A stretch of DNA of 64,000 nt from Protofrankia sp. CiT1 (lineage in GTDB: Bacteria > Actinomycetota > Actinomycetes > Frankiales > Frankiaceae), in assembly GCF_917627385.1 (NCBI RefSeq), contig NZ_CAKJTL010000192.1, positions 1-64,000 on the forward strand, given 5' to 3'. Positions 1-64,000 of this stretch are shown piece after piece (within the stretch, counting starts at the first letter, position 1; the number at the start of each line of letters is the position of its first letter). The position numbers and the translations under genes are program-made. The notes under the pieces were generated by a model. That model did no database searches and was not told the DNA's origin. It saw only the letters and a list, made by a program, of their open reading frames with translations.

Positions 1-129
1 AGCCCACCCCCAGCCGGTGGCATGGGTGACCCGGGCGGCACCCCCGGCCTGGCCGCGGCGACCGGCTTCGGCGCGTCGCGACCGCGAGCCGGGAACGGGT
101 CGAAGCCCTCCGTCGGAGGACCGGTGTAA
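1..129 (+). CDS. C-terminal tail of a protein that starts before the window
   Basis: Frame 1 is open from the window edge to a TAA at 127-129 and encodes about 42 residues rich in Pro, Gly and Ala. Almost all third positions are G or C, which is the coding signature of this genome. The tail is low in complexity and carries no motif, so the function cannot be told. It may be the disordered C-terminus of a larger protein. The body lies outside the window, so this remains a tentative call. Confidence 0.35.
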   Translation, partial: SPPPAGGMGDPGGTPGLAAATGFGASRPRAGNGSKPSVGGPV

Positions 130-1612
130 GGCCTCGGCCCTGTGACGGTGCCGTTGACGGCGCCTGGTCCAGGAACCTCTGCCATCCGGCCACGGGCGTC
201 CGGTCCGGGCCCAGGCACGGGCCCAGGCACGGAGCGGCGACCGAACCGATGATCAACACCTTCCGCCACGGACGCCGTGACCGGCCTGCGCACAACCGTG
301 GTCGTGTCCAGCGGGTCAGGGGCACTCGGCAACGCGCGACCGCCGTCCACCGTGGCGGTAACGCCAGTGGCTCCACCCGGCAGGTATGCGGCCGGACGAT
401 CGCCGGCCCCACCCACCCTGCCAGCGACGGGCCGTCCGAGCTGGTCGGTGCGTCCAGGCAGCGTGCCAAAAGCCACCATGCGCCGACCCGCGCTGACCGG
501 TCGCCCGCGCCGGACCGGATCACCGGCGCCACCCGCGCGGACCGGCGATGGGCCAAGTGGCTGGCCAGGCGAGCCGGGCCGCTCGCCAGCAGCGGGCTGG
601 GAGCCAGGGATCAGGGGCCGCGGCCCGCTCGACTCCGGATACCGCGGACGCCCCGAGTGGCCGGGACGCCGCGTGGTGGCATCGTCACCACGCGGCGTCC
701 CGCGCGAATTCACCCAGGGGTCACCTCGAGGATCATCTCGTCGGTCGCCCCGGGGGTCGGGGTCTCCTCGGACCACGCGGGCATCCTCCGGTCACACGCG
801 CACGGCACTGGTTGTGTCGATGTCGTCAGAACAGCGAGATTCAGCGTATCCGCAACAAGTTCAAGTAGCACAACACGCCCCACTCCACCCGAACGAATCT
901 TCACTTTCACCTGATCGCCCAAGCGTGCGCCCAACCGACCACAGTGAGGTGGGTGCAGCGTGCGCCGGATGGCCACCCGCCTGTCAACAACCAGCCCCGG
1001 TGTGCCAGCCCGAGCCCAACCGAGGACACGAGCAGACCGCCCGCGACGCCCGCCCATGGCCCGTCGATAGTGGCCTCCAGCAGTGCCGTCCGCACCCGGC
1101 TCAGCGTTGGCAGCGCGAGGCCCGCCACGCCATGTGATGATTCGCGGTCACGGTGAACCCGCGAGCGCTTTGGCGACCGCACTTCTCCGAGCATTATGAA
1201 ACGTGTTGGGGACAGTCCGAAGCGCAGCTGGGAGGCTACTGAAAACGCCTTCACAGGCGCCTTCCCGGGCTGCGTGACCATCTGCTCGGGGCAGCGGCCT
1301 CGTCATCGTCCGGTCGTCACAGTCTGTGAATCAGGCGACCCGGCAGCCAAAGCGGCCACGACGTTCGCCATCGTGTGACGGGCCAGTGAGTCAGTGGGTC
1401 GGCCACTCGGGCAGCTGGATGTTCGGACAGGAGAACAGGTTGACGAGCTTCAGACACTTTCTCACGGGTACCGGCACGGCGTACCCGGCGGTTGCCGTAA
1501 CCGTCGACACCGCATTGACCACGTCGGGACGATGCTCCCCACGCGCCGCGTCTCAGCCGACTGTTGGTCGCGTTTCAGTCTTCGCTCAGCTTGTGAGGGG
1601 AAGGTTTCTACC
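130..1612. other. 1.5 kb stretch with no convincing gene
   Basis: Several long open frames overlap here on both strands, which is common in GC-rich DNA, but none shows a recognisable family, a good ribosome site and consistent GC-rich third positions together. The least bad candidate is a minus-strand frame at 710-1057 (115 codons) with a hydrophobic stretch (VVLLELVADTLNLAVL) and a clean end (EMILEVTPG). The plus frame at 277-1137 is Pro/Arg/Ser-rich and looks like a shadow. This could be a decayed gene or an intergenic region. It contains the upstream region of the HtrA-type protease. Confidence 0.4.
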
Positions 1613-3286
1613 ATGAACACGCGGCCCCCCTTCACCTCCCCGGATGGACGTTCCTCGGACTCGCGGGCGCCTGACGGCGGCGACGGCGTCCGCTCCGGGC
1701 AGAACACCCCGGTCTGGACGGCACCGGAGGTGGAGCCATACCCCGCCACTCACCAGACTGCCGTGCAGCCGGCGGCAAGGAACGGCCTGGGTGACGCCGA
1801 ACCCGAACGACCAACGGCAGCGGCGGCGGCAGGATCTTCCGCATCGACTACCGCGACTCCCCAGACACGCCCTGAGCGGGACTCGGCCGAGTCGTCCAGC
1901 CGGGCCTGGTGGGGAACGCCGTGGAACCCGCCGGGCACGAGCGTCCCCGACGACTCGGCGACCATGGTCGACGCGGGCGGTGGCGCGAACTCCGGATACC
2001 CGGGCGGCGCCTTCAGCGCGCCAGGCCCGCCGTCCGGCCCAACACCACCGTCCGGCCCAACATCACCGTTCGGGCCGACACCGCCGTTCGGCACTCCGCC
2101 GCCGTCCGGGCCGTACTACGGCCCCCCCCAGACCGCCGGACAACCGGCACCACCACCACGCCGCAAACGGCTCGTCGCCGCCGCGATCGCGATCGCGCTG
2201 GTCTCCGCTGGGGTGGGCGGTGGCGTCGGTGCCCTGGTCGCCGGCGGCAACAGCACGCCGACTGTGGTGTCGTCCAGCGGCCTGCTGCGCGGCACCAGCG
2301 GCGCGGGAACATCCCCAGCCGCGTCCGGCACGGTGTCAGCCGCCGCGCAGACGATCCTTCCGAGCGTGGTCACGATAGCCGCCGCATCAAGGAACCAGGC
2401 AAGCACCGGTTCCGGAGTAATCATTCGCCAGGACGGCTACATCCTGACCAACAATCACGTGGTATCCGATGCCGCACAAGGCGGTTCACTGCAGGTGACC
2501 ACCCAGGACGGCAAGGAGTTCAACGCAAGGATCATCGGGACCGACCCCACCTCCGACCTCGCGGTAGTAAAGATCGACACGACCGGGCTGCGGGCGACCG
2601 CCTTCGGCAACTCGGACGCGCTCGCGGTTGGCGAGCTGGTGGTCGCGGTCGGCAGCCCGCTCGGCCTCAGCGGTACCGTCACCTCGGGGATCGTGAGCGC
2701 CATACACCGGCCGGTGCGTACCGGTGACACGAACGTCCAGGACAGCAACGCCGTTCTCGACGCTATCCAGACCGACGCCCCGATCAACCCTGGAAACTCC
2801 GGCGGCCCGCTCACCAACAGCAAGGGTGAGCTGATCGGCATCAACTCGGCTATCGCCACGGTGGGCTCGGGCGGCGGCGGGTTCGGCGGCCAGCAGGAAC
2901 AGCAGTCCGGCAACATCGGTGTCGGGTTCGCGATCCCGTCCAACTATGCGCAGTCGATCGCCGAAGAACTGATCAGCAGAGGCTCGGCGGTGCACCCGTA
3001 TCTTGGCGTGAACGCGTCAACCGCGGGAGCGAGCCAGACCGATCCGAACGGCGATGGGACCGGTGCCAAAGTCGAGAATCTGGTCGGCAACGGTCCCGCG
3101 CAGCAGGCCGGGCTCCAGCGCGGCGATGTCATCACCAAACTGGGAGACCGCCGGATCACGAGTGTGGATGGACTTATCGCCGCGGTCCGCTCCCAGGACA
3201 TCGGCAGCAAGGTGACCGTCACCTACACCCGCAACGGTCAGACGCGCACCGCGGAGGTCACCCTGGCCCAGCAGCCACCGTCCTGA
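1613..3286 (+). CDS. HtrA/DegP-type membrane-anchored serine protease with PDZ domain
   Basis: Trypsin-like envelope protease of the HtrA family, expected to degrade or process misfolded extracytoplasmic proteins. The ATG at 1613 follows an AGGGGAAGG ribosome site; the same frame runs open further upstream without support for an earlier start. The 557-aa product has a long Pro/Gly/Ser-rich cytoplasmic N-terminus with PSGPTPPSGPT-type repeats, one membrane segment near residues 185-210, a protease domain and one C-terminal PDZ domain. The catalytic triad is visible: His282 (TNNHVV), Asp315 (SDLAVVKID) and Ser396 (GNSGGPL). This layout is standard for actinobacterial HtrA/PepD proteins. It stands alone and ends just before a strong hairpin. 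Confidence 0.95.
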   Translation: MNTRPPFTSPDGRSSDSRAPDGGDGVRSGQNTPVWTAPEVEPYPATHQTAVQPAARNGLGDAEPERPTAAAAAGSSASTTATPQTRPERDSAESSSRAWWGTPWNPPGTSVPDDSATMVDAGGGANSGYPGGAFSAPGPPSGPTPPSGPTSPFGPTPPFGTPPPSGPYYGPPQTAGQPAPPPRRKRLVAAAIAIALVSAGVGGGVGALVAGGNSTPTVVSSSGLLRGTSGAGTSPAASGTVSAAAQTILPSVVTIAAASRNQASTGSGVIIRQDGYILTNNHVVSDAAQGGSLQVTTQDGKEFNARIIGTDPTSDLAVVKIDTTGLRATAFGNSDALAVGELVVAVGSPLGLSGTVTSGIVSAIHRPVRTGDTNVQDSNAVLDAIQTDAPINPGNSGGPLTNSKGELIGINSAIATVGSGGGGFGGQQEQQSGNIGVGFAIPSNYAQSIAEELISRGSAVHPYLGVNASTAGASQTDPNGDGTGAKVENLVGNGPAQQAGLQRGDVITKLGDRRITSVDGLIAAVRSQDIGSKVTVTYTRNGQTRTAEVTLAQQPPS

Positions 3287-3301
3287 TCTTCCCGCCCCGT
3301 T

Positions 3302-3353
3302 GACATCCGGCCTTTCCGGATCTTTGCCAAAAGATCTGGAAAGGCCGGATGTC
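3302..3353 (+). terminator. Long near-perfect hairpin after the protease gene
   Basis: Two 24-base arms (3302-3325 and 3330-3353) pair with one G-T wobble around a GCCA loop, starting 16 bases after the protease stop codon. The position suits a transcription terminator. No T run follows, which is usual for actinobacteria. The arms are unusually long, so it could instead be a repeat element. The rest of the 3287-3648 gap shows no gene; it is moderately AT-rich and should hold the promoter of the next gene. Confidence 0.6.
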
Positions 3354-3648
3354 GGCATCTCAGCCACGATCATTTTGATCGTAAGATACTGCCCATCACG
3401 CATCCACGGCATCCGGACCCGCCAGCTGGCGCCAATCAAGATCAAAAAATGGCACCAGCCAGGCCGGAAAATTCGATCACACAACCTCCGGCCCGCGGAT
3501 CCAGCGGGTGGCAGCAGAATTTTCCTGACATTCCCCCCTAGCCTGGCCAGGAAGCTCTAACGTGGCGAGCGGTGACGGTGTAACCCGCTCCACACCCGGA
3601 CGCGGCTATGACTCATCTCGCCGACGGGGGACACAGGAGAATGCACTG

Positions 3649-4968
3649 ATGAACGGCGGTATCCGCCGCACTGACCCAGCAGACGTATCCGCCACCGGCC
3701 CGAGCCTCGATCGATCCGCGGTTGCGCCCACTGCCCGCGACGCCCAAGACAGGCCCCGCACGCCGCTGCCACGGACCCCGGAGTCGGATATCGACCTCGT
3801 CATGCGGATCCGGCGAGGCGAACGGGATGCTTTCGACGATGTTTACGAACAGTACGCCGACGACGTCTTCTCGATGTGTCTGCTCATCCTGGGCGAGGCC
3901 GAGGTCGCTCAGGCGGCGGCGGGCACAGCGTTCGCCCTCGTTGCCCGGACCCGGCTGGGCGCGCTCGGCGACCCTACCCGGTTGCGCTCATGGCTACTCG
4001 AGCTGGCCCGCGGCAGCGCCCTGGCCTGGTCCGGCTCGCCCCAGGCCCGCGGTGGCCCGGTGCGGCACGCCGCGGCCCCTGAGGAGATGCTCGCAAAGAC
4101 TCAGCTCACCCCGGCGCCCAGGGGACTGCGGGAAGGACTTGTCCGCACCTTCGATCGAGCCGCGACGGCGCTCGGAAGTCCGGTTCCGTCGGTCCCACCG
4201 CACGCCTCCTCGATGCCGGATACCTCCATACCAGCCCCCATGCCAGCCTCAATACCAGCCTCCATGTCAGCCCCCATGTCAGCCTCCATGTCAGCCTCCA
4301 TGCCGGATACCCCGGTACCAGATACCCCCGCGGGCAGCGCCCGCGGTACATCAGCGGACCACACGGACGAGCCAGGCTCCGTCGCTCATCCAGACGGCGT
4401 CGCTCGCCCCCCGGACGAGCGACGTGGCCGGCCCATGGTCACGCTCGCCGCGTCGCTGCTCCTCGCCGTCGCGGGTGTCACCGCCGCGATCAACTGGCCG
4501 ACCACGGCCGAGGTCAGCCCCCGCTATCCCGATGTCGCGTTCGGCCCGCCAGCGCCAGGGCCACTCGTCACTGGCCGGCACCGACCTGACACGATCAGCC
4601 CGACAGTCGCCGGGGCGTTCACCAGACGGGTGCCCGGACAGCGGACCGTACCAACCATGCTCGAAGTCGCGAGTGCGAACGAGATGATTCTGGTGGCCCA
4701 GCGGTCCACCGCCGAGCTGGCCAGACCGCAGGCGGTCCCCGAACCCAGTCCACCCACAATGGTCAATGTGCTACCACGGTCGACCGCAACACTACCAACC
4801 GTAACCGCCTCCTCATCAATGGGCAATTCAGCGACACACGTACCGCCGGTCGAAGTCCCGTCAGCGTCACCAGCGACACAGATGCCCTCGACAGCTCCCT
4901 CGGCCACGCCCGACGCGGACACAACAACCCCGTCCGTGCTCACCTCGGGGACACCGCCGCAGGCTTAA
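3649..4968 (+). CDS. Sigma-70 region 2-like protein with C-terminal membrane anchor
   Basis: Residues about 45-130 (from DIDLVMRIRRGERDAFDDVYEQYADDVF) resemble region 2 of ECF sigma factors, the part that binds core polymerase and the -10 element. No region 4 helix-turn-helix is evident. Instead there is a Pro/Met/Ser-rich linker with repeats of the type PASMSAPMSASM, one hydrophobic segment (MVTLAASLLLAVAGVTAAI) and a Ser/Thr/Pro-rich outer tail. ATG 3649 is preceded by CACAGGAG; an upstream in-frame start at 3562 lacks support. A membrane-held sigma-like or decoy protein is plausible, but activity as a sigma factor is not shown by the sequence. Confidence 0.7.
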   Translation: MNGGIRRTDPADVSATGPSLDRSAVAPTARDAQDRPRTPLPRTPESDIDLVMRIRRGERDAFDDVYEQYADDVFSMCLLILGEAEVAQAAAGTAFALVARTRLGALGDPTRLRSWLLELARGSALAWSGSPQARGGPVRHAAAPEEMLAKTQLTPAPRGLREGLVRTFDRAATALGSPVPSVPPHASSMPDTSIPAPMPASIPASMSAPMSASMSASMPDTPVPDTPAGSARGTSADHTDEPGSVAHPDGVARPPDERRGRPMVTLAASLLLAVAGVTAAINWPTTAEVSPRYPDVAFGPPAPGPLVTGRHRPDTISPTVAGAFTRRVPGQRTVPTMLEVASANEMILVAQRSTAELARPQAVPEPSPPTMVNVLPRSTATLPTVTASSSMGNSATHVPPVEVPSASPATQMPSTAPSATPDADTTTPSVLTSGTPPQA

Positions 4969-5019
4969 GTGGTCGGCAGGGGTCCAGCTCGCGCCGCCCG
5001 GGCTCACCGGCCTCGGCGG

Positions 5020-6795
5020 CTACCGCACCTGGTAGAACAGCGTGGTTACATATTGATCGAAATCGTTGACCCGTAACGTCAGCCGCAGTTGCCACGTACC
5101 GGCCAGCGGCACCTGCATCCCCTGAGCGATTGCGTGGCCCGGTGCGACCTGGACAAGCGGCACCGAGAGCGGTCCGACCCCGGCGTCGGGCAGGGACAGC
5201 TGCGCTGACGCGTCCGCAAGCGGCGCGACCTTGCCAGCGGGATCGAACGTGTAGATGTGCAAGGTCTGCGGCCCGTGCCTGGTCGGGGCGATGTCGACTT
5301 GGACGGTGAGCGGTCCGGCGAACACCGTGTCAGCGAACGGCGGTACATAGGACGTCCGCGCCGGAACCGAGTTGACCAACACCGCGGTCACCGCGAGCAC
5401 CACTGTGGCCAGGCCGGCCTCGAACATCACCCCACGGCGCAACCCAGCCACCGCACGCTCGGCCACTTCGGGCCGCGCCGCGATATCGGTCGATGACGGC
5501 CCTACCGAGTGGGCGGTCAGGCCGGCTGTCGTGTCCGAGCGACTCGCGGCCAGCGCCGCGACGACCGGCCGGTAGTTGCGGACAACCCACCTGTGCGCCA
5601 GCCAGCCGACTCCGAGCGCTAACGCCACGAACCAGACCTTCAGCAATAACAGACGGCCATAGGCAGTGGCGGTCAGCGCGGGCAATCCGCCTACCTCTCG
5701 CCAGGACTGATAGCTACCCGTGAGGATGACGACGGCAACCGCTGCCATCGCGGTACGTGACCAACGCGGCAACACCCCGGCAAGCTCGGCGGCGCGGGCA
5801 GCGGGCACCCGGGCGCCGGACCGAGAAGGGCGATCATCTGCGCGGCCACGCCCGGACCTCGCACGCAGGAAGAGCACAAGGGTGGCGAGACCACCCATCC
5901 AGACGGCGACTCCCAGCACGTGCACAGTCAGGATCGCGGTCGCCAGCCACGCGTCGCCGCCGACACCCGCATGGCCGGACGCGGCCTGGGTCCCGGCGAT
6001 GACAAGGGCGAGGCCGCAGAGCTCCGCGACGGCCCGGCGGCCACCGGCCACGATCGCGTGCAGGAGCGGTATCGCGAGCAGCAGCGCGAGGATTCTCAAC
6101 AGCACCAGATGCCCGAACCTGGTGTGCAACGTGGTCGACAGCGGAGCCCAGCGCGCCAGTGCGGACAACCCCTGCCCCGCGCCGTACGGCCCCTGGACCA
6201 GCAACAGCCCGACAGCGGCGGCGAGCGTCACGCCCCATCCCGCCCACAGCAGCCGCCGCGGGCCCAGCTGTCGTAGCCCCGCCGGCCAGAGTGCCAGCAG
6301 GAAGAAACCCGCACCGAGCAGAACGGACAAACCGGCGAAGGCTCCGAAACGCACCACACCGGCCAGCACGCTGACGGCGGCCGAACCGCTCCTGGTGGAC
6401 ACGGACGCCGCGGCGCTGGCGTCTGGAGCCACCCCGACACCGAAGAAGAAGCTGCCGGAGACCGGATGGCTGTCCGCGGAGATGACATGCCAGCTGACCA
6501 CGTACGTGCCACGCCCGAGGTCGGCGGACAGCCCCGCCACGACCTGGCTGCCGGTCTGCCCGTGGCGGACATCGCCGGCATCCACCCGCTGGCCGGTTGG
6601 GGAGATGACTGTTATCGAACGTGCGTCCGTTGTTACCGACTCGCTGAAAGCAAGCGTGACCTGCGATGGCGGGACCGTCAGGGTCGCTCCCGCGACCGGG
6701 TCGCTGCGGTCGAGCACGGCGTGCGCCGACGCCGGGCCCGCTGTCGCGATCAGCGCCGCGACGACAGCAACCAGCAGGAACCCGAGACGGCGCAT
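5020..6795 (-). CDS. CopC-CopD fusion, copper resistance/transport membrane protein
   Basis: The 591-aa product has a signal peptide ending ASA, then an N-terminal CopC domain whose mature chain begins with His25 (HAVLDRSDPVAGATL), the usual copper ligand. Eight or so hydrophobic segments typical of CopD/PcoD follow, then a C-terminal domain outside the membrane. ATG 6795 is chosen because AGAGG lies 8 bases upstream and the signal peptide starts there; a longer frame adds 28 charged residues in front. CopC binds periplasmic or surface copper and CopD is thought to move it across the membrane. It diverges from the next gene with 111 bases between the starts. No clear CsoR-type operator was seen. 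Confidence 0.9.
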   Translation of the reverse strand: MRRLGFLLVAVVAALIATAGPASAHAVLDRSDPVAGATLTVPPSQVTLAFSESVTTDARSITVISPTGQRVDAGDVRHGQTGSQVVAGLSADLGRGTYVVSWHVISADSHPVSGSFFFGVGVAPDASAAASVSTRSGSAAVSVLAGVVRFGAFAGLSVLLGAGFFLLALWPAGLRQLGPRRLLWAGWGVTLAAAVGLLLVQGPYGAGQGLSALARWAPLSTTLHTRFGHLVLLRILALLLAIPLLHAIVAGGRRAVAELCGLALVIAGTQAASGHAGVGGDAWLATAILTVHVLGVAVWMGGLATLVLFLRARSGRGRADDRPSRSGARVPAARAAELAGVLPRWSRTAMAAVAVVILTGSYQSWREVGGLPALTATAYGRLLLLKVWFVALALGVGWLAHRWVVRNYRPVVAALAASRSDTTAGLTAHSVGPSSTDIAARPEVAERAVAGLRRGVMFEAGLATVVLAVTAVLVNSVPARTSYVPPFADTVFAGPLTVQVDIAPTRHGPQTLHIYTFDPAGKVAPLADASAQLSLPDAGVGPLSVPLVQVAPGHAIAQGMQVPLAGTWQLRLTLRVNDFDQYVTTLFYQVR

Positions 6796-6906
6796 GCCGC
6801 GAGCCTCTATCACCGCACCAGTGTCCCTCTCACCGTCCTCCGGCCCCGCCCGCTCCCCCTGCCCGGCATCACCGTCCACCGAAGAGGCTGCGTAGGCTAT
6901 CTGTCG

Positions 6907-8175
6907 ATGAATGTGACCGACAGAGGCCGGTTATGTCACGGGCTGCCCCACGCGTTGCTTGTTCTCGGCGTGCTGACCTGCTGGCTGGTTGTCACAGCCT
7001 CGCCCGCATCGGCGCACTCCGTCAACGGGGGCGGAGCCACCAACCTGCGCACGACCCTGACCGGCATGAACCCACCGGTGGACGGCATCACCCTCACCCC
7101 GGTGGAAAACGGCAGCCGGGTCAGGCTGACCGTTATCGGTAATCACACCGTGATCGTCAAAGGATATTCCGACGAACCGTACCTGCGGGTGGACCCGACC
7201 GGGACCTGGCGCAACACCCTCTCGTCCGCGACCTATCTCAACACAAGCCGGTACGGGCTGGCGAACGGATCATCCAAACCGCTGACCGGAAGCGATGACA
7301 CGGCGCCGCCCCGCTGGGAGAAAATCGGCCATGGCGGCACCACCGTCTGGCACGACCACCGCACCCACTGGATGGGGGCGCAGGACCCGCCGGTCGTTCT
7401 GGCCGCGCCCGGCCGCTTTCACGAGATCTACACCTGGATGATCCCGCTGACCGTGGACGGCCAGACGGTCAGCGTGACCGGTGCCCTCGACTGGATTCCA
7501 GGGCCGTCCCCCACGCCGTGGTTCGTTCTCGGGATCATGCTAGCCGCTGGGGTCATGGCTCTCGGACTGCTACGACGCGCGGCTACGGCGCTGGCCGCGG
7601 CGGTGACGATCACTGTGGCCGCGGACATCACCCACTCATTACTGATCACATTCTCGCGGGCCGACGGCCGGCTGTCGGGATTCTTCCTCAGCAACACCGT
7701 CGAGATGGCTGCCTGGGCGCTCGGGCTGGGCTCGGCCGCCCTGCTGATCCGAGGATCGATCACCGGTGGGTACCTCGCCGCGACCGCTGGCTTCGTCATC
7801 GCCATGGTCGGCGGTTTCGGCGACGTCGGCCTGCTGTACCGATCGGGTGCCCCGATCGCGGGCCCCGTGGCCCTCGCCCGGCTCCTGACCACGGTCACCA
7901 TCGGTATCGGCATCGGGCTCCTCGCCGCGGTGCCCGTGGTGACCCGACGGCACGGCTGGCGGAAACAGCCCGGCACGGACCGGGACACGACGGACCGGGA
8001 CACGACGGAACAGCAGACGGTGGTACAGAAGGCCACCGAACAGGACGCGGCGGACCGGAGCGGATACGGACAGGCCGGACCGGGGCTGGGAGCTGGACCG
8101 AAACAACCTGGGCTGTGTCCGGACGCCGAAACAGAGCCGGGCATGGGTCGATCTCGCCCCGATATGGCAGGCTGA
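6907..8175 (+). CDS. Copper-locus membrane protein with signal peptide
   Basis: The 422-aa protein begins with a signal peptide (LLVLGVLTCWLVVTASPASA) followed by a mature His (HSVNGGG). An outer domain of about 200 residues precedes roughly six membrane segments, and the tail is a hydrophilic stretch with a DRDTTDRDTTEQ repeat. It is divergent from the CopC-CopD gene and followed 5 bases later by another membrane protein, which links it to copper handling by context only. I do not recognise a named family. The start is the ATG that opens the signal peptide; a much longer frame upstream runs antisense to copCD and is rejected. Confidence 0.75.
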   Translation: MNVTDRGRLCHGLPHALLVLGVLTCWLVVTASPASAHSVNGGGATNLRTTLTGMNPPVDGITLTPVENGSRVRLTVIGNHTVIVKGYSDEPYLRVDPTGTWRNTLSSATYLNTSRYGLANGSSKPLTGSDDTAPPRWEKIGHGGTTVWHDHRTHWMGAQDPPVVLAAPGRFHEIYTWMIPLTVDGQTVSVTGALDWIPGPSPTPWFVLGIMLAAGVMALGLLRRAATALAAAVTITVAADITHSLLITFSRADGRLSGFFLSNTVEMAAWALGLGSAALLIRGSITGGYLAATAGFVIAMVGGFGDVGLLYRSGAPIAGPVALARLLTTVTIGIGIGLLAAVPVVTRRHGWRKQPGTDRDTTDRDTTEQQTVVQKATEQDAADRSGYGQAGPGLGAGPKQPGLCPDAETEPGMGRSRPDMAG

Positions 8176-8180
8176 CCGCC

Positions 8181-8846
8181 GTGTACGTACGCGCGGCGGC
8201 CGTCGCCGCCAGCGTTGAACCGCCCGCCGTGACGACCGCGGGCCGCTTGGCGCGTGCGTCCACCTTTGCCGGCTCGTCGGTCGCCCTCGCCGTAGCGGCG
8301 CACGCCGCGGCAGGCGGCCACCGTCCGTCCGCAACCCTGCTGGCCGGCGCATTCGGGTTGCTGACCCGCATCGCATACGGCCTCGCCGGACGGGAACGGC
8401 GGTTCGTCGCTCTGCTCGCCGGCGTCGGACTCGCCCAGCTGGCCCTGCACATCACGTTCGCGGTCACCGCACATGGCCCCGGCATGGCGGGCGCTGTACT
8501 GACTGACGGCACCACGATGACTGTGGCCCACGTAAGCGCGGCCGCGCTGGTCGCCGCCGTGCTCGGTCAGGCTGAACGGGGGCTGTGGAACGCGGCGTGC
8601 CTACGCCTCGCGGTGGCCCGCTGTCGCGTCCGCGCGCGTTCCGCTATCGTACTGCTACGGAATGCTCGCCGGTTCGCGGCCACGCTGCTCGGCCCGCCGC
8701 TGGGAACAGCGCCGGGCGCCGAACCCCTGACGCGCCGGTCCGGCAACTGCCGATCCGCCGTCTTCATGCGGCCGGCATACGTGACCGGACGTCTGTTTGC
8801 CCGCGCCGATGGCCGGCGCGGGCCGCCGCTCGTCCGCTCGGCCTGA
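8181..8846 (+). CDS. Small multi-span membrane protein of the copper locus
   Basis: GTG 8181 lies 5 bases after the preceding stop, so the two genes are very likely cotranscribed. The 221-aa product has about four hydrophobic segments (for example FAGSSVALAVAAHAAAG, LLAGVGLAQLALHITFAV and VAHVSAAALVAAVLG) and a basic C-terminal half of unclear fold. Similar small membrane proteins often accompany YcnI and CopC/CopD genes in actinobacteria. The function is unknown. The last 60-80 residues are Arg-rich and low in recognisable structure. Confidence 0.65.
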   Translation: MYVRAAAVAASVEPPAVTTAGRLARASTFAGSSVALAVAAHAAAGGHRPSATLLAGAFGLLTRIAYGLAGRERRFVALLAGVGLAQLALHITFAVTAHGPGMAGAVLTDGTTMTVAHVSAAALVAAVLGQAERGLWNAACLRLAVARCRVRARSAIVLLRNARRFAATLLGPPLGTAPGAEPLTRRSGNCRSAVFMRPAYVTGRLFARADGRRGPPLVRSA

Positions 8847-9077
8847 AGACGCCCAGACCTGCCGGAAACGCCCTGATCTGGAACGCGACGAGCGTTCCAC
8901 GGGTGATATCCGCGCGGGACGGCACGATCGACGGAACAAAAGTCCCAAAAGTGTGGATTCAGGCGAGTAATGATCACCGCCATCCTGGCAATCGGTGACT
9001 CGCCGATCGCTCCTGCCGCACTTCTTGCGCGCCCAGCACAATTTCCTTTGTGATCAATTTTCCTCGAGAGGATCAGC

Positions 9078-9854
9078 ATGTCCCGTACGACCCGTGGCGC
9101 CGCCGTACTCGGCGCCGCCCTCACCGGCGTGATCGCCTTCGCGCTGCCGGCCTCGGCTCATGTCACCGTGCGGCCGACAACAGCCGTCACTGGTACCGAC
9201 ACGACACTCACCTTCGAGGTCCCGACGGAGCGGGACGACGCTGCCACAACCAAAATCGATGTTCAGTTCCCCGCCGATGCCCCGATCGCGTCGGTGCTGG
9301 TCGAGAACATCCCCGGCTGGACCCACGAAATCAGGAAAACCAAACTGGACAAGCCGATCACTACGGATGACGGCACCGTCTCCGAGGGGGTCAGTGAGAT
9401 CATTTGGACCGCTTCATCGGCCGACACAGCCATCAAGTCGGGCGAGTTCGCCCAGTTCGTCATCTCGGCCGGGCCATTGCCGGACAAGGCCGGCACACTC
9501 GCGTTCAAGACTCTGCAGACCTACAGCGACGGCCAGGTCGTGCGATGGATCGACGTCGCGCAGCCTGGACAGGCCGAGCCCGAGCACCCGGCACCGACGC
9601 TGACCATCACCGCGGCGAGCACCGACAGCACCGACACGCACGGCGGTTCAGGAACCGCCGCAGCCGCCGCCAGCACGCCGAACAACACGGGGGCGACCAG
9701 CGGCGTGACGGTGCAGACCGCTTCCCAAAGCGCCGACAGCAGCGACGGAACAGCTCGAGGGCTGGGTATCGCGGGCCTGATCGCCGGGATCGCCGGGATC
9801 GGATTCGGCGCTTTCGCCCTGCTGGCCAGTCGCCGTCGAAACGGCACGCACTAG
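9078..9854 (+). CDS. YcnI-like (DUF1775) copper-binding surface protein
   Basis: The 258-aa protein has a signal peptide ending in ASA with His28 as the first mature residue (HVTVRPTTAVTGTDTTLTFEVP), the hallmark of YcnI-type proteins, which bind copper through that N-terminal His. The DUF1775 domain covers residues about 28-175. A Thr/Ser/Ala-rich linker and a C-terminal membrane helix (IAGLIAGIAGIGFGAFALLA) ending in RRRNGTH follow. GAGAGGATCAGC provides the ribosome site before ATG 9078. Together with the copCD-type gene 2 kb away it completes a copper locus. The 230-base gap in front shows no gene. Confidence 0.92.
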   Translation: MSRTTRGAAVLGAALTGVIAFALPASAHVTVRPTTAVTGTDTTLTFEVPTERDDAATTKIDVQFPADAPIASVLVENIPGWTHEIRKTKLDKPITTDDGTVSEGVSEIIWTASSADTAIKSGEFAQFVISAGPLPDKAGTLAFKTLQTYSDGQVVRWIDVAQPGQAEPEHPAPTLTITAASTDSTDTHGGSGTAAAAASTPNNTGATSGVTVQTASQSADSSDGTARGLGIAGLIAGIAGIGFGAFALLASRRRNGTH

Positions 9855-9944
9855 GCAGTGTTTCCTTGACCATGCGATAGCTAAAAGTGGCAAGTAGATT
9901 TCCCTGAGCGGAAGATCCACATGATCTGGCGGACGAGGATTGCA

Positions 9945-10169
9945 CACCGTTCGCCACGGTGGGAACTCCACGGGGAGCTGTCGCCAAGTCAAGCCACCCC
10001 GCACCAGATAGAAGATCGCGTCCAGGACACGCCGTCGAGCGTGCTTCGCGGGCCGGCCGCCCTTCCCCGCCCGGTTACCCGGCGCGGGCAGGAGCGGTTC
10101 GAGCACCCTCCACTGCGCATCCGTGATCGTCGAGGACGGGTAGAAACCGTCGTGTGGTGCTACGGCCAT
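9945..10169 (-). pseudogene. Remnant of an IS5-type transposase (N-terminus only)
   Basis: Reading leftward from ATG 10169, about 75 codons match the N-terminal DUF4096-type domain of IS5-family transposases (SSTITDAQWRVLEPLLP, then GGRPAKHARRRVLDAIFYLVRGGLTWRQLP and FPPWRTV). Similarity stops after FPPWRTV; the frame continues into unrelated sequence next to the ycnI-like gene. The DDE catalytic part is missing, so the element is dead. Terminal inverted repeats could not be identified. It marks past insertion between the copper locus and the toxin-antitoxin pair. Confidence 0.75.
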
Positions 10170-10379
10170 CGGCCGGCGGGATTCGGGGTGGGTGGGGCAG
10201 GACACACACGTGCACGCAGACGATACTGGCGCTCGGGCTCCTGGTAGGGCGGTTGGATTCGACACCCCTTTACCAGGAGTCCGCTGCCGTGTGGGGGTGC
10301 CACTGCTCGGGCACTCCCCCGCCGCATCCTGAACACAGTGCGGGGGGATGAGATGACGGGCAGCCTGCGGCATCTGCCA

Positions 10380-10397
10380 GGGTACGTTCACGTACCC
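10380..10397. promoter_or_regulatory. Palindromic operator candidate of the toxin-antitoxin operon
   Basis: GGGTACGT TC ACGTACCC is a perfect 8-bp inverted repeat with a 2-base centre, ending 33 bases before the antitoxin start. Ribbon-helix-helix antitoxins commonly bind such short palindromes over their own promoter, so this is the likely autoregulatory site. The binding itself is an inference. Confidence 0.6.
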
Positions 10398-10430
10398 GTA
10401 TTCTGCTGGGTGGGTGAAAGGAGGCTGTCC

Positions 10431-10688
10431 ATGACGGATGCGAATGTGCGGATTCCGGCGGAGGCGCGGGATCGGTTGGCGGCGGTGGCGGCTGCGGAAG
10501 GGTTGTCGTTGCGGGCGTATCTGGCGCGGTTGGCGAGCACGCTGCTGACGCCTGCGGAGCGGGCTGAGCGTGCGGAGCGGGCGCGGGCGGTGCTGCGGGA
10601 GTGGAGTGGTTACGACCCGACGGAGGAGGAGGCCACGCAGGCCCGGGAGGAGTTGGACCGGCGGCTGGCGCGGGCGTTGGGGCGGTGA
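10431..10688 (+). CDS. Ribbon-helix-helix-like antitoxin
   Basis: The 85-aa protein begins MTDANVRIPAEARDRLAAVAAAEGLSLRAYLARLA, which fits an RHH DNA-binding fold of VapB/CopG type: a short beta strand followed by two helices. A charged C-terminal half rich in Glu and Arg (residues 45-85) would wrap the toxin. GAAAGGAGG lies 7 bases before ATG 10431, which sets the start. The stop codon overlaps the GTG start of the next gene, as is typical of antitoxin-toxin pairs. Confidence 0.8.
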   Translation: MTDANVRIPAEARDRLAAVAAAEGLSLRAYLARLASTLLTPAERAERAERARAVLREWSGYDPTEEEATQAREELDRRLARALGR

Positions 10689-11065
10689 GCGACGCGCTGC
10701 ATGTGGTGCTGGATGACACGGCGATGCTCTCGGCCGGGCACGGCAACCGGCTGGCCTCCGAGCTGATTCACCTTGCCCACACCGAGCCGGGCCATTTTCT
10801 GTACGCGCCGGCGTGTGCGCTGGTGGAGGCGGACCGGGCCCGGCCGGGCACCGCCGAGCACATCGCCGCGCTGCCGGCGGTGACCATCGTGGAGTTGGAC
10901 CTGGCGGCCGCGCTCGCAGTGGCCCGCGATACCGGCTGGGCGCCGGCGCACGTCCGCTATGCGGCCGAGCCCACCCCGGAACGTCCCGCGGGTGCGGTGA
11001 TCGCGACGGTGGCACCGGACCGGTGGGTGGGTCAGCCGGTGCGCCTGTTGGACCTCAGCCCGTGA
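10685..11065 (+). CDS. PIN-like (VapC-type) toxin
   Basis: GTG 10685 overlaps the antitoxin stop by three bases. The 126-aa protein has the N-terminal PIN pattern (hydrophobic strand VVLDDTAML with Asp10/Asp11) and Glu48 in ACALVEADR, matching the first acidic residues of VapC ribonucleases. The later acidic positions are less clear (Glu95 or Asp112 might serve), so RNase activity is probable but not certain. The family cleaves tRNA or rRNA when freed from its antitoxin. A strong hairpin follows the stop codon. Confidence 0.75.
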   Translation: MSDALHVVLDDTAMLSAGHGNRLASELIHLAHTEPGHFLYAPACALVEADRARPGTAEHIAALPAVTIVELDLAAALAVARDTGWAPAHVRYAAEPTPERPAGAVIATVAPDRWVGQPVRLLDLSP

Positions 11066-11066
11066 G

Positions 11067-11098
11067 CTGGTCCGGCGTCCCCAGGGATGCCGGACCAG
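11067..11098 (+). terminator. Hairpin after the toxin gene
   Basis: CTGGTCCGGC at 11067-11076 pairs perfectly with GCCGGACCAG at 11089-11098, and the inner GTCCC/GGGAT bases extend the stem with one wobble. It begins one base after the toxin stop. It is a likely terminator of the toxin-antitoxin operon. It overlaps the start of the mini-ORF at 11087. Confidence 0.6.
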
Positions 11099-11191
11099 CC
11101 TGGCACGCAGGGCGGCATCGGCCTGGTGCTGTCGGTACCGATCATCACAAGTGTCGCCGTGCTGGTCGCCGCCTACCGGCCGCACAGCTGA
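11087..11191 (+). CDS. Candidate 34-aa single-span membrane miniprotein
   Basis: ATG 11087 opens a 34-codon frame encoding a short polar start (MPDQPGTQGG), one clean hydrophobic helix (IGLVLSVPIITSVAVLVAAY) and a basic end (RPHS). Nearly every third position is G or C, matching real genes here. The start lies in the right arm of the hairpin behind the toxin gene, and no strong ribosome site is visible. It could be a genuine small membrane protein or a surviving piece of a larger membrane gene. Confidence 0.4.
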   Translation: MPDQPGTQGGIGLVLSVPIITSVAVLVAAYRPHS

Positions 11192-11636
11192 CGATCCGCT
11201 GGCCGCGTGGCGCGCCGGGCGGCCGGTTGCCGCGGAACACGGCTAAATGCCCCTATGGTGTGTTCGGGTCGGGCGAATTCCCGTGGGACCGGCCGGCCAA
11301 TACGATCATGGTTGGACAGAAGCGGGCAGTGGCGCACGGTGGTCGGGGCCGCAGGACGTCTCCCATCGGATGGTCGGACAATTCGCCCAGGAACGCTACC
11401 AAGAGCGACCAGCGACAGGGGCGCGGATCAAGGAGTGGGGTTGGGGTACGTGCACCGCGAGACGAAGGAGGCATGCGCCATGGTGGCCGGCGACCGACGA
11501 GCCGGGGTACCCGTGCGTCGCTCGGCGATGGACGGGGAGTGATGACGCCAGGGGCATGCCCCAGCCCCGCGACGCCGCGTCCCCCGCGGCCAGGCGCTCT
11601 AAAGATCGTCTGGCCACATTCCAGAGTCCTTGTCCC
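11192..11636. other. Gap without a firm gene
   Basis: No recognisable protein is encoded here. One tiny frame deserves a note: GAAGGAGG at 11464-11471 stands 8 bases before ATG 11480, which opens a 20-codon frame (MVAGDRRAGVPVRRSAMDGE) ending at 11542. This could be a leader peptide or a gene stump. The surrounding open frames are GC-rich shadows. Confidence 0.4.
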
Positions 11637-11993
11637 GTGAGCCCTGTTCTCGCTTCAAGCCGAACCGGGAACTTTGTCCGTTCGCTGCTGGTCATTTTCA
11701 TGATCACTTTATTGTTCCGGGAGATGTACCTGCTGTGGTTCTTCCATACCGCGGCGTGGACGAGCCGCCCGAGAGAGATCCGCTGGTGCGGATCATGGTA
11801 TGAACTCAGTGACGAACAGGACCGCACCCAGGCGGACGCTCGCAAACTCGCTGGCGGCGCCCTCACCCAGATCGGACGTTTGCCGGTCTGGCGGCCGATC
11901 GTTGCCTACAAGCCCGCGCACGACTGCCCGGAGCACATCTTCGGAAAAGTCGGCACAGACCGTTACACGACCTATCTGATCAGCGGGAACTGA
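11637..11993 (+). CDS. Small hypothetical membrane-associated protein
   Basis: From GTG 11637 the frame encodes 118 residues with one hydrophobic segment (FVRSLLVIFMITLLFREMYLLWFF) and a soluble C-terminal half containing Cys residues (IRWCGSWYEL, HDCPEHIFGK). The codon use is less GC-rich than in its neighbours, suggesting acquired or fast-evolving DNA. The upstream part of the longer open frame has no coding character, so the start is set at the GTG before the membrane segment. It converges with and overlaps the next gene by 14 bases. The function is unknown. Confidence 0.5.
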   Translation: MSPVLASSRTGNFVRSLLVIFMITLLFREMYLLWFFHTAAWTSRPREIRWCGSWYELSDEQDRTQADARKLAGGALTQIGRLPVWRPIVAYKPAHDCPEHIFGKVGTDRYTTYLISGN

Positions 11994-12372
11994 CACCAAG
12001 CCACGGGCCGACCCTGGTTGCCGCGCCGCCGAACGCCGTGTCAGCCCCGGTGGACCCAGCCGTGTCCACGGTCCGGTTCGGCTGGAGCACATGCACACGA
12101 GCGTGGATGGAGTTGCGCTGCTGCAACGCCGCACGAACGGCACGGTGGAGGCCGTCCTCCAGATAGAGCGCGTCGTCCCACTCCACAACATGCGGGAACA
12201 GGTCCCCGTAGAAGGTCGAATCCTCGTCGAGGAGGACGTCAAGCGCGAGCACCCGCTTGGTTGTGATCAGTTGGTCCAACCTGACCTGGCGCGGGGGGAT
12301 CGCGGCCCATTCCCGCTGGCTCAGGCCATGGTCAGGATACGGGCGTCCGTCACCCACATATCTGAAGATCAA
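11980..12372 (-). CDS. Small actinobacterial protein of the type annotated as a VapB-family antitoxin
   Basis: The 130-aa protein (MIFRYVGDGRPYPDHGLSQREWAAIPPRQVRLDQLITTKRVL, then DEDSTFYGDLFPHVV and LYLEDGLHRAVRAALQQRNSIHARV) belongs to a widely conserved actinobacterial family that databases often label as a type II toxin-antitoxin VapB-like protein. No partner toxin sits beside it, so that label may not reflect its job. The C-terminal 35 residues are variable and may be disordered. It is preceded by AT-rich DNA likely to hold its promoter. Confidence 0.7.
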   Translation of the reverse strand: MIFRYVGDGRPYPDHGLSQREWAAIPPRQVRLDQLITTKRVLALDVLLDEDSTFYGDLFPHVVEWDDALYLEDGLHRAVRAALQQRNSIHARVHVLQPNRTVDTAGSTGADTAFGGAATRVGPWLGVSSR

Positions 12373-12784
12373 CTAACACCTCCTGGATGAGGGAGCACCT
12401 TCGCGGAACACCTGACAGCCTAGAATCCTCCGCCAGCCCAGCGGATCGCTACCACACTCCACGCCGGTTGCTCATGTGTTGTTTCGGATCTACAAAGACA
12501 CTAAAAATAGACATTTTCAACAAGAAACACAATCAAACAATACTCGTCAGACGACTCGAACAACGTCGATCAAGAAACTTCCGTGGCGTGGATTGGCGGG
12601 ACGGAACCCAGGCAAGCAGGCCTAGCTGCCCATACATAAAATCATCGAGTTTGTCAATATGACATTTTTGAAACCGCCACCTGTGAGCATCACGCACACA
12701 TCCACCGAATCGGGAACTCCGGAGCAGCCTCCATCCGCATAATCGGGACCGCGCACCGTCGTCACACTCATGCGGGAGGTCCAG
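12373..12784. other. AT-rich intergenic region
   Basis: About 400 bases separate the divergent neighbours. The part from about 12475 to 12560 is markedly AT-rich for this genome (runs such as CACTAAAAATAGACATTTTC). No coding frame with support was found. It probably contains promoters for both flanking genes and may be a binding region for an AT-seeking nucleoid protein such as Lsr2. Confidence 0.5.
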
Positions 12785-13375
12785 ATGTTCCGCAGGATGA
12801 GAACCCGCCTGATTCTGCGCACAGCCACGCTTGGCGCGATCGTGCTGGTCAGCGCCGGCTGCTCCGGCGGCTCGAACAAGGCTTCGCCACCGGCCCACGC
12901 ATCGGCCACCACGGTGACCACGCCGCGGGCCGGTACGACCGGGGCCGGCCAGGGCGCCGCGGATGGCGCTGTCGCCTCCCGAACGGCCAGCTTCCGCGCT
13001 CCGGGTGGAGGTTCCGGAACCGTCGAGGTCGGTTTCATCAGCCTGAAGGTGGACGGGCGGCTGGCGACGCTGACCGTTGTGTGGACACCGAGGTATAGTG
13101 ATCTCCCACGCGACAAGGAGATCTCGGTTTTCGACATGTTCGCCGCGCATAGCCCGGCCATCGCTCTTGTCGACAGCACCAATCTGAAGCGTTACGTGGT
13201 CGTCCAGGACAGCCGCAACACTGAACTCGGCGCGAGCGGCCCGCGGACGAAGACTGTCAACAACACCCCGGTCAGCGCCTCGTACACGTTCGCGGCGCCG
13301 CCTGAGGACGTGCGGACCGTCGACGTCTATGCCGACGATCGGCTGTTGTTCGACGATGCTCCGGTCAGCCGATAG
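12785..13375 (+). CDS. Secreted lipoprotein of unknown function
   Basis: ATG 12785 follows GGGAGG. The 196-aa product starts with a basic region and a hydrophobic signal ending in a lipobox (LVSAGC), so Cys26 should be lipidated. A Thr/Ala/Gly linker leads to a domain of about 120 residues with repeated beta-strand patterns (GTVEVGFISLKVDGRLATLTVVWTPRY). It overlaps the OmpA-like gene that follows, so the two probably form an operon and may act together at the cell envelope. The globular domain is not recognised. Confidence 0.75.
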   Translation: MFRRMRTRLILRTATLGAIVLVSAGCSGGSNKASPPAHASATTVTTPRAGTTGAGQGAADGAVASRTASFRAPGGGSGTVEVGFISLKVDGRLATLTVVWTPRYSDLPRDKEISVFDMFAAHSPAIALVDSTNLKRYVVVQDSRNTELGASGPRTKTVNNTPVSASYTFAAPPEDVRTVDVYADDRLLFDDAPVSR

Positions 13376-14021
13376 CCCGGGTGGCCGAAGCGGCGGCGCA
13401 CGACGTCGGCGCCCGGCCACCGCGATCTCCATCGTCACGGTTGCCGTCGTCACGGTTGTCGCCTTGGTCGCCGGCGCCGTTCTCTGGGCCGACGAACCGA
13501 ACGCCTGGGCCGCGTCGGAGCCGCCCGCACCCTCGGCCACAGTCAGCGATCAGGCCATCGCCGCCTCGATCCAGCGAATCGAGGTGGCGGACGCGGTCCG
13601 TCCCATCGAGGTCGACACAGCTGTTGTCCCGCTGCGCACCGAGCGGCGGGACGCCTCCGGTGTGGCCGTGACCATCAGCTCGGATGTGTTGTTCGCCTTC
13701 GACTCCGCCGATCTGACCGAGACGGCCCGCGAGCACCTCACGGACATAGCGGCGGGGATCGGCGGCGCCAGGGGGACCGTCGCGGTCAACGGCTACACCG
13801 ACAGCACCGGCACACCCGCATACAACGTGATCCTCTCCCAACGACGGGCGAACGCCGTCGCGGACCTGCTGCGCCCAAGAGCCCCACACGACGTGCTGGT
13901 CTCCGCGACCGGCCAGGGTTCCGCCAGCCCCGTCGCCGCGAACACCAATCCGGACGGTTCGGACAACAGCGCCGGCCGCGCCCAGAACCGCCGCGTCACC
14001 ATCACCTACCGCACCTCATGA
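13356..14021 (+). CDS. OmpA-family peptidoglycan-binding membrane protein
   Basis: From ATG 13356 (overlapping the lipoprotein gene by 20 bases) the 221-aa protein has one membrane segment (AISIVTVAVVTVVALVAGAVLW) and a C-terminal OmpA domain. The OmpA signature is visible: FAFDSADLTETAREHL, then VNGYTDSTGTPAYNVILSQRRANAVADLL and NRRVTITYR. Such domains bind the diaminopimelate of peptidoglycan. An earlier start at 13329 is possible. The pairing with a lipoprotein suggests an envelope-anchored complex. Confidence 0.85.
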   Translation: MLRSADSPGGRSGGARRRRPATAISIVTVAVVTVVALVAGAVLWADEPNAWAASEPPAPSATVSDQAIAASIQRIEVADAVRPIEVDTAVVPLRTERRDASGVAVTISSDVLFAFDSADLTETAREHLTDIAAGIGGARGTVAVNGYTDSTGTPAYNVILSQRRANAVADLLRPRAPHDVLVSATGQGSASPVAANTNPDGSDNSAGRAQNRRVTITYRTS

Positions 14022-14185
14022 CCGGTGTTGGACCACAACCTGATGCTGGGCCATGACCGACCGATGCCGGCCATCCTCCTCCGCGGAGCACACCATCTGG
14101 GTGTCATCTACACGTCCGACACCCACAGTCACGATCCGCCCGGTTACTATCAGCGCCACGGTTCGCACTCACCGAGGCAGGTCCC

Positions 14186-16777
14186 GTGGCACACTACGAC
14201 GTCTTCCTCAGCTGCGCGCCGCAGGACGCCGGCTGGGGAACGAAGATCAGGGATGCGCTCCGGGCAAAGGGATACCAGGTTGTTCCCGCCGACGGACCAT
14301 ATCCACCGATCGTACCGTCGGAAGGACCTCCCCCGGCGCCGGAATCGGCCGACGTCCTGATCGTCGTGGTCTCACCCTCCTATTTCCGATCGAGTAGCAT
14401 CCCCCGATTACTGCGGACGTTCCTCGAATCACGTAGACCCGTACTACCCGTCATCGTCAGAGAAACCGGACTGCCATCCGAGCTGCGAAATATACCGGCC
14501 CTGGATCTGACCGCCGTCTACCCCGAAGAAATCGATGACGCCGTCGCGGCGGTCGTACGGACCTACACAAGAACACGACAACATGCTCTCATGGAACGAC
14601 TGCCGGATGTCCTGAGGGCGAACGAGGACGCATCAGCGGCGAGTGCTGCCCACGGACGCAAGATTTTCGTCATCCACGCTCACGACTCGGACGACGCCAG
14701 GGAAATCTGGAGCGCCTTCGTGCTTCGCCGCGAAACGCGGCTGGAACCGATTCTATGGCAGATCGACGCGCTGCTCGATAATCCCGTTGGGCATGGGCAG
14801 ACCAGCAGCGAAAACGGTATCGACAATCAGGTACTGCCAGCCGAGAACGGCGACGTGGTCCTGTTGCTGATAAGCCGTGGGCTGCTTCGTTCCCAGTTCC
14901 TGGAATCCGTCGCGGTCGAGAAGCTGCTGGCCGAACAAAGCGCCGGCCGTCTGATCGTGATACCGGTGATCACCCATCCGATTGCCTGGCAGCGGACCGA
15001 GCTTCGGGATCTCACTCCGCTGCCGAGCGGTGGCGTGCCCATCAGCGAATGGGAGAGCCGGGGCGCGGCGATCGCGAGTGTCGTCGAGGGCGTCTGGCTC
15101 GCCATCGACGAGGCCACCCGGAACACCTGGGAAGCCAGGTCCGGACCTCCGGGCGGCGCTTACCCAGCTGGTCGATATACAACGCCCCCGGCACCACTAA
15201 TCCTAGGAGACAGCACACCCTACGGCACCGATCCGGCGGCGTCCACAGAGGTCTTCGGCTTCCACGACGTCTCCGACTTCCACGACGTCTTCGACCTGAA
15301 CGACGTCTTCAAGCGCAGCGGTGTGCCGTCACTGACCTTTGTCGAGCCGCCGGAGTTCTTCCGGCTCATCATGGCGTTGCGCACCACCGGCCGGGGGATC
15401 GTCGTCGAAGGGCCGTCCGGTATCGGCAAGACGACGCTGCTCAAGAAGGCGCTGGAACGGGCTGGGCCCTCGCTGGGACAGGTCCAGGTGCTCAGTGCCC
15501 GCAAACCAGCCGACCGCCCGGCGATCGAACAGCTCCCGGAGCACCATGTCGGCACGGTTGCCGTCGACGACTTCCACCGGCTGCCCGCGGAGCTGCGGGA
15601 GAGGCTGCTCGACCACCTCAAAGTGCTCGCCGACGAAGAATCGGCGGCCAAGCTCCTCGTCGTGGGGATACCGGGTACCGGCGCGAGCCTGGTCGACCTG
15701 GGTTTCGACGTGGCCACCCGCATCGACGTCTTCCGGCTGTCCGCGGCCGGTCTGCGCACGGACGGCAACGCCCTCGTCCTCGACGTCATCGGCAAAGGCG
15801 AACAAGCGCTCAATCTGGTCTTCAAGGACCGTGCGCAGATCGTGCGGGCGGCGGCGGGGAGCCTGCTGACCGCGCAGATGCTGTGCTGGGAGCTGGCCGT
15901 TCTCCACGGTGTCGAGCGGACTCAGCCGTTCTCCGTGGAGATAGCCGGCGACGTCACCCGTGCGGAGACAAGGGTGATGCGTGATCTGGCCGCCAAGTAC
16001 GACCCGGAGCTGGCCGGCTTCGCCGCGCTCGACGGACCCGCCGAAGCCACCTGCATCCATCTGCTTACCCAGCTGGGCCGCCATGATGACGGGGTCCTGC
16101 GCCTTGACGACCTTCGCGAGGACGTACGGGTGGACAACCCTGGCTTCGCGGCCGGGATCGACGCCTTCATCCGCAGCCACCCGACCGGGCTGACCGGCCC
16201 CTCCGCCGCTATCGAGAAACATCTGCATTACGATCCACGGGCACGGATGATTATCGGCGAGGACCCTCAGCTACTTTTCTACCTACGGCGCCGCAGCGCC
16301 GAACAGCTCGCCGAGGTGGCTGGCAAGCGCCTGCCCCGGCCTCGCGACCAGGTTTTCGTCAGCTACAGCCACCGGGACGGGGCCTGGCTCGAGCGACTGG
16401 ACACCCACCTGCGTCCACTCATCCGCGACGGAATGCTCGACCTGTGGGATGATCGGCGTATTCAGGCCGGAGACCGCTGGCTGACCGAGATCACTCAGGC
16501 CCTGGAACGGGCAAAAATTGCGATCCTTCTGGTCAGTGCCAATTTTCTCGCATCCGACTTCATCAATCACAAAGAAGTGCCGAAGCTGTTAGCGGCGGCG
16601 AACACCGGTGGCTGTCGGATCATACCAGTAATCATTGGGGCGTGCTTATTCAGCGAGGACAAGCGGCTGAATATGTTCCAGGCGGCCAACCCTCCGGACA
16701 AGCCGTTGGACGCGCTGCCCAAGCATGCCGCTGACCGTTATCTGGTGGAGGTGGCGCGCCACTTTCTTCACCCATAG
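14186..16777 (+). CDS. Triple-TIR protein with central P-loop NTPase; candidate immune effector
   Basis: The 863-aa protein has four recognisable parts. Residues 1-130 are TIR-like (HYDVFLSCAPQDAGWGTKI, VLIVVVSPSYF). Residues 158-310 form a second TIR/SEFIR-like unit (KIFVIHAHDSDDAREIW, VVLLLISRGLLRSQFLESVAVEKLL). Residues 375-715 hold a STAND-like NTPase with Walker A GPSGIGKTT (409-417) and Walker B VAVDDFH. Residues 721-863 are a third, canonical TIR (QVFVSYSHRDGAWLERL, LLVSANFLASDFINHKEVPKLL), with Glu797 where NAD-cleaving TIRs carry their catalytic Glu. The first TIR lacks an acidic residue at that place. GTG 14186 follows GAGGCAGG. TIR-NTPase proteins are known antiphage effectors; this role is inferred. 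No partner gene is obvious. Confidence 0.85.
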   Translation: MAHYDVFLSCAPQDAGWGTKIRDALRAKGYQVVPADGPYPPIVPSEGPPPAPESADVLIVVVSPSYFRSSSIPRLLRTFLESRRPVLPVIVRETGLPSELRNIPALDLTAVYPEEIDDAVAAVVRTYTRTRQHALMERLPDVLRANEDASAASAAHGRKIFVIHAHDSDDAREIWSAFVLRRETRLEPILWQIDALLDNPVGHGQTSSENGIDNQVLPAENGDVVLLLISRGLLRSQFLESVAVEKLLAEQSAGRLIVIPVITHPIAWQRTELRDLTPLPSGGVPISEWESRGAAIASVVEGVWLAIDEATRNTWEARSGPPGGAYPAGRYTTPPAPLILGDSTPYGTDPAASTEVFGFHDVSDFHDVFDLNDVFKRSGVPSLTFVEPPEFFRLIMALRTTGRGIVVEGPSGIGKTTLLKKALERAGPSLGQVQVLSARKPADRPAIEQLPEHHVGTVAVDDFHRLPAELRERLLDHLKVLADEESAAKLLVVGIPGTGASLVDLGFDVATRIDVFRLSAAGLRTDGNALVLDVIGKGEQALNLVFKDRAQIVRAAAGSLLTAQMLCWELAVLHGVERTQPFSVEIAGDVTRAETRVMRDLAAKYDPELAGFAALDGPAEATCIHLLTQLGRHDDGVLRLDDLREDVRVDNPGFAAGIDAFIRSHPTGLTGPSAAIEKHLHYDPRARMIIGEDPQLLFYLRRRSAEQLAEVAGKRLPRPRDQVFVSYSHRDGAWLERLDTHLRPLIRDGMLDLWDDRRIQAGDRWLTEITQALERAKIAILLVSANFLASDFINHKEVPKLLAAANTGGCRIIPVIIGACLFSEDKRLNMFQAANPPDKPLDALPKHAADRYLVEVARHFLHP

Positions 16778-16879
16778 GTCGCGTCACCCGCCGGCCGAGC
16801 CAACCCGAACGGGTGATAGCGCCAGCACGGTCACAGCTCGTCATGCCTTGCACGCGCAACAGCCGTACCGTCTCGAAGC

Positions 16880-17749
16880 ATGGCCGAGGTAATGCGGGGG
16901 CTGTCGGGCGACACCTACAACGTACCGAAGATAGTGAACATAACGGATGCATCGGACCAGCCCGGCGCGTCGATAGCAGGTGCCGCGGGCCCGGCCGTGC
17001 TCTTCGAGCGGGTCACGATCGCCGCCGGCCGGACACCGGTACTCACGAACGTCCACGGAACCGTCGAAACAGGCCATGCCGTCGCTATTATAGGCCCACG
17101 GCACGGTGGAAAATCAGTACTGCTCAAATCGATACTCGGGCTGGCACCGGTGATCAAAGGATCGGTCACCGTGCTCGGTCAGCCGCCGGGGCAGGCCCGC
17201 CGCCAGGTCGCGTATATCCCACCGGCCGACAGTTTTGACAGCAAAACTCGAGTCACCGTCATCCAGGTCGTACTCATGGGGCGCTACCGATGGATCGGAT
17301 GGGTACGGCGCCCCACCCTCGCCGACCGGACGGTTGCCGCCCGCGCGCTGGCGAGAGTCGGGCTCGCCGACCGTTCCCGTGACCGTTTCGAGACGCTGTC
17401 CGGCACCCAGCGTCAACGGGTGATGCTCGCGCGCGCCATAGCCCAGCAGCCACGCATCCTCCTGCTCGACGAGCCGCTCACCGAGGTCGACGTGCCCAGC
17501 CAGGCAGCGCTGTTGGCCACCCTCGCAACGATGCGATCAGCCGGCGCCAGCGTCGTGATCTCAACCGACGATCTCGCCCTCGCGCATCTGGCCTGCGACG
17601 ACGTGTTCCTGTTCAACCACCGTCAGATCGCTTTCGGGCCGACCGCGGCCGTCCTGACCCAGCATGCGCTCGATACCGCGTTCGGTGACAGCACCGACAG
17701 CACACTGGAATCATTGCGCGACGCAACAATCATGACCCAATACAGATAG
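16880..17749 (+). CDS. Orphan metal-type ABC transporter ATPase with altered catalytic residues
   Basis: The 289-aa protein resembles ATPases of the zinc/manganese uptake family (VVLMGRYRWIGWVRRPTLADR is typical). Walker A is GPRHGGKS (72-79), the signature is LSGTQ (173-177) and Walker B ends LLLDEP (Asp197, Glu198). The Q-loop Gln, expected in YVPQ, is Pro115 (YIPPAD), and the switch His, usually SHD, is Asp230 (STDD). No permease or binding protein is nearby. It may be a decayed or non-transport ATPase. ATG 16880 is the longest supported start, and about 35 variable residues precede the ABC domain. Confidence 0.8.
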   Translation: MAEVMRGLSGDTYNVPKIVNITDASDQPGASIAGAAGPAVLFERVTIAAGRTPVLTNVHGTVETGHAVAIIGPRHGGKSVLLKSILGLAPVIKGSVTVLGQPPGQARRQVAYIPPADSFDSKTRVTVIQVVLMGRYRWIGWVRRPTLADRTVAARALARVGLADRSRDRFETLSGTQRQRVMLARAIAQQPRILLLDEPLTEVDVPSQAALLATLATMRSAGASVVISTDDLALAHLACDDVFLFNHRQIAFGPTAAVLTQHALDTAFGDSTDSTLESLRDATIMTQYR

Positions 17750-17916
17750 CCCCTTCGCGGAGCCCTGAACAGCGAAAAACACCCTAACGTCATAGTTATG
17801 TTACCAACAGCAACAAGCACGCCGGAATTCGGTCGGGTTTCGGGGAGTCCGGCCGAATTCCGGCTGGGATGACGGGCATCATGGACGGCGCAGCCGGCGT
17901 GGGGAGTTGATCTGTT

Positions 17917-18921
17917 GTGATCGCGGGTCGTCCAGTGTCATCTGGTAGTCATCCAGGCGCATCCGCGGAGCGGGCCATCCGGATGGCGACGGTCGCGGCC
18001 GTCACCCTGGTCGCGGCGGTGGCAGCCTTCGTCTCCTACCGCCACATGCGTGGCGTCGCCATCGAGCACGGCGAGGACTCCATGACCGCGGCGGTGCTGC
18101 CGCTGAGCGTGGACGGGCTGATCGTCGCCGCCTCCATGAGCATGTGGGCGGACCGCCGTGCGGGCCGGCGCCGTTCCCAGCTGTCCTATGCCCTGCTCAC
18201 CATGGGCGCATGCGCGTCGCTGACGGCAAACGTCCTGCATGCCGACCCGAACCTGACAGCCAGGGCTATCGCGGCCTGGCCACCGTTGGCTCTGCTCGGT
18301 TCCTACGAACTGCTCATGCGTCAGATCCGCCCCGTGGGCCCGCTCCCCGACGCCCGCCGCCCGACCACACACACGACAGATGTTCCGGTCGCGCCCGGTG
18401 AGAGGCTCAGCGGTACGGTCAGCATTCCCGCCCCGCGCACAGGGCAGCCCACGCTCGGGCGGTCACCACTGTTCCTGGCTCCCGTCCCAGTACAAACACC
18501 CGATCACGTCGAAGCCGTCGAAAATGTCGATCAGCCGGATCCAGCGGGCCCCCTGAATCCGGCTGATCCAGTCGACGGACGCCGTGCGGCCGGGTACGAA
18601 GCGGTGGCGGAGGATGTGGACGATCTACCGGACACCGCGGCGGAACCGTCCGGCCAGGCATTCCCAGGGCTGGACACCGCCGGAAAACGGGACGCCATCA
18701 TCCGCGCGCTGGAACAGAGCGACGGCTCGGCGGCACAGGCTGCCGCGCTGCTCGCCGCCCGCGGTATCAGTGTCAGCAAAAGCTGGGTCTACCAGGTCCG
18801 CAAGGACACCCGCTTCGCCGGTATCGACACCGGACCGCTGCCGATACCGTCCCGTCCTCCGGCCCGTCCGGCCCGTGGCCTGGGCCGCGGCCTCACCCCG
18901 ACCTGGACCCGCACCCCCTGA
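17917..18921 (+). CDS. DUF2637 membrane protein with C-terminal helix-turn-helix-like region
   Basis: Residues about 25-130 carry four hydrophobic segments in the DUF2637 pattern (AVAAFVSYRHM, AAVLPLSVDGLIVAASMSMW). These proteins are frequent in actinobacterial plasmids and integrative elements, where SpdB-type relatives help intramycelial spread. A Pro-rich linker leads to residues 245-285 (AIIRALEQSDGSAAQAAALLAARGISVSKSWVYQVRKD), which look like a helix-turn-helix. The start is GTG 17917. It stands alone here and may be a remnant of, or accessory to, a mobile element. Confidence 0.8.
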   Translation: MIAGRPVSSGSHPGASAERAIRMATVAAVTLVAAVAAFVSYRHMRGVAIEHGEDSMTAAVLPLSVDGLIVAASMSMWADRRAGRRRSQLSYALLTMGACASLTANVLHADPNLTARAIAAWPPLALLGSYELLMRQIRPVGPLPDARRPTTHTTDVPVAPGERLSGTVSIPAPRTGQPTLGRSPLFLAPVPVQTPDHVEAVENVDQPDPAGPLNPADPVDGRRAAGYEAVAEDVDDLPDTAAEPSGQAFPGLDTAGKRDAIIRALEQSDGSAAQAAALLAARGISVSKSWVYQVRKDTRFAGIDTGPLPIPSRPPARPARGLGRGLTPTWTRTP

Positions 18922-19043
18922 CTCTGGTCAGCACAACCAGCCACCGGACCAGGGCTCCCCGCGTGCCACGCCGAGGGGGTTGTACGGCGGATAGCCCGTC
19001 ACGGGCGAGAAAACCCACTGGACGGCGCGCCTACCCTTGGCAG

Positions 19044-20258
19044 ATGGAGTTCACCCAGTCCGACAAGCTCGCCGACGTCTGCTACGACGTCCGGGGTCCT
19101 GTTCTCGACCAGGCGACGCGGTTGGAAGCCGAGGGCCAACGCGTCCTGAAGCTGAACATCGGCAACCCCGCGCCGTTCGGGTTCGCCGCACCTCCGGCGA
19201 TTCTTCAGGCGGTGGTGGACAGCCTCGCCGACGCACAGGGTTACAGCGATTCCAAGGGCCTGGCATCCGCACGGGCGGCCGTGGTTCGTTACACCACCGG
19301 TAAGGGCGTCGCCGGAATCGACATCGACGACGTGTACCTCGGCAACGGCGTCTCAGAACTGATCATGATGTCCTTGCAGGCGCTGCTCAACGACGGCGAC
19401 GAGGTGCTGCTGCCGGCACCGGACTACCCGCTGTGGACCGCGGTCGTCAGTCTGTGCGGCGGCCGGCCCGTCCACTACATGTGCGACGAGTCCGCCGACT
19501 GGATGCCCGACCTCGACGACATCGCAAGCAAGGTCACCACCAGGACCCGGGCAATAGTGATCATTAATCCGAACAACCCGACCGGAGCGGTCTACAGCCG
19601 CGAGGCGCTGTCCAGCATCATCGAGATCGCCCGCCGGCACAACCTCATGATCTTCTCTGACGAGATCTACGACCGGATCCTCTATGACGACGCCGAGCAC
19701 ATCTCCACCGCGGCGCTCGCTCCGGACATCATGTGTGTCACGTTCAACGGGCTGTCAAAGGCGTATCGACTCGCCGGCTTCCGCTCCGGCTGGATGGTTG
19801 TCTCCGGTCCGCGCACGCATGCCACCAGCTACGTTGAGGGCCTCAACATCCTGGCGAACATGCGGCTGTGCGCCAACGTCCCGGGCCAATATGCCATGCG
19901 GGCCGCGCTTGCGGATGACAGCGGAGCCGGCGACCTCGTGTTGCCCGGCGGCCGGTTGCACGAGCAGCGCGACGTGGTGTGGAAACTTCTCAACGATATT
20001 CCGGGCATATCGTGCGTGAAGCCACGCGGCGCGCTGTACGCGTTCCCGCGTATCGATTCGGCCGTTCACCGGATCGTCAATGACGAGCGGCTCGTCCTGG
20101 ACCTGCTGCTGACCGAAAAAATTCTGCTCGTGCAGGGCACCGGCTTCAACTGGCCCAGGCCCGATCATATCCGGATAGTCACCCTGCCCGGGGTGGATGA
20201 CCTCGCCGACGCGATCGGCCGTATCGGCAGGTTCCTCGAGACCTACACACAGAGCTGA
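19044..20258 (+). CDS. Class I PLP-dependent aminotransferase, AlaA-like
   Basis: The 404-aa enzyme fits the pyruvate/alanine aminotransferase group (start MEFTQSDKLADVCYDVRGPVLDQA, then LKLNIGNPAPFGF). PLP-binding features are present: Lys239 in GLSKAYRLAGFRSGWM forms the internal aldimine, NPNNPTGAVYS contacts substrate and FSDEIYDRILYD carries the ring-binding Asp. It should interconvert alanine and pyruvate with 2-oxoglutarate. ATG 19044 gives the family-typical N-terminus; the frame is open 27 codons further up without support. It is monocistronic. Confidence 0.9.
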   Translation: MEFTQSDKLADVCYDVRGPVLDQATRLEAEGQRVLKLNIGNPAPFGFAAPPAILQAVVDSLADAQGYSDSKGLASARAAVVRYTTGKGVAGIDIDDVYLGNGVSELIMMSLQALLNDGDEVLLPAPDYPLWTAVVSLCGGRPVHYMCDESADWMPDLDDIASKVTTRTRAIVIINPNNPTGAVYSREALSSIIEIARRHNLMIFSDEIYDRILYDDAEHISTAALAPDIMCVTFNGLSKAYRLAGFRSGWMVVSGPRTHATSYVEGLNILANMRLCANVPGQYAMRAALADDSGAGDLVLPGGRLHEQRDVVWKLLNDIPGISCVKPRGALYAFPRIDSAVHRIVNDERLVLDLLLTEKILLVQGTGFNWPRPDHIRIVTLPGVDDLADAIGRIGRFLETYTQS

Positions 20259-20304
20259 CGACAGGAGGATCCGTAATCATCGAAACGATCGAGAGCGAAA
20301 ATAA

Positions 20305-20319
20305 CGAAAACCGTTATCA
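20305..20319. promoter_or_regulatory. Zur/Fur-type box in front of zur
   Basis: On the minus strand the site reads TGATAAC G GTTTTCG, a 7-1-7 inverted repeat close to the actinobacterial Zur-box form TGAAAAC-N-GTTTTCA. It lies 78 bases before the start of a Fur-family gene in a locally AT-rich island (20285-20330). Autoregulation by zinc is the likely meaning. The match is by eye and was not scored against a matrix. Confidence 0.55.
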
Positions 20320-20397
20320 ATATTTTTCGCACGGTCGACCGCATGCCAACGAGCGTGGCCCCTTTGCCGCCCCCCGGAGGAAGCCAGCGGTGAGAGA

Positions 20398-20937
20398 GTG
20401 AAGGCTGTGTCCAGTGCCGAATCCAGCCGATCCGCGCCGCCCCCGGCATCATCGCGAGCCGTGTCCGGGTCGACGCCTCCGCCCACATCCGCAGCGCCAG
20501 GGAGGTCGAGCGGTAACAGACGGTCCGCGCTCGGCCGGGGGACAGCCGTCCGGGCCACCCGCCAGGGCGATGCGGTCTCCACCGCGCTCGCCGAGATCGA
20601 TGCCTTCACCAGCGCCCAGGACCTGCACGCGTACCTGCGCGACGGTGGTCAGGCCGTCGGCCTGACCACCGTGTACCGGCACCTGCAGGTCCTCGCTGAC
20701 CGGGGTGAGGTGGACGTGCTGCGGCGTGACGACGGCGAGACCCTCTACCGCCGCTGCACCACTGACAATCACCACCATCACCTCGTGTGTCGTCGCTGCG
20801 GACGGACCGTCGAGGTCGAAGGACCGGAGATCGAGGTGTGGACGGACCACATCGCGACGGCGGCGGGCTTCACCGATGTGGCCCACACCCTGGAGATCTA
20901 CGGGACCTGCGCCACCTGCGCGGTCAGTCCGGACTGA
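20398..20937 (+). CDS. zur: Fur-family zinc uptake regulator Zur
   Basis: The 179-aa protein has a 50-residue Ser/Pro-rich N-terminal extension, a winged helix (TRQGDAVSTALAEIDAFTSAQDLHAYLR, then VGLTTVYRHLQVLADRGEVDVL) and a metal-binding half. Metal ligands are evident: NHHHHLVCRRCGRTVEVEGPEIE and the C-terminal CATC motif, so both CxxC pairs of the structural zinc site are present. Placement as Zur rather than Fur or Nur rests on these patterns and the Zur-like box upstream. The start at GTG 20398 is uncertain because the extension is low-complexity; the conserved domain begins near residue 50. Confidence 0.85.
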   Translation: MKAVSSAESSRSAPPPASSRAVSGSTPPPTSAAPGRSSGNRRSALGRGTAVRATRQGDAVSTALAEIDAFTSAQDLHAYLRDGGQAVGLTTVYRHLQVLADRGEVDVLRRDDGETLYRRCTTDNHHHHLVCRRCGRTVEVEGPEIEVWTDHIATAAGFTDVAHTLEIYGTCATCAVSPD

Positions 20938-20955
20938 CCGGACTGACCGGACTGG
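20929..20955 (+). repeat. Three tandem 9-bp repeats across the zur stop codon
   Basis: CCGGACTGA occurs twice and CCGGACTGG once, in direct succession. Because the unit is 9 bases and carries TGA, the zur stop codon is duplicated in frame. This is probably replication slippage without function. Confidence 0.7.
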
Positions 20956-21006
20956 GGCTACGCCAGCCTGGAACCGGGTGCGCCGGGAACTGTCCCCCGC
21001 GCATCC

Positions 21007-21978
21007 TCAGCCAAGGCTCAGCAAGGCCGGAGCGAGCTCACGCCACTGCCGGCGGGGCAGCCCGCGGCGGTCCGCATCAAGGACCTGGACGCACACATGA
21101 TCGGCTCCGGCATCAAGATGTTCGCTGATCCGGCCGAGCAGGACGTCCGGATCACCCCACGGCACGATCGTGTCGACGAGCCGGTCGGAACCCGCGCCCA
21201 CGAGGTCGTCGTCGGTGAAGCCGAAACGGCGCAGGTTGTTCGTGTAGTTCGGCAGCCGCAGATACGAACCCGTATGCCGCCGCGCCAGCTCCCGCGCGCT
21301 CTCGGGATTCGTGTCGAGGACGAACGCCTGCTCTGGGACAAGCAGCTTGCCCGGCCCGAGGATCTTCCGTGCGCTTGCCGTGTGCTCCGGCGGCACGAAG
21401 TAGGTGTGCGCGCCGTCCGCCCGGACCCGTGCCAGCTCCAGCATCTTCGGGCCAAGCGCGGCCAGGACCCGCGTCGAGGAGGCCGGTGGCACTGCCCGGT
21501 ACTGCTCCCGAGCCGCCCGATCCATCTCGTCGAGGTATGCCCGCAGCTGCGTCAACGGCTTGGTGTAGGCAACGCCGCGGATCTCCATCAGGGACGCGTG
21601 TGACACGCCGAGCCCGAGCAGGAACCGGTCTCCGAACGCCTCGGCGAGGGTCAGCTGCCCGGCCGCCATCGTCTGGGGATGCCGGGCGAAAATCTGCGCG
21701 ATCCCGGTCGCGACCGTGAGCCGGGAGGTCGCCGCGAGCATCAGCGCGGCTGTCACCAGGACCTCCCGGCCCTTGACCTCACCAGTCCAGACCGCCCGGT
21801 AGCCCAGCTCGTCGAGTTCGGCCACGGCCGCCCGGACAACCGAAGCCGGGGAGAAGTCGAACTGGCCGCTCCAGATCCCGACCCGACCGAGGTCACAACG
21901 GACGGGCGGGCGCACGGTGTCGGCAGTGTCGGCGCTGGCGGTGTCGGCGCCGCTCGCGGACGTCGGGGCAGTTGTCAC
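21007..21978 (-). CDS. F420-dependent LLM-class oxidoreductase
   Basis: The 323-aa protein has the luciferase-like TIM-barrel pattern (VGIWSGQFDFSPASVVRAAVAELDELGYRAVWTGE, then LTVATGIAQIFARHPQTMAAGQLTLAEAFGDRFLLGLGVSH). In actinobacteria this subfamily normally uses coenzyme F420 rather than FMN. The substrate cannot be told. The start is a GTG at 21978, and the first 25 residues are a low-complexity Ala/Thr/Asp extension. It is divergent from the dehydrogenase operon, with about 190 bases between the starts. Confidence 0.85.
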   Translation of the reverse strand: MTTAPTSASGADTASADTADTVRPPVRCDLGRVGIWSGQFDFSPASVVRAAVAELDELGYRAVWTGEVKGREVLVTAALMLAATSRLTVATGIAQIFARHPQTMAAGQLTLAEAFGDRFLLGLGVSHASLMEIRGVAYTKPLTQLRAYLDEMDRAAREQYRAVPPASSTRVLAALGPKMLELARVRADGAHTYFVPPEHTASARKILGPGKLLVPEQAFVLDTNPESARELARRHTGSYLRLPNYTNNLRRFGFTDDDLVGAGSDRLVDTIVPWGDPDVLLGRISEHLDAGADHVCVQVLDADRRGLPRRQWRELAPALLSLG

Positions 21979-22167
21979 CGCACCACGCTATCGGGACGCG
22001 CCAACCACGGCAGACAGCCGGAAGCCGTGTCCGGGGTTGCTCGCCACCATGGGACGACTATCGTCAGCTCCGCGGTGAACGGTCCCGCTGACCGCGGCGA
22101 CCGGCTGCCCCAACCGGCGGCTGCGACCGACGATCTCGGGGACGGCCGAGGATGACCGGAGGACACT

Positions 22168-23502
22168 ATGTCCGTTCCTGACACAGACGGGCCGAACGGC
22201 GCCGTCACACCCGTCCCGCGTGATCCCTGTGATTCACGTGAATCACAGGGATCACGTGAATCCCGGGACGGCAGCCCGGAGCCGGTACGGCTGCTCACGC
22301 CGGGCGGTGAGCGGCTGCCCGACCAGACCTACGATCCCTACCTGTCTGACCTCACCGGCGCTGATCTGTACGGGCTCCTACGCGACATGGTGATCGCGCG
22401 CCGCTTCGACGAGGAGGCGACCGCTCTCCAACGCCAGGGTGAGCTTGGCCTGTGGGCCAGCCTGCGCGGCCAGGAAGCCGCCCAGGTCGGCTCCGCCCGG
22501 GCGCTGCGTGCCGACGACATGGTCTTCCCGTCCTACCGGGAGCACGCGGTGGCCTGGTGCCGTGGCGTCGACCCGCTGGACATCCTCAGCCTGTTCCGTG
22601 GGGTCACCCACGGAGGATGGGACGCGGACGAACACGGGTTCCAGTGCTACGCGATCGTGGTCGGCTCGCAGACCCTGCACGCCACCGGTTACGCGATGGG
22701 CATCTCCCGCGATCATGCGGTGGGTGCGGGTAGTAACGGCCACCGCATGCCGGCCACGCTGGTCTACTTCGGAGACGGAGCATCCAGCCAGGGCGACGTC
22801 AACGAGGCGCTCAACTGGGCGGGTGTCTTCGAAGCTCCGGTGGTGTTCTTCTGCCAGAACAACCAGTGGGCGATATCCGCGCCGGCCCGGCGGCAGACCA
22901 GGGTGCCGATCTACCAGCGGGCGTCAGGTTTCGGTATTCAGGGGATCCAGGTGGACGGCAACGACGTGCTGGCGACGCTCGCGGTAACCCGCTGGGCGCT
23001 GGAGTCGGCCCGCCAGGGACGCGCGACGCTGGTGGAAGCGGTGACCTACCGGATGGGTGCCCACACCACCGCTGACGATCCGTCCCGGTACCGCCATGCC
23101 GAGGAACTGGCCTACTGGGGAGAGCATGACCCGCTGCAACGGATGACCGCCTATCTGCGCGCCGGTGGGCTCCTGGATGACCATGCGGCAGCCGCTCTCG
23201 ACGCCGAGGCCGACGCCCTCGCGGCCACGTTGCGTGAACGTTGTCTGAGCCTGCCCGACCCGTCCCCACGCAGCATGTTCGAGCACGTGTACGTGGACGA
23301 GCCCAGAACCCTGGCAGCCATGCGGGACGCCTGGCCGGCAGTGGTACCGGCGGAACCGGCTGATCCGGAACCGGCCGGACCGGCGGCCTGGAACACCCGC
23401 CCGCCCCTGACGCGGGTCACCCAGATCGCGGCCACCGCGGGCGTGACCGCCGGAATGCCGGCCGCACCGGGCCCAGCCCGCCAGCCACGAAAGGCTGTCT
23501 GA
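22168..23502 (+). CDS. 2-oxoacid dehydrogenase E1 component, alpha subunit
   Basis: Thiamine-diphosphate enzyme subunit that decarboxylates pyruvate or a branched-chain 2-oxoacid. The 444-aa protein carries the ThDP motif (GDGASSQGDVNEALNWAGVFEAPVVFFCQNN) and the E1 alpha pattern MVIARRFDEEATALQRQGELGLWASLRGQEAAQVG. ATG 22168 follows GGAGGACACT. The N-terminal 45 residues are variable and contain a 38-bp DNA palindrome. The C-terminal 70 residues are also a Pro/Ala-rich extension. It is followed 2 bases later by E1 beta and then by E2. Without an E3 gene, lipoamide dehydrogenase must be supplied from elsewhere. Pyruvate versus branched-chain specificity is unresolved. Confidence 0.92.
   Translation: MSVPDTDGPNGAVTPVPRDPCDSRESQGSRESRDGSPEPVRLLTPGGERLPDQTYDPYLSDLTGADLYGLLRDMVIARRFDEEATALQRQGELGLWASLRGQEAAQVGSARALRADDMVFPSYREHAVAWCRGVDPLDILSLFRGVTHGGWDADEHGFQCYAIVVGSQTLHATGYAMGISRDHAVGAGSNGHRMPATLVYFGDGASSQGDVNEALNWAGVFEAPVVFFCQNNQWAISAPARRQTRVPIYQRASGFGIQGIQVDGNDVLATLAVTRWALESARQGRATLVEAVTYRMGAHTTADDPSRYRHAEELAYWGEHDPLQRMTAYLRAGGLLDDHAAAALDAEADALAATLRERCLSLPDPSPRSMFEHVYVDEPRTLAAMRDAWPAVVPAEPADPEPAGPAAWNTRPPLTRVTQIAATAGVTAGMPAAPGPARQPRKAV
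22219..22256. repeat. Perfect 38-bp palindrome inside the E1 alpha gene
   Basis: The left half (22219-22237, reading CGTGATCCCTGTGATTCAC) is mirrored exactly by the right half (22238-22256) with no loop. It lies 17 codons into the gene and encodes the repetitive residues RDPCDSRESQGSR. In mRNA it would form a very stable stem near the start codon. It could be a protein-binding site, an attenuating structure or a recent palindrome insertion. Confidence 0.9.
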
Positions 23503-23504
23503 CG

Positions 23505-24491
23505 GTGCGCTCGACACTGACGCTGGCCAAGGCCCTCAACACCGGTCTGCGCACGGCCATGGCCGCCGATGAGAAGGTCGTTGTGATGGGCGAGGATGTC
23601 GGCAGGCTCGGCGGCGTCTTCCGGATCACCGAAGGGCTGCTCGCGGACTTCGGCGAGGCTCGCGTCATCGACACCCCGCTGGCCGAGTCCGCGATCATCG
23701 GCACCGCGATCGGGCTGGCGATGCGCGGGTTCCGGCCGGTGTGCGAGATCCAGTTTGACGGCTTCGCCTACCCGGCCTTCAACCAGATCGTCACTCAGCT
23801 GGCGAAAATCCATTACCGGAGCCAAGGGCGGGTCCGCTTGCCGGTGACGGTTCGCATCCCGTTCGGTGGTGGCATCGGCGCTGTGGAACACCACAGTGAG
23901 TCGCCAGAGGCGTACTTCTGCCATACCGCGGGCCTGAAAGTCGTGGCCTGCGCCAGCCCGGCCGATGCCCACACGATGATCCGGCAAGCGGTCGCGGCCG
24001 ATGACCCAATAATCTTTTTCGAACCCAAGCGCCGGTACTGGGACAAGGGGGAGGTCGAGACCGACGAACCACTCGCCAACGCAACGCCGCTGCACGCCAG
24101 CCGGGTTGTCCGGACCGGGGGCGACGCGACACTCGTCGCCTACGGCCCGATGGTACGGACCTGCCTGGACGCAGCCGCCGTCATGGCGGACGAGGGGCGC
24201 GAGCTCGAGGTCATCGACCTGCGCACCCTTTCCCCGCTGGAGCTGTCCCCAGTGTTCGCGTCCGTTCGCCGCACCGGCCGGTGCGTGGTCGTGCACGAGG
24301 CGCCGTCGAACGTGTCCCTGTCCGCGGAGATCGCGGCCCGGGTGACCGAGGCGGCGTTCTACTCCTTGGAGGCTCCGGTGCTACGCGTCACCGGCTATGA
24401 CATCCCATACCCGCCGTCCAGGCTGGAAGAACACCACCTGCCGGATGTCGACCGGATCCTGGACGCCGTCGACCGTTCCTTCCAGTACTGA
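23505..24491 (+). CDS. 2-oxoacid dehydrogenase E1 component, beta subunit
   Basis: The 328-aa protein pairs with E1 alpha to form the heterotetrameric decarboxylase. Visible family features are TLAKALNTGLRTAMAADEKVVVMGEDVGRLGGVFRITEGL, then DTPLAESAIIGTAIGLAMRGFRPVCEIQFDGFAYPAFNQI and the transketolase C-terminal half (VIDLRTLSPLE). GTG 23505 follows the E1 alpha stop by two bases, so translation is coupled. Length is normal for the family. Confidence 0.94.
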   Translation: MRSTLTLAKALNTGLRTAMAADEKVVVMGEDVGRLGGVFRITEGLLADFGEARVIDTPLAESAIIGTAIGLAMRGFRPVCEIQFDGFAYPAFNQIVTQLAKIHYRSQGRVRLPVTVRIPFGGGIGAVEHHSESPEAYFCHTAGLKVVACASPADAHTMIRQAVAADDPIIFFEPKRRYWDKGEVETDEPLANATPLHASRVVRTGGDATLVAYGPMVRTCLDAAAVMADEGRELEVIDLRTLSPLELSPVFASVRRTGRCVVVHEAPSNVSLSAEIAARVTEAAFYSLEAPVLRVTGYDIPYPPSRLEEHHLPDVDRILDAVDRSFQY

Positions 24492-24600
24492 CGACCGGTG
24501 CTGGCCGATCTGTCGAGCCAGCCCGTCGAAGCAGACCCGTCGAACCAGACCCGCGCGGCGCGCGCCAGGCCGCGAGCCGTCCGCCAGTTGGAGGTCACCT

Positions 24601-25944
24601 GTGCCGCGTGAACAGTTCCGCCTCCCTGACCTGGGCGAGGGCCTACCGGACGCCGAAATCGTCCGGTGGCTGGTGGCGGTGGGCGAGCCTGTGACGATCA
24701 ATCAGCCGATCGTCGAGGTGGAGACCGCCAAGGCACTGGTGGAGGTGCCTTCACCACTCACGGGTGTCCTCATCGTTCGACACGCCGAACCCGGCGACAC
24801 CGTCGAGGTGGGACGGCCGCTGATCACCGTCGACACCGATGCTACGGCAGCGGCGGACCTCGGCCCGGCCACCCGACCGGACCACGGAACGGACCACGGA
24901 ACGGACAGCCCGGCGGACGGGCGGACACCCGTGCTGGTCGGGTACGGCCCGCGCGCATCCGCTGGGCCGTCACACACCCGGCCCCGGCAGCGGACCGACG
25001 AGAACGGACAGAACAGGCAGCAGGAACGCAACAAACCGGACGGACCGGCAATCCGCCCAGACCACGCCGAGCGGCGATCCCAGCCTGGGGTACTGGCGAA
25101 ACCACCGGTCCGCAAGCTCGCTCGCGATCTCGGCATCGACCTGTGGCGGATCGCCGGTACTGGGCCGCACGGAACGATCAGCCGGGCGGACGTCGAGGCG
25201 GCCCGGCTGCCTGCCCGTGAGGAGCCTGCCAGCCGCGTCCGCCGGATACCGGTGACCGGCGTCCGGCGCGCGACCGCGGCGGCGATGGTGACCAGCGCGT
25301 ACACCGCGCCGCAGGTAACCGAGTTCGTCAGCGTCGATGTCACCGAGATGATGGCGGCTCGGGACCGGATTGCCGCCCTGCCCGAGTTCACGGGTGTGAA
25401 GGTGACCGCGCTGTTGTTTGTCGCACAGGCGCTGTTGACCGCGGTCCAGCGGCATCCAATGATCAATTCCAGCTGGGCGGAAGCGGTCGGTGACGCACCC
25501 GCGCAGATCCTCATCCATGAGGATGTCAACCTCGGGATCGCGGTGGCCTCGCCCCGAGGGCTCGTGGTGCCGAACATCCCGCGGGCGCAGGGGATGGGGC
25601 TCGTCGCGCTCGGGCACGCCCTGCATGAACTGACCACGGCTGCCCGCGCTGGAAAAATCACACCTGATTCGCTACGCGGCGGAAGCATCACAATTACCAA
25701 TATCGGCGTGTTCGGAATCGACATCGGAACGCCCATCCTCAACCCGCCGGAGGCCGCGATCCTCGCCCTTGGCGCCATCCGTCCGACGCCGTGGATACAC
25801 AACGGAGAACTCGCCGTCCGGACGGTCGCGCAACTCGCCCTGACCTTCGACCACCGGATCGTCGACGGCGAGCTCGGCGCCAGGGTACTCGCGGACGTCG
25901 GCGCGATGCTCGCCGACCCAGCCGTGGCCCTGGCCTGGAGTTGA
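24601..25944 (+). CDS. 2-oxoacid dehydrogenase E2, dihydrolipoamide acyltransferase
   Basis: The 447-aa core enzyme carries a lipoyl domain at residues 4-80 with the lipoylated Lys44 (VETAKALVEVPS). A flexible linker rich in Asp, Arg and Gln follows, then a peripheral-subunit-binding domain (AKPPVRKLARDLGIDLWRIAGTGPHGTISRADVEAA, about 160-200) and the acyltransferase domain with the active-site motif TFDHRIVDG near the C-terminus. GTG 24601 has GGAGGTCACCT directly upstream. A 109-base gap separates it from E1 beta, but one transcript is likely. A single lipoyl domain argues for a small complex or branched-chain type. Confidence 0.93.
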   Translation: MPREQFRLPDLGEGLPDAEIVRWLVAVGEPVTINQPIVEVETAKALVEVPSPLTGVLIVRHAEPGDTVEVGRPLITVDTDATAAADLGPATRPDHGTDHGTDSPADGRTPVLVGYGPRASAGPSHTRPRQRTDENGQNRQQERNKPDGPAIRPDHAERRSQPGVLAKPPVRKLARDLGIDLWRIAGTGPHGTISRADVEAARLPAREEPASRVRRIPVTGVRRATAAAMVTSAYTAPQVTEFVSVDVTEMMAARDRIAALPEFTGVKVTALLFVAQALLTAVQRHPMINSSWAEAVGDAPAQILIHEDVNLGIAVASPRGLVVPNIPRAQGMGLVALGHALHELTTAARAGKITPDSLRGGSITITNIGVFGIDIGTPILNPPEAAILALGAIRPTPWIHNGELAVRTVAQLALTFDHRIVDGELGARVLADVGAMLADPAVALAWS

Positions 25945-26178
25945 CCAGTCTCCGCGGCACCCGCGGACCCGCGTTCTGGTGTCTGTGAGTAACGATTATG
26001 AGGCCATAGCGAGCACCCGCCGAGGTATCCACAAGACGGGACACAACAGACCAACCCGGGACATCAACCGGGACAAAGAGCACGGGATGGGGCGGACAAC
26101 GGAGGAAGGAGCTCGCCTGGTACGGTTGCGCCTTGCTTACGGCTTCCGACACAGCTTCCGTACAAAGGGGTGAAACGC

Positions 26179-26415
26179 ATGACGCGCGTGGAGGCACTGC
26201 AGGCCGCCGACGAATTTGTCGCCAAGGTCCTGACCTCCGCAGGCTCCAGCGGCCGTTTTAACGGACCTCTCAACCTCGCTGAACGCGTCGATCTGACGCT
26301 GCGGGTGGCGAGATTCCTGCTGGAGGGCCAGGGCACTTCCGAGGCCGACGACCTGCTCAAGCGGGACATGCGCAATGAGCTGGACCAGGCTTTCCCGCCG
26401 CTGCGTACGTCATGA
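26179..26415 (+). CDS. Small conserved-looking hypothetical protein
   Basis: The 78-aa acidic protein (MTRVEALQAADEFVAKVLTSAGSSGRFNGPLNLAERVDLTLRVARFLLEG) looks like a two- or three-helix fold. AAGGGG ends 9 bases before ATG 26179; a GTG at 26170 is a possible alternative. There is no signal or membrane segment and no known family. It sits alone between the E2 gene and the convergent acyl-CoA dehydrogenase gene. Confidence 0.65.
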   Translation: MTRVEALQAADEFVAKVLTSAGSSGRFNGPLNLAERVDLTLRVARFLLEGQGTSEADDLLKRDMRNELDQAFPPLRTS

Positions 26416-26679
26416 AACGACCGGTGGTCCGAGGATCACCCCGCCGTGCCGCAACAGGCCGACAGCCGGTGAACGCGCGGCAGGCGTTCGGCCGCGTGCC
26501 GCTGCCGTCAGCTCCCGCGTGCCTCCGCCGGGCACGTCAGGGGCTGGGAGCCTGGTAGCGGCGGGCCGCCGGGGGCGCGATCCAGGCTCTGTCTCGCGCG
26601 CCCGACGGTTGCATGTGGTGACCATCGCCCCGCCCCGCCTCCGAACGACGCCCGAGCGGCGCCCGGTGTGGGGCAGCTG

Positions 26680-28518
26680 TCAGAACGCGTCCTCAGTCAG
26701 GTCCATCAAGTCAAGATCGGTAGCCTGGAGAACGCTGAGCCGAATCGACAGTTCGGGCAGCACGTTCGCGACGAACCACCGGGCTGTGGACACTTTGCCC
26801 TCGTAGAAGGCACGCTCCCTGGCTGCCGAGGCCTGTTGCGATCCGGTGAGCGCCGCTGTGGCCACCTCGGCCTGACGCAGCAGCAGCCAGCCGATCACAA
26901 GGTCGCCGACACTCATCAGCAGCCGCGTGGTGTTCAGACCCACCTTGTACACCTGCCTGGGATCCTGCGCGGTACCGGCGAGAAAACCGGTCAGCACATC
27001 GACCATGGACTGGACGTTCTCCAGCGCGGCAGCCAGGATCTCCCGTTCCCGGCGCAGTGCGCCGTCCCCCGCGCCGTCCTTGGCGAAGCTCTGGATCTCG
27101 GTGAACAACGCGCTGAGGGCCTGGCTGCGATCTCGCACGATCTTGCGGAAGAAGAAGTCCTGTCCTTGGATGGACGTGGTGCCCTCGTACAGGGTGTCAA
27201 TCTTCGCGTCGCGGATGTACTGCTCGATCGGGTAATCCTGCAGGTAGCCAGAACCACCGAAAACCTGCAGGGACGTCGCCAGCAGTTCATAGGACCGCTC
27301 AGAGCCAACGCCCTTGACTATCGGCAGCAGCAGGTCGTTGAGCCGTCCGGCGAGGTCGTCCGGCGTGCCCGCGGCGTTCGCCACGGCAACCCTGTCCTGG
27401 ACGGTGGCGGTGTACAGGACAAGCGCGCGCATGCCTTCCGCGTACGCCTTCTGCAACATGAGCATCCGCCGGACGTCCGGGTGATGAATGATCGTGACAC
27501 GCTGTGCGGCCTTGTCCATGAGCTGCGTCAGATCAGCGCCCTGGACCCGGCTCCGCGCGAACTCCAGGGCGTTCAGATACCCCGTGGACAGTGTCGCGAT
27601 GGCCTTGGTGCCCACCATCATGCGGGCGTACTCGATGACCTCGAACATCTGGGCGATGCCGTCGTGGACGTCCCCGACGAGCCAGCCGACCGCCGGGTGC
27701 TTCTCGCCGAAGCGCAGCTCACAGGTGGTGGATACCTTCAGCCCCATCTTCTTCTCGACGCCGGTGACGTAGACACCGTTGCGCTCGCCAGGTTCGCCGG
27801 TCACCGGGTCCACCAGGAACTTCGGGACCAGGAACATGGACAGTCCCTTGGTGCCCGGTCCGCTGCCCTCTGGCCGGGCAAGAGTGAGATGGAAGATGTT
27901 CTCCGGAACATCCCAGTCACCTGAAGTGATGAATCGTTTCACGCCCTCGATGTGCCAGGTGCCGTCGGCCTGTGCCAGCGCCCTGGTGCGGCCCGCACCC
28001 ACGTCCGAACCCGCGTCGGGCTCGGTGAGCACCATCGTCCCGCCCCATTGCCGCTCGATTGCCTGACGGGCGAACGTCCGCTGCGCGGCGTTGCCGAGCC
28101 CGTCGAGAATCCCGGCGAAGGTCGGACCGCTCATGTACATGAACGCTGCCGGGTTGGACCCGAGGATGAGCTCCGAAGCGGCCCAGACGACCGATGGCGG
28201 GGCACCCATACCGCCCAGGTGCGCCGGTACGAAAAGGCGCCACCACTCGCCGGCCATGAGGTCCACGTAGGACTTCTTGAACGCCTCTGGCAGCGTGACG
28301 GTGCCGGCGTCCGGGTCGAACACCGGTGGATTGCGGTCGGCCTCCGAGAAGGACTCGGCCAGCGGACCGGTAGCCAGCCTGTCGACCTCGACAAGCACGT
28401 CGTGGGCTGTCTGACGATCCATATCCGCGAACGGGCCGTGCTCCAGTGTCTGGTCCACGCCCAGTACCTCGAACAGGTTGAACTCGATGTCGCGGAGGTT
28501 GCTCTTGTAGTGCCCCAT
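26680..28518 (-). CDS. Acyl-CoA dehydrogenase, long form
   Basis: FAD-dependent enzyme for the first step of beta-oxidation. The 612-aa length and pattern fit the FadE5-like group with an extra C-terminal domain. Visible features include [24 protein letters not shown] and [24 protein letters not shown] in the flavin and substrate region, and [37 protein letters not shown] in the C-terminal catalytic region. It starts [17 protein letters not shown] at ATG 28518. A 12-bp perfect palindrome about 60 bases upstream may bind a TetR-type repressor. No other beta-oxidation gene is adjacent. Confidence 0.93.
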
Positions 28519-28575
28519 GGTGGTCTCCCCGGGAAGTGCCGGCTTCGGTTGTCACCGAGGGAACCGGCATGCTCC

Positions 28576-28587
28576 TACTGGCCAGTA
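28576..28587. promoter_or_regulatory. Palindrome upstream of the acyl-CoA dehydrogenase gene
   Basis: TACTGGCCAGTA is a perfect 12-bp palindrome 58-69 bases before the gene's start codon, and a related imperfect copy (CTACTCGCTGGTAA) follows at about 28600-28613. Such sites suit TetR-family fatty-acid regulators, which commonly control fadE genes. The flanking 28615-28750 stretch is AT-rich and probably holds the promoter. Confidence 0.45.
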
Positions 28588-28761
28588 ACTAATACCCATG
28601 CTACTCGCTGGTAACCATCCATGGAACAAATACTGGAACAACGTGATAGCTGACAGAATGGCGCTAAAAAAGTTACTTTTAGTAATATTTGATCAATCTC
28701 CATGGCAGCATCCAACATTTTACTACTTTTCGCAAGCAAATGACTACCTAAAGTGCTGCCA

Positions 28762-29469
28762 TTACGAAGCGTCGCTCCAGCGAGAGCTGCCATCAAGATC
28801 ACGAATGCAGGCAACCAGACGCCCGTCCGCACCCTGGACGACCCCATCGCCATCAGTTCTGGCGTCGCACTCGGTACCCGGCACCGGCACAACCGGCCCC
28901 TGTGGCGGTGGCGGACTCGCCACCCCCCAACGCGGCTGGCCCGAATCCGCCTGTCCGCAGTAGAGAAGCAGCCCGTTCACGGCCTGCCGCGGAACGGAGT
29001 CGACGCTCGGAACACATGGTTCCCCGACGAACACAGCACGCATCCGCTCCGCTGGAACGGTCCGGGCTGGGACGTCCTGGCCTGGGCCTGGGGTGGCGGA
29101 CCCTGGCGTACCCGGAGCGCCGCTGCCGGCTTCGCTCCCCACGTCGTTCGGGGATGTCCCGGGAACGGTCGCGGCACCCGGCCCCGCGGGATCCCCTGAG
29201 GTGGTCGGGCTGCCCCCAGACCGCGACGGATCGCTCTGGCCACCGGCGGGCGAGGCGGTGGCGGGTGGTGCGGTGGTGGTGATCACCGGTGACTGCGATG
29301 ACGTATGCGTCTCCGCGCCAGCGGTGGTCGAGGCACACCCGAGCAGCAGGGCAACCAGCAGCCCGAGCGCCGTGGTGATGACGACCGGGGTCCCCGCGCC
29401 CCGGACCGCCCCGGCCTCGCCACGGCTCGCGTCGAGCGCGGTGTCCCTTCCCCGCTGTCCAGCCACCAC
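28762..29469 (-). CDS. Putative lipoprotein with Pro/Thr/Ser-rich region
   Basis: The start is uncertain. A GTG pair at 29469/29466 gives about 235 residues with a hydrophobic segment and lipobox (VVITTALGLLVALLLGC). The frame stays open to 29679, but the upstream codons lack coding character. After the lipid-attachment Cys comes a long Thr/Pro/Gly/Ser linker, then a C-terminal part with several Cys residues (GEPCVPSVD, LLLYCGQADSG, PGTECDARTDGDGV, LVACIRDLDG) that could form disulfides. It is expected on the cell surface. The function is unknown. Confidence 0.6.
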   Translation of the reverse strand: MVAGQRGRDTALDASRGEAGAVRGAGTPVVITTALGLLVALLLGCASTTAGAETHTSSQSPVITTTAPPATASPAGGQSDPSRSGGSPTTSGDPAGPGAATVPGTSPNDVGSEAGSGAPGTPGSATPGPGQDVPARTVPAERMRAVFVGEPCVPSVDSVPRQAVNGLLLYCGQADSGQPRWGVASPPPPQGPVVPVPGTECDARTDGDGVVQGADGRLVACIRDLDGSSRWSDAS

Positions 29470-29600
29470 ATCAACCAGCTTAGGTAGGACCGCCAAAGCA
29501 CGGAGCGACTTGGTCCGCGAGCAGCGGGTTTGGGGCGTATCTGATGGATCTTCGATCGTGCGGATCAATGCCCAGAAGGTGTCCTGCCCCGTTGTCGTCG

Positions 29601-29627
29601 GTCCGGATAGAACACCGCTATCCGGAC
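29601..29627. repeat. Perfect hairpin in a 465-base intergenic gap
   Basis: GTCCGGATAG (29601-29610) pairs exactly with CTATCCGGAC (29618-29627) around a 7-base loop. Wider inverted bases (CAGAAGGT near 29573 and ACCTTCTG near 29648) could close a larger structure. The gap 29470-29934 holds no supported gene. The hairpin may be a regulatory element, or a remnant of a mobile element end. Confidence 0.5.
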
Positions 29628-29934
29628 CTCCTCCGCCTTGCAGGCCACCTTCTGGATCATCGCCCACCTCGACCAACATCCATCAGACACGCCCCAGGCC
29701 ACTGGAACGAAAACGGGCAGTCGATGGTGGCAACCGATACTTTTGCCTGATCATCCACCTGGACGCTCGCCTGCCAGGCAGCCAAACAAGATCAATTAAT
29801 TCACCAGAACCCGTCACCGGGGGAGTCGGGGCAGCCACCCCGCCCGCCACTGTGGGACAGATCACGATCATCTGAAACGACTGACACCGACATCGGCGTC
29901 CCGTCTGGCATCGCCGCGGCCTACGATCCGGCAC

Positions 29935-32900
29935 ATGGTCGCCTGCCCGACATGCGGAAAGGCCAACCCAGAGGAAGCACGCTTCTGCTTCTCCTGCGGT
30001 ACTCCGCTGCCCACGTTCGGGATCGGCGCTCGCAAGACTGTAACGATCATGTTCTGCGACGTCACCGGCTATACCGCCATCGGTGAACAGCTCGACTCCG
30101 AACCGCTACAGCAGGTGATGTGGCGCTTCTTCAGCGCCGCCCGCGAAGTGATCTCGGCCCACGGAGGCAGTGTCGAGAAGTTCATCGGGGACGCGGTGTT
30201 CGCTGTTTTCGGTATCCCGATCCTGCATGAGGACGATGCGCTGCGCGCCGCCCGCGCCGCCCTCGAGATCCGCGCCAGCATGGCCACGCTCAACGCCGAT
30301 CTCCAGCGGGACTGGGGATTTCGGTTCCGGATCCGCATCGGCATCAACACGGGCGAGGTCACCGTCGGCGGGCCTGGTACCGGTGGCGGCGTGACCGGCG
30401 ATGCCGTCAATGTCGCTTCCCGCCTGGAGGAGGCCGCCGACCCCGACGAGATCCTCATCGCTGAGGCAACCCTGCGGATGATTCGCTCGGATGTGCGCAG
30501 CGAACCGGTCGGCCCCCTGGTGGTCCAGGGCAAGAAGGCCCCCCTGCGGGCCCACCGCCTGATCGGTCTGGCGCACCCCGGCGTCGGCCCCGGCGCGCGG
30601 TTCGCCCCGGACGGCTTTGCCGCACCAGTGATCGGCCGGGACCGGGAACGCCGCCGCCTCGATGACGCCCTCGAACAGGTGATCGAAGAACGTACCTGCC
30701 ACCTGTTTACCCTGCTCGGCCCCGCCGGCATCGGAAAATCCCGCATGGTCGGGGAGTTCTGCGAGGCGATGGCTCCGCGGGCGACGGTGCTCACCGGGCG
30801 CTGTCTGTCCTACGGCGAAGGCATCACGTACTGGCCGCTGATGGAAATGGTCCGCCAGGCGACCGGCATGTCCGCCGACGAGAGCGCGCCCGAGGGCCGG
30901 CGTCGCCTGCGCGAGCTGCTGGATGGCGTCGACAACGTCATCGGCGACGCCGCCGCCGTGGTGGACGGGTTGGCACCGCTGGTCGGTCTCGGGGGTGCTG
31001 AAGTTGGCGCGCAGGAGAGCTTCTGGGCGGTCCGCACCTTTCTGGCCGCGCTCGCCGAGAAACGTCCGCTGATCGTCTGGTTCGATGACGTCCACTGGGC
31101 TGAGCCGACCCTGCTGGACCTGATCGAGCATGTCGCCGACTGGTCCCGGGAGGCACCGATCCTGCTGCTGTGCCTGTCCCGGCCGGAGCTGCTGGAGGAG
31201 CGCCGGAGCTGGGGCGGCGGCAAACTCAACGCCACGTCGATGCTGTTGCAGCCGCTGAGCGAGGAACGCTGCCAGCGGCTGATCCGCACGTTGATGGGGT
31301 CCAACGACCTCGACCCCGCACTGGTTTCCAGAATCACCGAGTCAGCCGCGGGGAACCCGCTGTTCGTCGAACAGACGCTCGCGGCCCTGGTCGACGACGG
31401 GTTGTTGCGCCGGGAGGGCGACCGGTGGATCGCGACCGGCAACCTTGGCTCGGTCCAGGTCCCACCCACGATCTCCGCGCTGCTCGCGGCCCGTCTCGAC
31501 CGGCTCAACATGCACGAGCGACGGGTGCTGGAACGTGCCGCCGTTGTCGGTCAGCGGTTCTACCTCGACGCGGTGGTCGAGCTGTCCGCCCCGGCGGACC
31601 GGGCCGGCGTGGCCGCGCACTGCCAGGCGCTGGTACGCAAGGAACTGGTTCATGCCGACCGGTCGGACCTGCCCGGTGTGGAGGCCTTCCGGTTCCTGCA
31701 CGTCCTGCTGCGCGACTGCGCCTACCAGGCGACATCGAAGCGCCAGCGCGCCGAGCTGCACCAAGGCTTCGCCGCCTGGTTGCAGGCCAGGATGATGGGG
31801 CGCCCTGGTGAGCATGATGAGCTGGTCGGGTATCACCTGGAACAGGCCTACCGGTACCGGGTCGAGCTCGGGCTGCGCGACACCGAGACCGCGGAGCTCG
31901 GGCACCGCGCCGCGGCCTGCCTGATCGAAGCCGCTGACCGGGTCCGCCAGGGCGACGAGACAGGCGCGGCCGGGCTGCTCAAACGAGCGATCACGCTCCT
32001 TCCCGTCACCGATCCGCTGCGCATCCGTGCCGAGATCGACCTTGGCTGGGCGCTGCACTCGTTCGGCCGGTTCAGCGACGCCGAACGCATGCTGCGCCAA
32101 GCCACGGACCGGGCCACCCGGATCGGCGACACCGGCCTGCGGGCGCACGCGCGGCTCGCCCACCTTCGGCTCATGTTCGCGACGAGCCCGGAGGGGCTGG
32201 TCGCTGAGACCCTGGGTGAGGCGACCCGAGCGCTACCGATCTTCATCCAGAACGGGGACGAGGTCGGGGCCGCGCTCGCCTGCCGCAGCCAGGCCGCCGC
32301 TCACATGGCGGCTGGCCGCTATGCCCTGGCCGAGCGGGCCATGCAGGCCGCCGTCCGCCACTCCGAGGAGTCCGGCGTACTTCGCGATGCCCAGACCATG
32401 CGCCGTGACCTCGTCCATCTGCTGAGCCTTGCCCCCCGCCCGGTCGGCGAGTCGGTCGACCGGGCCACGCGGGCACTGGCCGGTGTTGGGGACGACCGCG
32501 GCCTGCGCCGTTCCCTGCTCGCCCAGCTGGCCGTGCTGTTCACGATGGCGGGAGACCTCGATGCCGCCATGGACCACCTGGCCCGGGCTGAAGAGATCGT
32601 CTGGGACGTCCGGAGCCCCCGCGGAGATCCGCTCTACGGGGGCTTCGTTGTTGCCCGTATCGCCCTGCTGACCGATGACCTCGACACAGCCGAGCACGAG
32701 CTGCGGCGCAGCTGCCGCCGGCTGGCCCGGATGGGTGAACGCGCGCACCTGGCCACGCGTGCCGCGGCCCTCGCCGACGTCTTGCTCAAGCTCGAACGCC
32801 TCGACGAGGCAGCCACCTACGTGTCCCGCTCCCGCGACGCCGCTGCCGGCGACCAGGTCCCCGCGCAGGCTGGCTGGTGCGGGGTGCACGCGAAGGTGCT

Positions 32901-33153
32901 CGCGATGCGCGGACGTGAGGTCGAGGCCGTCCGGTTCGCCGAGGCCGCGTGCGATCTCGCCGGCAGGACCGACGACTGGGACGGGCAGGCGCAGGCATGG
33001 CTGGCCTATGCCGAGGTGCTCCACCGGACCGGCCAGGGCGACACGGCCGGCCCGAAGATCGACACGGCGATCGCGTGCTACGAGAAGAAGGGCAACATCG
33101 CCGGGGCTGCCCAGGCCCGCCGGTTGTTCGAGGAGTTCTCGGTCCCCGCGTGA
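29935..33153 (+). CDS. Class III adenylate cyclase fused to AAA ATPase and TPR-like region
   Basis: The 1072-aa signalling protein starts with a zinc ribbon (CPTCGKANPEEARFCFSCG, 4-22). The cyclase domain (about 34-200) keeps the metal Asp residues 42 and 86, Lys82 in EKFIGD, Asp156 and the Asn159/Arg163 pair of VNVASR, so it should make cAMP. An AAA/STAND-type domain follows with Walker A GPAGIGKS (262-269) and Walker B VWFDDVHW near 384. The C-terminal half is all-helical with TPR-like repeats. The architecture matches a large actinobacterial family of predicted sensors; the input signal is unknown. It stands alone and starts at ATG 29935. Confidence 0.92.
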   Translation: MVACPTCGKANPEEARFCFSCGTPLPTFGIGARKTVTIMFCDVTGYTAIGEQLDSEPLQQVMWRFFSAAREVISAHGGSVEKFIGDAVFAVFGIPILHEDDALRAARAALEIRASMATLNADLQRDWGFRFRIRIGINTGEVTVGGPGTGGGVTGDAVNVASRLEEAADPDEILIAEATLRMIRSDVRSEPVGPLVVQGKKAPLRAHRLIGLAHPGVGPGARFAPDGFAAPVIGRDRERRRLDDALEQVIEERTCHLFTLLGPAGIGKSRMVGEFCEAMAPRATVLTGRCLSYGEGITYWPLMEMVRQATGMSADESAPEGRRRLRELLDGVDNVIGDAAAVVDGLAPLVGLGGAEVGAQESFWAVRTFLAALAEKRPLIVWFDDVHWAEPTLLDLIEHVADWSREAPILLLCLSRPELLEERRSWGGGKLNATSMLLQPLSEERCQRLIRTLMGSNDLDPALVSRITESAAGNPLFVEQTLAALVDDGLLRREGDRWIATGNLGSVQVPPTISALLAARLDRLNMHERRVLERAAVVGQRFYLDAVVELSAPADRAGVAAHCQALVRKELVHADRSDLPGVEAFRFLHVLLRDCAYQATSKRQRAELHQGFAAWLQARMMGRPGEHDELVGYHLEQAYRYRVELGLRDTETAELGHRAAACLIEAADRVRQGDETGAAGLLKRAITLLPVTDPLRIRAEIDLGWALHSFGRFSDAERMLRQATDRATRIGDTGLRAHARLAHLRLMFATSPEGLVAETLGEATRALPIFIQNGDEVGAALACRSQAAAHMAAGRYALAERAMQAAVRHSEESGVLRDAQTMRRDLVHLLSLAPRPVGESVDRATRALAGVGDDRGLRRSLLAQLAVLFTMAGDLDAAMDHLARAEEIVWDVRSPRGDPLYGGFVVARIALLTDDLDTAEHELRRSCRRLARMGERAHLATRAAALADVLLKLERLDEAATYVSRSRDAAAGDQVPAQAGWCGVHAKVLAMRGREVEAVRFAEAACDLAGRTDDWDGQAQAWLAYAEVLHRTGQGDTAGPKIDTAIACYEKKGNIAGAAQARRLFEEFSVPA

Positions 33154-33183
33154 CGGTCTTTGCGAGACGGTCTTTGCGAGACG

Positions 33184-33585
33184 CTACGGCGAGTTGAGCA
33201 GACCGCGGGCGCAGGCTTCTTCCTGGAGCTGGTGGAGCTCCTCTGCCCACAATCGGAAACGCTCCATAGCGTCGAGCTCACGGGCCAGCGCCCGGGCGAG
33301 ACGGGGGACGGTGAGGCGCTCGAGGGGAGTGCGCAGCCAGGGACGGTCGGCGATCTCCTCCTCGCTGACCCGCACATAGGCCGCCCGGTACAGAACGATC
33401 TCGGCTTGCGAGATCTCAAGCTGTTCGAGCAGCATCCGCATCCGCGCCCGCAACTGGGACTCGGTCGGCACGGCGCGCCCGACGGGCCACGGACCGCGGT
33501 AGGGACCACGCAGCGGCGGGCCTTCCGGCGATCGGCCGCCTGAGCCCGCCGGTTGCGCAACGGCAGGCCTCGACATACCAGACAT
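33184..33585 (-). CDS. Small helical hypothetical protein
   Basis: From ATG 33585 the frame encodes 133 residues. The first 40 are Pro/Gly-rich, and the rest is strongly helical and charged (QLRARMRMLLEQLEISQAEIVLYRAAYVRVSEEEIADRPWL, then ALARELDAMERFRLWAEELHQLQEEA), probably a coiled-coil bundle. No clear Shine-Dalgarno was found, and ATG 33576 is an alternative. It converges with the cyclase gene, with 30 bases between their stop codons. No known family was recognised. Confidence 0.55.
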   Translation of the reverse strand: MSGMSRPAVAQPAGSGGRSPEGPPLRGPYRGPWPVGRAVPTESQLRARMRMLLEQLEISQAEIVLYRAAYVRVSEEEIADRPWLRTPLERLTVPRLARALARELDAMERFRLWAEELHQLQEEACARGLLNSP

Positions 33586-33869
33586 GGTGACAGGAGACGA
33601 ATTCGGCCGGGTGCCCGGCTTGCTGCCGGACGCCCGCCGTGAGCCAGGAGGCTTCCTCAGCGCATCCCGGACACCCGAAAAAACTTGATCACATTCGTGT
33701 CGGCCACACCTGTGCCGGCCACGCGCCGGCCGATCGCGGCGCTCACCCTGGACGGACGAAGCCGTCGCCAAAAGGTGAATTTCCCACGACCGTGGGTAAC
33801 AGGAGTGTGGAGGCACAGAGAGATCACGGGAAAACTTTCCGTGTTTTCGGGCGAGCCGCGGAGGACGCG

Positions 33870-34091
33870 ATGGCCGGATCCATAACAATTGTGCTGGGAT
33901 TCCCACTGGTACTCATGATCGGCATGCTGGCTATGCATCGGGTGGAACAAATGATCGAAAAAGTACGCCGGCCCCGGCTCCAGCTGGTCCCCGACCTCGA
34001 CGACGAGTCTCCCGGCGACATCGAGGATGGCGGACCACCGCCTGTGCGGCTGCTACGGTTGATCGTGTCGCGCCAGTCCGCGCATCCGTGA
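33870..34091 (+). CDS. Small membrane protein
   Basis: The 73-aa protein has one N-terminal membrane segment (ITIVLGFPLVLMIGMLAM) followed by a charged cytoplasmic tail (HRVEQMIEKVRRPRLQLVPDLDDE). GCGGAGGACGCG precedes ATG 33870 and fixes the start; the longer upstream frame is not supported. The function is unknown. The upstream region 33586-33869 shows no other gene. Confidence 0.6.
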   Translation: MAGSITIVLGFPLVLMIGMLAMHRVEQMIEKVRRPRLQLVPDLDDESPGDIEDGGPPPVRLLRLIVSRQSAHP

Positions 34092-34156
34092 GCCCGCGCA
34101 TCCGTGCGCCCGCATGCCGTCCGTGCGCATCCCCGGGCGCCCAGCGGGACGGGCGG

Positions 34157-34537
34157 TCAGTGCGCCCGACCGCCAGCGGCGGCGGAGGCCGGCGCGCCCG
34201 ATCGCCGTGACCCGGCATCAACCCGCAGGCGACCGGTCAGACCGGTCGAACGCAGCAACGCCATGAACGCCGGGGAGGCCCCCCGCACCCGAAGACTGGA
34301 GTGGACTCCTCGCAACAGCAGTTCGGCCCGCAGCAACGCCGCCATTCCAGCGATGTCGACGGCATGCAGGCCGTCGACATCCACCGTCACGTCCGTGCCG
34401 CCGCGGCCCAGCAGTTCATGGATCTCCTGGCGGAACCTCAGCCGGCCGCGGGTATCGAGTTCGCCATCGAGCACGATGAGCACATCGCACCCCGAATGGG
34501 TCACCGACATCCGCAGATGACCGGCCTCGACCTGCAT
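34157..34537 (-). CDS. STAS-domain protein (anti-anti-sigma-like) lacking the phospho-serine
   Basis: The 126-aa protein has the STAS fold pattern (SVTHSGCDVLIVLDGELDTRGRLRFRQEIHELL, TDVTVDVDGLHAVDIAGMAALLRAELLLR). Anti-sigma antagonists such as SpoIIAA carry DSSG at the switch loop, where an anti-sigma kinase phosphorylates a Ser. Here the loop reads D61-I-A-G64, so no Ser or Thr is available. It may bind an anti-sigma factor constitutively or serve another STAS role. GGGGGGCGG precedes ATG 34537. No kinase partner is adjacent. Confidence 0.85.
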   Translation of the reverse strand: MQVEAGHLRMSVTHSGCDVLIVLDGELDTRGRLRFRQEIHELLGRGGTDVTVDVDGLHAVDIAGMAALLRAELLLRGVHSSLRVRGASPAFMALLRSTGLTGRLRVDAGSRRSGAPASAAAGGRAH

Positions 34538-34878
34538 GTTTCCGCCCCCCGGTACTCCCGCCGGCACATGTCGTCGGCACCTGTCGTCGTTCCGCGCCGC
34601 TTGGCCGCGGCCCCGCACCCCGGCCGGTTGGCGGCGAGGCGACACCTCCTGGCTCATGTCGTCCTGGCGGTCCGGCAGGCCTCCCGAACCGGAACCGCCC
34701 ACAGGGTGCTCTCTCCCCGAGCTACGGGATACGTACACCCCATGCAGCGATACTACCGAGGGTAACCAAGATCCCGGATTTCACCGACGAAAAGCAAGAG
34801 ATGTGCCGCGCATTAATGTCGAATAACACGAATTACCAGCGTACCGGCACGCTCGACTATTCAGACAATACGGCCAAA
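34538..34878. other. Intergenic region between the STAS gene and pgi
   Basis: No gene was recognised. Bases 34740-34880 become noticeably less GC-rich and probably contain the promoter of the STAS gene and the transcription end of pgi, which also reads leftward. Open frames on the plus strand here are shadows. Confidence 0.5.
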
Positions 34879-36567
34879 TCAGAACTCGCGCTCCGATGAC
34901 TCGTTCGCGGCACGGAACCGGCGGATGAGACTGTTGGTGGAGCTGTCGTGCGCCAGCTCCACCGGCCCGTCCGCCGACAGTTCCGGAATGATCCGCGCCG
35001 CGAGCGCCTTGCCGAGCTCCACACCCCACTGGTCGAAACTGTTGATATTCCAGATCGCACCCTGAGTGAAGACCTTGTGTTCGTAGAGAGCGATCAGCTG
35101 ACCGAGCCGGAACGGGGTCAGCCGGTCAGCGAGAATCGTGTTGGTGGGCCGATTTCCCGGAAATGTCCGATGCGGGATGATTTCATGGTCCACGCGTTCG
35201 GCGGCGACCTGCTCGGCCGTCCTGCCGAACGCCAGTGCCTCGGTCTGGGCGAAGAAGTTCGCCATCAGCAGTACATGGTGGTCCACACCACCCGCACGCA
35301 CGTCGTGGCTGGCGGTGAGAAAACCGATGAAGTCGGCGGGGACCAGCGCGGTTCCCTGGTGGATGAGCTGGAAGTAGGCATGCTGCCCGTTGGTACCGGG
35401 GGTCCCCCACACGACCGGGCCGGTGGGGACAGGCACCGTTCGCCCAGCCCGGTCCACCGACTTGCCGTTGCTCTCCATGTCCAACTGCTGGAGATAGGCG
35501 GGAAAACGCCCGAGATAGTGGCTGTAGGGCAGCACCGCATGGGTCTGCGCACCGAAGAAGTCCCGGTACCACAGGCCGAGCAGACCGAGCAGCACCGGTA
35601 GGTTCCGCTCGAACGGGGCGGTACGGAAGTGCACGTCCATCGCGTGGAACCCGGCGAGCATGTCCCGGAAGTTGTCCGGCCCGATCGCCAGCATCAGGGA
35701 CAGGCCGATCGCCGAGTCGAGCGAGTAACGTCCGCCCACCCAGTCCCAGAATTCGAACATGTTGGCACTGTCGATACCGAACTCGGTCACCTTCTCCGTG
35801 TTCGTCGAGACTGCCACGAAATGGAACGGAACCGCGTCCGGGCCGAGCGCGTCGACCAGCCAGGCCCGCGCGGCGCGGGCGTTCGCGAGCGTCTCCAGGG
35901 TGGTGAAGGTCTTCGACGACACGATGAACAGCGTCTCGGCCGGGTCGAGATCAGCTGTCGCTTCCCAGATGTCGGTACCATCCACATTCGATACGAAACG
36001 GAACTGTATCGAGCGGTCGGAGTAATCCGTTAGTGCTTCGTACGCCATGGCCGGCCCGAGGTCCGAACCTCCGATCCCGATATTGACAACGGTCCGGATA
36101 TGCTTCTCGGTGACGCCGGTCCAGACACCGGAACGGACCTTGTCAGCGAACACCGACATCCGCTCGAGCACGGCATGCACCTGGGGAACGACATTCACAC
36201 CGTCCACGTCGACGACGGCGTCCGCGGGGGCGCGCAGCGCAACATGAAGAACAGCCCTGCGCTCAGTTGTGTTGATCTTCTGGCCGGTGAACATCGCCTC
36301 GATCTGCGCACGCAGCCGCGCGCGCTCGGCCAAAGCCACCAACAATTCCAGTGTCTGGTCGGTTACCCGGTTCTTCGAGTAGTCGAGGTACAGGCCGTCG
36401 GCTGCCACGGCGAGCCTCTCGCCCCGGTTCGGGTCATTAGCAAAAAGGTTACGCAGATGGATGTCGGCGAGCTCGGCGAAGTGCTTGTCGAGAGCTGTCC
36501 ATTCCGGCGTTCCCATGATGGGAGAGGCGTGCTGGACGGCATCGATGGACGGCTCGATAGGCGACAT
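34879..36567 (-). CDS. pgi: Glucose-6-phosphate isomerase
   Basis: Glycolytic enzyme interconverting glucose-6-phosphate and fructose-6-phosphate. The 562-aa protein shows the family signatures [56 protein letters not shown] and the C-terminal active-site region [30 protein letters not shown]. Length is normal. ATG 36567 gives [30 protein letters not shown], the expected N-terminus. It is monocistronic. Confidence 0.96.
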
Positions 36568-36963
36568 GATTTTTCGGGACCTCCCAGTCCGATGGCCGCG
36601 GGCGCGTCGGCGACATGTTCACGATCCTGCATGCCCCACGCGAGGTCCACGCCACCGCGTCACCGACCAGGTCACCGCGCGCGTCACCGGATGAGCCGCG
36701 GCGCCGGCCCGCCAGCGGGACAGCGGATGCCCGTCGCGCCGGACGCACAAAACGATTACACACAGCTCCAGGATGGATCCGAAAAGTCATCAACGAGATG
36801 CTGTTATGATCTATATCACTGATCTACCAGAGTCACCCATGACCACCCGGAGATGAGCATGTGGCGACAGCCGTACACTCACGACTGAATTCATGGCTGA
36901 CGGGGATGTCGGTCGTCGGCGTGACCCCCGCCGGGCACGGTCGCGGCGAATGCCGTCCATACG
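36568..36963. other. Divergent promoter region of pgi and the kinase gene
   Basis: About 400 bases separate the two divergent starts. A short AT-richer block near 36770-36840 contains a repeated TGATCTA motif (TGATCTATATCACTGATCTA), a possible protein-binding or promoter site. No gene with support was found. Confidence 0.45.
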
Positions 36964-39372
36964 GTGGCGAACGGAAACTGGCCTTTGTTGATCGATCGCT
37001 CGCTGGTGCAGACCGCGCTCCCCGGCTACCAGGTCGAAGGGGAACTCGGCCGTGGTGGCTATGGGCTTGTGCTCGGCGGCCGACATCGTTTGATCGGCCG
37101 GAATGTCGCGATCAAAGTCCTGCTCGACACCGCCGGCGACGTGAACCTGCGCGCCCGTTTCCTCGCCGAGGCACGGGTACTGGCCGAACTCGACCATCCG
37201 CATATCGTGCGCATCCACGACTACATCGAGCATCAGGGCACCTGTCTGTTCGTCATGGAGCTGCTCCCCGGCGGCACGCTGCGCCAGCGGTTGGCGGCCG
37301 GCCCGATGTCGCCCGAGGCCACCTGCGCGCTGGGTCTTGCCGCGGCGGGCGCGCTGGATGCCGCGCACGCCCACAACGTCCTGCACCGCGACATCAAGCC
37401 TGACAACATGATGTTCGCTTCGGACGGGCTGCTCAAAGTCACCGACTTCGGCGTGGCAAAGATTTTCGAAGGTACCGAGACGACGGCGAGCGGGGTTCTC
37501 GGGACTCCTCGCTACATGGCTCCCGAACAGATCACCGGTGGTCGTCTGTATGTCTCGACCGATCTCTACGCGCTCGGCGGGGTGCTCTACGAGCTACTGG
37601 CCCGCCGGCCGCTTTTCGGCCGGGCCCTGTCCGTAGGCGCGCTGGTCAACCATCACCTCAATGTGAATCCACCACCGTTGACCGACGTGCCCGAGCCGAT
37701 CAGTAGAGTGATCATGAAAACGCTGGTCAAGGACCCAGCCGCCCGCTTCCCGAGTGCCACCCAGTTCGCACTCGAACTCGCCCAGGCCGCCGCAAGCACG
37801 TTCGGCCCGGACTGGCTCGCCCAGTCAGGTATCGGGGTTCGCCTCGACGACGAGGTACGGCACGCGGCACAGCGCCAGCTGGCCCGGCCGGGCCCGGCCG
37901 GCCCGCGGCCGCCGGCGGCATCCGGGTCCGCGCCGAGCGGTCCGCGCGGATGGTCTCCGGACGCTGACCCCTGGGTGCCGCCGGCGACGGACACTCCGCC
38001 GACCAGGCTCGCCCCGGAGCAGTTCCCGCCGCGCGGCCAGGGAGCCGGACCGGCTCAGCAACCGCTGGCACAACCGGCCTCAGGATGGTGGCAGGCGAAC
38101 CCGTTCGTCCCGCCGGCCGGCCGGGGTTTCACTCCGGCCGGGACGCCTGCTCCGGCCTGGCCGGCCCAACCGCAACCAGTGTCCGGCTACCCACCACCGT
38201 GGCAGCAACAACGCCCTGCGCAGCCGTCCCAGCCGTCCCAGCCGTCCCGCCGGGCCTGGCTCATCGCCGGTGTCGCGGGCATCGTGATACTCGCGCTGGT
38301 CTTCGGCGTCGCGCTGATGACCGCCGAGAACCATCATCGCGATCAAGCCACGCCGTCCGCGACCTACTCCCCTGGTGTGGCCTATGCCGGCCCGGCGGTG
38401 ACGCTGTCGGGGCTGGACGCCTATGACGTCACCATCGACCGGGCTGGTGCGCTCTACATCACCGACTGGACCAGTCACCAAATCCACAAAATCGGCAAGG
38501 ACGGGACCGTCACGACCGTCGCCGGCACTGGGACCAGCGGCTTCACCTCGGACGGCGGTCCCGCGAACCAGGCACAGCTCGACAGCCCAGCCGCAACGGT
38601 GCTGGACTCGTCGGGAAACATCTATATCAGCGACTCAAGCAACCAGCGCATTCGGAAGATCGATACAAACGGGATCATCACTACGATCGCGGGTACCGGG
38701 ACGGCCGGCTTCACCGGGGATGGCGGCCCGGCGTCCGCCGCGCAGCTGAACGAACCGAATGGGCTGGCCCTCGCGGCCGACGGCACCCTCTACGTCGCCG
38801 ACTACGGCAACCAGCGCATCCGGCGGATCAGCCCGAGCGGCGTTATCACGACCGTGGCCGGTGTCGGTACCAAGGGCTTTTCCGGGGACGGCGGGCCTGC
38901 CACAGCAGCCGAGTTCGACAACCCGAACGGGCTGGCGATCGCCGCCGACGGCACCCTCTACGTGGCGGATCTCGGCAACGAGCGCGTCCGGAAGATCGAC
39001 CCGCATGGGACCATCAGCACGGTGGCCGGTAACGGCGCCTACGGCTATGACGGGGACGGCGGCCCCGCGACCGCGGCGAAACTGCGCATCCCAAGCGTCG
39101 CGGTCAGTCCTGACGGCATCCTCTACATCGCTGATTACGGCAACCAGCGCGTCCGGCGGGTGACCTCCGACGGTATGATCACCACCGTTGCCGGTAACGG
39201 AACCGAAGGCTACGCCGGGGACGGCGGCGCAGCCACCCGGGCACAGCTGTCAAGCCCGACCGGCACCGCTGTCGACGGCGCGGGCAACCTCTACATCGCC
39301 GACGACAAGAACGACCGGATCCGCCGGGTCGACTCGAACGGTGTCATCACGACCGTGGCCAGGGCGAAATAA
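36964..39372 (+). CDS. Ser/Thr protein kinase with extracellular NHL beta-propeller (PknD-like)
   Basis: Membrane receptor kinase of 802 residues. The kinase domain (21-285) has the glycine loop LGRGGYG, Lys51, catalytic HRD (141-143) and DFG (Asp161), all intact. A Pro-rich linker with QPSQPSQPS repeats precedes one membrane helix near 430-452. Outside lie six NHL-type repeats (TVAGTGTSGF-DGGPA-AQL-SP-IYISD-NQRIRKID pattern) that should form a beta-propeller. Mycobacterial PknD has the same plan, with the propeller as the sensor. The GTG start at 36964 lacks a strong ribosome site. The ligand and substrates are unknown. Confidence 0.94.
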   Translation: MANGNWPLLIDRSLVQTALPGYQVEGELGRGGYGLVLGGRHRLIGRNVAIKVLLDTAGDVNLRARFLAEARVLAELDHPHIVRIHDYIEHQGTCLFVMELLPGGTLRQRLAAGPMSPEATCALGLAAAGALDAAHAHNVLHRDIKPDNMMFASDGLLKVTDFGVAKIFEGTETTASGVLGTPRYMAPEQITGGRLYVSTDLYALGGVLYELLARRPLFGRALSVGALVNHHLNVNPPPLTDVPEPISRVIMKTLVKDPAARFPSATQFALELAQAAASTFGPDWLAQSGIGVRLDDEVRHAAQRQLARPGPAGPRPPAASGSAPSGPRGWSPDADPWVPPATDTPPTRLAPEQFPPRGQGAGPAQQPLAQPASGWWQANPFVPPAGRGFTPAGTPAPAWPAQPQPVSGYPPPWQQQRPAQPSQPSQPSRRAWLIAGVAGIVILALVFGVALMTAENHHRDQATPSATYSPGVAYAGPAVTLSGLDAYDVTIDRAGALYITDWTSHQIHKIGKDGTVTTVAGTGTSGFTSDGGPANQAQLDSPAATVLDSSGNIYISDSSNQRIRKIDTNGIITTIAGTGTAGFTGDGGPASAAQLNEPNGLALAADGTLYVADYGNQRIRRISPSGVITTVAGVGTKGFSGDGGPATAAEFDNPNGLAIAADGTLYVADLGNERVRKIDPHGTISTVAGNGAYGYDGDGGPATAAKLRIPSVAVSPDGILYIADYGNQRVRRVTSDGMITTVAGNGTEGYAGDGGAATRAQLSSPTGTAVDGAGNLYIADDKNDRIRRVDSNGVITTVARAK

Positions 39373-39560
39373 ACCCTGACGAAACAGACCAAACCGATAA
39401 ACCAGCCATCGAGGGCTCCCGACGGTCCGGACAGAAGAGACCACGCGTATTCAGCTGGTTACGCAAACGAGTTATCAGCATGTCGGAACACCGTGGGTAG
39501 CGGCAGGCTCCGGTCATCGTGGACGGCGCCCGTCCACCCGTCTTCCCCGCGAGGTCTGGC

Positions 39561-39713
39561 ATGAAGAAGCTCGCACCGGTGTGCGCAATCGCGTTTGTGA
39601 TCTTCTATGTTGCGAACACACCTACTGACGCGGCCAGTCTGGTCCAGTCGACGGTCTGTCTGCTCGGGAACATCGCGGACGGAATCTCGCACTTCGTCAC
39701 CGCCGTCGCATGA
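39561..39713 (+). CDS. 50-aa secreted or membrane peptide at the edge of the secretion cluster
   Basis: The peptide begins MKKLAPVCAIAFVIFYVANTPTDAASLVQ, a short signal-like hydrophobic segment, followed by a second mildly hydrophobic part (TVCLLGNIADGISHFVTAVA). GCGAGGTCTGGC precedes ATG 39561. Tiny proteins of this kind often flank actinobacterial transfer or secretion genes. It converges with the NlpC/P60 gene, 14 bases away. The role is unknown. Confidence 0.55.
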   Translation: MKKLAPVCAIAFVIFYVANTPTDAASLVQSTVCLLGNIADGISHFVTAVA

Positions 39714-39727
39714 GAAGCCCCGCACAC

Positions 39728-40726
39728 TCACGGACCGGCGAGCGGACGTGTCACCGCCACGATCGACGTCCAGTCCGACAGGTCCGATTCGACGACTCCC
39801 CAGCGAGCGCCCTTCGCCGCGATCACCCGGCCGTCACCGACGTACATCCCGACATGGCCAGGTGCCACGGGCGTACCGTCGGCGCCCGGGATGAACAGCA
39901 GGTCGCCGGGCTGGGGATCAACCCCGGACACCGACGGACCAGCCCGCATCTGGTCAACGGTCACCCGCGGGATCGACACCCCGATCTGCGCGTACGCCGC
40001 CTGCACGAGCGACGAGCAGTCCCAGGCGTCCGGCCCAGTCGCGCCCCACACGTACGCCTTGCCGAGCTGGGAGCGCATGAATGCCACCACCGGAGCGACG
40101 GCGGTGGCCGACACCGGCGCCCCGGTGGCGACGGCGTCACCGTAGACCTGCGCCAACGCGAGGATGGTTCGTACGTAGTTGCGGGTTTCCGGGTAAGGCG
40201 GAAGACCAGCGTAGGCCAGCACGGAGCCGGGCCCCGCGTTGTAGGCCGCGAGCATGTTCTCCTGCGAATCGCCAGGCACGGACGCCACGGACGCGGCCAC
40301 CTCGCAGTCATAACGGGCCGCGGCCGGGATGGCGTCAGCTGGATTCCACACATCCCCATGGCCATGGATCGCCCAGGTCCCGGGCATGAACTGGGCGATC
40401 CCCATCGCGCCCACGCCGGACTGAGCGGTCGGGTTGAAGCCGGACTCCTGATGCAGCTGGGCTGCCAGGACGGCCGGGGTGACCTCGTCGCAGCCGGCGT
40501 TGTTCGCCGCTTCGGTGATCATGGGCAGGTACTCGGGCGGGATGCCATCCCCGTTGGTGATGACCCGGCTCCGCCCAGATCCGTTGTTCCCGATGAACGG
40601 CCCAGCGATGATCACAACAATCGCCACGACCACGAAGACAAACGCGATGACGGTGCCCGTGAGACCGACGCCTGTCCAGATCATCCACCGCCGCCGGCTA
40701 CGTGCCCGGTCCGCTCCCGACACCAT
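39728..40726 (-). CDS. Bifunctional cell-wall hydrolase: lytic transglycosylase plus NlpC/P60 peptidase
   Basis: The 332-aa protein has one N-terminal membrane anchor (about 16-42), an SLT domain with catalytic Glu94 (LHQESGFNP...GAMGIAQFMPGTW) and a C-terminal NlpC/P60 domain with Cys237 (DAWDCSSLVQAAY) and His291 (PGHVGMYVGDG). It should cut both glycan and peptide of the wall, as VirB1-like enzymes do to let a secretion channel through. It starts 3 bases after the upstream lipoprotein stop, so it ends a three-gene minus-strand operon. Confidence 0.92.
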   Translation of the reverse strand: MVSGADRARSRRRWMIWTGVGLTGTVIAFVFVVVAIVVIIAGPFIGNNGSGRSRVITNGDGIPPEYLPMITEAANNAGCDEVTPAVLAAQLHQESGFNPTAQSGVGAMGIAQFMPGTWAIHGHGDVWNPADAIPAAARYDCEVAASVASVPGDSQENMLAAYNAGPGSVLAYAGLPPYPETRNYVRTILALAQVYGDAVATGAPVSATAVAPVVAFMRSQLGKAYVWGATGPDAWDCSSLVQAAYAQIGVSIPRVTVDQMRAGPSVSGVDPQPGDLLFIPGADGTPVAPGHVGMYVGDGRVIAAKGARWGVVESDLSDWTSIVAVTRPLAGP

Positions 40727-40729
40727 CGT

Positions 40730-41407
40730 TTACCGGCCCGGCGCATCGCCGTAGGAGTTTGCGAGATCCGCTCCGGCCACCAGCCAGGTGCGGTCGGGCT
40801 GGCGCAACAACGTCAGCAGCGGGTTCGACACGGTCTCCACCCGGTCACCGGTGTGGTCACTCACAGTCGTGCGACGCACGTTCAGCAACAACACCACCCG
40901 GCCGGTGGCCTTGGTGTCGACACCGCCGAACGAGGATGTGGCCAATACCACGACCCTGGACCGGGTGCCGGCCGCCTGCAGGTCGAACCAGGCCCGGTCC
41001 GCTCCCGACGCGGCGCCTTCACCCAGGCCGTCCCCGCCGAGCTGGGCGAAGAAGTCCGGGGTCATACAGTTGCGGGCGCGCGCCAAGCCCGCGTTCGGCC
41101 CGCTGTCGGCCCGCGCGTCAAAGGACTGCCAGCGAACGAAACAGTCCGCGGCCACGCTTGCGGGATCATAGGTATCCAGCGGAGTGGGGGCCGGTGGTGA
41201 GGCAGTGGCGAGAGGAGGGCCGGGCGGTATGTTCGCGGCCGGTGGCGGCCCGGTCACGGGTGGGCCGGTGGTGGCTCGCGCCGTAACGTCACGGATCGCC
41301 GAACAGGCCGACATAACACCACCCAGCAGCACCAGCGCGGTCACAATCACGATCATCCTGGACGCCTGCCGGGACAGCGTCGACTCGACGCGCGAACCGG
41401 GAGACAT
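40730..41407 (-). CDS. Lipoprotein of the secretion cluster
   Basis: The 225-aa protein begins MSPGSRVESTLSRQASRMIVIVTALVLLGGVMSAC, where the lipobox marks the lipidated Cys. A Pro-rich linker follows, then a domain with a pattern seen in small outer-face T4SS proteins of actinobacteria (DCFVRWQSFDARADSGPNAGLARARNCMTPDFFAQL, then RTWLVAGADLANSYG). Its ATG shares one base with the stop codon of the HTH gene (TGATG), giving tight coupling. It may be a VirB8- or TcpC-like component; that is inference from fold-like pattern and place. Confidence 0.7.
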   Translation of the reverse strand: MSPGSRVESTLSRQASRMIVIVTALVLLGGVMSACSAIRDVTARATTGPPVTGPPPAANIPPGPPLATASPPAPTPLDTYDPASVAADCFVRWQSFDARADSGPNAGLARARNCMTPDFFAQLGGDGLGEGAASGADRAWFDLQAAGTRSRVVVLATSSFGGVDTKATGRVVLLLNVRRTTVSDHTGDRVETVSNPLLTLLRQPDRTWLVAGADLANSYGDAPGR

Positions 41408-41625
41408 CACTCCCGGCCGTCCAGCCAGTCCCGGACCCGGCCGCGGCGGACACGCCACTGGTGACCTATCTTGCGGGCCGGGATCTCCCGTTCAGACAGG
41501 AGCTTCAGCACCGTACTCTCCGAGAGCCGCAACCACGCGACAAGCTCGTCGACCGTCAGCACGTCATCGTCCGCGGGATCCCTGCCTGCCGCGAACGCCG
41601 CCACCGGGACGCCTTCCTGTGCCAC
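41407..41625 (-). CDS. Excisionase-type (MerR-like) helix-turn-helix protein
   Basis: The 72-aa protein contains the excisionase-family pattern VLTVDELVAWLRLSESTVLKLLSEREIPARKIGHQWRVRRGRVRDWLDG. GTG 41625 is preceded by GGAAGGGGG, which supports it over a longer frame to 41682. Such proteins act as transcription regulators or recombination directionality factors. With no integrase here it more likely regulates the two divergent halves of the secretion cluster, whose shared promoter region lies just upstream. Confidence 0.8.
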   Translation of the reverse strand: MAQEGVPVAAFAAGRDPADDDVLTVDELVAWLRLSESTVLKLLSEREIPARKIGHQWRVRRGRVRDWLDGRE

Positions 41626-41709
41626 GCGACGACCCCCTTCCCGAGCACATCGTCGCTGGCGCCGGAAGTTACACCCATGCAAGCCACCGTGACGAGTCCT
41701 GAAGGGGGC

Positions 41710-41738
41710 TTGTCATACTTGAACTGCTCGTGTTACAT
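41710..41738 (+). promoter_or_regulatory. Possible promoter of the plus-strand secretion operon
   Basis: TTGTCA (41710-41715) and TTACAT (41733-41738) are spaced by 17 bases, a loose match to the housekeeping -35/-10 pattern, in the divergent region between the HTH gene and the ParA-like gene. The match is partial and by eye only. Confidence 0.25.
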
Positions 41739-41825
41739 CGATCCGTTCAAAGCAGAAACCAACCAACCACAAGTAGCGGTAATGGGCATCAAGCAGCCGG
41801 AGACTACCACGGAGGTCGACAGCGC

Positions 41826-43991
41826 GTGACCGATGTGTCGCAGGGACCGTACGATGAGGACGGTGACGCACGTCCCGTCTCGTTGATCGGCGCCCGGATA
41901 CCCGCGTCGACCCCACGTCCAGCCTCGACGACCCGTGGCACGCCCCCCACCGAGCCGATCCCGACGCCCCGATCCGCAACCGCGGCTGGCGCCGGCGCTG
42001 GTGCGGACACGGCGAACGGCCGGATGGCCGGGCGTCGACGTCGCCGCTTCCGTGGCGGCCCGACCGACGACAGCCCCGCTTCGGTCGACGATCCCCGCCA
42101 AGCCGAGACATTCCTGCTACAGGACGAGACGGCTCAGACACAAAAAGCCACAGAGCCCACACCTGCCGAAGTGATCGATGCCCCTGGCGGGATCGGGCCC
42201 GCGATCCCTGAACAGACAGCGGACCGTGAGCGGGTAGCGCCACAGGCGGAAGCGACGGCGGTCCCGCCTGTGGCGCTGCCCCCGCCCACTACCGTGACGC
42301 CGACAGCCCCCACGGTAGTGGCCCGACCATCCGCCGAGCCGAATTCGTCACCCCCTCCAGCGGACCCGGATGCCGCCGAAGGCCTGCCCACGGCCGTGCG
42401 TCGGGGCAGCCAGCGGCGACGTGAGCGTGATTTCTCCGCGGCACCGGAGGCCCGGATCCCCGGGCCGTTGAGCGGGCGCCGCGGGCGCGACAAGCCGCGG
42501 AGGCCGAACGGGACCACGACCGACGCCCAGGCACTGGCGATGGAGACCGCCGGATCCGGCGCGGCGGAATCCGACGAGCCCATCGGACCGCCCGGTCAAC
42601 ACGTGGACGAGGCCGCGGGCCCGCTGGCTGCCCCGGCCGGGCAGAAGCCCTCAACAGGATCGACAGCGGAGCAAACGCGCCTTCCCGCGGTGCCCGCACC
42701 CCGGGCCAGCCAGGACCTGTGGCCGTGGCAGGAGCCATGGGCAGACGTCACCGCCCTGGAACCGTGGGAGGAGATTCCTGTCCGCGAGTCCCTCGCGGAC
42801 AGGGCCGCCGCGCCGTTGGCGGGCTCCTGGCGGGTGGCGATCGCATCACTGACCGGCGGCTCGGGCCGTACCACCGTCACAGCGATGATCGGTCTGACTC
42901 TCGCGGGCATCCGCGGTGAGCCCGTGCTCGCCGTAGATCTCTGCGACGATCTGGAACACACAGCGACCCCGATGGGCCTCGCCCCGGACAGCACATCCGG
43001 GATGTCGCTCGCGGACCGTGTCGGCGCATACCCATCGGCCACTGTCAGTGATCTCGTCGCGGACGCCATCTCCTACCGGGCCCGTCGGGGTGGAGCGACT
43101 CGGCCGGTCAGCGAACTGCGCTGGCTGATCAATGGTGGCGCCGACGGAACCTATCTGAGCGGGGACGCCGCGGGTCTGGACGTCCTGCCTGCCTGCCGGC
43201 CAAGCGAACCGGCAGCGCCGGCAGCTCCCCGGTCAGGCAAAGCACGTGTTACCACCTCAGCGCCGACCGACCAGGTCGCGGCACCCCCGCCCGCGCTGGT
43301 GCCAGCTGGGATGCCCGGCCCGCTCACCCCCCAGGTACTCGCCTCAGCCTTCGCCACGCTGGGAGTCGCGTACCCGCTGGTGCTCGTCGACACCCCACTC
43401 GACTGGAACTCGCCGCTGGCTTCGATCACACTCGGCGATGCCAGAGTCATCGTCCTGGTCGTACCAGCACTTCCCGGTGATCTCACCGAAGCCGCGGCCT
43501 CGTTGCGTGCCTCAGGCGGTCTGCGGGCAGACCACGGCGGCCCGCCTCCAGCGGTGATCGTCGCAGCCGTATCGGTCCGCCGGGGGCGATGGTCACCGCA
43601 GACCCGGTCGGCCGCGGCCAAACTAGCTCGACGGGTGGATGCGATAGTCCGTATCCCTTATGACGCGCGGCTGGACGACACTGTGACAGACGTAGCTCCC
43701 GGCCGTCCGGGAAACGGCCCCAGCCGTAGGGACAACGCTGGCCGGGGACAGCGCAACAGCGTGCCGATTCCGTTCTTCCGGCTGCGGTGGCGCAGCCGGC
43801 GGGCCTTCCTCCGACTGGCCGCGACCGTTGTCGACGCCTGCCGTGACCAGGATGACATCGGCGTCGACAACGATGAGATCGGCGACACAGCCACCGCGGC
43901 AACTTCCGTCACGCATGATCGGATTGCAGCTCCAGGCGTATCATCCGACGATCTGCGCGCCGACCTGGCCCCAGGAAGGGAACAGCAATGA
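41826..43991 (+). CDS. ParA/MinD-like ATPase of the secretion cluster with a Lys-less Walker A
   Basis: The 721-aa protein has a long disordered N-terminus (to about 335, rich in Pro, Ala and Arg), then a MinD/ParA-type domain (WRVAIASLTGGSGRTTVTAMIGLTLAGIRGEPVLAVDLC, later LVLVDTPLDWNSPLA and IVLVVPALPGDLTEAAASL). The deviant Walker A reads GGSGRTT (344-350), with Arg348 where Lys is expected, so ATP hydrolysis is doubtful. GGAGG lies 10 bases before GTG 41826. It opens a six-gene plus-strand run. Similar proteins accompany actinobacterial T4SS-like and type VII loci. Confidence 0.8.
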   Translation: MTDVSQGPYDEDGDARPVSLIGARIPASTPRPASTTRGTPPTEPIPTPRSATAAGAGAGADTANGRMAGRRRRRFRGGPTDDSPASVDDPRQAETFLLQDETAQTQKATEPTPAEVIDAPGGIGPAIPEQTADRERVAPQAEATAVPPVALPPPTTVTPTAPTVVARPSAEPNSSPPPADPDAAEGLPTAVRRGSQRRRERDFSAAPEARIPGPLSGRRGRDKPRRPNGTTTDAQALAMETAGSGAAESDEPIGPPGQHVDEAAGPLAAPAGQKPSTGSTAEQTRLPAVPAPRASQDLWPWQEPWADVTALEPWEEIPVRESLADRAAAPLAGSWRVAIASLTGGSGRTTVTAMIGLTLAGIRGEPVLAVDLCDDLEHTATPMGLAPDSTSGMSLADRVGAYPSATVSDLVADAISYRARRGGATRPVSELRWLINGGADGTYLSGDAAGLDVLPACRPSEPAAPAAPRSGKARVTTSAPTDQVAAPPPALVPAGMPGPLTPQVLASAFATLGVAYPLVLVDTPLDWNSPLASITLGDARVIVLVVPALPGDLTEAAASLRASGGLRADHGGPPPAVIVAAVSVRRGRWSPQTRSAAAKLARRVDAIVRIPYDARLDDTVTDVAPGRPGNGPSRRDNAGRGQRNSVPIPFFRLRWRSRRAFLRLAATVVDACRDQDDIGVDNDEIGDTATAATSVTHDRIAAPGVSSDDLRADLAPGREQQ

Positions 43992-44404
43992 TCGTCCAAG
44001 CCACGACCGCGCAGGTAAGGGTCATCCTGGCTCAGGTCCAGATCAAGCCTGACGACTCCAAAGCGCCGGGGATCAACGCGCTCAAGGACCTCGTCAACGG
44101 TCTCGCCGCCTACGCCGTGATCGCGGCCGTCGCCGCCGTACTCCTCGGTGGCATAGCCTGGGCACTCGGCGAACGGATGGGCCTCGACCGTGCCTCGGCA
44201 ATCGGCAAGGGTGGCGTACTCGCCGGCTTCGGGCTCGCCTTCCTCGTCGGGGCCGCTGCCGCCGTCGTCAACTTCTTCCTCGCGACCGGAGCGACCGCGT
44301 CGTCCGGCACCCCCGACCAGCCCAAAGCGCTGGACAGGCCGGCTGCTGTGCGAATGCTCGACCCTGGGGACCACAACCAGGCGCCCTCGCCATGGCCGTT
44401 CTGA
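43988..44404 (+). CDS. VirB2/TrbC-like two-span membrane protein
   Basis: The ATG overlaps the previous stop (ATGA). The 138-aa protein has two membrane segments (LAAYAVIAAVAAVLLGGIAWALG and AIGKGGVLAGFGLAFLVGAAAAVVNFFLA) separated by a short polar loop, the layout of VirB2-type pilins and of Gram-positive T4SS small membrane subunits. Length fits. The assignment rests on topology and gene order rather than on a conserved motif. Confidence 0.65.
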   Translation: MIVQATTAQVRVILAQVQIKPDDSKAPGINALKDLVNGLAAYAVIAAVAAVLLGGIAWALGERMGLDRASAIGKGGVLAGFGLAFLVGAAAAVVNFFLATGATASSGTPDQPKALDRPAAVRMLDPGDHNQAPSPWPF

Positions 44405-44503
44405 CCGGTTCTTGGCATCCCGACCGGCTGATATTGGGATAATGGGTCGACTGTCGTCGCCAGAGCAGTCACGTCCAAAGCCGTCACGCCGAAGGAGGGG
44501 ACG

Positions 44504-45307
44504 TTGGTCAACCAGGATGGTTGGGCCACACGCCGTCTCGCTGGCCTCTTGGCGGCCACCGGTGTGGTGACGATGATCGCTGGTGTTCTCCTCGGCCGCT
44601 ACGCCTTTCCCGCGCCGGACGCGACTGCCACCCAGCCGCGAGGGGCCGAACCTGTGGGACGCATGCGGCCGAGTGCCGAGGCCTCCAGCACCGTCGTGGC
44701 CAGACCCAGCGAGGGGAGCGGCACCGGGACCAGCCCGCCCCAGGCCCCGACACAGACCGGGCGTCAACTGCCGGGCATGCCGACTCGCATCAACGAGTTC
44801 GGGATTCCAGTCGGCTACCCCCACACCGAAGCCGGAGCCATAAGCGCCTGCGGTAATTACGTTTCAGCAATTCAAGATTCAAGCATGCGAAGCGGAGGGG
44901 GAATTCGCCTCATATTCAAATCAATTGCCCTAGAATCCAGCATTGAACCCCTGTCAAAAAAAATAATAAACTCTAATGCAGAAATAGAAAAAAAGTTCTC
45001 CATTTCTTCAATAAATGATCCGAAATTTGGCTTCTCGCTCCGAGTTGTTGGATATAAAACTATTTTCAATAAAAACGATGAGGTGACCGTCTCAATTTGG
45101 TCCACATCTTCAATTGGAGTTTACGGCGACAACAATTCAGACCTGTCTCCACAAGAAAAATGGGGGACGGATATTTGTAAAGTATCATGGAGCAGTGAAG
45201 ATTGGAAACTTTCCGAAGCAACCGACGGGCCGAGCACACCTCCTATCACAAGTAGGGAAGCAGAAGCAATTCAACGGTTTACCTACATAGGAAGGCCGAC
45301 AACGTGA
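44504..45307 (+). CDS. Membrane-anchored outer protein with an AT-rich, apparently foreign C-terminal half
   Basis: The start is TTG 44504, 3 bases after GAAGGAGGGG. The 267-aa protein has an N-terminal membrane segment (LLAATGVVTMIAGVLLGRYAF), a Pro/Ser linker and, from residue about 115, a globular domain. The DNA changes abruptly: up to about 44840 it is GC-rich, then AT-rich to about 45250 (the line 44941-45000 has 17 G or C in 60), with Ile/Lys/Asn/Ser-rich codons. It ends in a GTGA overlap with the next gene, so it is still part of the operon. The AT-rich domain may be a recent exchange or kept AT-rich for silencing. Function unknown. Confidence 0.75.
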   Translation: MVNQDGWATRRLAGLLAATGVVTMIAGVLLGRYAFPAPDATATQPRGAEPVGRMRPSAEASSTVVARPSEGSGTGTSPPQAPTQTGRQLPGMPTRINEFGIPVGYPHTEAGAISACGNYVSAIQDSSMRSGGGIRLIFKSIALESSIEPLSKKIINSNAEIEKKFSISSINDPKFGFSLRVVGYKTIFNKNDEVTVSIWSTSSIGVYGDNNSDLSPQEKWGTDICKVSWSSEDWKLSEATDGPSTPPITSREAEAIQRFTYIGRPTT

Positions 45308-46650
45308 GCGCGGTGGCCGCACGAAGCGGACAACTCCTCGCAATCGGATTCAATCCTCTTGCTGGTATCAGGGATGCCGTTTCCGATAATGGTGGCAATT
45401 TCCTGGGGTCGGTGGGCGCCGCATTCGCGAATATGGCGGCGGATCTTTCCTCGTCCGTGTTCAGCTTCGCCGCCCAGAAAACCGCGATCGACCTGAATCA
45501 GGATTACGTCGTCAGGAACTACAATATCGTCTTTGGCGTGGCGATCCTGGTTGTCACAGGCCTGTTCATGTGTTCCTGCATTATCGGCGCCGTGCGCGGG
45601 GACCCGTACATTCTCGGCCGCGCTCTCGCTTCCACCGGTACCGCGATCTTCGGTTCCTTCATCGTACTGGCCCTGTTGCAGATGGTGCTTTCCGCCAGCG
45701 ACGGCATCTCCGAGGCATTCGGCGACGGCGCACCGCTGGGCGCGAGCCTGGTGGCCCAGCTCCGAGCTCTCCCACAACAGGGAAATTTCGCTCTCGACAT
45801 GGTTCTGTCGCTGCTTGTCGCACTGTTCTCGTTCGCGCTCTTCCTGGTTCTCTACATCCGCGAGGTGGCTATCATCGCGGTCGCGGTTTTCATCCCGCTG
45901 TACCTGGCCGGGCAGCCGGCGATGTCGACCCGCAACTGGCTGAAACGGGCCGCGGAGATTCTCGCCGCGCTCATTTTCACCAAGCCCGTCATCTATGCGA
46001 TTTTTACCTTGGGCGCGAGCATCGCCAGCGACTCAACCGGATCGGCCACGGACCAGACACTGACGATTCTCAGCGGTATTGTGATCATGGCTGCCGCGGT
46101 GTTCTCGCCACTTGCGCTCCTCTATGTGATCGGAATGGCCGACGTCCAGGTGATGCAGGCGATCGGCACGGCGGGCAAGCGCGGTACAGCGAGTTTCGGC
46201 CATGGCGCGGGCGCACTGCTCGGCTCATCATCGCGGGAAACCTTCCGGGGGATCGGCGGGCGGTTGCAGAGCCGGCAGCGTAACGGTCCGGGAGCGGAGA
46301 CGGGCCAACCCGTAACCGGGGATCTCACTCCGGTCGGTGCCATGGCCGGGGCGCGCAACCACCGTGGCTCCGGCGTCGGCCCGGCAACGCGTGTCGGTAC
46401 CCCGACCGCTCGAGCAGGTCGAGCCGGTGGTGGCCAGCCAGCCCCGGCCAGCTCCGCGGGTGGTTCCTCCGTAGCCGCCCCCGCGAGGGAACGCGCGGGC
46501 ACCTCCGCGCGCTCCCCACGCACCCCGGTCCCCCGAGCTGTCCCGCCAAGAGCTGCCCCATCCACCGGATCGCCCGCGATGTCGCCATCGTCGGCGTCTA
46601 AGATGAGCACCCCGACGCCACCGATCCACCCCACCGCCGGAAGAAGCTGA
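45304..46650 (+). CDS. VirB6/TrbL-like polytopic channel protein
   Basis: GTG 45304 overlaps the preceding stop. The 448-aa protein has about seven to eight membrane segments between residues 75 and 295 (for example IVFGVAILVVTGLFMCSCIIGAV, MVLSLLVALFSFALFLVLYIREVAIIAVAVFIPLYLAG and IVIMAAAVFSPLALLYVIGM), followed by a Gly/Pro/Ala-rich tail. The order and the RNWLKRAAEILAALIFTKPVIYAIF stretch fit TrbL/VirB6 inner-membrane channel subunits of actinobacterial T4SS-like loci. Confidence 0.85.
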   Translation: MSAVAARSGQLLAIGFNPLAGIRDAVSDNGGNFLGSVGAAFANMAADLSSSVFSFAAQKTAIDLNQDYVVRNYNIVFGVAILVVTGLFMCSCIIGAVRGDPYILGRALASTGTAIFGSFIVLALLQMVLSASDGISEAFGDGAPLGASLVAQLRALPQQGNFALDMVLSLLVALFSFALFLVLYIREVAIIAVAVFIPLYLAGQPAMSTRNWLKRAAEILAALIFTKPVIYAIFTLGASIASDSTGSATDQTLTILSGIVIMAAAVFSPLALLYVIGMADVQVMQAIGTAGKRGTASFGHGAGALLGSSSRETFRGIGGRLQSRQRNGPGAETGQPVTGDLTPVGAMAGARNHRGSGVGPATRVGTPTARAGRAGGGQPAPASSAGGSSVAAPARERAGTSARSPRTPVPRAVPPRAAPSTGSPAMSPSSASKMSTPTPPIHPTAGRS

Positions 46651-46657
46651 GCGGGGC

Positions 46658-48160
46658 GTGGCCGCCGAACGCAGTTACCGTTTCGGCCCGCTGGAACGCG
46701 GCGGGATCCTCCTCGGCATGCGCTGGCCACAGCTCGGGCTGATGGTCGGAGTAATGTTGTGCATCCTTGGAGCGCTGCGGTCCCCGGTCATACTCGTTCC
46801 TGGCTGGATCGCACTGGCGGGCCTACTGGGGTTCGTCGCATTCGTTCGCGTCGACGACCGTAACCTCGACCAGTGGGTGCCGATCCTTTTCGGTTTCACG
46901 ATGCAGAAGGTGATGGGCGAGACGGTGTTCCGTGGGGCGTTGTTCCGGACCGGCGACAACGCCGACCACCTCTCGAAGACCGCGTTGCCAGGGCCGTTGT
47001 CGTCCCTGGTGATGCTGTCGGTACCGGTCGGTAACGGCCGTTACGTGGCAGTTGTGAAGGACGCCAGGCGGGGGACGTTCACCGCTGTGTTGCAGGTGCA
47101 GGGCAGCCAGTTCGCATTGCTTGAGTCCGGCGACCAACAGGCCAGGGTGGACGCCTGGGGCGAGCTGCTGGCGGGGTTGACCGTCGGCGGTGGGCGGCTC
47201 TCGCGCATCCAGTGGCTGGAGCGCACCCTGCCGGACTCCGGTGACCAGCTGCAACGGCACTGGCGGGTGCGAGGGCATCATGACAGCTCGTGGGCAGCCC
47301 AGGCGTACCAGGAAGTTATCGACGCGGCCGGCCCGGTGGCACGGCGCCACGAGACCTTCCTGTCGTTCCAGCTACGCACACGTGACGTGCGCCGGGCGAT
47401 CCAGCGCGCCGGGAACGGTGATCACGCGGCCTGTACTGTGCTGCTCGGTGAGCTGCGAACCATGGAGGCCGCGCTGGCCAGGGCATCCATCAACACGGTC
47501 GGCTGGCTGCCACCGCGCGCTCTGGCCGCGGTGATCCGCACCACCTACGACCCGTACTCGATCGAAATGATCGACGCACGCGGTGGTGCCGCGGCGGACC
47601 GGGCAGGCGGGCTCGCGGGGCTGCCCTCGGGCATCGATCCAGCGATCGCCGGCCCGGTACGCGCGGTCGCCGCCTGGGATCACTACCGCACTGACTCCGG
47701 CTTCCACACCACTTATTGGATCAATGGCTGGCCGCGGGTCCCATCTCCCGCGGCGTTCCTCGCGCCGCTGCTCATGGAAACAACCTGCCGGCGGACAGTC
47801 TCTCTCGTCGTCGAGCCGGTGCCAGGCCGCAAGGCCGAGAAGGCGGTCAACCGCCGCCGGATGGCTCATCTCGGCGAGCAACAGATGAGAGACAAGGTTG
47901 GCAAGGTAACGACCCAGCGTGACATGGCGGAAGCCTCCGAAGTGGAACGCCGCGAGCAGGAGCTCATAGCCGGGTTCGGCGCATTCCGCTTCCATGGATT
48001 CGTGACCGTCTCCGCGGACGATCTGGACGGCTTGGCCGACGCGTGCGGCGAAGCCGAAACCTTGGCGTCGCGCAGTCGGCTGGAGATGGTCCGGCTGGTA
48101 GGCGAACAAGACCAGGGGTTCAGCGTCGCCGCGCTTCCGCTGGCAGTAGGGGTGTCATGA
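46658..48160 (+). CDS. SCO6880-like T4SS protein (PrgI plus VirB4-N-like)
   Basis: The 500-aa protein has two N-terminal membrane segments (LGLMVGVMLCILGALRSPVILVPGWIALAGLLGFVAFVRV) like PrgI/TcpE subunits, then a soluble domain resembling the N-terminal part of VirB4 (ERTLPDSGDQLQRHWRVRGH, TTYWINGWPRVPSPAAFLAPLLMET). It matches my recollection of the SCO6880 family. It has no P-loop and precedes the VirB4-like ATPase with an ATGA overlap, so the VirB4 function may be split over two proteins. GTG 46658 is 7 bases after the previous stop codon. Confidence 0.8.
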   Translation: MAAERSYRFGPLERGGILLGMRWPQLGLMVGVMLCILGALRSPVILVPGWIALAGLLGFVAFVRVDDRNLDQWVPILFGFTMQKVMGETVFRGALFRTGDNADHLSKTALPGPLSSLVMLSVPVGNGRYVAVVKDARRGTFTAVLQVQGSQFALLESGDQQARVDAWGELLAGLTVGGGRLSRIQWLERTLPDSGDQLQRHWRVRGHHDSSWAAQAYQEVIDAAGPVARRHETFLSFQLRTRDVRRAIQRAGNGDHAACTVLLGELRTMEAALARASINTVGWLPPRALAAVIRTTYDPYSIEMIDARGGAAADRAGGLAGLPSGIDPAIAGPVRAVAAWDHYRTDSGFHTTYWINGWPRVPSPAAFLAPLLMETTCRRTVSLVVEPVPGRKAEKAVNRRRMAHLGEQQMRDKVGKVTTQRDMAEASEVERREQELIAGFGAFRFHGFVTVSADDLDGLADACGEAETLASRSRLEMVRLVGEQDQGFSVAALPLAVGVS

Positions 48161-49959
48161 CGGTCGACCGGTCAGACGGAGCCAGAACGGACCGAGAAGC
48201 CCAGTATGAGCAGGAGGAGTCACGCCGGAGTGAACGTGCGGCGGCGCGGGCTGAACGAGCTGCCGTGGGAGCCGAACGTGCGGCGATCCGACGGGCCCGA
48301 ACGGCGCTGCGCCGGGGCGAGCAGCCGCCGCGGCTGGCCGGGCCCCACGCCGGCAGGCTTTTCCACCGGCTACGGCTGCCATCCCATCTGGAGACGACCG
48401 CTCAGATCGCCGGCATCTACCCGTTTGTTGTGGATGCCGGACTCAATGCCCCCGGAATGTACATCGGACGCCATGTCTGGTCGGGTGACTCCTTTGTCTT
48501 CGACGTGTTCGAGCTCTACCGCCAACAGGTCATCGAGAACCCGAACTTCGCGGTGTTCGGCTCGGTCGGATCACGCAAGTCCTCCCTGCTCAAGACCCTG
48601 ATCTCACGGGGAGCCGCGTTCGGTTACCAGGCTGCCGTTCCCTGCGATCCCAAAGGGGAGTACACCAGGCTCGCACGACGGCTCGGCTGCGAGCCGACCT
48701 ACATCGGCCCGGGACTGTCAACCCGGCTCAACCCGTTGGACGCTCCGCCTCGGCCGCCCGGTATGACGGACGGTGACTGGGCCCGGGAACTCAAGCGGGC
48801 ACGTTCGGCACTGCTATCCTCACTGATCGAAACCGCGAAAGGAGTGCCGCTCACTCCGTCGGAGCACACCGCCGTGGATCTCGCTCTCGATGTCGTGACC
48901 CGACAGATCACCGGTGCCTCCACTGATCGGCAGGCGGTCCCGCTGCTGCCGCACGTCCTGGACGCCATGACGAACCCGACGGACGCCGACTGCTCGGGGC
49001 TGCCGGTAACCGCTACCGAACTGCGGGATTCTTCTCGGGACGCGACGCTGACGCTGCGCAGGCTCACTCATGGCGCGCTCGGCGGGCTCTTCGACGGCCC
49101 GACCACGTCCCCGCTGGACTTCGATCGGCCGATCGCCGTGCTCAACCTCGAACGGGTCCAGGGTTCTGACGAAATGATCGCATTGATCATGACTTGCGCG
49201 CAGGCCTGGATGGAAGCGGCGCTGATGCGTCAGGATGGCGTGCAGCGTTATGTCGTCTATGACGAGTGCTGGCGACTGATGCGCTTCGCGGGTCTGGTCC
49301 GACGGCTGTCCGCGCAACAAAAGCTCGCCCGCCAGTGGGGCTGCGCGAACGCGATCGTCGCGCACCGGATCTCAGACCTGCTCTCGGCGTCGCCGGATTC
49401 GGTCGAGGTGGCCAAAGGTCTGCTCGCCGAAACGGCGATTCGCATCCTGTACAAGCAGGCATCAGATCAGATCCCGGAAACCCAGCGGGCGCTCGGCCTT
49501 ACCGACGTCGCCTCGGACATGCTGCCAAGACTCGACCCTGGCTTCGCTTTGTGGCTCATTGGTAACCGTGCGTTCTACGTCGAACATATCGTCGGCGATC
49601 TGGAGATTCCCGTCGTCCTCAACGGCTCAAAGATGCACGGCGAGGTCGACAATATCAACCTCTTTCCTGATGATCTCGACCCAGATCTGCTGGACGACTA
49701 CGGCTATCCGGACCAGGTCGACCACGAGGGTCGTGATAACGACCCCGCCTACGCGAGCAGCAGCGGTCCAGCTGCCGACCAGCACGGCGAAGGCGACCCC
49801 CAGTACCTGGAGAAGCGCCGGGCTGGCAGCTTCGGGGCACCACACCGGTACGGACCGGACAGATTCACCGTCGACACTCCGGCCTCAGACCAGAATAGGG
49901 CCGCCACCGAGGAAGTCATGGATACCTTCCCCTTTGGCCCGCTTTCCCGGGAGATCTAG
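48157..49959 (+). CDS. VirB4-like secretion ATPase
   Basis: The 600-aa protein starts with a charged helical region (QEESRRSERAAARAERAAVGAERAAIRRART) and then the ATPase domain. Walker A is GSVGSRKSS (135-143), with Arg140 before the Lys where Gly is usual, and Walker B is YVVYDECWRLM with Asp369-Glu370. Downstream motifs (ARQWGCANAIVAHRISDLLSASPDS) fit VirB4/TraC ATPases that power pilus or channel assembly. It appears to be the only member of the cluster with a near-normal nucleotide site. Translation is coupled to the SCO6880-like gene. Confidence 0.9.
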   Translation: MTVDRSDGARTDREAQYEQEESRRSERAAARAERAAVGAERAAIRRARTALRRGEQPPRLAGPHAGRLFHRLRLPSHLETTAQIAGIYPFVVDAGLNAPGMYIGRHVWSGDSFVFDVFELYRQQVIENPNFAVFGSVGSRKSSLLKTLISRGAAFGYQAAVPCDPKGEYTRLARRLGCEPTYIGPGLSTRLNPLDAPPRPPGMTDGDWARELKRARSALLSSLIETAKGVPLTPSEHTAVDLALDVVTRQITGASTDRQAVPLLPHVLDAMTNPTDADCSGLPVTATELRDSSRDATLTLRRLTHGALGGLFDGPTTSPLDFDRPIAVLNLERVQGSDEMIALIMTCAQAWMEAALMRQDGVQRYVVYDECWRLMRFAGLVRRLSAQQKLARQWGCANAIVAHRISDLLSASPDSVEVAKGLLAETAIRILYKQASDQIPETQRALGLTDVASDMLPRLDPGFALWLIGNRAFYVEHIVGDLEIPVVLNGSKMHGEVDNINLFPDDLDPDLLDDYGYPDQVDHEGRDNDPAYASSSGPAADQHGEGDPQYLEKRRAGSFGAPHRYGPDRFTVDTPASDQNRAATEEVMDTFPFGPLSREI

Positions 49960-50026
49960 CTTTTCGAGAAGTCCAGCTGCCCGGGATGGCCAGAACATCG
50001 GCTCTGGTTTCCGTCACGCCTGACTG

Positions 50027-50458
50027 TCACTGTCGGCCGCCATAGGGCGGGTTCTGCTCGCGGGGATCCGCCGATGGCGACGCCCACGGTTGTTGCTGTT
50101 GCGCCTGCCAGCCTGCCTGCGGGGCCTGCCAGCCGTCCGACGGAGGAAGCTGCTGCTGTGCGGGTGGGTATGCGTTTGGATCCTGCCAGCCGCCTGGTGG
50201 CATGTACCCACCCGGCGCCGACTGATTGACGTTCACCTGTACCGGGGTGCCACCGCTGCTCACGGCGAGGGCAATGGCGACGACCCAGCCCACCAGCGTC
50301 CAGCCGAGGAAAAGATTGATCACGAAGACCGAAGCGACCTGCCGCTTGCGCACCACGGCGATAATTGTCGGAATAAAGTAAAAGGCGATGCCGAAGACGA
50401 CAGCGAGCAGTATCACGACTCCAGCAGCGGCGCCGGAACCACCTTCAGCGACGTCCAT
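50027..50458 (-). CDS. Superinfection-immunity-like small membrane protein
   Basis: From ATG 50458 (GGGGGAG just upstream) the 143-aa protein has two membrane segments in the pattern of the Imm_superinfect family (GVVILLAVVFGIAFYFIPTIIAVVRKRQVASVFVINLFLGWTLVGWVVAIALAV), named after phage T4 Imm, which blocks entry of DNA from a second phage. A Gln/Pro/Gly-rich tail follows (APQAGWQAQQQQPW). Similar proteins are widespread outside phages, so the immunity role is not assured. It lies 2 bases from the end of the VirD4-like gene region, between VirB4 and VirD4. Confidence 0.75.
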   Translation of the reverse strand: MDVAEGGSGAAAGVVILLAVVFGIAFYFIPTIIAVVRKRQVASVFVINLFLGWTLVGWVVAIALAVSSGGTPVQVNVNQSAPGGYMPPGGWQDPNAYPPAQQQLPPSDGWQAPQAGWQAQQQQPWASPSADPREQNPPYGGRQ

Positions 50459-50538
50459 GACTCCCCCGCGTTCATAAATACGACAGCCTGACCGTATGAT
50501 TTGAGTCACTGTAGCAGGGTTCGGTCGGAAAAGCACCG

Positions 50539-52500
50539 CTACCCGTTATCCGGCTCCCACAGCAGCCCCAGATTGATCGCCTCGGGCTGATCGCCAGCAT
50601 CACCTGCCGTCAGGCCCGGTGGAACGGACTGCCCAGTGATCATGGGCAGGACTGCTGGTCGCCGGGAAGCTGACGGTACCGCTGGGCGAGCGCTGGACGC
50701 GACCCTGGGTAGGAGAACAATTCCAGGGTTGCAGTCGCCGAGTGCGGCACGGCGCTCGCCCAGCGACGAGTCGACCAGCATAAAAGCGGTCGGTGGGAGC
50801 TGTTGGATCTGTGTCGGCTCAACACTGAACTCGTAGACCCGTTGCATGATCGAACCGTCTTGCTGGGAGTCGGTGACCGACAGGCTCTCGGTATCCTCCC
50901 AGAACGCTGACTGGGAGACCGAAACCGAGCGGTTCCAACCACCCGATCTCCCGCCCTTGCCTCGCGAACCGCTTCTGCCTTCGGTTTCAGAAACTGTAAC
51001 GCTCCCACCCGCGCTGCTTGACGTCCCTGTGGTGAGGCTGCTGCCAACCTGCCGGGTAATCTGGGAGAAGACGAACTTGTGCCCGCGACCGACGAACTCG
51101 GCAGCGGCCTCGGCCTCCCTTGCATTTCCGAGCTGCATGATAAGCGTGGCGCTGTCACCAGTACCGATCAGGCGCTCCGCGTCTTCCGCCAGATGTTCGA
51201 ACAGGTTGACAAGACGAATGCCGGCATTGGCGGCATGTCTGGCCATGCTTTCCAGCGCGGGTAGACCCATCCGGTCCCCTCCGGCAACCACCAGCATGTC
51301 CCGGGAAACATCGTCCCGGCGGCGCCGGAGCCGGTGCAGCACGATCTGGAACAGCACCTGATCGATGAGCTCCTTACGAGCGGCGGAAGTGTCACGGCTC
51401 GACGTCTCCATGACGCGGAGCCCGGATAGCGGCCACCACGATGGCGCTGTGCCCACCGCCGCGGTCTCGTCCCCCTCTGCGAGCCGTTCCAGACAAGCCC
51501 TCAGGTAATAGATTGCCTGTTGAATTCGTTCGCTGCCGCCCAGGGCATCCAGTCGGCTGGCGATGGCGTCCCTTTCCCCGGGTGAAAGGGCATCAGGGCC
51601 GTCCAGTTGGTCACGGCCCTGCAGCACCCGCAGGCCCGCGGCAAGCCGGATGAAGGTAAGCGGCGGGTCCAGCCTGGTGGTGATGGTCGTGAGTATCTCG
51701 GCGTCGAGAAGCCGAATTGCCGGGTTATCGCTCCCCGGGCGGAGCGTGTCAACGGCATTCGCGAGGAGTTCGGCAACGTCCTCAGGGCCGATGTCCCGCA
51801 GAAGCCCGAGCCGGCCTGTATCAGCAGGAAGATCATCACCGGTAACCGGGAAACCAGCCGCAGTGGCGAGCTGGGCAAGACCGCCGCCGATACCCCGCTC
51901 GCTGAAGTCGAGCAGGAGAATACCACCGCCAGACGATAGAACCGAAGAGCCGACGGTCGCCAGCAGACTTGTCCACCCCTCACGAGTGCCGCCGCAGACA
52001 TCTATCCGGCTCGCGGTCGACCGAGGCGCGAGCGGATGGAACAAGGGCGCTTCCGCCCGTCGTGCCTGCTCGGCCGCCTCGTGGCTCTCCACCGCGGCCC
52101 GCCAACCAGCGGTGGCCGACTGGTATCTCTCCCACTCAGCGTCACGACGTTTTTGCCACTCGGTCTTTTCAAAAATAATTTTTCTTTTAAAAAAAATAAT
52201 CCGGAAAACCAAAAATCCAATCCATGCTATTGACCCTAGTACGAACATCCACAATCCATTATAGCGAACAAATGTCAGGCCAATCAAAAATATAAAAACG
52301 GGAAATATTAATGCCCTAGGAAGTTTCTGCATACGCTTTTCAAGATTATTTTCATATTTCTTGATGTCTGGCGGGGGCGGCTCATGCCATACTGGCGGCC
52401 GATCATGATCGGGGTGCAGATTCATGCCGGGATCGACATACTCCCAGCCCCACCGTTCCTCCGGAACGAACAGTCGTCGGGTAAGTTCAGAACCGGGCAT
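50539..52500 (-). CDS. VirD4/TraD-like protein with degenerate P-loop
   Basis: The 653-aa protein has two N-terminal membrane helices (about 60-105) and a large cytoplasmic domain with coupling-protein character: LLDFSERGIGGG, later FVGRGHKFVFSQITRQVGSSLTTG and VEPTQIQQLPPTAFMLVDSS. The place of Walker A reads CGGTREGWTS, without the GK[ST] core, so ATP use is doubtful. The region coding the membrane helices (about 52150-52340) is very AT-rich (16 G or C in 52141-52200), unlike the rest of the gene. ATG 52500 is the first possible start after an in-frame stop; no strong ribosome site is seen. Confidence 0.8.
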   Translation of the reverse strand: MPGSELTRRLFVPEERWGWEYVDPGMNLHPDHDRPPVWHEPPPPDIKKYENNLEKRMQKLPRALIFPVFIFLIGLTFVRYNGLWMFVLGSIAWIGFLVFRIIFFKRKIIFEKTEWQKRRDAEWERYQSATAGWRAAVESHEAAEQARRAEAPLFHPLAPRSTASRIDVCGGTREGWTSLLATVGSSVLSSGGGILLLDFSERGIGGGLAQLATAAGFPVTGDDLPADTGRLGLLRDIGPEDVAELLANAVDTLRPGSDNPAIRLLDAEILTTITTRLDPPLTFIRLAAGLRVLQGRDQLDGPDALSPGERDAIASRLDALGGSERIQQAIYYLRACLERLAEGDETAAVGTAPSWWPLSGLRVMETSSRDTSAARKELIDQVLFQIVLHRLRRRRDDVSRDMLVVAGGDRMGLPALESMARHAANAGIRLVNLFEHLAEDAERLIGTGDSATLIMQLGNAREAEAAAEFVGRGHKFVFSQITRQVGSSLTTGTSSSAGGSVTVSETEGRSGSRGKGGRSGGWNRSVSVSQSAFWEDTESLSVTDSQQDGSIMQRVYEFSVEPTQIQQLPPTAFMLVDSSLGERRAALGDCNPGIVLLPRVASSARPAVPSASRRPAVLPMITGQSVPPGLTAGDAGDQPEAINLGLLWEPDNG

Positions 52501-53284
52501 CTGGTTTCACGGGTTATGCTCCCACCCTCCGATGACTACTACCGCAACATCCATACGGACCTTGTTCTGTCAAGGTCACGATGACAGTCAACGTACCATC
52601 CGGGCTTCTGAGTCTGGGTTTCGTAGCCAGTCCCGACGCTGGACACGCTCGAGCTCCGATGGGGAACAGGCTAGAAGATCACCGATGGCTTGGTGACCGG
52701 GTCGCGAGCGCGGCGGTGACGGCTGCGGTGACACCGAGCAGGAAGCAGCAGAGACCGGCAGCTACCGTGCCACATGGTGGCTCAGCGTAGCCGCTGCCAG
52801 CCATACGCCCAGGCCGAAGACAGCTCCAAGAAAACCGGCGGCGACCAGCGCGGACCGCGGGTGGTCGCCGTAACACGTTCGTGCTGCTGCTCTTCTTCTT
52901 GCTGGCGGGTTCCCTGGTTATACGCCGGCAGATCGGCGAAGGCGGCAGGTCCCGAGGCGCGCGGGCTGCCGGAGAACGGTGAACTGGCAGACAGTCCGAA
53001 GGACGGGAGCGGCGGCGCGGGTAAGGGATGGCGGTGGCCGTGTACCACCGCTACCCACGCCGCCGCTCCCGCATCAGCCCCGACACCGGAAACCCTCGCG
53101 CGGACCGAGGACGGCGCGACCGTGATTCATACGCGCTGTCCCGCGGTGCCCGCGCATTCCCAATGATACTCATGGGGAACGGGCAGCATCGGTGTCGGTT
53201 CACCCGGCGGCCGGGACACCGTCAGCCGGCGGCCGGGGAGCTGGGAAATGCAGCTCAGGGTGTTCGTATATGCCTGGAAATCGA
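52501..53284. other. About 800 bases without a firm gene
   Basis: Both strands hold short frames with transmembrane-like stretches but no usable starts: plus-strand codons near 52878-52922 read FVLLLFFLLAGSLVIRR, and minus-strand codons near 52790-52860 read ALVAAGFLGAVFGLGVWLAAA. Neither has a start codon between its flanking stops, which suggests decayed small membrane genes. This looks like the worn edge of the secretion cluster. Confidence 0.4.
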
Positions 53285-53608
53285 TTAGGCTCCCGCGGTG
53301 AGCCAGCCGTGCGCCACGGATCTGCGTGACAGCTGTCGGGGCGGCAGCACCGGCAGGCCGGGATCGTCGGACCCAGCCCGCTCGTCACATGACACCGACG
53401 TGTTCTGGATCCTTCCCCAGATGATGCTCCGGCATTCATCAGTCCCGACGACGAGCGATGTCCTGGTGTGCGGATCGAATACTTCGACATGTCCATCGAA
53501 GCCGGGAGCGAGAATCCTGTAATGGCTCCACAGGTGTGCCGTGTAAGTGTCGGCGAACTTTCCCAGAAGCTCTCCATCAGCATCCAGAACAAGTATTCTC
53601 TTACCCAT
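53285..53608 (-). CDS. Small hypothetical protein next to the secretion cluster
   Basis: The 107-aa protein (MGKRILVLDADGELLGKFADTYTAHLWSHYRILAPGFDGHVEVFDPHTRTSLVVGTDECRSIIWGRIQNTS) looks well folded, mixed alpha/beta, with an Arg/Pro-rich end. AAGGGTGCGGAA precedes ATG 53608. Codon use is less GC-biased than in core genes, which suggests accessory DNA. No family was recognised and no partner is adjacent. Confidence 0.55.
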   Translation of the reverse strand: MGKRILVLDADGELLGKFADTYTAHLWSHYRILAPGFDGHVEVFDPHTRTSLVVGTDECRSIIWGRIQNTSVSCDERAGSDDPGLPVLPPRQLSRRSVAHGWLTAGA

Positions 53609-54164
53609 TTCCGCACCCTTCGCCCGCGCCTCAGAAATAGGGAGTGACTGGCCTGCTCAAAAGCTTACTGCACGCCCGGCCAATCGTCTATTCCTAATTT
53701 TTCACCATTGGCGTGAATACTATTTCGGCCACACCGAGCGGCATTCCAGCGGTATCGATACCACAACCATTCCAGGTGTAGTTCAGCGCTCGCACCCACC
53801 GGCCACGAACTCATTGACCTCGCAAACGTCCAGCTGGGATGTGGTCCGGCGACGGTATACAGCCGTGGGCACAACACCGCGGTGAAGGTATCCCGTCGCC
53901 GCCAGCAAGCCCCATCATCGTCTGGCAGCCCGACCAGGCCCCAGCAGGCCCCAGCAGGCCCGGGACGGAACTGCGGGCTATCCGGCTTGTGTCAGCCGGT
54001 GAAAGCTCACACCGCACCGGCCCGGTCAACATCCAAAAACCCCTGCCCGGCCGCTGACGATATCAGGGGATCACCGGCCTTCGGGCAACCATGCGGCGTA
54101 TGGCCTTCAGGTAACCAACATCGCCGCGGGGCCGGCGCAGGGCGGCGCTGGCCAGCGCAGGGCG
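53609..54164. other. Gap with possible gene debris
   Basis: No intact gene was recognised. The minus strand between about 53690 and 53830 reads as protein-like fragments in different frames (QLDVCEVNEFVAGGCER, then LNYTWNGCGIDTAGMPLGVAEIVFTPMVKN), which could be one small gene broken by a frameshift. Two direct copies of CCCCAGCAGG lie near 53938-53960. Confidence 0.35.
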
Positions 54165-55001
54165 TCAACGCCGCAGCAGGCCCCGCAACCTGGACCTGGC
54201 CGGCCAGGTCTGCGCCGGGCCGTTCACCGGATAGGACGGAAACACCCGCTCGGCGGCGTCCACCAGCATGGCGACGTCCAACGGCTTGAGAAGAACACCG
54301 GCTGTGAGGATGTAATCAGCGACCCCCGCTACCGGCAGCAATACGACATCGTCGAACACAGCGAGTCCATGGGGCGGCGCGGCACGCGAGAACGCGACGA
54401 CCGGTTGGACCGTGACCTGCCAGCCCTCCGGCAGTTCAGCGGCCAGCTGATCGGTAATTTCTGTACCCATCCAGGCAACCATTTCGATCATGGGCTGCAA
54501 TGGCACCCGACCCGCCCACAGCCCGGCCCGGTTCTGCCGGAACGGCCCACGGTGCGCGTCCGTCTCGACCAGCCACGGTCCGGATGGTCCGATGACCAGA
54601 TGATCGATATTGCTGGCGGAACCAGCAAGAGATCGATCATGAAGGACGGTGTACCCGGCGCGGGTGAGCCGCTCAAGCGCGCGTGCGGTACGCCGTTCGG
54701 CTTCGGCGTCCTCCCGCCACGACTCGATTTCCGGCGGGGAGCGATAGAACCGGACTGCCGCGACAACCAGCACAAGCATAACAAAACAGATAACTAGTTG
54801 CACTATCAAAGATACGGCCAGACTCAGCAGTGCGCCGAACACGCTGACCACAATCGCGGCAAGGGCGGCAACCACACCGGCGATCGCCGCCGCCCTGCCT
54901 ACCCGGTCTTTACGTTCGACCGCGTAGAGCTGCCGGCAGCGCAGATACTCCGCCATGGCCGAGCGACCTGGCCATTGTCCATGTGACGCCCCGGTCATCA
55001 T
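54165..55001 (-). CDS. NERD-domain membrane protein (nuclease-related)
   Basis: The protein of about 278 aa has two membrane helices (AAIAGVVAALAAIVVSVFGALLSLAVSLIVQLVICFVMLVLVVAAVRFY) and then a NERD domain (ERRTARALERLTRAGYTVLHDRSLAGSASNIDHLVIGPSGPWLVETDAHRG). NERD is distantly related to restriction-type nucleases; here the usual (E/Q)xK core after the Asp reads ETDAH, so the catalytic Lys seems absent. The start is uncertain: ATG 55001 has GGAAGACG upstream, while ATG 54956 and 55049 are alternatives. The role is unknown; some relatives lie near mobile or defence genes. Confidence 0.75.
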   Translation of the reverse strand: MMTGASHGQWPGRSAMAEYLRCRQLYAVERKDRVGRAAAIAGVVAALAAIVVSVFGALLSLAVSLIVQLVICFVMLVLVVAAVRFYRSPPEIESWREDAEAERRTARALERLTRAGYTVLHDRSLAGSASNIDHLVIGPSGPWLVETDAHRGPFRQNRAGLWAGRVPLQPMIEMVAWMGTEITDQLAAELPEGWQVTVQPVVAFSRAAPPHGLAVFDDVVLLPVAGVADYILTAGVLLKPLDVAMLVDAAERVFPSYPVNGPAQTWPARSRLRGLLRR

Positions 55002-55341
55002 CGTCTTCCGGCCGACCAGATGACGGCCAAACCGGCCCGCGTGGCGCAAGACCCCTCACCTCCGCTGTAGACAAACCGGCCAAGCGCCGACCAGTCACAG
55101 CGCCGCGGGCTGGACGCGCGCGTCAACCATCACGGAGCGTGCCGCAAGGCCATCACCGGCCGCCACAACAAATCAGTTACACAGTGACCACCATTCCACA
55201 TCCTTGCGTGTGGCCAAGGCCCGGGGAACCCTGAAGGTCGAGCTCCCGCGCGGCTGTATCGGGCTACGACGTAACGGCACAGCAGCGACCCGCACCGACC
55301 CGCGGCCAGCGACAGCTGGCCGGTCCGGACCTGGAGGGTTC
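55002..55341. other. Intergenic region before egtA
   Basis: No gene was found. The region separates the divergent NERD and egtA genes and should contain the promoter of the ergothioneine operon. The reading frame of egtA stays open to 55204, but these codons lack support as coding sequence. Confidence 0.5.
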
Positions 55342-56796
55342 ATGACACGGACACAGTCAGGGAAGCCACAAGAAGATCAGTATGGCACCGACGACGCGAT
55401 CCGGTCAGCGGCCGATGTCCATCGCTACGCACGCCTGACCTGCCTGACCGATCAGCCACCGGGAAGCGTCGGCATCGAGACCGAGTGGTTCGTCGTCGAC
55501 ACCGAGTCCGTGTCACGCCCAGTGCCCCCCGCCCGAACGATGGCGGCGCTCACGGACGCCGCGGCCGGCAGCTCACATGATCATCGGGACAGTCCATCCA
55601 ACGGGGCAACCGGCGTCCCAGGACATACGACCCTGCCGGGCGGTACCCGGATCACCTTCGAACCCGGTGGCCAGCTTGAGCTGTCAGCTCCGCCGCTGCC
55701 GCTTTCCGACGCCCTGGCGCGAACGGCCGCCGACCTCGCCCGGATCCGGTCGATGCTCACCGGCGCCGGCCTCGCGCTCGTCGGGATGGGCACCGACCCC
55801 CTCCGGCCACCGCATCGGCATCTCACGACGTCCCGTTACCAGGCAATGGAACGGTACTTCCAAGCCGGCGGCGGGTCAGCGGGCATGATGATGATGTGCT
55901 CTACCGCATCCGTCCAGGTCAACCTGGACGCGGGCAGCACGGCCCAGTGGTCCGGGCGATTCGAGCTGGCACACACCCTGGGCCCGGCTCTGGTGGCCAT
56001 GTTCGCAGCCTCCCCGATGCTGGCGGGGATGGCCACCGGCTACCGCTCCACCCGGCAGGCACTGTGGTCGAAGATCGACCGGAGCCGGACCCGGCCGGTG
56101 GCGACCGCTCACCAACCCGATCCGGCGACAGCCTGGGCGGACTACCTCCTGGCGGCGAGGGTCATGCTGCTGCGGGATCCCGACGGCGGATTCCAACAGC
56201 CCCCTGTCGCGACGACGTTTGGCGAGTGGGTGGCTGGCGATAGCCAGCTGCCACGGATACCGACAGTAAGAGATTTGATTTACCATGCGACCACTGTGTT
56301 CCCACCGGTGCGCCCACGTGGCTGGCTGGAGCTGCGTTACCTCGACGCCACCCCGGCGGGGAACTGGCCGGTGGTGGTCGCCGTCACCACCGCCCTGCTC
56401 GACGATGCACGTGCCGCTGACATCGCGGCCGACGTATGCCTGCCCGTCGCCCACGAGTGGGCCACGGCTGCGTTGCGGGGGCTGCGTGACGCAGCGCTGC
56501 ACAAGGCCGCCAGGGCATGCGCGGGCGCGGCCCGCGACGCTCTTGGCCGCATGGGCGCCGCAACGTCCCTCCTCACGGCCGTCGACGCGTATTTCGACGC
56601 CTACGTGGAGCCGGGACGCTGCCCCGCCGACGATCTCATCGACCGGCTGGCCGAGGTCGGGCCGGCTGGTCTGCTGCGCGCCGAGATCGATCGGAACATG
56701 ATCGAAAATAACAACAGGGCCCCTGGGAACGATGGATGCCCACAGGCAACGACACAGGTCGCGGAACCCACTACCACGGATGTGATCGCACTGTGA
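55342..56796 (+). CDS. egtA: Glutamate-cysteine ligase EgtA
   Basis: Makes gamma-glutamylcysteine, the sulfur donor of bacterial ergothioneine synthesis. The 484-aa enzyme shows GSVGIETEWFVVD, HTTLPGGTRITFEPGGQLELSAPPLPL and ARPRGWLELRYLDATPAGNWPVVVAV-type blocks of actinobacterial EgtA. GGAGGG stands 8 bases before ATG 55342. Its stop overlaps the GTG start of egtB (GTGA), so the operon is translationally coupled. The C-terminal 30 residues are variable. Confidence 0.95.
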   Translation: MTRTQSGKPQEDQYGTDDAIRSAADVHRYARLTCLTDQPPGSVGIETEWFVVDTESVSRPVPPARTMAALTDAAAGSSHDHRDSPSNGATGVPGHTTLPGGTRITFEPGGQLELSAPPLPLSDALARTAADLARIRSMLTGAGLALVGMGTDPLRPPHRHLTTSRYQAMERYFQAGGGSAGMMMMCSTASVQVNLDAGSTAQWSGRFELAHTLGPALVAMFAASPMLAGMATGYRSTRQALWSKIDRSRTRPVATAHQPDPATAWADYLLAARVMLLRDPDGGFQQPPVATTFGEWVAGDSQLPRIPTVRDLIYHATTVFPPVRPRGWLELRYLDATPAGNWPVVVAVTTALLDDARAADIAADVCLPVAHEWATAALRGLRDAALHKAARACAGAARDALGRMGAATSLLTAVDAYFDAYVEPGRCPADDLIDRLAEVGPAGLLRAEIDRNMIENNNRAPGNDGCPQATTQVAEPTTTDVIAL

Positions 56797-58157
56797 CAGC
56801 AGAAGAAGGCCCACGACCGGCGGATATCGCCCAGGCGCTCGCGGACAGCAGGACGCGGAGCCTGGCCTACACCGATCTTGACGATGCCGACCTGTGGCGC
56901 CAGCACTCACCACTGATGTCGCCCCTGGTCTGGGACCTCGCCCATGTCGGCAACTACGAAGAGTTGTGGCTGCTGCGGACAGCAGCGGGGCGGCAACCGC
57001 TGCGGCCGGGCATCGACCACCTGTACGACGCGTTCCGTCATGCTCGGGCGGACCGGCCTGCCCTGCCGCTGCTCGACCCGGCACAGGCTCGTTCCTATCT
57101 GGCCGAGGTCCGCGGCAATGTCCTTGACGGCTTGGAACGCCTCGCCCCGGACGCCCTGCGCGGGCCGCTCGCGCGTCCCGCGCTGCTGGCGGGCGGCTTC
57201 GTCTACGGACTCGTGCTCCAGCACGAGCACCAGCATGACGAGACGATGTTGGCCACCCATCAGCTCCGGGTGGGTCCTCCGGTCATCGGTGACGCCGGCC
57301 CGGCCCGGGTTCCACCGGCCGGGCGGCCGGCACCAGCGCCAGAGATGCTGGTGCCGGCCGGCGAGTTCACGATGGGCACCAACGGCGACACGCCCGGACA
57401 TGCCTGGGCCTACGACAACGAACGGCCCGCGCACCGGGTGTACGTCCCCGCGTTCTTCATCGACACGTTGCCGGTGTCGAACGCGGCGCAGGTGGCGTTC
57501 ATCGACGCCGGTGGCTATGACGATGAACGCCTGTGGTCGGCGTCGGGCTGGGCCTGGCGATGCGAAGCGGGCCTGCGGGCGCCAGAGTTCTGGCGCCAGG
57601 AGGGAAAGAGCTGGGTGCGGCGCCGTTTCGGCCGCGAGGAACCCGTCCCGATGGATGAACCCGTACAGCATGTGTGCTGGTACGAAGCGCAGGCGCACGC
57701 GCGCTGGGCCGGTCGGCGGCTGCCCACGGAAGCGGAGTGGGAAAAGGCCTGCGCGCACGATCCCGTCACCGGGCGTTCGCGGCGTTTTCCCTGGGGGGAC
57801 AGCGGCCCGACGCCGGAACAGGCCAACCTGGACCATGCCGCGTCCCGTCCGGCGCTACTTGGGGCGTACCCGGCCGGAGCCAGCGCGTACGGCGTCGAAC
57901 AGATGATCGGTGACGTGTGGGAGTGGACAGCCAGCGATTTCACGGGTTATCCGGGATTCACCGCATTCCCGTACCGCGAGTACAGCGAGGTGTTCTTCCC
58001 CCGGACGTCCCCGAACGCCTACAAGGTGCTGCGCGGCGGGTCCTGGGCCACCCACCACAGCGCCATCCGGTCAACCTTCCGCAACTGGGACCACCCGATC
58101 CGTCGCCAGATCTTCACCGGCTTCCGCCTCGCCCGCGACGCCGAGATGGAAGGCTGA
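56793..58157 (+). CDS. egtB: Sulfoxide synthase EgtB
   Basis: Non-haem iron enzyme that joins gamma-glutamylcysteine to hercynine with oxygen. The 454-aa protein has a DinB-like N-terminal domain and a C-terminal formylglycine-generating-type domain (FTMGTNGDTPGHAWAYDNERPAHRVYVPAFFIDTLPVSN ... GDVWEWTASDFTGYPGF ... VLRGGSWATH). All three iron ligands are visible: His51 (WDLAHVGNYEE) and the His144/His148 pair of QHEHQHDET. The start is GTG 56793, overlapping egtA. The next gene begins at the stop. Confidence 0.97.
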   Translation: MTAEEGPRPADIAQALADSRTRSLAYTDLDDADLWRQHSPLMSPLVWDLAHVGNYEELWLLRTAAGRQPLRPGIDHLYDAFRHARADRPALPLLDPAQARSYLAEVRGNVLDGLERLAPDALRGPLARPALLAGGFVYGLVLQHEHQHDETMLATHQLRVGPPVIGDAGPARVPPAGRPAPAPEMLVPAGEFTMGTNGDTPGHAWAYDNERPAHRVYVPAFFIDTLPVSNAAQVAFIDAGGYDDERLWSASGWAWRCEAGLRAPEFWRQEGKSWVRRRFGREEPVPMDEPVQHVCWYEAQAHARWAGRRLPTEAEWEKACAHDPVTGRSRRFPWGDSGPTPEQANLDHAASRPALLGAYPAGASAYGVEQMIGDVWEWTASDFTGYPGFTAFPYREYSEVFFPRTSPNAYKVLRGGSWATHHSAIRSTFRNWDHPIRRQIFTGFRLARDAEMEG

Positions 58158-58162
58158 TGCGG

Positions 58163-58906
58163 GTGTGTCGTCATATGGCCTGGCTCGGGACACCGCGGAC
58201 ACTGACCTCGCTCCTTCGCGATCCGCCGCACAGCCTGGCGCGCCAGGCATGGATGCCGCGACGGATGCTGCATGGGAAGATCAATGCCGACGGTTTCGGT
58301 GTCGGTTGGTACGTCACGGCGATGCGGACAGAACCGGCACGGTACCGGCGCGCGGTTCCGATCTGGACCGACGCCTCGTTCGCCTCGTTCGCTGGCGTGG
58401 TCAACTCAAGCTGCGTGCTGGGCGCGGTTCGCAACGCCACCGTGGGGATGCCGATCGAGGAGACGGCGACCGCACCCTATGCATATGGCCGCTATCTGCT
58501 CAGCCATAACGGACGGGTGGACGTCGACGTGCTGATGAGCATGCTCGACTGGACCAGGGGTGCCCCGACTCCTGACTCGCGCTGCGACTCCGCGCTGCTG
58601 GCCGCCGCGGTCTGGCAGCGGTTGGCCGCTGGCGTGAGCCTCGCCGCCGCCGTAGCGGAGGTGGTCGTCGCCGCGGGCCGCGCCGACGGTGCCGCCCGGC
58701 TCAATCTGCTGGCCACCGATGGTAGCCAGCTCGTCGCTACTACCTGGGGTGAAACGCTGTCCTACCGGGTATCCACGGACGGGGACGACATAGGGATGGA
58801 CGTGGCCAGTGAGCCCAGCGACGACTCGAACGAATGGGTCGATCTTGACGACCATCAATTGTTGACCACCGACACACGGGATGTAACCATTAGTAATTTG
58901 ATCTAG
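58163..58906 (+). CDS. egtC: Gamma-glutamyl hercynylcysteine sulfoxide hydrolase EgtC
   Basis: Glutamine-amidotransferase-type hydrolase that removes glutamate in ergothioneine synthesis. The catalytic residue is an N-terminal Cys exposed by Met removal. The sequence ATG-CGG-GTG-TGT-CGT-CAT offers two starts; only GTG 58163 gives Met-Cys-Arg-His, as the mechanism needs, while ATG 58157 would leave the Cys at position 4. I therefore choose the GTG. The 247-aa protein keeps INADGFGVGWYV and YLLSHNGRVDVDVLMSML. It follows the egtB stop by 5 bases. The 3' end is less GC-rich. Confidence 0.93.
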   Translation: MCRHMAWLGTPRTLTSLLRDPPHSLARQAWMPRRMLHGKINADGFGVGWYVTAMRTEPARYRRAVPIWTDASFASFAGVVNSSCVLGAVRNATVGMPIEETATAPYAYGRYLLSHNGRVDVDVLMSMLDWTRGAPTPDSRCDSALLAAAVWQRLAAGVSLAAAVAEVVVAAGRADGAARLNLLATDGSQLVATTWGETLSYRVSTDGDDIGMDVASEPSDDSNEWVDLDDHQLLTTDTRDVTISNLI

Positions 58907-58952
58907 AATTCGATTACTCTCGGTTGTAAAAGCGCTCCCGGAGGTTGCATCC

Positions 58953-60056
58953 ATGACAGCATCCAGTACCGATGTCACCGATATCGGTTCCGATGCCGGT
59001 TCCAATGTCGGTTCTGTTCTCGGTACCGGTATCGATTCTCGGGTCGGTATCGCCGCGACCGGTACCGACCCGAGAATCGTCGTCGACCGGCATCTCGCCG
59101 CATCCGACCGCGCCGCGGCGCTCGCGGCCGACGTCAGGGCTGGACTGACGGCGGACCCGAAGGAGCTGCCGCCCAAGTGGTTCTACGACGCCACCGGAAG
59201 CATGCTCTTCGATGCCATCACCCGTCTGCCCGAGTACTATCCGACCCGCGCCGAACGGGCCATCCTGACCGGTTGCGTCCAGGAGATCGCCGCCATGTCG
59301 CGGGCAGACACCCTCATCGAGCTCGGCTCCGGAACCTCGGCAAAGACCCGCCTGCTGCTCGACGCGCTGCGCCACAGCGGCCACCTGCGCAGGTTCGTCC
59401 CCTTTGATGTGGATGAAACGGTGCTCTCCCGAGCCGCCATCGCTGTCCGCGACGAGTACCCAGGGGTGACCATCCACGCGGTTGTGGGTGATTTCGAGCG
59501 TCACCTTGATCTGCTGCCCGGCATCGACCGGCTACCTGGTGCCAACCGTCGGCTGGTCGTCTTTCTCGGCGGGACGATCGGTAACCTCGCTCCGGCCCAG
59601 CGGCACGACTTCCTGACCAGCCTGCGTGCCCAGCTCAACGAGGGCGACACGCTGCTGCTCGGGACCGATCTGGCCAAGAATCCCGACCGGCTGGTCGCCG
59701 CCTATGACGACAGTGCCGGCGTCACGGCCGCGTTCAACCGCAATGTCCTGTCGGTCATCAACCACGAACTCGACGCGGACTTCGACCCGCGCGGGTTCGC
59801 CCACGTAGTCTGTTGGGACGCTGCCAATTCCTGGATCGAGATGCGGCTGCGGTCCGTGCGGGACCAGCAGATCCAGATCGGCGCGCTCGACCTGTCGGTG
59901 TCCTTCGCCGAGAACGAGCAGATGCGTACCGAAATCAGCGCCAAGTTCACCAGGGATGGGCTCACCGCCGAGTTCGCGGCCGTGGGTCTGGCCATGGTCC
60001 GCTGGTGGACCGACCCAGCCGACGATTTCGCGCTTTCTCTCTGCGTCCCGGCCTGA
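58953..60056 (+). CDS. egtD: Histidine N-alpha-methyltransferase EgtD
   Basis: SAM-dependent trimethylation of histidine to hercynine, the first committed step of ergothioneine synthesis. The 367-aa protein shows LPPKWFYDATGSMLFDAITRLPEYYPTRAERAIL and the SAM motif LIELGSGTSAKTRLL (121-135). CCCGGAGG precedes ATG 58953. The first 40 residues are an unusual Gly/Ser/Asp/Val extension made from repetitive DNA and including a 17-bp inverted repeat. It lies 46 bases after egtC and could share its transcript or use its own promoter in the AT-richer gap. Confidence 0.96.
   Translation: MTASSTDVTDIGSDAGSNVGSVLGTGIDSRVGIAATGTDPRIVVDRHLAASDRAAALAADVRAGLTADPKELPPKWFYDATGSMLFDAITRLPEYYPTRAERAILTGCVQEIAAMSRADTLIELGSGTSAKTRLLLDALRHSGHLRRFVPFDVDETVLSRAAIAVRDEYPGVTIHAVVGDFERHLDLLPGIDRLPGANRRLVVFLGGTIGNLAPAQRHDFLTSLRAQLNEGDTLLLGTDLAKNPDRLVAAYDDSAGVTAAFNRNVLSVINHELDADFDPRGFAHVVCWDAANSWIEMRLRSVRDQQIQIGALDLSVSFAENEQMRTEISAKFTRDGLTAEFAAVGLAMVRWWTDPADDFALSLCVPA
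59033..59079. repeat. 17-bp perfect inverted repeat in the 5' part of egtD
   Basis: CGATTCTCGGGTCGGTA (59033-59049) is exactly complementary to TACCGACCCGAGAATCG (59063-59079), with a 13-base loop. It starts 80 bases into egtD, in the part coding the non-conserved N-terminal extension, and would form a strong mRNA stem. Confidence 0.85.
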
Positions 60057-60102
60057 CCCCGTCACCGGACGGGGTCAGCGCGAACAGGATCAGCGGAGCC
60101 TG

Positions 60103-61956
60103 TCAGCCGCGGTCGACCAGGCAGACGTCACGAGCCGCACCAGTCGATGCCGAAGTCGCCATCGCGGCATAGGCCCGCAGCGCGGCCGGCACCGGACGCA
60201 CCCGGTCCACCGGCCGGAAACCGCCGGACGCCATCAGGGCCGCCCGCCGCGCAGCCAACTCGACCGCGTCCACCAGCAGGTCCAGCCGGCGGGACGGAAT
60301 ATCGATCTCGATGATGTCGCCGTCACGAACCAACGCGATCGTGCCGCCGTGGGCGGCCTCAGGCGACACATGCCCGATGGACAGACCCGCGGACCCGCCG
60401 GAGAACCGCCCATCGGTAACCAGCGCGCAGGCCGGCCCGAGGCCACGCGCTTTCAGGAACGTGGTCGGGTACAGCATCTCCTGCATGCCCGGACCGCCCC
60501 GCGGGCCCTCATAACGGATGACCAGCACATCACCTGGGTGGACCCGCCCGGACAGGATTGCGTCCACCGCGTCCTCCTGGCTTTCCAGGACCAGCGCGGG
60601 GCCGCGGAAGGTCAGCCGCCCGGCCTCCACCCCGGCGGTCTTGAGCACGGCGCCGTCCGGTGCGAGCGTCCCGCGCAGCACCGCGAGGCCGCCATCCGCG
60701 GAGTAGGCGTGCGCGACGTCGCGGATGCAGCCCGAGCCGGCATCGGTGTCCAGCGACTCCCAGCGGTTGACCGAGGAGAACGGCTCGATCGTGCGCACTC
60801 CGCCCGGTGCCGCGTGGAAGAGTTCCACCGCCTGTCCGGACGGGTCCGGCCGGCGGACGTCCCAGTGGGTGAGAAACTCCGCCAGGCTTGCCGCGTGGAC
60901 CGTGTGAACATCCTGGCGCAGCAGTCCGGCCCGGTCGAGCTCACCGAGGATGGCCGGTATGCCACCGGCTCGGTGGACGTCCTCCATGTGGTACTCGGAG
61001 CTCGGCGCCACCTTGCACAGGCACGGCACCGTCCGGGAGATCTCGTCGATGTCGTCCAGGGTGATGTCCACTCCGGCCTCGACCGCGGCGGCCAGCAGGT
61101 GCAGGACTGTGTTGGTCGAACCGCCCATGGCCACGTCCACGGCGAAGGCGTTGGCGAACGCGGAGCGGGTCGCGATCGAACGTGGCAGGACACTGTCGTC
61201 GTCCTTGTCGTACCACCGCTTCGCCAGGTCCACAACGGTCCGCCCGGCCTGGACGAACAGGTGGCGGCGGGCAGCGGAGGTGGCGAGGGTGGAGCCGTTG
61301 CCGGGCAGGGCGAGCCCAAGCGCCTCGGTCAGGCAGTTCATCGAGTTGGCGGTGAACATGCCCGAACACGACCCGCAGGTCGGGCACGCCGAGCGTTCCA
61401 CAGCGTCCAGCTCGGCGTCGTCGACCGTGGTGTCCACTGACGCGGCAATGGCGGAGATGAGGTCCAGACCGGACCGGACAACACCGTCGGTGACAACCGC
61501 CCGACCGGACTCCATCGCACCACCGGACACGAACACGGTTGGGATGTTCAGCCGCAACGCTGCCAGCAGCATCCCCGGTGTGATCTTATCGCAGTTCGAG
61601 ATACAGACGAGCGCGTCCGCGCAGTGCGCGTTGACCATGTATTCGACACTGTCCGCGATGATCTCTCGGGACGGCAGGGAGTAGAGCATCCCAGCGTGGC
61701 CCATGGCAATGCCGTCGTCCACCGCGATCGTGTGGAACTCCCGTCCCACGCCGCCGGCCTCCGCGACCGCGTCCGACACGATGCGGCCGAGGTCACGCAG
61801 GTGCACATGGCCGGGGACGAACTCGGTAAAGCTGTTCGCGATCGCCACGATCGGCTTACCAAAATCACTGTCCGTCATACCGGTGGCACGCCACAGGGCA
61901 CGAGCGCCGGCCATGTTACGGCCGTGAGTGGTGGTTCGGGAACGCAGAGCAGGCAT
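60103..61956 (-). CDS. ilvD: Dihydroxy-acid dehydratase
   Basis: Iron-sulfur enzyme of valine, leucine and isoleucine synthesis. The 617-aa length is exact for the family. Cluster cysteines are visible in [12 protein letters not shown] and [19 protein letters not shown], with the C-terminal [28 protein letters not shown] block. ATG 61956 gives [27 protein letters not shown], the standard N-terminus; the frame is open 23 codons further up without support. It converges with egtD. Confidence 0.97.
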
Positions 61957-62115
61957 CGGGTAGTCCTCGCAGCTGATCGAGCGGGTCGCGCACGGGCCCG
62001 CAGGAGCGGAGCCGAGCACGCTCACGGCGGCCTACCCATCCCGGCCAGGCATAACGCCGGGCTGACTGGCCGCCGACGCCACCGTTCACGGATCAGGCCC
62101 GCCCGCCGCAGGGTA

Positions 62116-62466
62116 TCAGTATCGGTTGTTGTGCCGGCGCAACCACTCCCGCCGGGCTAACCACACGATGGCGAAGGACGCGACCGTACCCAGCAGCGGG
62201 GCGACATCGTGCTCGCGTGCGGTAGCCACGAAGCGCACCTGACCGTCGGGTTCCACGAGCCGCTGGCTCAGCTGCGTCCCGACCGCGAACAGAAACAAGC
62301 TCACAACGCCCACAATGACGTATCCAGTGCGGAACAGGCTGTACACGCCGATCCGGCGACGGGGCACGGCAGCCCGGAACAACATCGCGGGGATCGTCCG
62401 CCCCAGGATGCCGAAGAACGTCGCGAACACCGGGGCGAAGAGGAAGTAGTTGACGAAGGTGCTCAC
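62116..62466 (-). CDS. Small three-span membrane protein
   Basis: GTG 62466 overlaps the stop of the preceding gene (GTGA), so the two are coupled. The 116-aa protein has segments FVNYFLFAPVFATFFGILG, GYVIVGVVSLFLFAVGTQLS and VAPLLGTVASFAIVWLA, and a basic end. The function is unknown; the coupling suggests a joint role with the ABM-family enzyme. Confidence 0.7.
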   Translation of the reverse strand: MSTFVNYFLFAPVFATFFGILGRTIPAMLFRAAVPRRRIGVYSLFRTGYVIVGVVSLFLFAVGTQLSQRLVEPDGQVRFVATAREHDVAPLLGTVASFAIVWLARREWLRRHNNRY

Positions 62467-62786
62467 GGCAGGTCGGTCACATGTTCCACGGTAGGCGGCT
62501 GCGCGAAGAAGGAGCCCAAGGCCGCACGCCAGCGGACGAAGCGAGCGGACTCCCGGAAGGTCACCACATGCGCATCGAGGTTCTCCCACTCGACCAGCAG
62601 AACGAACCGCGACGGTGACTCAACTCCGCGGGTCATCCGCGCCGACCGGCAGCCAGGGCAGGTAGCGAGCTCAGCGACGACCGAGCGGTAGGCATCGATG
62701 AACTTCGCCTCCTCACCGGGCGTGACATCGAAGCGCGCGACCTCCAGCACCGGCGCAGCATCCGAGGCGTTTTCGGGAGCGGTCAT
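62463..62786 (-). CDS. Antibiotic biosynthesis monooxygenase (ABM) family protein
   Basis: The 107-aa protein shows the small ferredoxin-like ABM fold pattern (VLEVARFDVTPGEEAKFIDAYRSVVAELATCPGCRSARMTRGVESPSRFVLLVEWENLDAHVVTFRESARFVRWRAALG). Family members act as cofactor-free oxygenases or as haem- or quinone-related enzymes; this one cannot be placed further. ATG 62786 has no strong ribosome site. It is the first gene of a two-gene unit with the membrane protein. Confidence 0.85.
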   Translation of the reverse strand: MTAPENASDAAPVLEVARFDVTPGEEAKFIDAYRSVVAELATCPGCRSARMTRGVESPSRFVLLVEWENLDAHVVTFRESARFVRWRAALGSFFAQPPTVEHVTDLP

Positions 62787-62991
62787 GAACGCAAGTCTGG
62801 CATGCGCGTTACGCCTGGGAACATCCGTTGGGCATCCCGGCGACGGCGGGGGAGCCGCCACCTGTTCGGCACGTCCGCACCCGGCCCCGACAACCGCCTT
62901 CATCGTCAAGCGGGACCGCGCTCAGCCAGCAGAGCGCCCACCTTCGCACCCACCGCGGCACGCGGCAGACAAGACCGCAATAATCAAGCGA

Positions 62992-63008
62992 CTGCAAAAG
63001 TCTTGCAA
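62992..63008. promoter_or_regulatory. Nur (nickel uptake regulator) box candidate
   Basis: CTGCAA-N5-TTGCAA matches the Streptomyces Nur-box pattern tTGCaa-N5-ttGCAA at all but one weakly conserved position. It lies 125 bases before a nickel/cobalt transporter gene. The Fur-family repressor Nur would shut off uptake when nickel is abundant. The remaining part of the gap 62787-63133 shows no gene. Confidence 0.65.
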
Positions 63009-63133
63009 AAGACTATCTGTGCTGGTTACCGTCGACCGACCCGTCCGCCCGCCTGCCCCCGCTGCCTGGCCGGCAGAGCCGGAACGGAAAACGGCGGGGC
63101 CGCGGCGAGGCCGCGAACGCGAGGGGAAAGATC

Positions 63134-64000
63134 ATGACTGTGGATGCCGGCACCGTGTCGAAAGCCGTACCGCTGTACGAGCGGATTCGCCAGGCGCTCG
63201 GCCCGCGGGAGTGGGCGACGATCGCGGGCATGACCGCGGTCATCGTCGGGCTGCATGTCATCGGCTGGTTCACCCTTGTCGCGGTCATCGCCCCGCACCA
63301 CTACCGCTTCGGCACTCACAGCCAGGTGTTCGGCGTCGGACTGGGTCTGACCGCTTACACCCTTGGCCTGCGGCATGCCTTCGACGCCGACCACATCGCC
63401 GCGATCGACAACACCACCCGTAAGCTGATGGCCGACGGTCAGCGGCCCATGTCGGTCGGCTTCTTCTTCTCGCTCGGCCACTCCACGATCGTGTTCGCCC
63501 TGGCCTTTCTGTTCAGCATCGGTGTGCGCTCGCTTGCCAGTGAGGTCTCCGACGACGGTTCAGCCCTGCACGACGTCACCGGCTGGATCGGCACCACCGT
63601 CTCCGGTGGCTTCCTCTACGTCATAGCCAGCATCAACCTGGTCATCCTCGTCGGCATCGTGAGGGTGTTCCGCGACATGCGCCGCGGCGAGTACGACGAA
63701 GCCAGGCTGGAGGAACAGCTCAACTCCCGCGGGCTGATGAACCGTTTCCTTGGCCGCTTCACCAACGCGATCACCCAGTCGTGGCAGATGTACCCGCTCG
63801 GCGTCCTGTTCGGCCTCGGTTTCGACACCGCCACCGAGGTCGCCCTGCTCTTCCTCGCCGCCGGTGCCGCCGGCGCCGGGCTGCCCTGGTACGCGATCCT
63901 GGTACTGCCCATCCTGTTCGCCGCCGGCATGAGTCTGCTCGACACCATCGACGGCTCGTTCATGAACTTCGCCTATGGCTGGGCGTTTTCCAAACCGGTC
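63134..64000 (+). CDS. NixA/HoxN-type nickel/cobalt transporter, cut by the window end
   Basis: Secondary transporter (NiCoT family) bringing Ni2+ or Co2+ into the cell for urease, hydrogenase or nickel superoxide dismutase. The visible 289 codons include the family hallmark RHAFDADHIAAIDN (His81, Asp84, Asp86, His87) in the second membrane segment, FFFSLGHSTIVF, LFGLGFDTATEVALL and GMSLLDTIDGSFMNFAYGWAF. GAGGGGAAAG precedes ATG 63134. The C-terminus lies beyond the window. A Nur-type box upstream points to nickel-dependent repression. Confidence 0.95.
   Translation, partial: MTVDAGTVSKAVPLYERIRQALGPREWATIAGMTAVIVGLHVIGWFTLVAVIAPHHYRFGTHSQVFGVGLGLTAYTLGLRHAFDADHIAAIDNTTRKLMADGQRPMSVGFFFSLGHSTIVFALAFLFSIGVRSLASEVSDDGSALHDVTGWIGTTVSGGFLYVIASINLVILVGIVRVFRDMRRGEYDEARLEEQLNSRGLMNRFLGRFTNAITQSWQMYPLGVLFGLGFDTATEVALLFLAAGAAGAGLPWYAILVLPILFAAGMSLLDTIDGSFMNFAYGWAFSKPV

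Follow-up and report, generated by a model that had tools for sequence, protein, structure and literature searches.

What could be the function of a protein in which three TIR domains are arranged around a P-loop NTPase in a single chain, and does such an arrangement occur elsewhere? The question is raised by an 863-aa protein encoded by a single gene at positions 14186-16777 (forward strand) of the window, i.e. the whole 64,000-nucleotide stretch of DNA analysed here. The ORF begins with GTG, has no internal stop and encodes, in this order, TIR1, TIR2, a linker, the NTPase and TIR3. Since the GC content is 67% and antisense ORFs of about 300 aa overlap the gene, the open frame alone is little proof of coding. 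Coding potential, however, is highest for every domain in the frame of this ORF, with TIR1 giving the weakest signal. One 863-aa chain with three TIR-like domains around a P-loop NTPase had been proposed from the DNA letters and ORF translations (hereafter, the sequence-only reading), and this is confirmed, sequence profiles supporting all three TIRs.

TIR domains, catalytic position and NTPase

All domain coordinates are on the forward strand. TIR3 (residues 717-863; 16334-16774) is canonical, matching Pfam TIR_2 with E=2.7e-17 as well as TIR structures in the PDB. TIR1 (residues 1-130; 14186-14575) is degenerate, the region of helix alphaB being replaced by a Pro-rich stretch, GPYPPIVPSEGPPPAPE. 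It matches TIR_2 over residues 6-111 (E=2e-12), its profile aligns with that of TIR3 in hhalign (97.6%, E=3.5e-12), and the same profile matches the structures of MyD88, PdTIR and BtTir (down to 5e-12). TIR2 (residues 155-312; 14648-15121) gave no match in the Pfam scan when cut out alone, and the PDB search with its profile, which has three rows only, found no TIR. Its identity is supported by the PADLOC model of the Thoeris TIR protein ThsB (E=2.1e-12), which is also matched by TIR3, by the hhalign comparison of the 3-row profile with the TIR3 profile (98.3%, E=1.2e-14) and by a tblastn search against plasmids, in which nearly all matched genes are annotated as TIR (best E=7e-10). The plasmid search with TIR1 produced no match, and viral scans with the TIR profiles retrieved one locus each or none. 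The TIR1 profile found an 875-aa protein on a viral contig (L095:1261-3888), which by eye consists of a TIR, an NB-ARC-like NTPase and TPRs. In AlphaFold models, whose input excluded whole-genome loci, the TIRs have pLDDT of about 30-65 with a thin alignment, and TIR1 and TIR2 are of low confidence in both predictions; the fold of these two domains is thus assigned from sequence profiles. Even so, TIR structures rank first when the low-confidence N-terminal model is used as a Foldseek query. The profiles bear out the earlier placement of TIR-like domains at residues 1-130 and 158-310, the second boundary being shifted slightly.

The three TIRs differ at the position of the catalytic glutamate. 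Glu797 of TIR3 (16574-16576) aligns both with residue 84 of TIR-SAVED (7qqk), taken to be the catalytic Glu of that protein, and with KE in PdTIR (3h16), in agreement with the catalytic place previously suggested for this residue. The corresponding column is occupied by Leu75 in TIR1 (14408-14410) and by Ala243 in TIR2 (14912-14914). Two of the TIRs are thus dead and one is potentially live; judging from the aligned residues, TIR3 alone could work as a normal NADase. The sequence-only reading had noted the lack of an acidic residue in the first TIR; this holds, and the split is stronger than stated then, as TIR2 has also lost the Glu.

TIR2 is followed by a linker (residues 313-368; 15122-15289), which is of low confidence in the structure model, and by the NTPase with a helical C-terminal part (residues 369-715; 15290-16330), delineated by alignment, structure model and Foldseek. 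This module produced weak Pfam matches to AAA_22/AAA_16. Its model is confident (pLDDT about 80-95 over most of residues 371-715) and retrieves the clamp loader, Orc/Cdc6, RuvB and the plant NLR RPP1 with Foldseek. The ASCE P-loop has both Walker motifs: GPSGIGKT (residues 409-416; 15410-15433) and VAVDD (residues 458-462; 15557-15571), the latter followed by FHRL. The Walker A core and the DD of Walker B are invariant in 19 relatives. Inspection of the conserved alignment columns by eye revealed no GRExE-type STAND motif at the start of the NTPase, no repeat sensor (TPR, WD40 or LRR) was found in the 863-aa protein by the Pfam scan, TIR3 following the NTPase directly, and the PADLOC TIR-NLR model matches the protein with only E=0.015. 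The data show a fold of AAA+/Orc-Cdc6/STAND type, with the STAND class itself not established. The STAND-like NTPase of the sequence-only reading is thus borne out as a fold of this broader type.

Relatives and phylogeny

The three-TIR layout was not recognised at first reading, and our search for relatives found a precedent, a 965-aa protein of Saccharothrix sp. NRRL B-16314 (L028) with TIR-TIR-NTPase-TIR organization. It has three significant TIR_2 stretches in the same order and an NTPase 51% identical to ours. It differs in having about 190 additional N-terminal residues without a Pfam match and a TIR2 that keeps the Glu, and is uncharacterised. The layout is therefore rare, not unique. 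We also considered whether the Saccharothrix protein has, as its N-terminal part, a fused form of the EAD1-TIR gene found beside two same-family loci, but discarded this for want of blastp support.

Within the source's own family, TIR-NTPase-TIR relatives are present in four genomes (L015, L016, L017 and L019), and a further locus (L018) encodes a masked N-terminus followed by NTPase-TIR. Divergently transcribed EAD1-TIR genes lie beside two of these NTPase-TIR genes (L018:11114-12733 and L019:11328-12767). Four proteins from the source's order (L020-L023) are TIR-NTPase forms without the last TIR, one of which (L023) contains EAD1 according to Pfam. Scanning of genome contigs outside the order with an alignment query revealed at least 15 candidate loci; with the NTPase sequence alone the same scan found no relative. 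One candidate, L041, turned out to be an ABC transporter rather than a relative. A Thermogemmatispora protein has the TIR-NTPase-TIR architecture, and the remaining genome-contig relatives are NTPase-TIR proteins of about 500 aa. Two of the latter genes (L033 and L040) are split into two or three ORFs and apparently broken.

The NTPase is encoded in 9 of the 35 genomes of the source's order, including the source genome. Outside the family, the NTPase profile search detected it in a single genome among the roughly 360 sampled from the class, which makes the comparative evidence for the fused clade thin; no further genome was found at the phylum level. The class-wide count is that of the NTPase profile, which replaced a whole-protein search scoring only two candidates per genome.

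In the maximum-likelihood tree of the NTPase, nine fused forms make up one clade (100/99), apart from the 22 NTPase-TIR forms, and the core family of about 500-aa NTPase-TIR proteins is its sister. Alignment and tree thus place the three-TIR protein in a clade of the NTPase-TIR family with fused N-terminal TIRs. Core members have a homologous NTPase (28-39% identity), and the Glu is invariant in the TIR behind it. They differ in lacking N-terminal TIRs, in having a TIR from another TIR_2 subgroup and in forming a separate clade. The two three-TIR proteins, from the source and from Saccharothrix, are not sisters in the NTPase tree; three TIRs may be ancestral or may have arisen twice. A catalytic-type Glu is present in the C-terminal TIR of every core member read and of seven of the eight fused-clade members; in the fused Thermogemmatispora relative Gln replaces Glu in the last TIR. 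N-terminal TIRs without the Glu recur as well, namely TIR2 in Thermogemmatispora and TIR1 in Saccharothrix. The core family is spread over at least seven phyla, its best PHROG is phrog_6841 and its NTPase part resembles the PADLOC candidate PDC-S59. A search of open-licence literature found no paper naming the family.

Genomic context of the gene and of its relatives

Compared with four congeneric genomes, the gene lies within an insertion of about 2.8 kb (14024-16826; the empty site is about 86 bp in one of them, G025). It is flanked on the left by an OmpA-domain gene (13329-14021, +) and on the right by an ABC transporter ATPase gene (16880-17749, +), both conserved in the congeners. These two genes adjoin each other in the four congeners, and the three-TIR gene is the lone gene between them. 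The insertion points to horizontal gain or repeated loss. Neither a partner gene nor a ThsA-type effector is found beside the gene, the neighbours being the OmpA-domain and ABC genes, and the previous observation that there is no obvious partner is consistent with this single-gene insertion. The insertion contains no transposase; an ORF with an IS4/5-type transposase domain (DUF4096; 9648-11015, −) is about 3 kb from the TIR gene. A DUF2637 gene (17917-18921) is close to the insertion and belongs to a family which we presume to be associated with actinomycete mobile elements. The gene at 11980-12372 (−) strongly matches a VapB-like antitoxin family (PF23719, E=1.5e-50). No recognised defence island surrounds the three-TIR gene in the window: PADLOC matches among window genes (PD-T4-6, mad6, MkoA and similar) were considered as such and rejected, being one protein each with generic kinase, protease or cyclase similarity. 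More distant genes of the window include those for a 1072-aa protein with zinc ribbon, guanylate cyclase, AAA_16 and TPR domains (29935-33153) and for a Ser/Thr kinase with NHL repeats (36964-39372).

The core NTPase-TIR family is also found on mobile elements. It occurs on 14 IMG/VR viral contigs; on one of them, a P2-like phage contig (L086), the NTPase-TIR gene has a tail-completion gene on one side and a baseplate gene on the other. All viral matches are on IMG/VR contigs; no record of the phage collection was matched by tblastn. Five plasmids encode core members, three of them with Thoeris-like genes within about 0.4-7 kb. ThsB-type TIR genes and patatin genes accompany NTPase-TIR at about 0.4 to 7 kb on the plasmids of Gloeothece and Pantoea, with SLOG-patatin and macro genes also nearby in the latter, while the Curtobacterium plasmid has a caspase and a TIR gene within 2 kb, recalling type IV Thoeris as described in PMC12847820. 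Among 85 neighbour proteins of nine genomic loci, single proteins match defence models such as ThsB and dGTPase; in this sample, which has no control set, such matches are only suggestive of a defence context. In the majority of core loci no TIR gene lies next to NTPase-TIR, and the fused-clade loci of the source's family show no consistent defence neighbours.

Proposed function

We consider it most likely, with a probability of roughly 0.6, that the three-TIR protein is a single-gene, NTPase-gated TIR immune effector, presumably antiphage. For its mode of action we infer the following. The NTPase module would sense a phage-related trigger, and nucleotide binding would drive oligomerisation, bringing TIR3 domains into the head-to-tail assembly needed by TIR NADases. 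TIR3, through Glu797, would then cleave NAD+ and thereby stop the growth of the infected cell, while TIR1 and TIR2, having lost the Glu, may serve as non-catalytic partners, i.e. as a scaffold, an assembly surface or a brake for TIR3. An NTPase-gated TIR3 NADase with non-catalytic TIR1 and TIR2 is our best reading because TIR NADases act via composite sites between head-to-tail TIRs in two-stranded assemblies (PMC12847820) and because phage protection has been shown for a single-gene TIR-STAND-TPR system (PMC9122126). The antiphage role, already suggested for a TIR-NTPase in the sequence-only reading, now has contextual evidence: related genes are carried by viral contigs and by plasmids, in some cases next to Thoeris-like genes, and the gene itself is a single-gene insertion. 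Also counted in favour of an immune role were the domain evidence, the invariant Walker A/B motifs, the C-terminal Glu and the literature; counted against it were the lack of a recognisable sensor and of a defence island, the absence of matches in the phage collection, the thin evidence for the fused clade, the inconsistent neighbourhoods of its same-family loci and the Gln of Thermogemmatispora.

TIR-NLR of P4 satellites, shown to be phage-protective (PMC9122126), likewise combines TIR and NTPase in one protein, but has one N-terminal TIR and C-terminal TPRs, whereas the three-TIR protein lacks repeats and carries TIRs at both ends. SpbK is a TIR NADase that works through TIR assembly during abortive infection (PMC12847820), but has one TIR and no NTPase. 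Thoeris resembles the protein in its ThsB, whose model TIR2 and TIR3 match; here, however, the NTPase is part of the same chain and a ThsA-type partner is lacking. We tentatively suggest, as a possibility rather than a probability, that the dead TIR1 and TIR2 are built-in assembly partners in cis. They would supply the composite site with its head-to-tail surface or block it, and on an NTPase oligomer the single live TIR of each chain would thus be under the control of two pseudo-enzyme TIRs. If true, this would be a logic not reported in the open-licence literature searched. The dead/live split in one chain makes a clean system for studying the regulation of TIR assembly and NAD+ cleavage, a question common to plant and animal TIR proteins. 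In addition, the analysis ties the three-TIR protein to a widespread, apparently unnamed NTPase-TIR family on viral contigs and plasmids, which lends itself to direct testing as a one-gene antiphage system.

Alternatively, TIR3 may produce a signal, either a cADPR isomer or an ADPR conjugate, instead of depleting NAD+, with a separate genomic effector responding, as in Thoeris. The similarity of TIR2 and TIR3 to ThsB and the three plasmids with ThsB-type TIR, SLOG-patatin, caspase + TIR and macro genes near core NTPase-TIR are compatible with such a role. However, no effector adjoins this lone insertion, nor is there an adjacent TIR gene at most core loci, and we regard signalling as rather unlikely. 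It is less probable still that the protein is a regulator in a multicellular actinomycete, acting on development, on symbiosis or on programmed death, as part of an EAD/TIR/NTPase conflict network, rather than being specifically antiphage. EAD1 is known from the conflict networks of multicellular bacteria (PMC7159879, PMC8195603), same-family clade members carry it or adjoin EAD1-TIR genes, and the NTPase is concentrated in the source's order (9/35 genomes, against one in about 360 elsewhere in the class). Nevertheless, the sister core family extends across many phyla, viral contigs and plasmids, and a patchy single-gene insertion ill matches a conserved developmental role. Finally, that TIR1 and TIR2 are relics of a decaying fusion in which only NTPase-TIR3 works, as the loss of the Glu in both and of alphaB in TIR1 together with the weakest coding signal of TIR1 could imply, is very improbable, given that both domains keep the reading frame and coding signal and that inactive N-terminal TIRs recur in Thermogemmatispora and Saccharothrix.

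Follow-up and report, generated by a model that had tools for sequence, protein, structure and literature searches.

Nearly all known Gram-positive type IV secretion systems (T4SSs) move DNA, and it is a long-standing question whether such machines also have other jobs (PMC12857230). The closest studied system to the one reported here is cmdABCDEF of Streptomyces coelicolor (SCO4126-4131), which comprises a VirB4-like ATPase and five membrane proteins. Strains that lack this operon are impaired in sporulation and chromosome segregation and make more antibiotic, while they transfer an SLP2-derived plasmid as before (PMC2782261). T4SSs without VirD4 are also known, namely Ptl, Brucella VirB, ComB and Bartonella Trw, in which the core VirB parts are retained (PMC12857230). 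For Frankia itself, the part of PMC2266912 drawn on here reports a single VirB4-like gene of strain CcI3 (gi 86738757), conserved in all three strains and lying in the 0.035-0.096 Mbp region, and doubts an export pathway.

Here we present the analysis of a 64,000-nucleotide stretch of Protofrankia sp. CiT1 DNA (the window), in which a T4SS-like cluster had been predicted at 39561-52500. The cluster is real, although its conserved unit stops at 49959. Gene calling and profile searches give ten genes at 39561-49959, compared with the one gene in that part of PMC2266912. The unit and its right-hand neighbours are as follows.

39561-39713, plus strand: 50-aa secreted or membrane peptide with a single transmembrane (TM) segment, left edge of the unit (HMM matches)
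39728-40726, minus strand: VirB1-like peptidoglycan hydrolase with TM segment, SLT transglycosylase and NlpC/P60 domains (PF00877, 1.6e-19; PF01464, 1.2e-14)
40730-41458, minus strand: VirB8-like lipoprotein with NTF2-like fold (AlphaFold2 model and Foldseek)
41407-41682, minus strand: HTH_17/excisionase-family DNA-binding protein, presumed local regulator (PF12728, 4.3e-11; TIGR01764, above cut-off)
41826-43991, plus strand: pseudo-ParA/MinD-like protein with a long low-complexity N-terminus (CbiA, 4.9e-4; BcsQ, 2.1e-6)
43988-44404, plus strand: DUF6112 two-TM protein in VirB2-like position (PF19607, 8.7e-9; TM prediction)
44504-45307, plus strand: CmdE-like protein with TM segment and NTF2 fold, second VirB8-like component (alignment, AlphaFold2, Foldseek)
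45304-46650, plus strand: VirB6-like polytopic membrane protein of the SCO6881 family, in CmdD position (NF047967, 1.1e-14, under that model's curated cut-off; six predicted TM segments)
46658-48160, plus strand: SCO6880-family protein, VirB3-like N-terminal TM region fused to the VirB4 N-terminal half, in CmdC position (NF042935, 1.6e-107)
48157-49959, plus strand: VirB4 ATPase half, in CmdB position (CD1110 family VirB4, 3.7e-19 over the C-terminal half of the model)
50027-50536, minus strand: PF14373 superinfection-immunity-like membrane protein, outside the unit (PF14373, 1.5e-13)
50539-52500, minus strand: genus-specific protein, earlier called VirD4-like, outside the unit (profiles and neighbours of homologs)
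54165-60056: conserved flank of a NERD-domain gene (minus strand) and the egtABCD ergothioneine genes (plus strand)

Components and extent of the unit

On the whole, the unit has VirB1-, VirB2-, VirB3/4- and VirB6-like components together with two VirB8-like ones. The SLT and NlpC/P60 hydrolase, the lipoprotein, the HTH_17 protein, the ParA-like protein, the DUF6112 (VirB2-like) protein, the SCO6881-like (VirB6) protein, SCO6880 and VirB4 had all been named in the original prediction, and profile searches bear them out in order and strand. The CmdE-like gene, the 50-aa peptide gene and the PF14373 gene had gone unnamed. The edge peptide, to which a Pfam search assigns no family, is kept by HMM in 15 sampled Frankiaceae loci with a length of 50-52 aa, and the HTH_17 gene is present in 15 Frankiaceae loci.

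AlphaFold models of both VirB8-like proteins were built from alignments of the window and the other loci. The lipoprotein model has a pLDDT of 73, and Foldseek places it near IcmL-like 5cnl (TMt 0.66), CagV, R388 VirB8 and TcpC with modest scores. The 44504-45307 protein adopts an NTF2 fold in its model, its best Foldseek matches, again at modest scores, include the VirB8 domain of PrgL, and it aligns with Streptomyces CmdE at 22-24% identity. We considered the CmdE-like gene as a marker exclusive to resident clusters and dropped it, since mobile Frankia T4SSs have weaker CmdE-like genes too. The P-loop lysine of the ParA-like protein is missing in every aligned Frankiaceae copy (17 copies), the motif being GGSGRTT in the window and PYSGTTT in most of the others.

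The VirB4 of the original prediction appears to be split over two genes, its VirB4/TraC-type ATPase half being located at 48157-49959 and its N-terminal half in the SCO6880 protein. Accordingly, the CD1110 VirB4 model is matched over positions 373-729 by the product of 48157-49959 and, weakly, over positions 205-362 by the SCO6880 protein (E 0.08). The ATPase half has an intact Walker B motif (YVVYDECW) and a P-loop, GSVGSRKS, in which arginine replaces the glycine before the lysine, the lysine itself being kept. Each of the 20 resident VirB4 copies has this arginine, whereas each of the 37 comparison VirB4 halves with a recognisable P-loop has glycine there. SCO6880 is the best conserved gene of the unit, with 94-97% identity within the genus.

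To the right of the unit, the product of 50539-52500 had been taken for a VirD4-like protein, and this identification is ruled out by profile searches and by the neighbours of its homologs. It matches no coupling-protein family in profile searches, its own profile recovers no type IV coupling protein (T4CP), nor is it recovered by the profile of CmdA; its homologs on Streptomyces and Nocardia plasmids adjoin a HerA-like ATPase. On one plasmid the homolog and the HerA-like ATPase are followed by an ADP-ribosyltransferase-like gene. Each of the five genomes of the genus has the 50539-52500 gene, which is missing from the remaining Frankiaceae loci compared. Being confined to the genus and not a coupling protein, it places the end of the conserved unit at 49959. 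Among the loci compared, the PF14373 gene is found in the window genome alone.

Distribution and chromosomal position

The original prediction had seen no relaxase, translocase or integrase in the window and had left two readings, a resident chromosomal machine or one end of a larger element. Its negative statement on relaxase and integrase holds beyond the window, as does the lack of a coupling protein. The profiles of relaxases (TrwC and PF03432) and of coupling proteins (PF02534 and PF12696) have no match in the genome (191 contigs), although a relaxase or coupling protein of an unusual kind elsewhere in the assembly could have escaped these profiles. Integrase domains are matched 15 times in the genome, always on other contigs and never on the 118-kb contig (C191). 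No att-like or long direct repeats bracketing the unit are found in its flanks. Of the marks of a conjugative element (ICE or plasmid), neither a relaxase of the TrwC or PF03432 families, nor an integrase on the contig, nor att repeats or a variable position are seen. Of the marks of a monoderm T4SS, by comparison, the unit has a VirB4 ATPase retaining both the P-loop lysine and Walker B, a VirB6-like protein, VirB8-like NTF2-fold proteins and a VirB1-like hydrolase, and profile searches find no VirD4/TcpA coupling protein within it. We class the unit as T4SS-type, VirD4-less, because some accepted T4SSs are also without a coupling protein.

The resident unit is identified in 33 of 35 Frankiaceae genomes, a count that combines SCO6880 matches with CmdE-like matches in two fragmented assemblies (G014 and G010). 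An SCO6880 match occurs in 32 of the 35; the G014 match belongs to the mobile type and G010 lacks one, but both carry a CmdE-like gene at >300 bits. The two genomes without the unit are small and belong to two other genera, one of them being 63% complete. Within the genus of the window the cluster is present in all five genomes: three relatives have the whole unit with its flanks, and the contig of the fourth starts inside the ParA gene. In other genera the ten-gene order is identical at every complete locus, and the frames are intact in five genera. Overall, the unit is fixed in composition across Frankiaceae and in place across most of the family.

The synteny comparison across Frankiaceae that the original prediction called for gives a stable position, beside the NERD gene and egtABCD, in four genera but not in the fifth (g2), where the unit of two complete genomes begins 35 and 42 kb into the record. 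With a copy at 42 kb in a 5.4-Mb complete Frankiaceae genome, the CcI3 gene gi 86738757 is very likely the same locus. In the SCO6880 tree, the Frankiaceae copies form a single tight, short-branched clade, apart from element-type copies in some of the same genomes, and inheritance of the unit is consistent with the genera.

The unit is thus seen as a resident chromosomal machine, in line with its presence in 33 of the 35 genomes, its NERD-egtABCD neighbours and its inheritance following the genera, and we consider it highly probable that it is resident and non-conjugative. The T4SS gene content and the excisionase-family HTH would suit the end of a larger element, integrated or conjugative, yet the same housekeeping neighbours in four genera, a 118-kb contig without integrase, a genome without detected relaxase or coupling protein and the missing bracketing repeats already contradict this second reading, which we regard as hardly credible.

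In comparisons with other genomes, SCO6880 has a dN/dS of 0.04-0.10 and the VirB4 half one of 0.10-0.17, and values of up to 0.44 occur in the more variable core genes; by these sequence comparisons the unit is judged to be under purifying selection. A conjugative element decaying in place might likewise have lost its relaxase, its coupling protein and the ParA lysine, and might show an altered VirB4 P-loop. Such a remnant is nevertheless very improbable and largely refuted, given the intact frames in five genera, the purifying selection, the fixed order and the largely fixed position. The SCO6880 frameshifts in G001 and G003, which we had examined as possible pseudogenes, are actually runs of N and therefore assembly gaps.

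Possible function

Our preferred explanation, which we hold to be fairly probable, is that the unit is a domesticated resident monoderm T4SS of Frankiaceae that no longer conjugates, with hyphal-envelope development as its likeliest role. A VirB3/VirB4 complex, formed by the SCO6880 protein and the separate ATPase half, would power a VirB6-VirB8 membrane channel, for which the SLT/NlpC hydrolase would open the wall, and the HTH protein and the pseudo-ParA would regulate or position the machine. Since no VirD4 gate is detectable, any substrates would have to come in from the side of the membrane or the wall, unless the machine secretes nothing. By analogy with CmdA-F, the likeliest job would be hyphal-envelope development, that is, sporulation septation and chromosome segregation; a developmental role like that of cmd, taken by itself, is proposed here tentatively.

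The main rival is a VirD4-less two-step protein exporter like Ptl or Brucella VirB, which would deliver Sec-exported proteins to neighbours, medium or plant host. Protein export is a known activity of VirD4-less T4SSs (PMC12857230), and the unit, without a detectable coupling protein, retains a wall hydrolase and VirB8-like parts. We consider this exporter unlikely, however, as no effector-like gene is conserved adjoining the unit. The 'T4SS' proteins of the Parafrankia exoproteome appear to be of CpaF/TadA type and not from the unit, and were set aside as evidence for the cluster. A symbiosis-specific role would be disfavoured by the presence of the unit in nearly the whole family. VirD4-less T4SSs can also import DNA, as ComB of H. 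pylori does (PMC12857230), but with no supporting gene seen adjoining the unit, a machine for DNA uptake or release is improbable.

For the domesticated, non-conjugating T4SS that we prefer, the meaning lies in the question of non-DNA roles: a T4SS present in nearly the whole family, in which the VirB4 P-loop is altered and neither a relaxase nor a coupling protein is detectable, offers a defined target of ten genes.

Comparison with related systems

The VirD4-less systems Ptl, Brucella VirB, ComB and Bartonella Trw resemble the Frankia unit in having core VirB parts and no coupling protein, whereas all of them are diderm, belong to other bacterial groups and differ in component families. Closer in architecture are the SCO6880-type T4SSs of actinobacterial plasmids and elements. 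For example in Streptomyces angustmyceticus p1, a C40 peptidase, DUF6112, a VirB6-like protein, SCO6880 and a VirB4 half are arranged in the same order as in the Frankia unit. Unlike the chromosomal Frankia unit, that system is carried on a plasmid; the plasmid systems have a T4CP (a 'type IV secretory system conjugative DNA transfer' protein), and the relatives compared have the canonical GxxxxGK P-loop in place of the arginine form. The order VirB2-VirB6-SCO6880-VirB4, being common to plasmid T4SSs, speaks against our preferred explanation, and shared architecture alone is therefore no proof of shared function.

In the Streptomyces loci compared, the order is CmdF-E-D-C-B-A, with an SLT and NlpC gene nearby on the other strand. 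CmdE, the VirB6-like CmdD, the SCO6880-like CmdC and the VirB4-like CmdB are common to cmd and the Frankia unit in the same order; both are chromosomal (cmd across the Streptomyces genomes sampled), both have a hydrolase gene nearby on the opposite strand, the Streptomyces one being a divergent homolog, and neither has a functional T4CP P-loop. Differences are also noticeable, as the Frankia unit has in addition the HTH protein, the VirB8-like lipoprotein and the pseudo-ParA, carries arginine for glycine in its VirB4 P-loop and occupies another site. In three of the four Streptomyces CmdB sequences the P-loop lysine is residue 90, in accordance with PMC2782261, and residue 404, the second lysine of that paper, is not lysine in the Streptomyces copies compared. 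CmdA is a T4CP relative (PF12696, 5.7e-5) that has lost its P-loop, while most plasmid and element relatives retain theirs. The CmdA profile finds no homolog in the Frankiaceae resident loci, which also counts against our explanation, as does the AU test, where a grouping of the Frankia unit with cmd has p 0.185. None of the four groupings is rejected, and by these sequence trees one shared domestication would be neither supported nor excluded. A compact cmd-like set is present in a third family (G041).

Taken with cmd, the Frankia unit suggests, as a plausible if still somewhat speculative generalization, that in mycelial actinobacteria, namely in Frankiaceae and in Streptomyces and perhaps separately in each, conjugation machines were domesticated into resident T4SSs serving cell development and not DNA transfer, a VirD4-less monoderm class in which the coupling protein is absent or has no P-loop. 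In this way, the ten-gene unit ties the question of non-DNA T4SSs to the known sporulation phenotype of Streptomyces.

The 50539-52500 protein family and its neighbours

The family of the genus-specific protein is represented by the following loci:

50539-52500 (-): the member in the window genus, Protofrankia
L167:10022-15682, L168 and L169: plasmid loci of Streptomyces and Nocardia with relatives

On these plasmids the partner of the family is a HerA-like ATPase, and in one case the pair is followed by a gene with an ADP-ribosyltransferase domain. The Protofrankia member adjoins the T4SS without a HerA-like ATPase next to it. The family may be a separate conflict system.

Other genes and base composition

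Among the compared loci, the superinfection-immunity-like membrane protein (PF14373) at 50027-50536 is present in the window genome only. The T4SS unit is also adjoined by a protein kinase with NHL/SGL beta-propeller repeats (36964-39372), partial relatives of which lie near the T4SS locus in some other genera. The 14186-16777 protein has a TIR domain and an AAA domain, and is possibly encoded by a defence gene. Judged by eye, AT-rich patches lie within the CmdE-like gene (44860-45290) and at the start of the 50539-52500 gene (52130-52400), in surroundings otherwise of 65-70% GC; 44001-46000 has 59.7% GC.

Comparison with cmd and mobile-type clusters

In Streptomyces (L097, L098, L099 and L100), CmdA is a coupling-protein relative lacking the P-loop, which goes unmentioned in the part of the cmd paper (PMC2782261) consulted. 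Besides a divergent SLT+NlpC gene, mobile-type SCO6880 clusters of some Frankiaceae (L173, L174, L175) have a CmdE-like gene, though a weaker one; these parts are therefore not exclusive to resident units. In a third actinobacterial family, a compact cmd-like set (L170, genome G041) includes a divergent SLT+NlpC gene, and its PhoU/DUF47-like neighbour resembles one near Streptomyces cmd.
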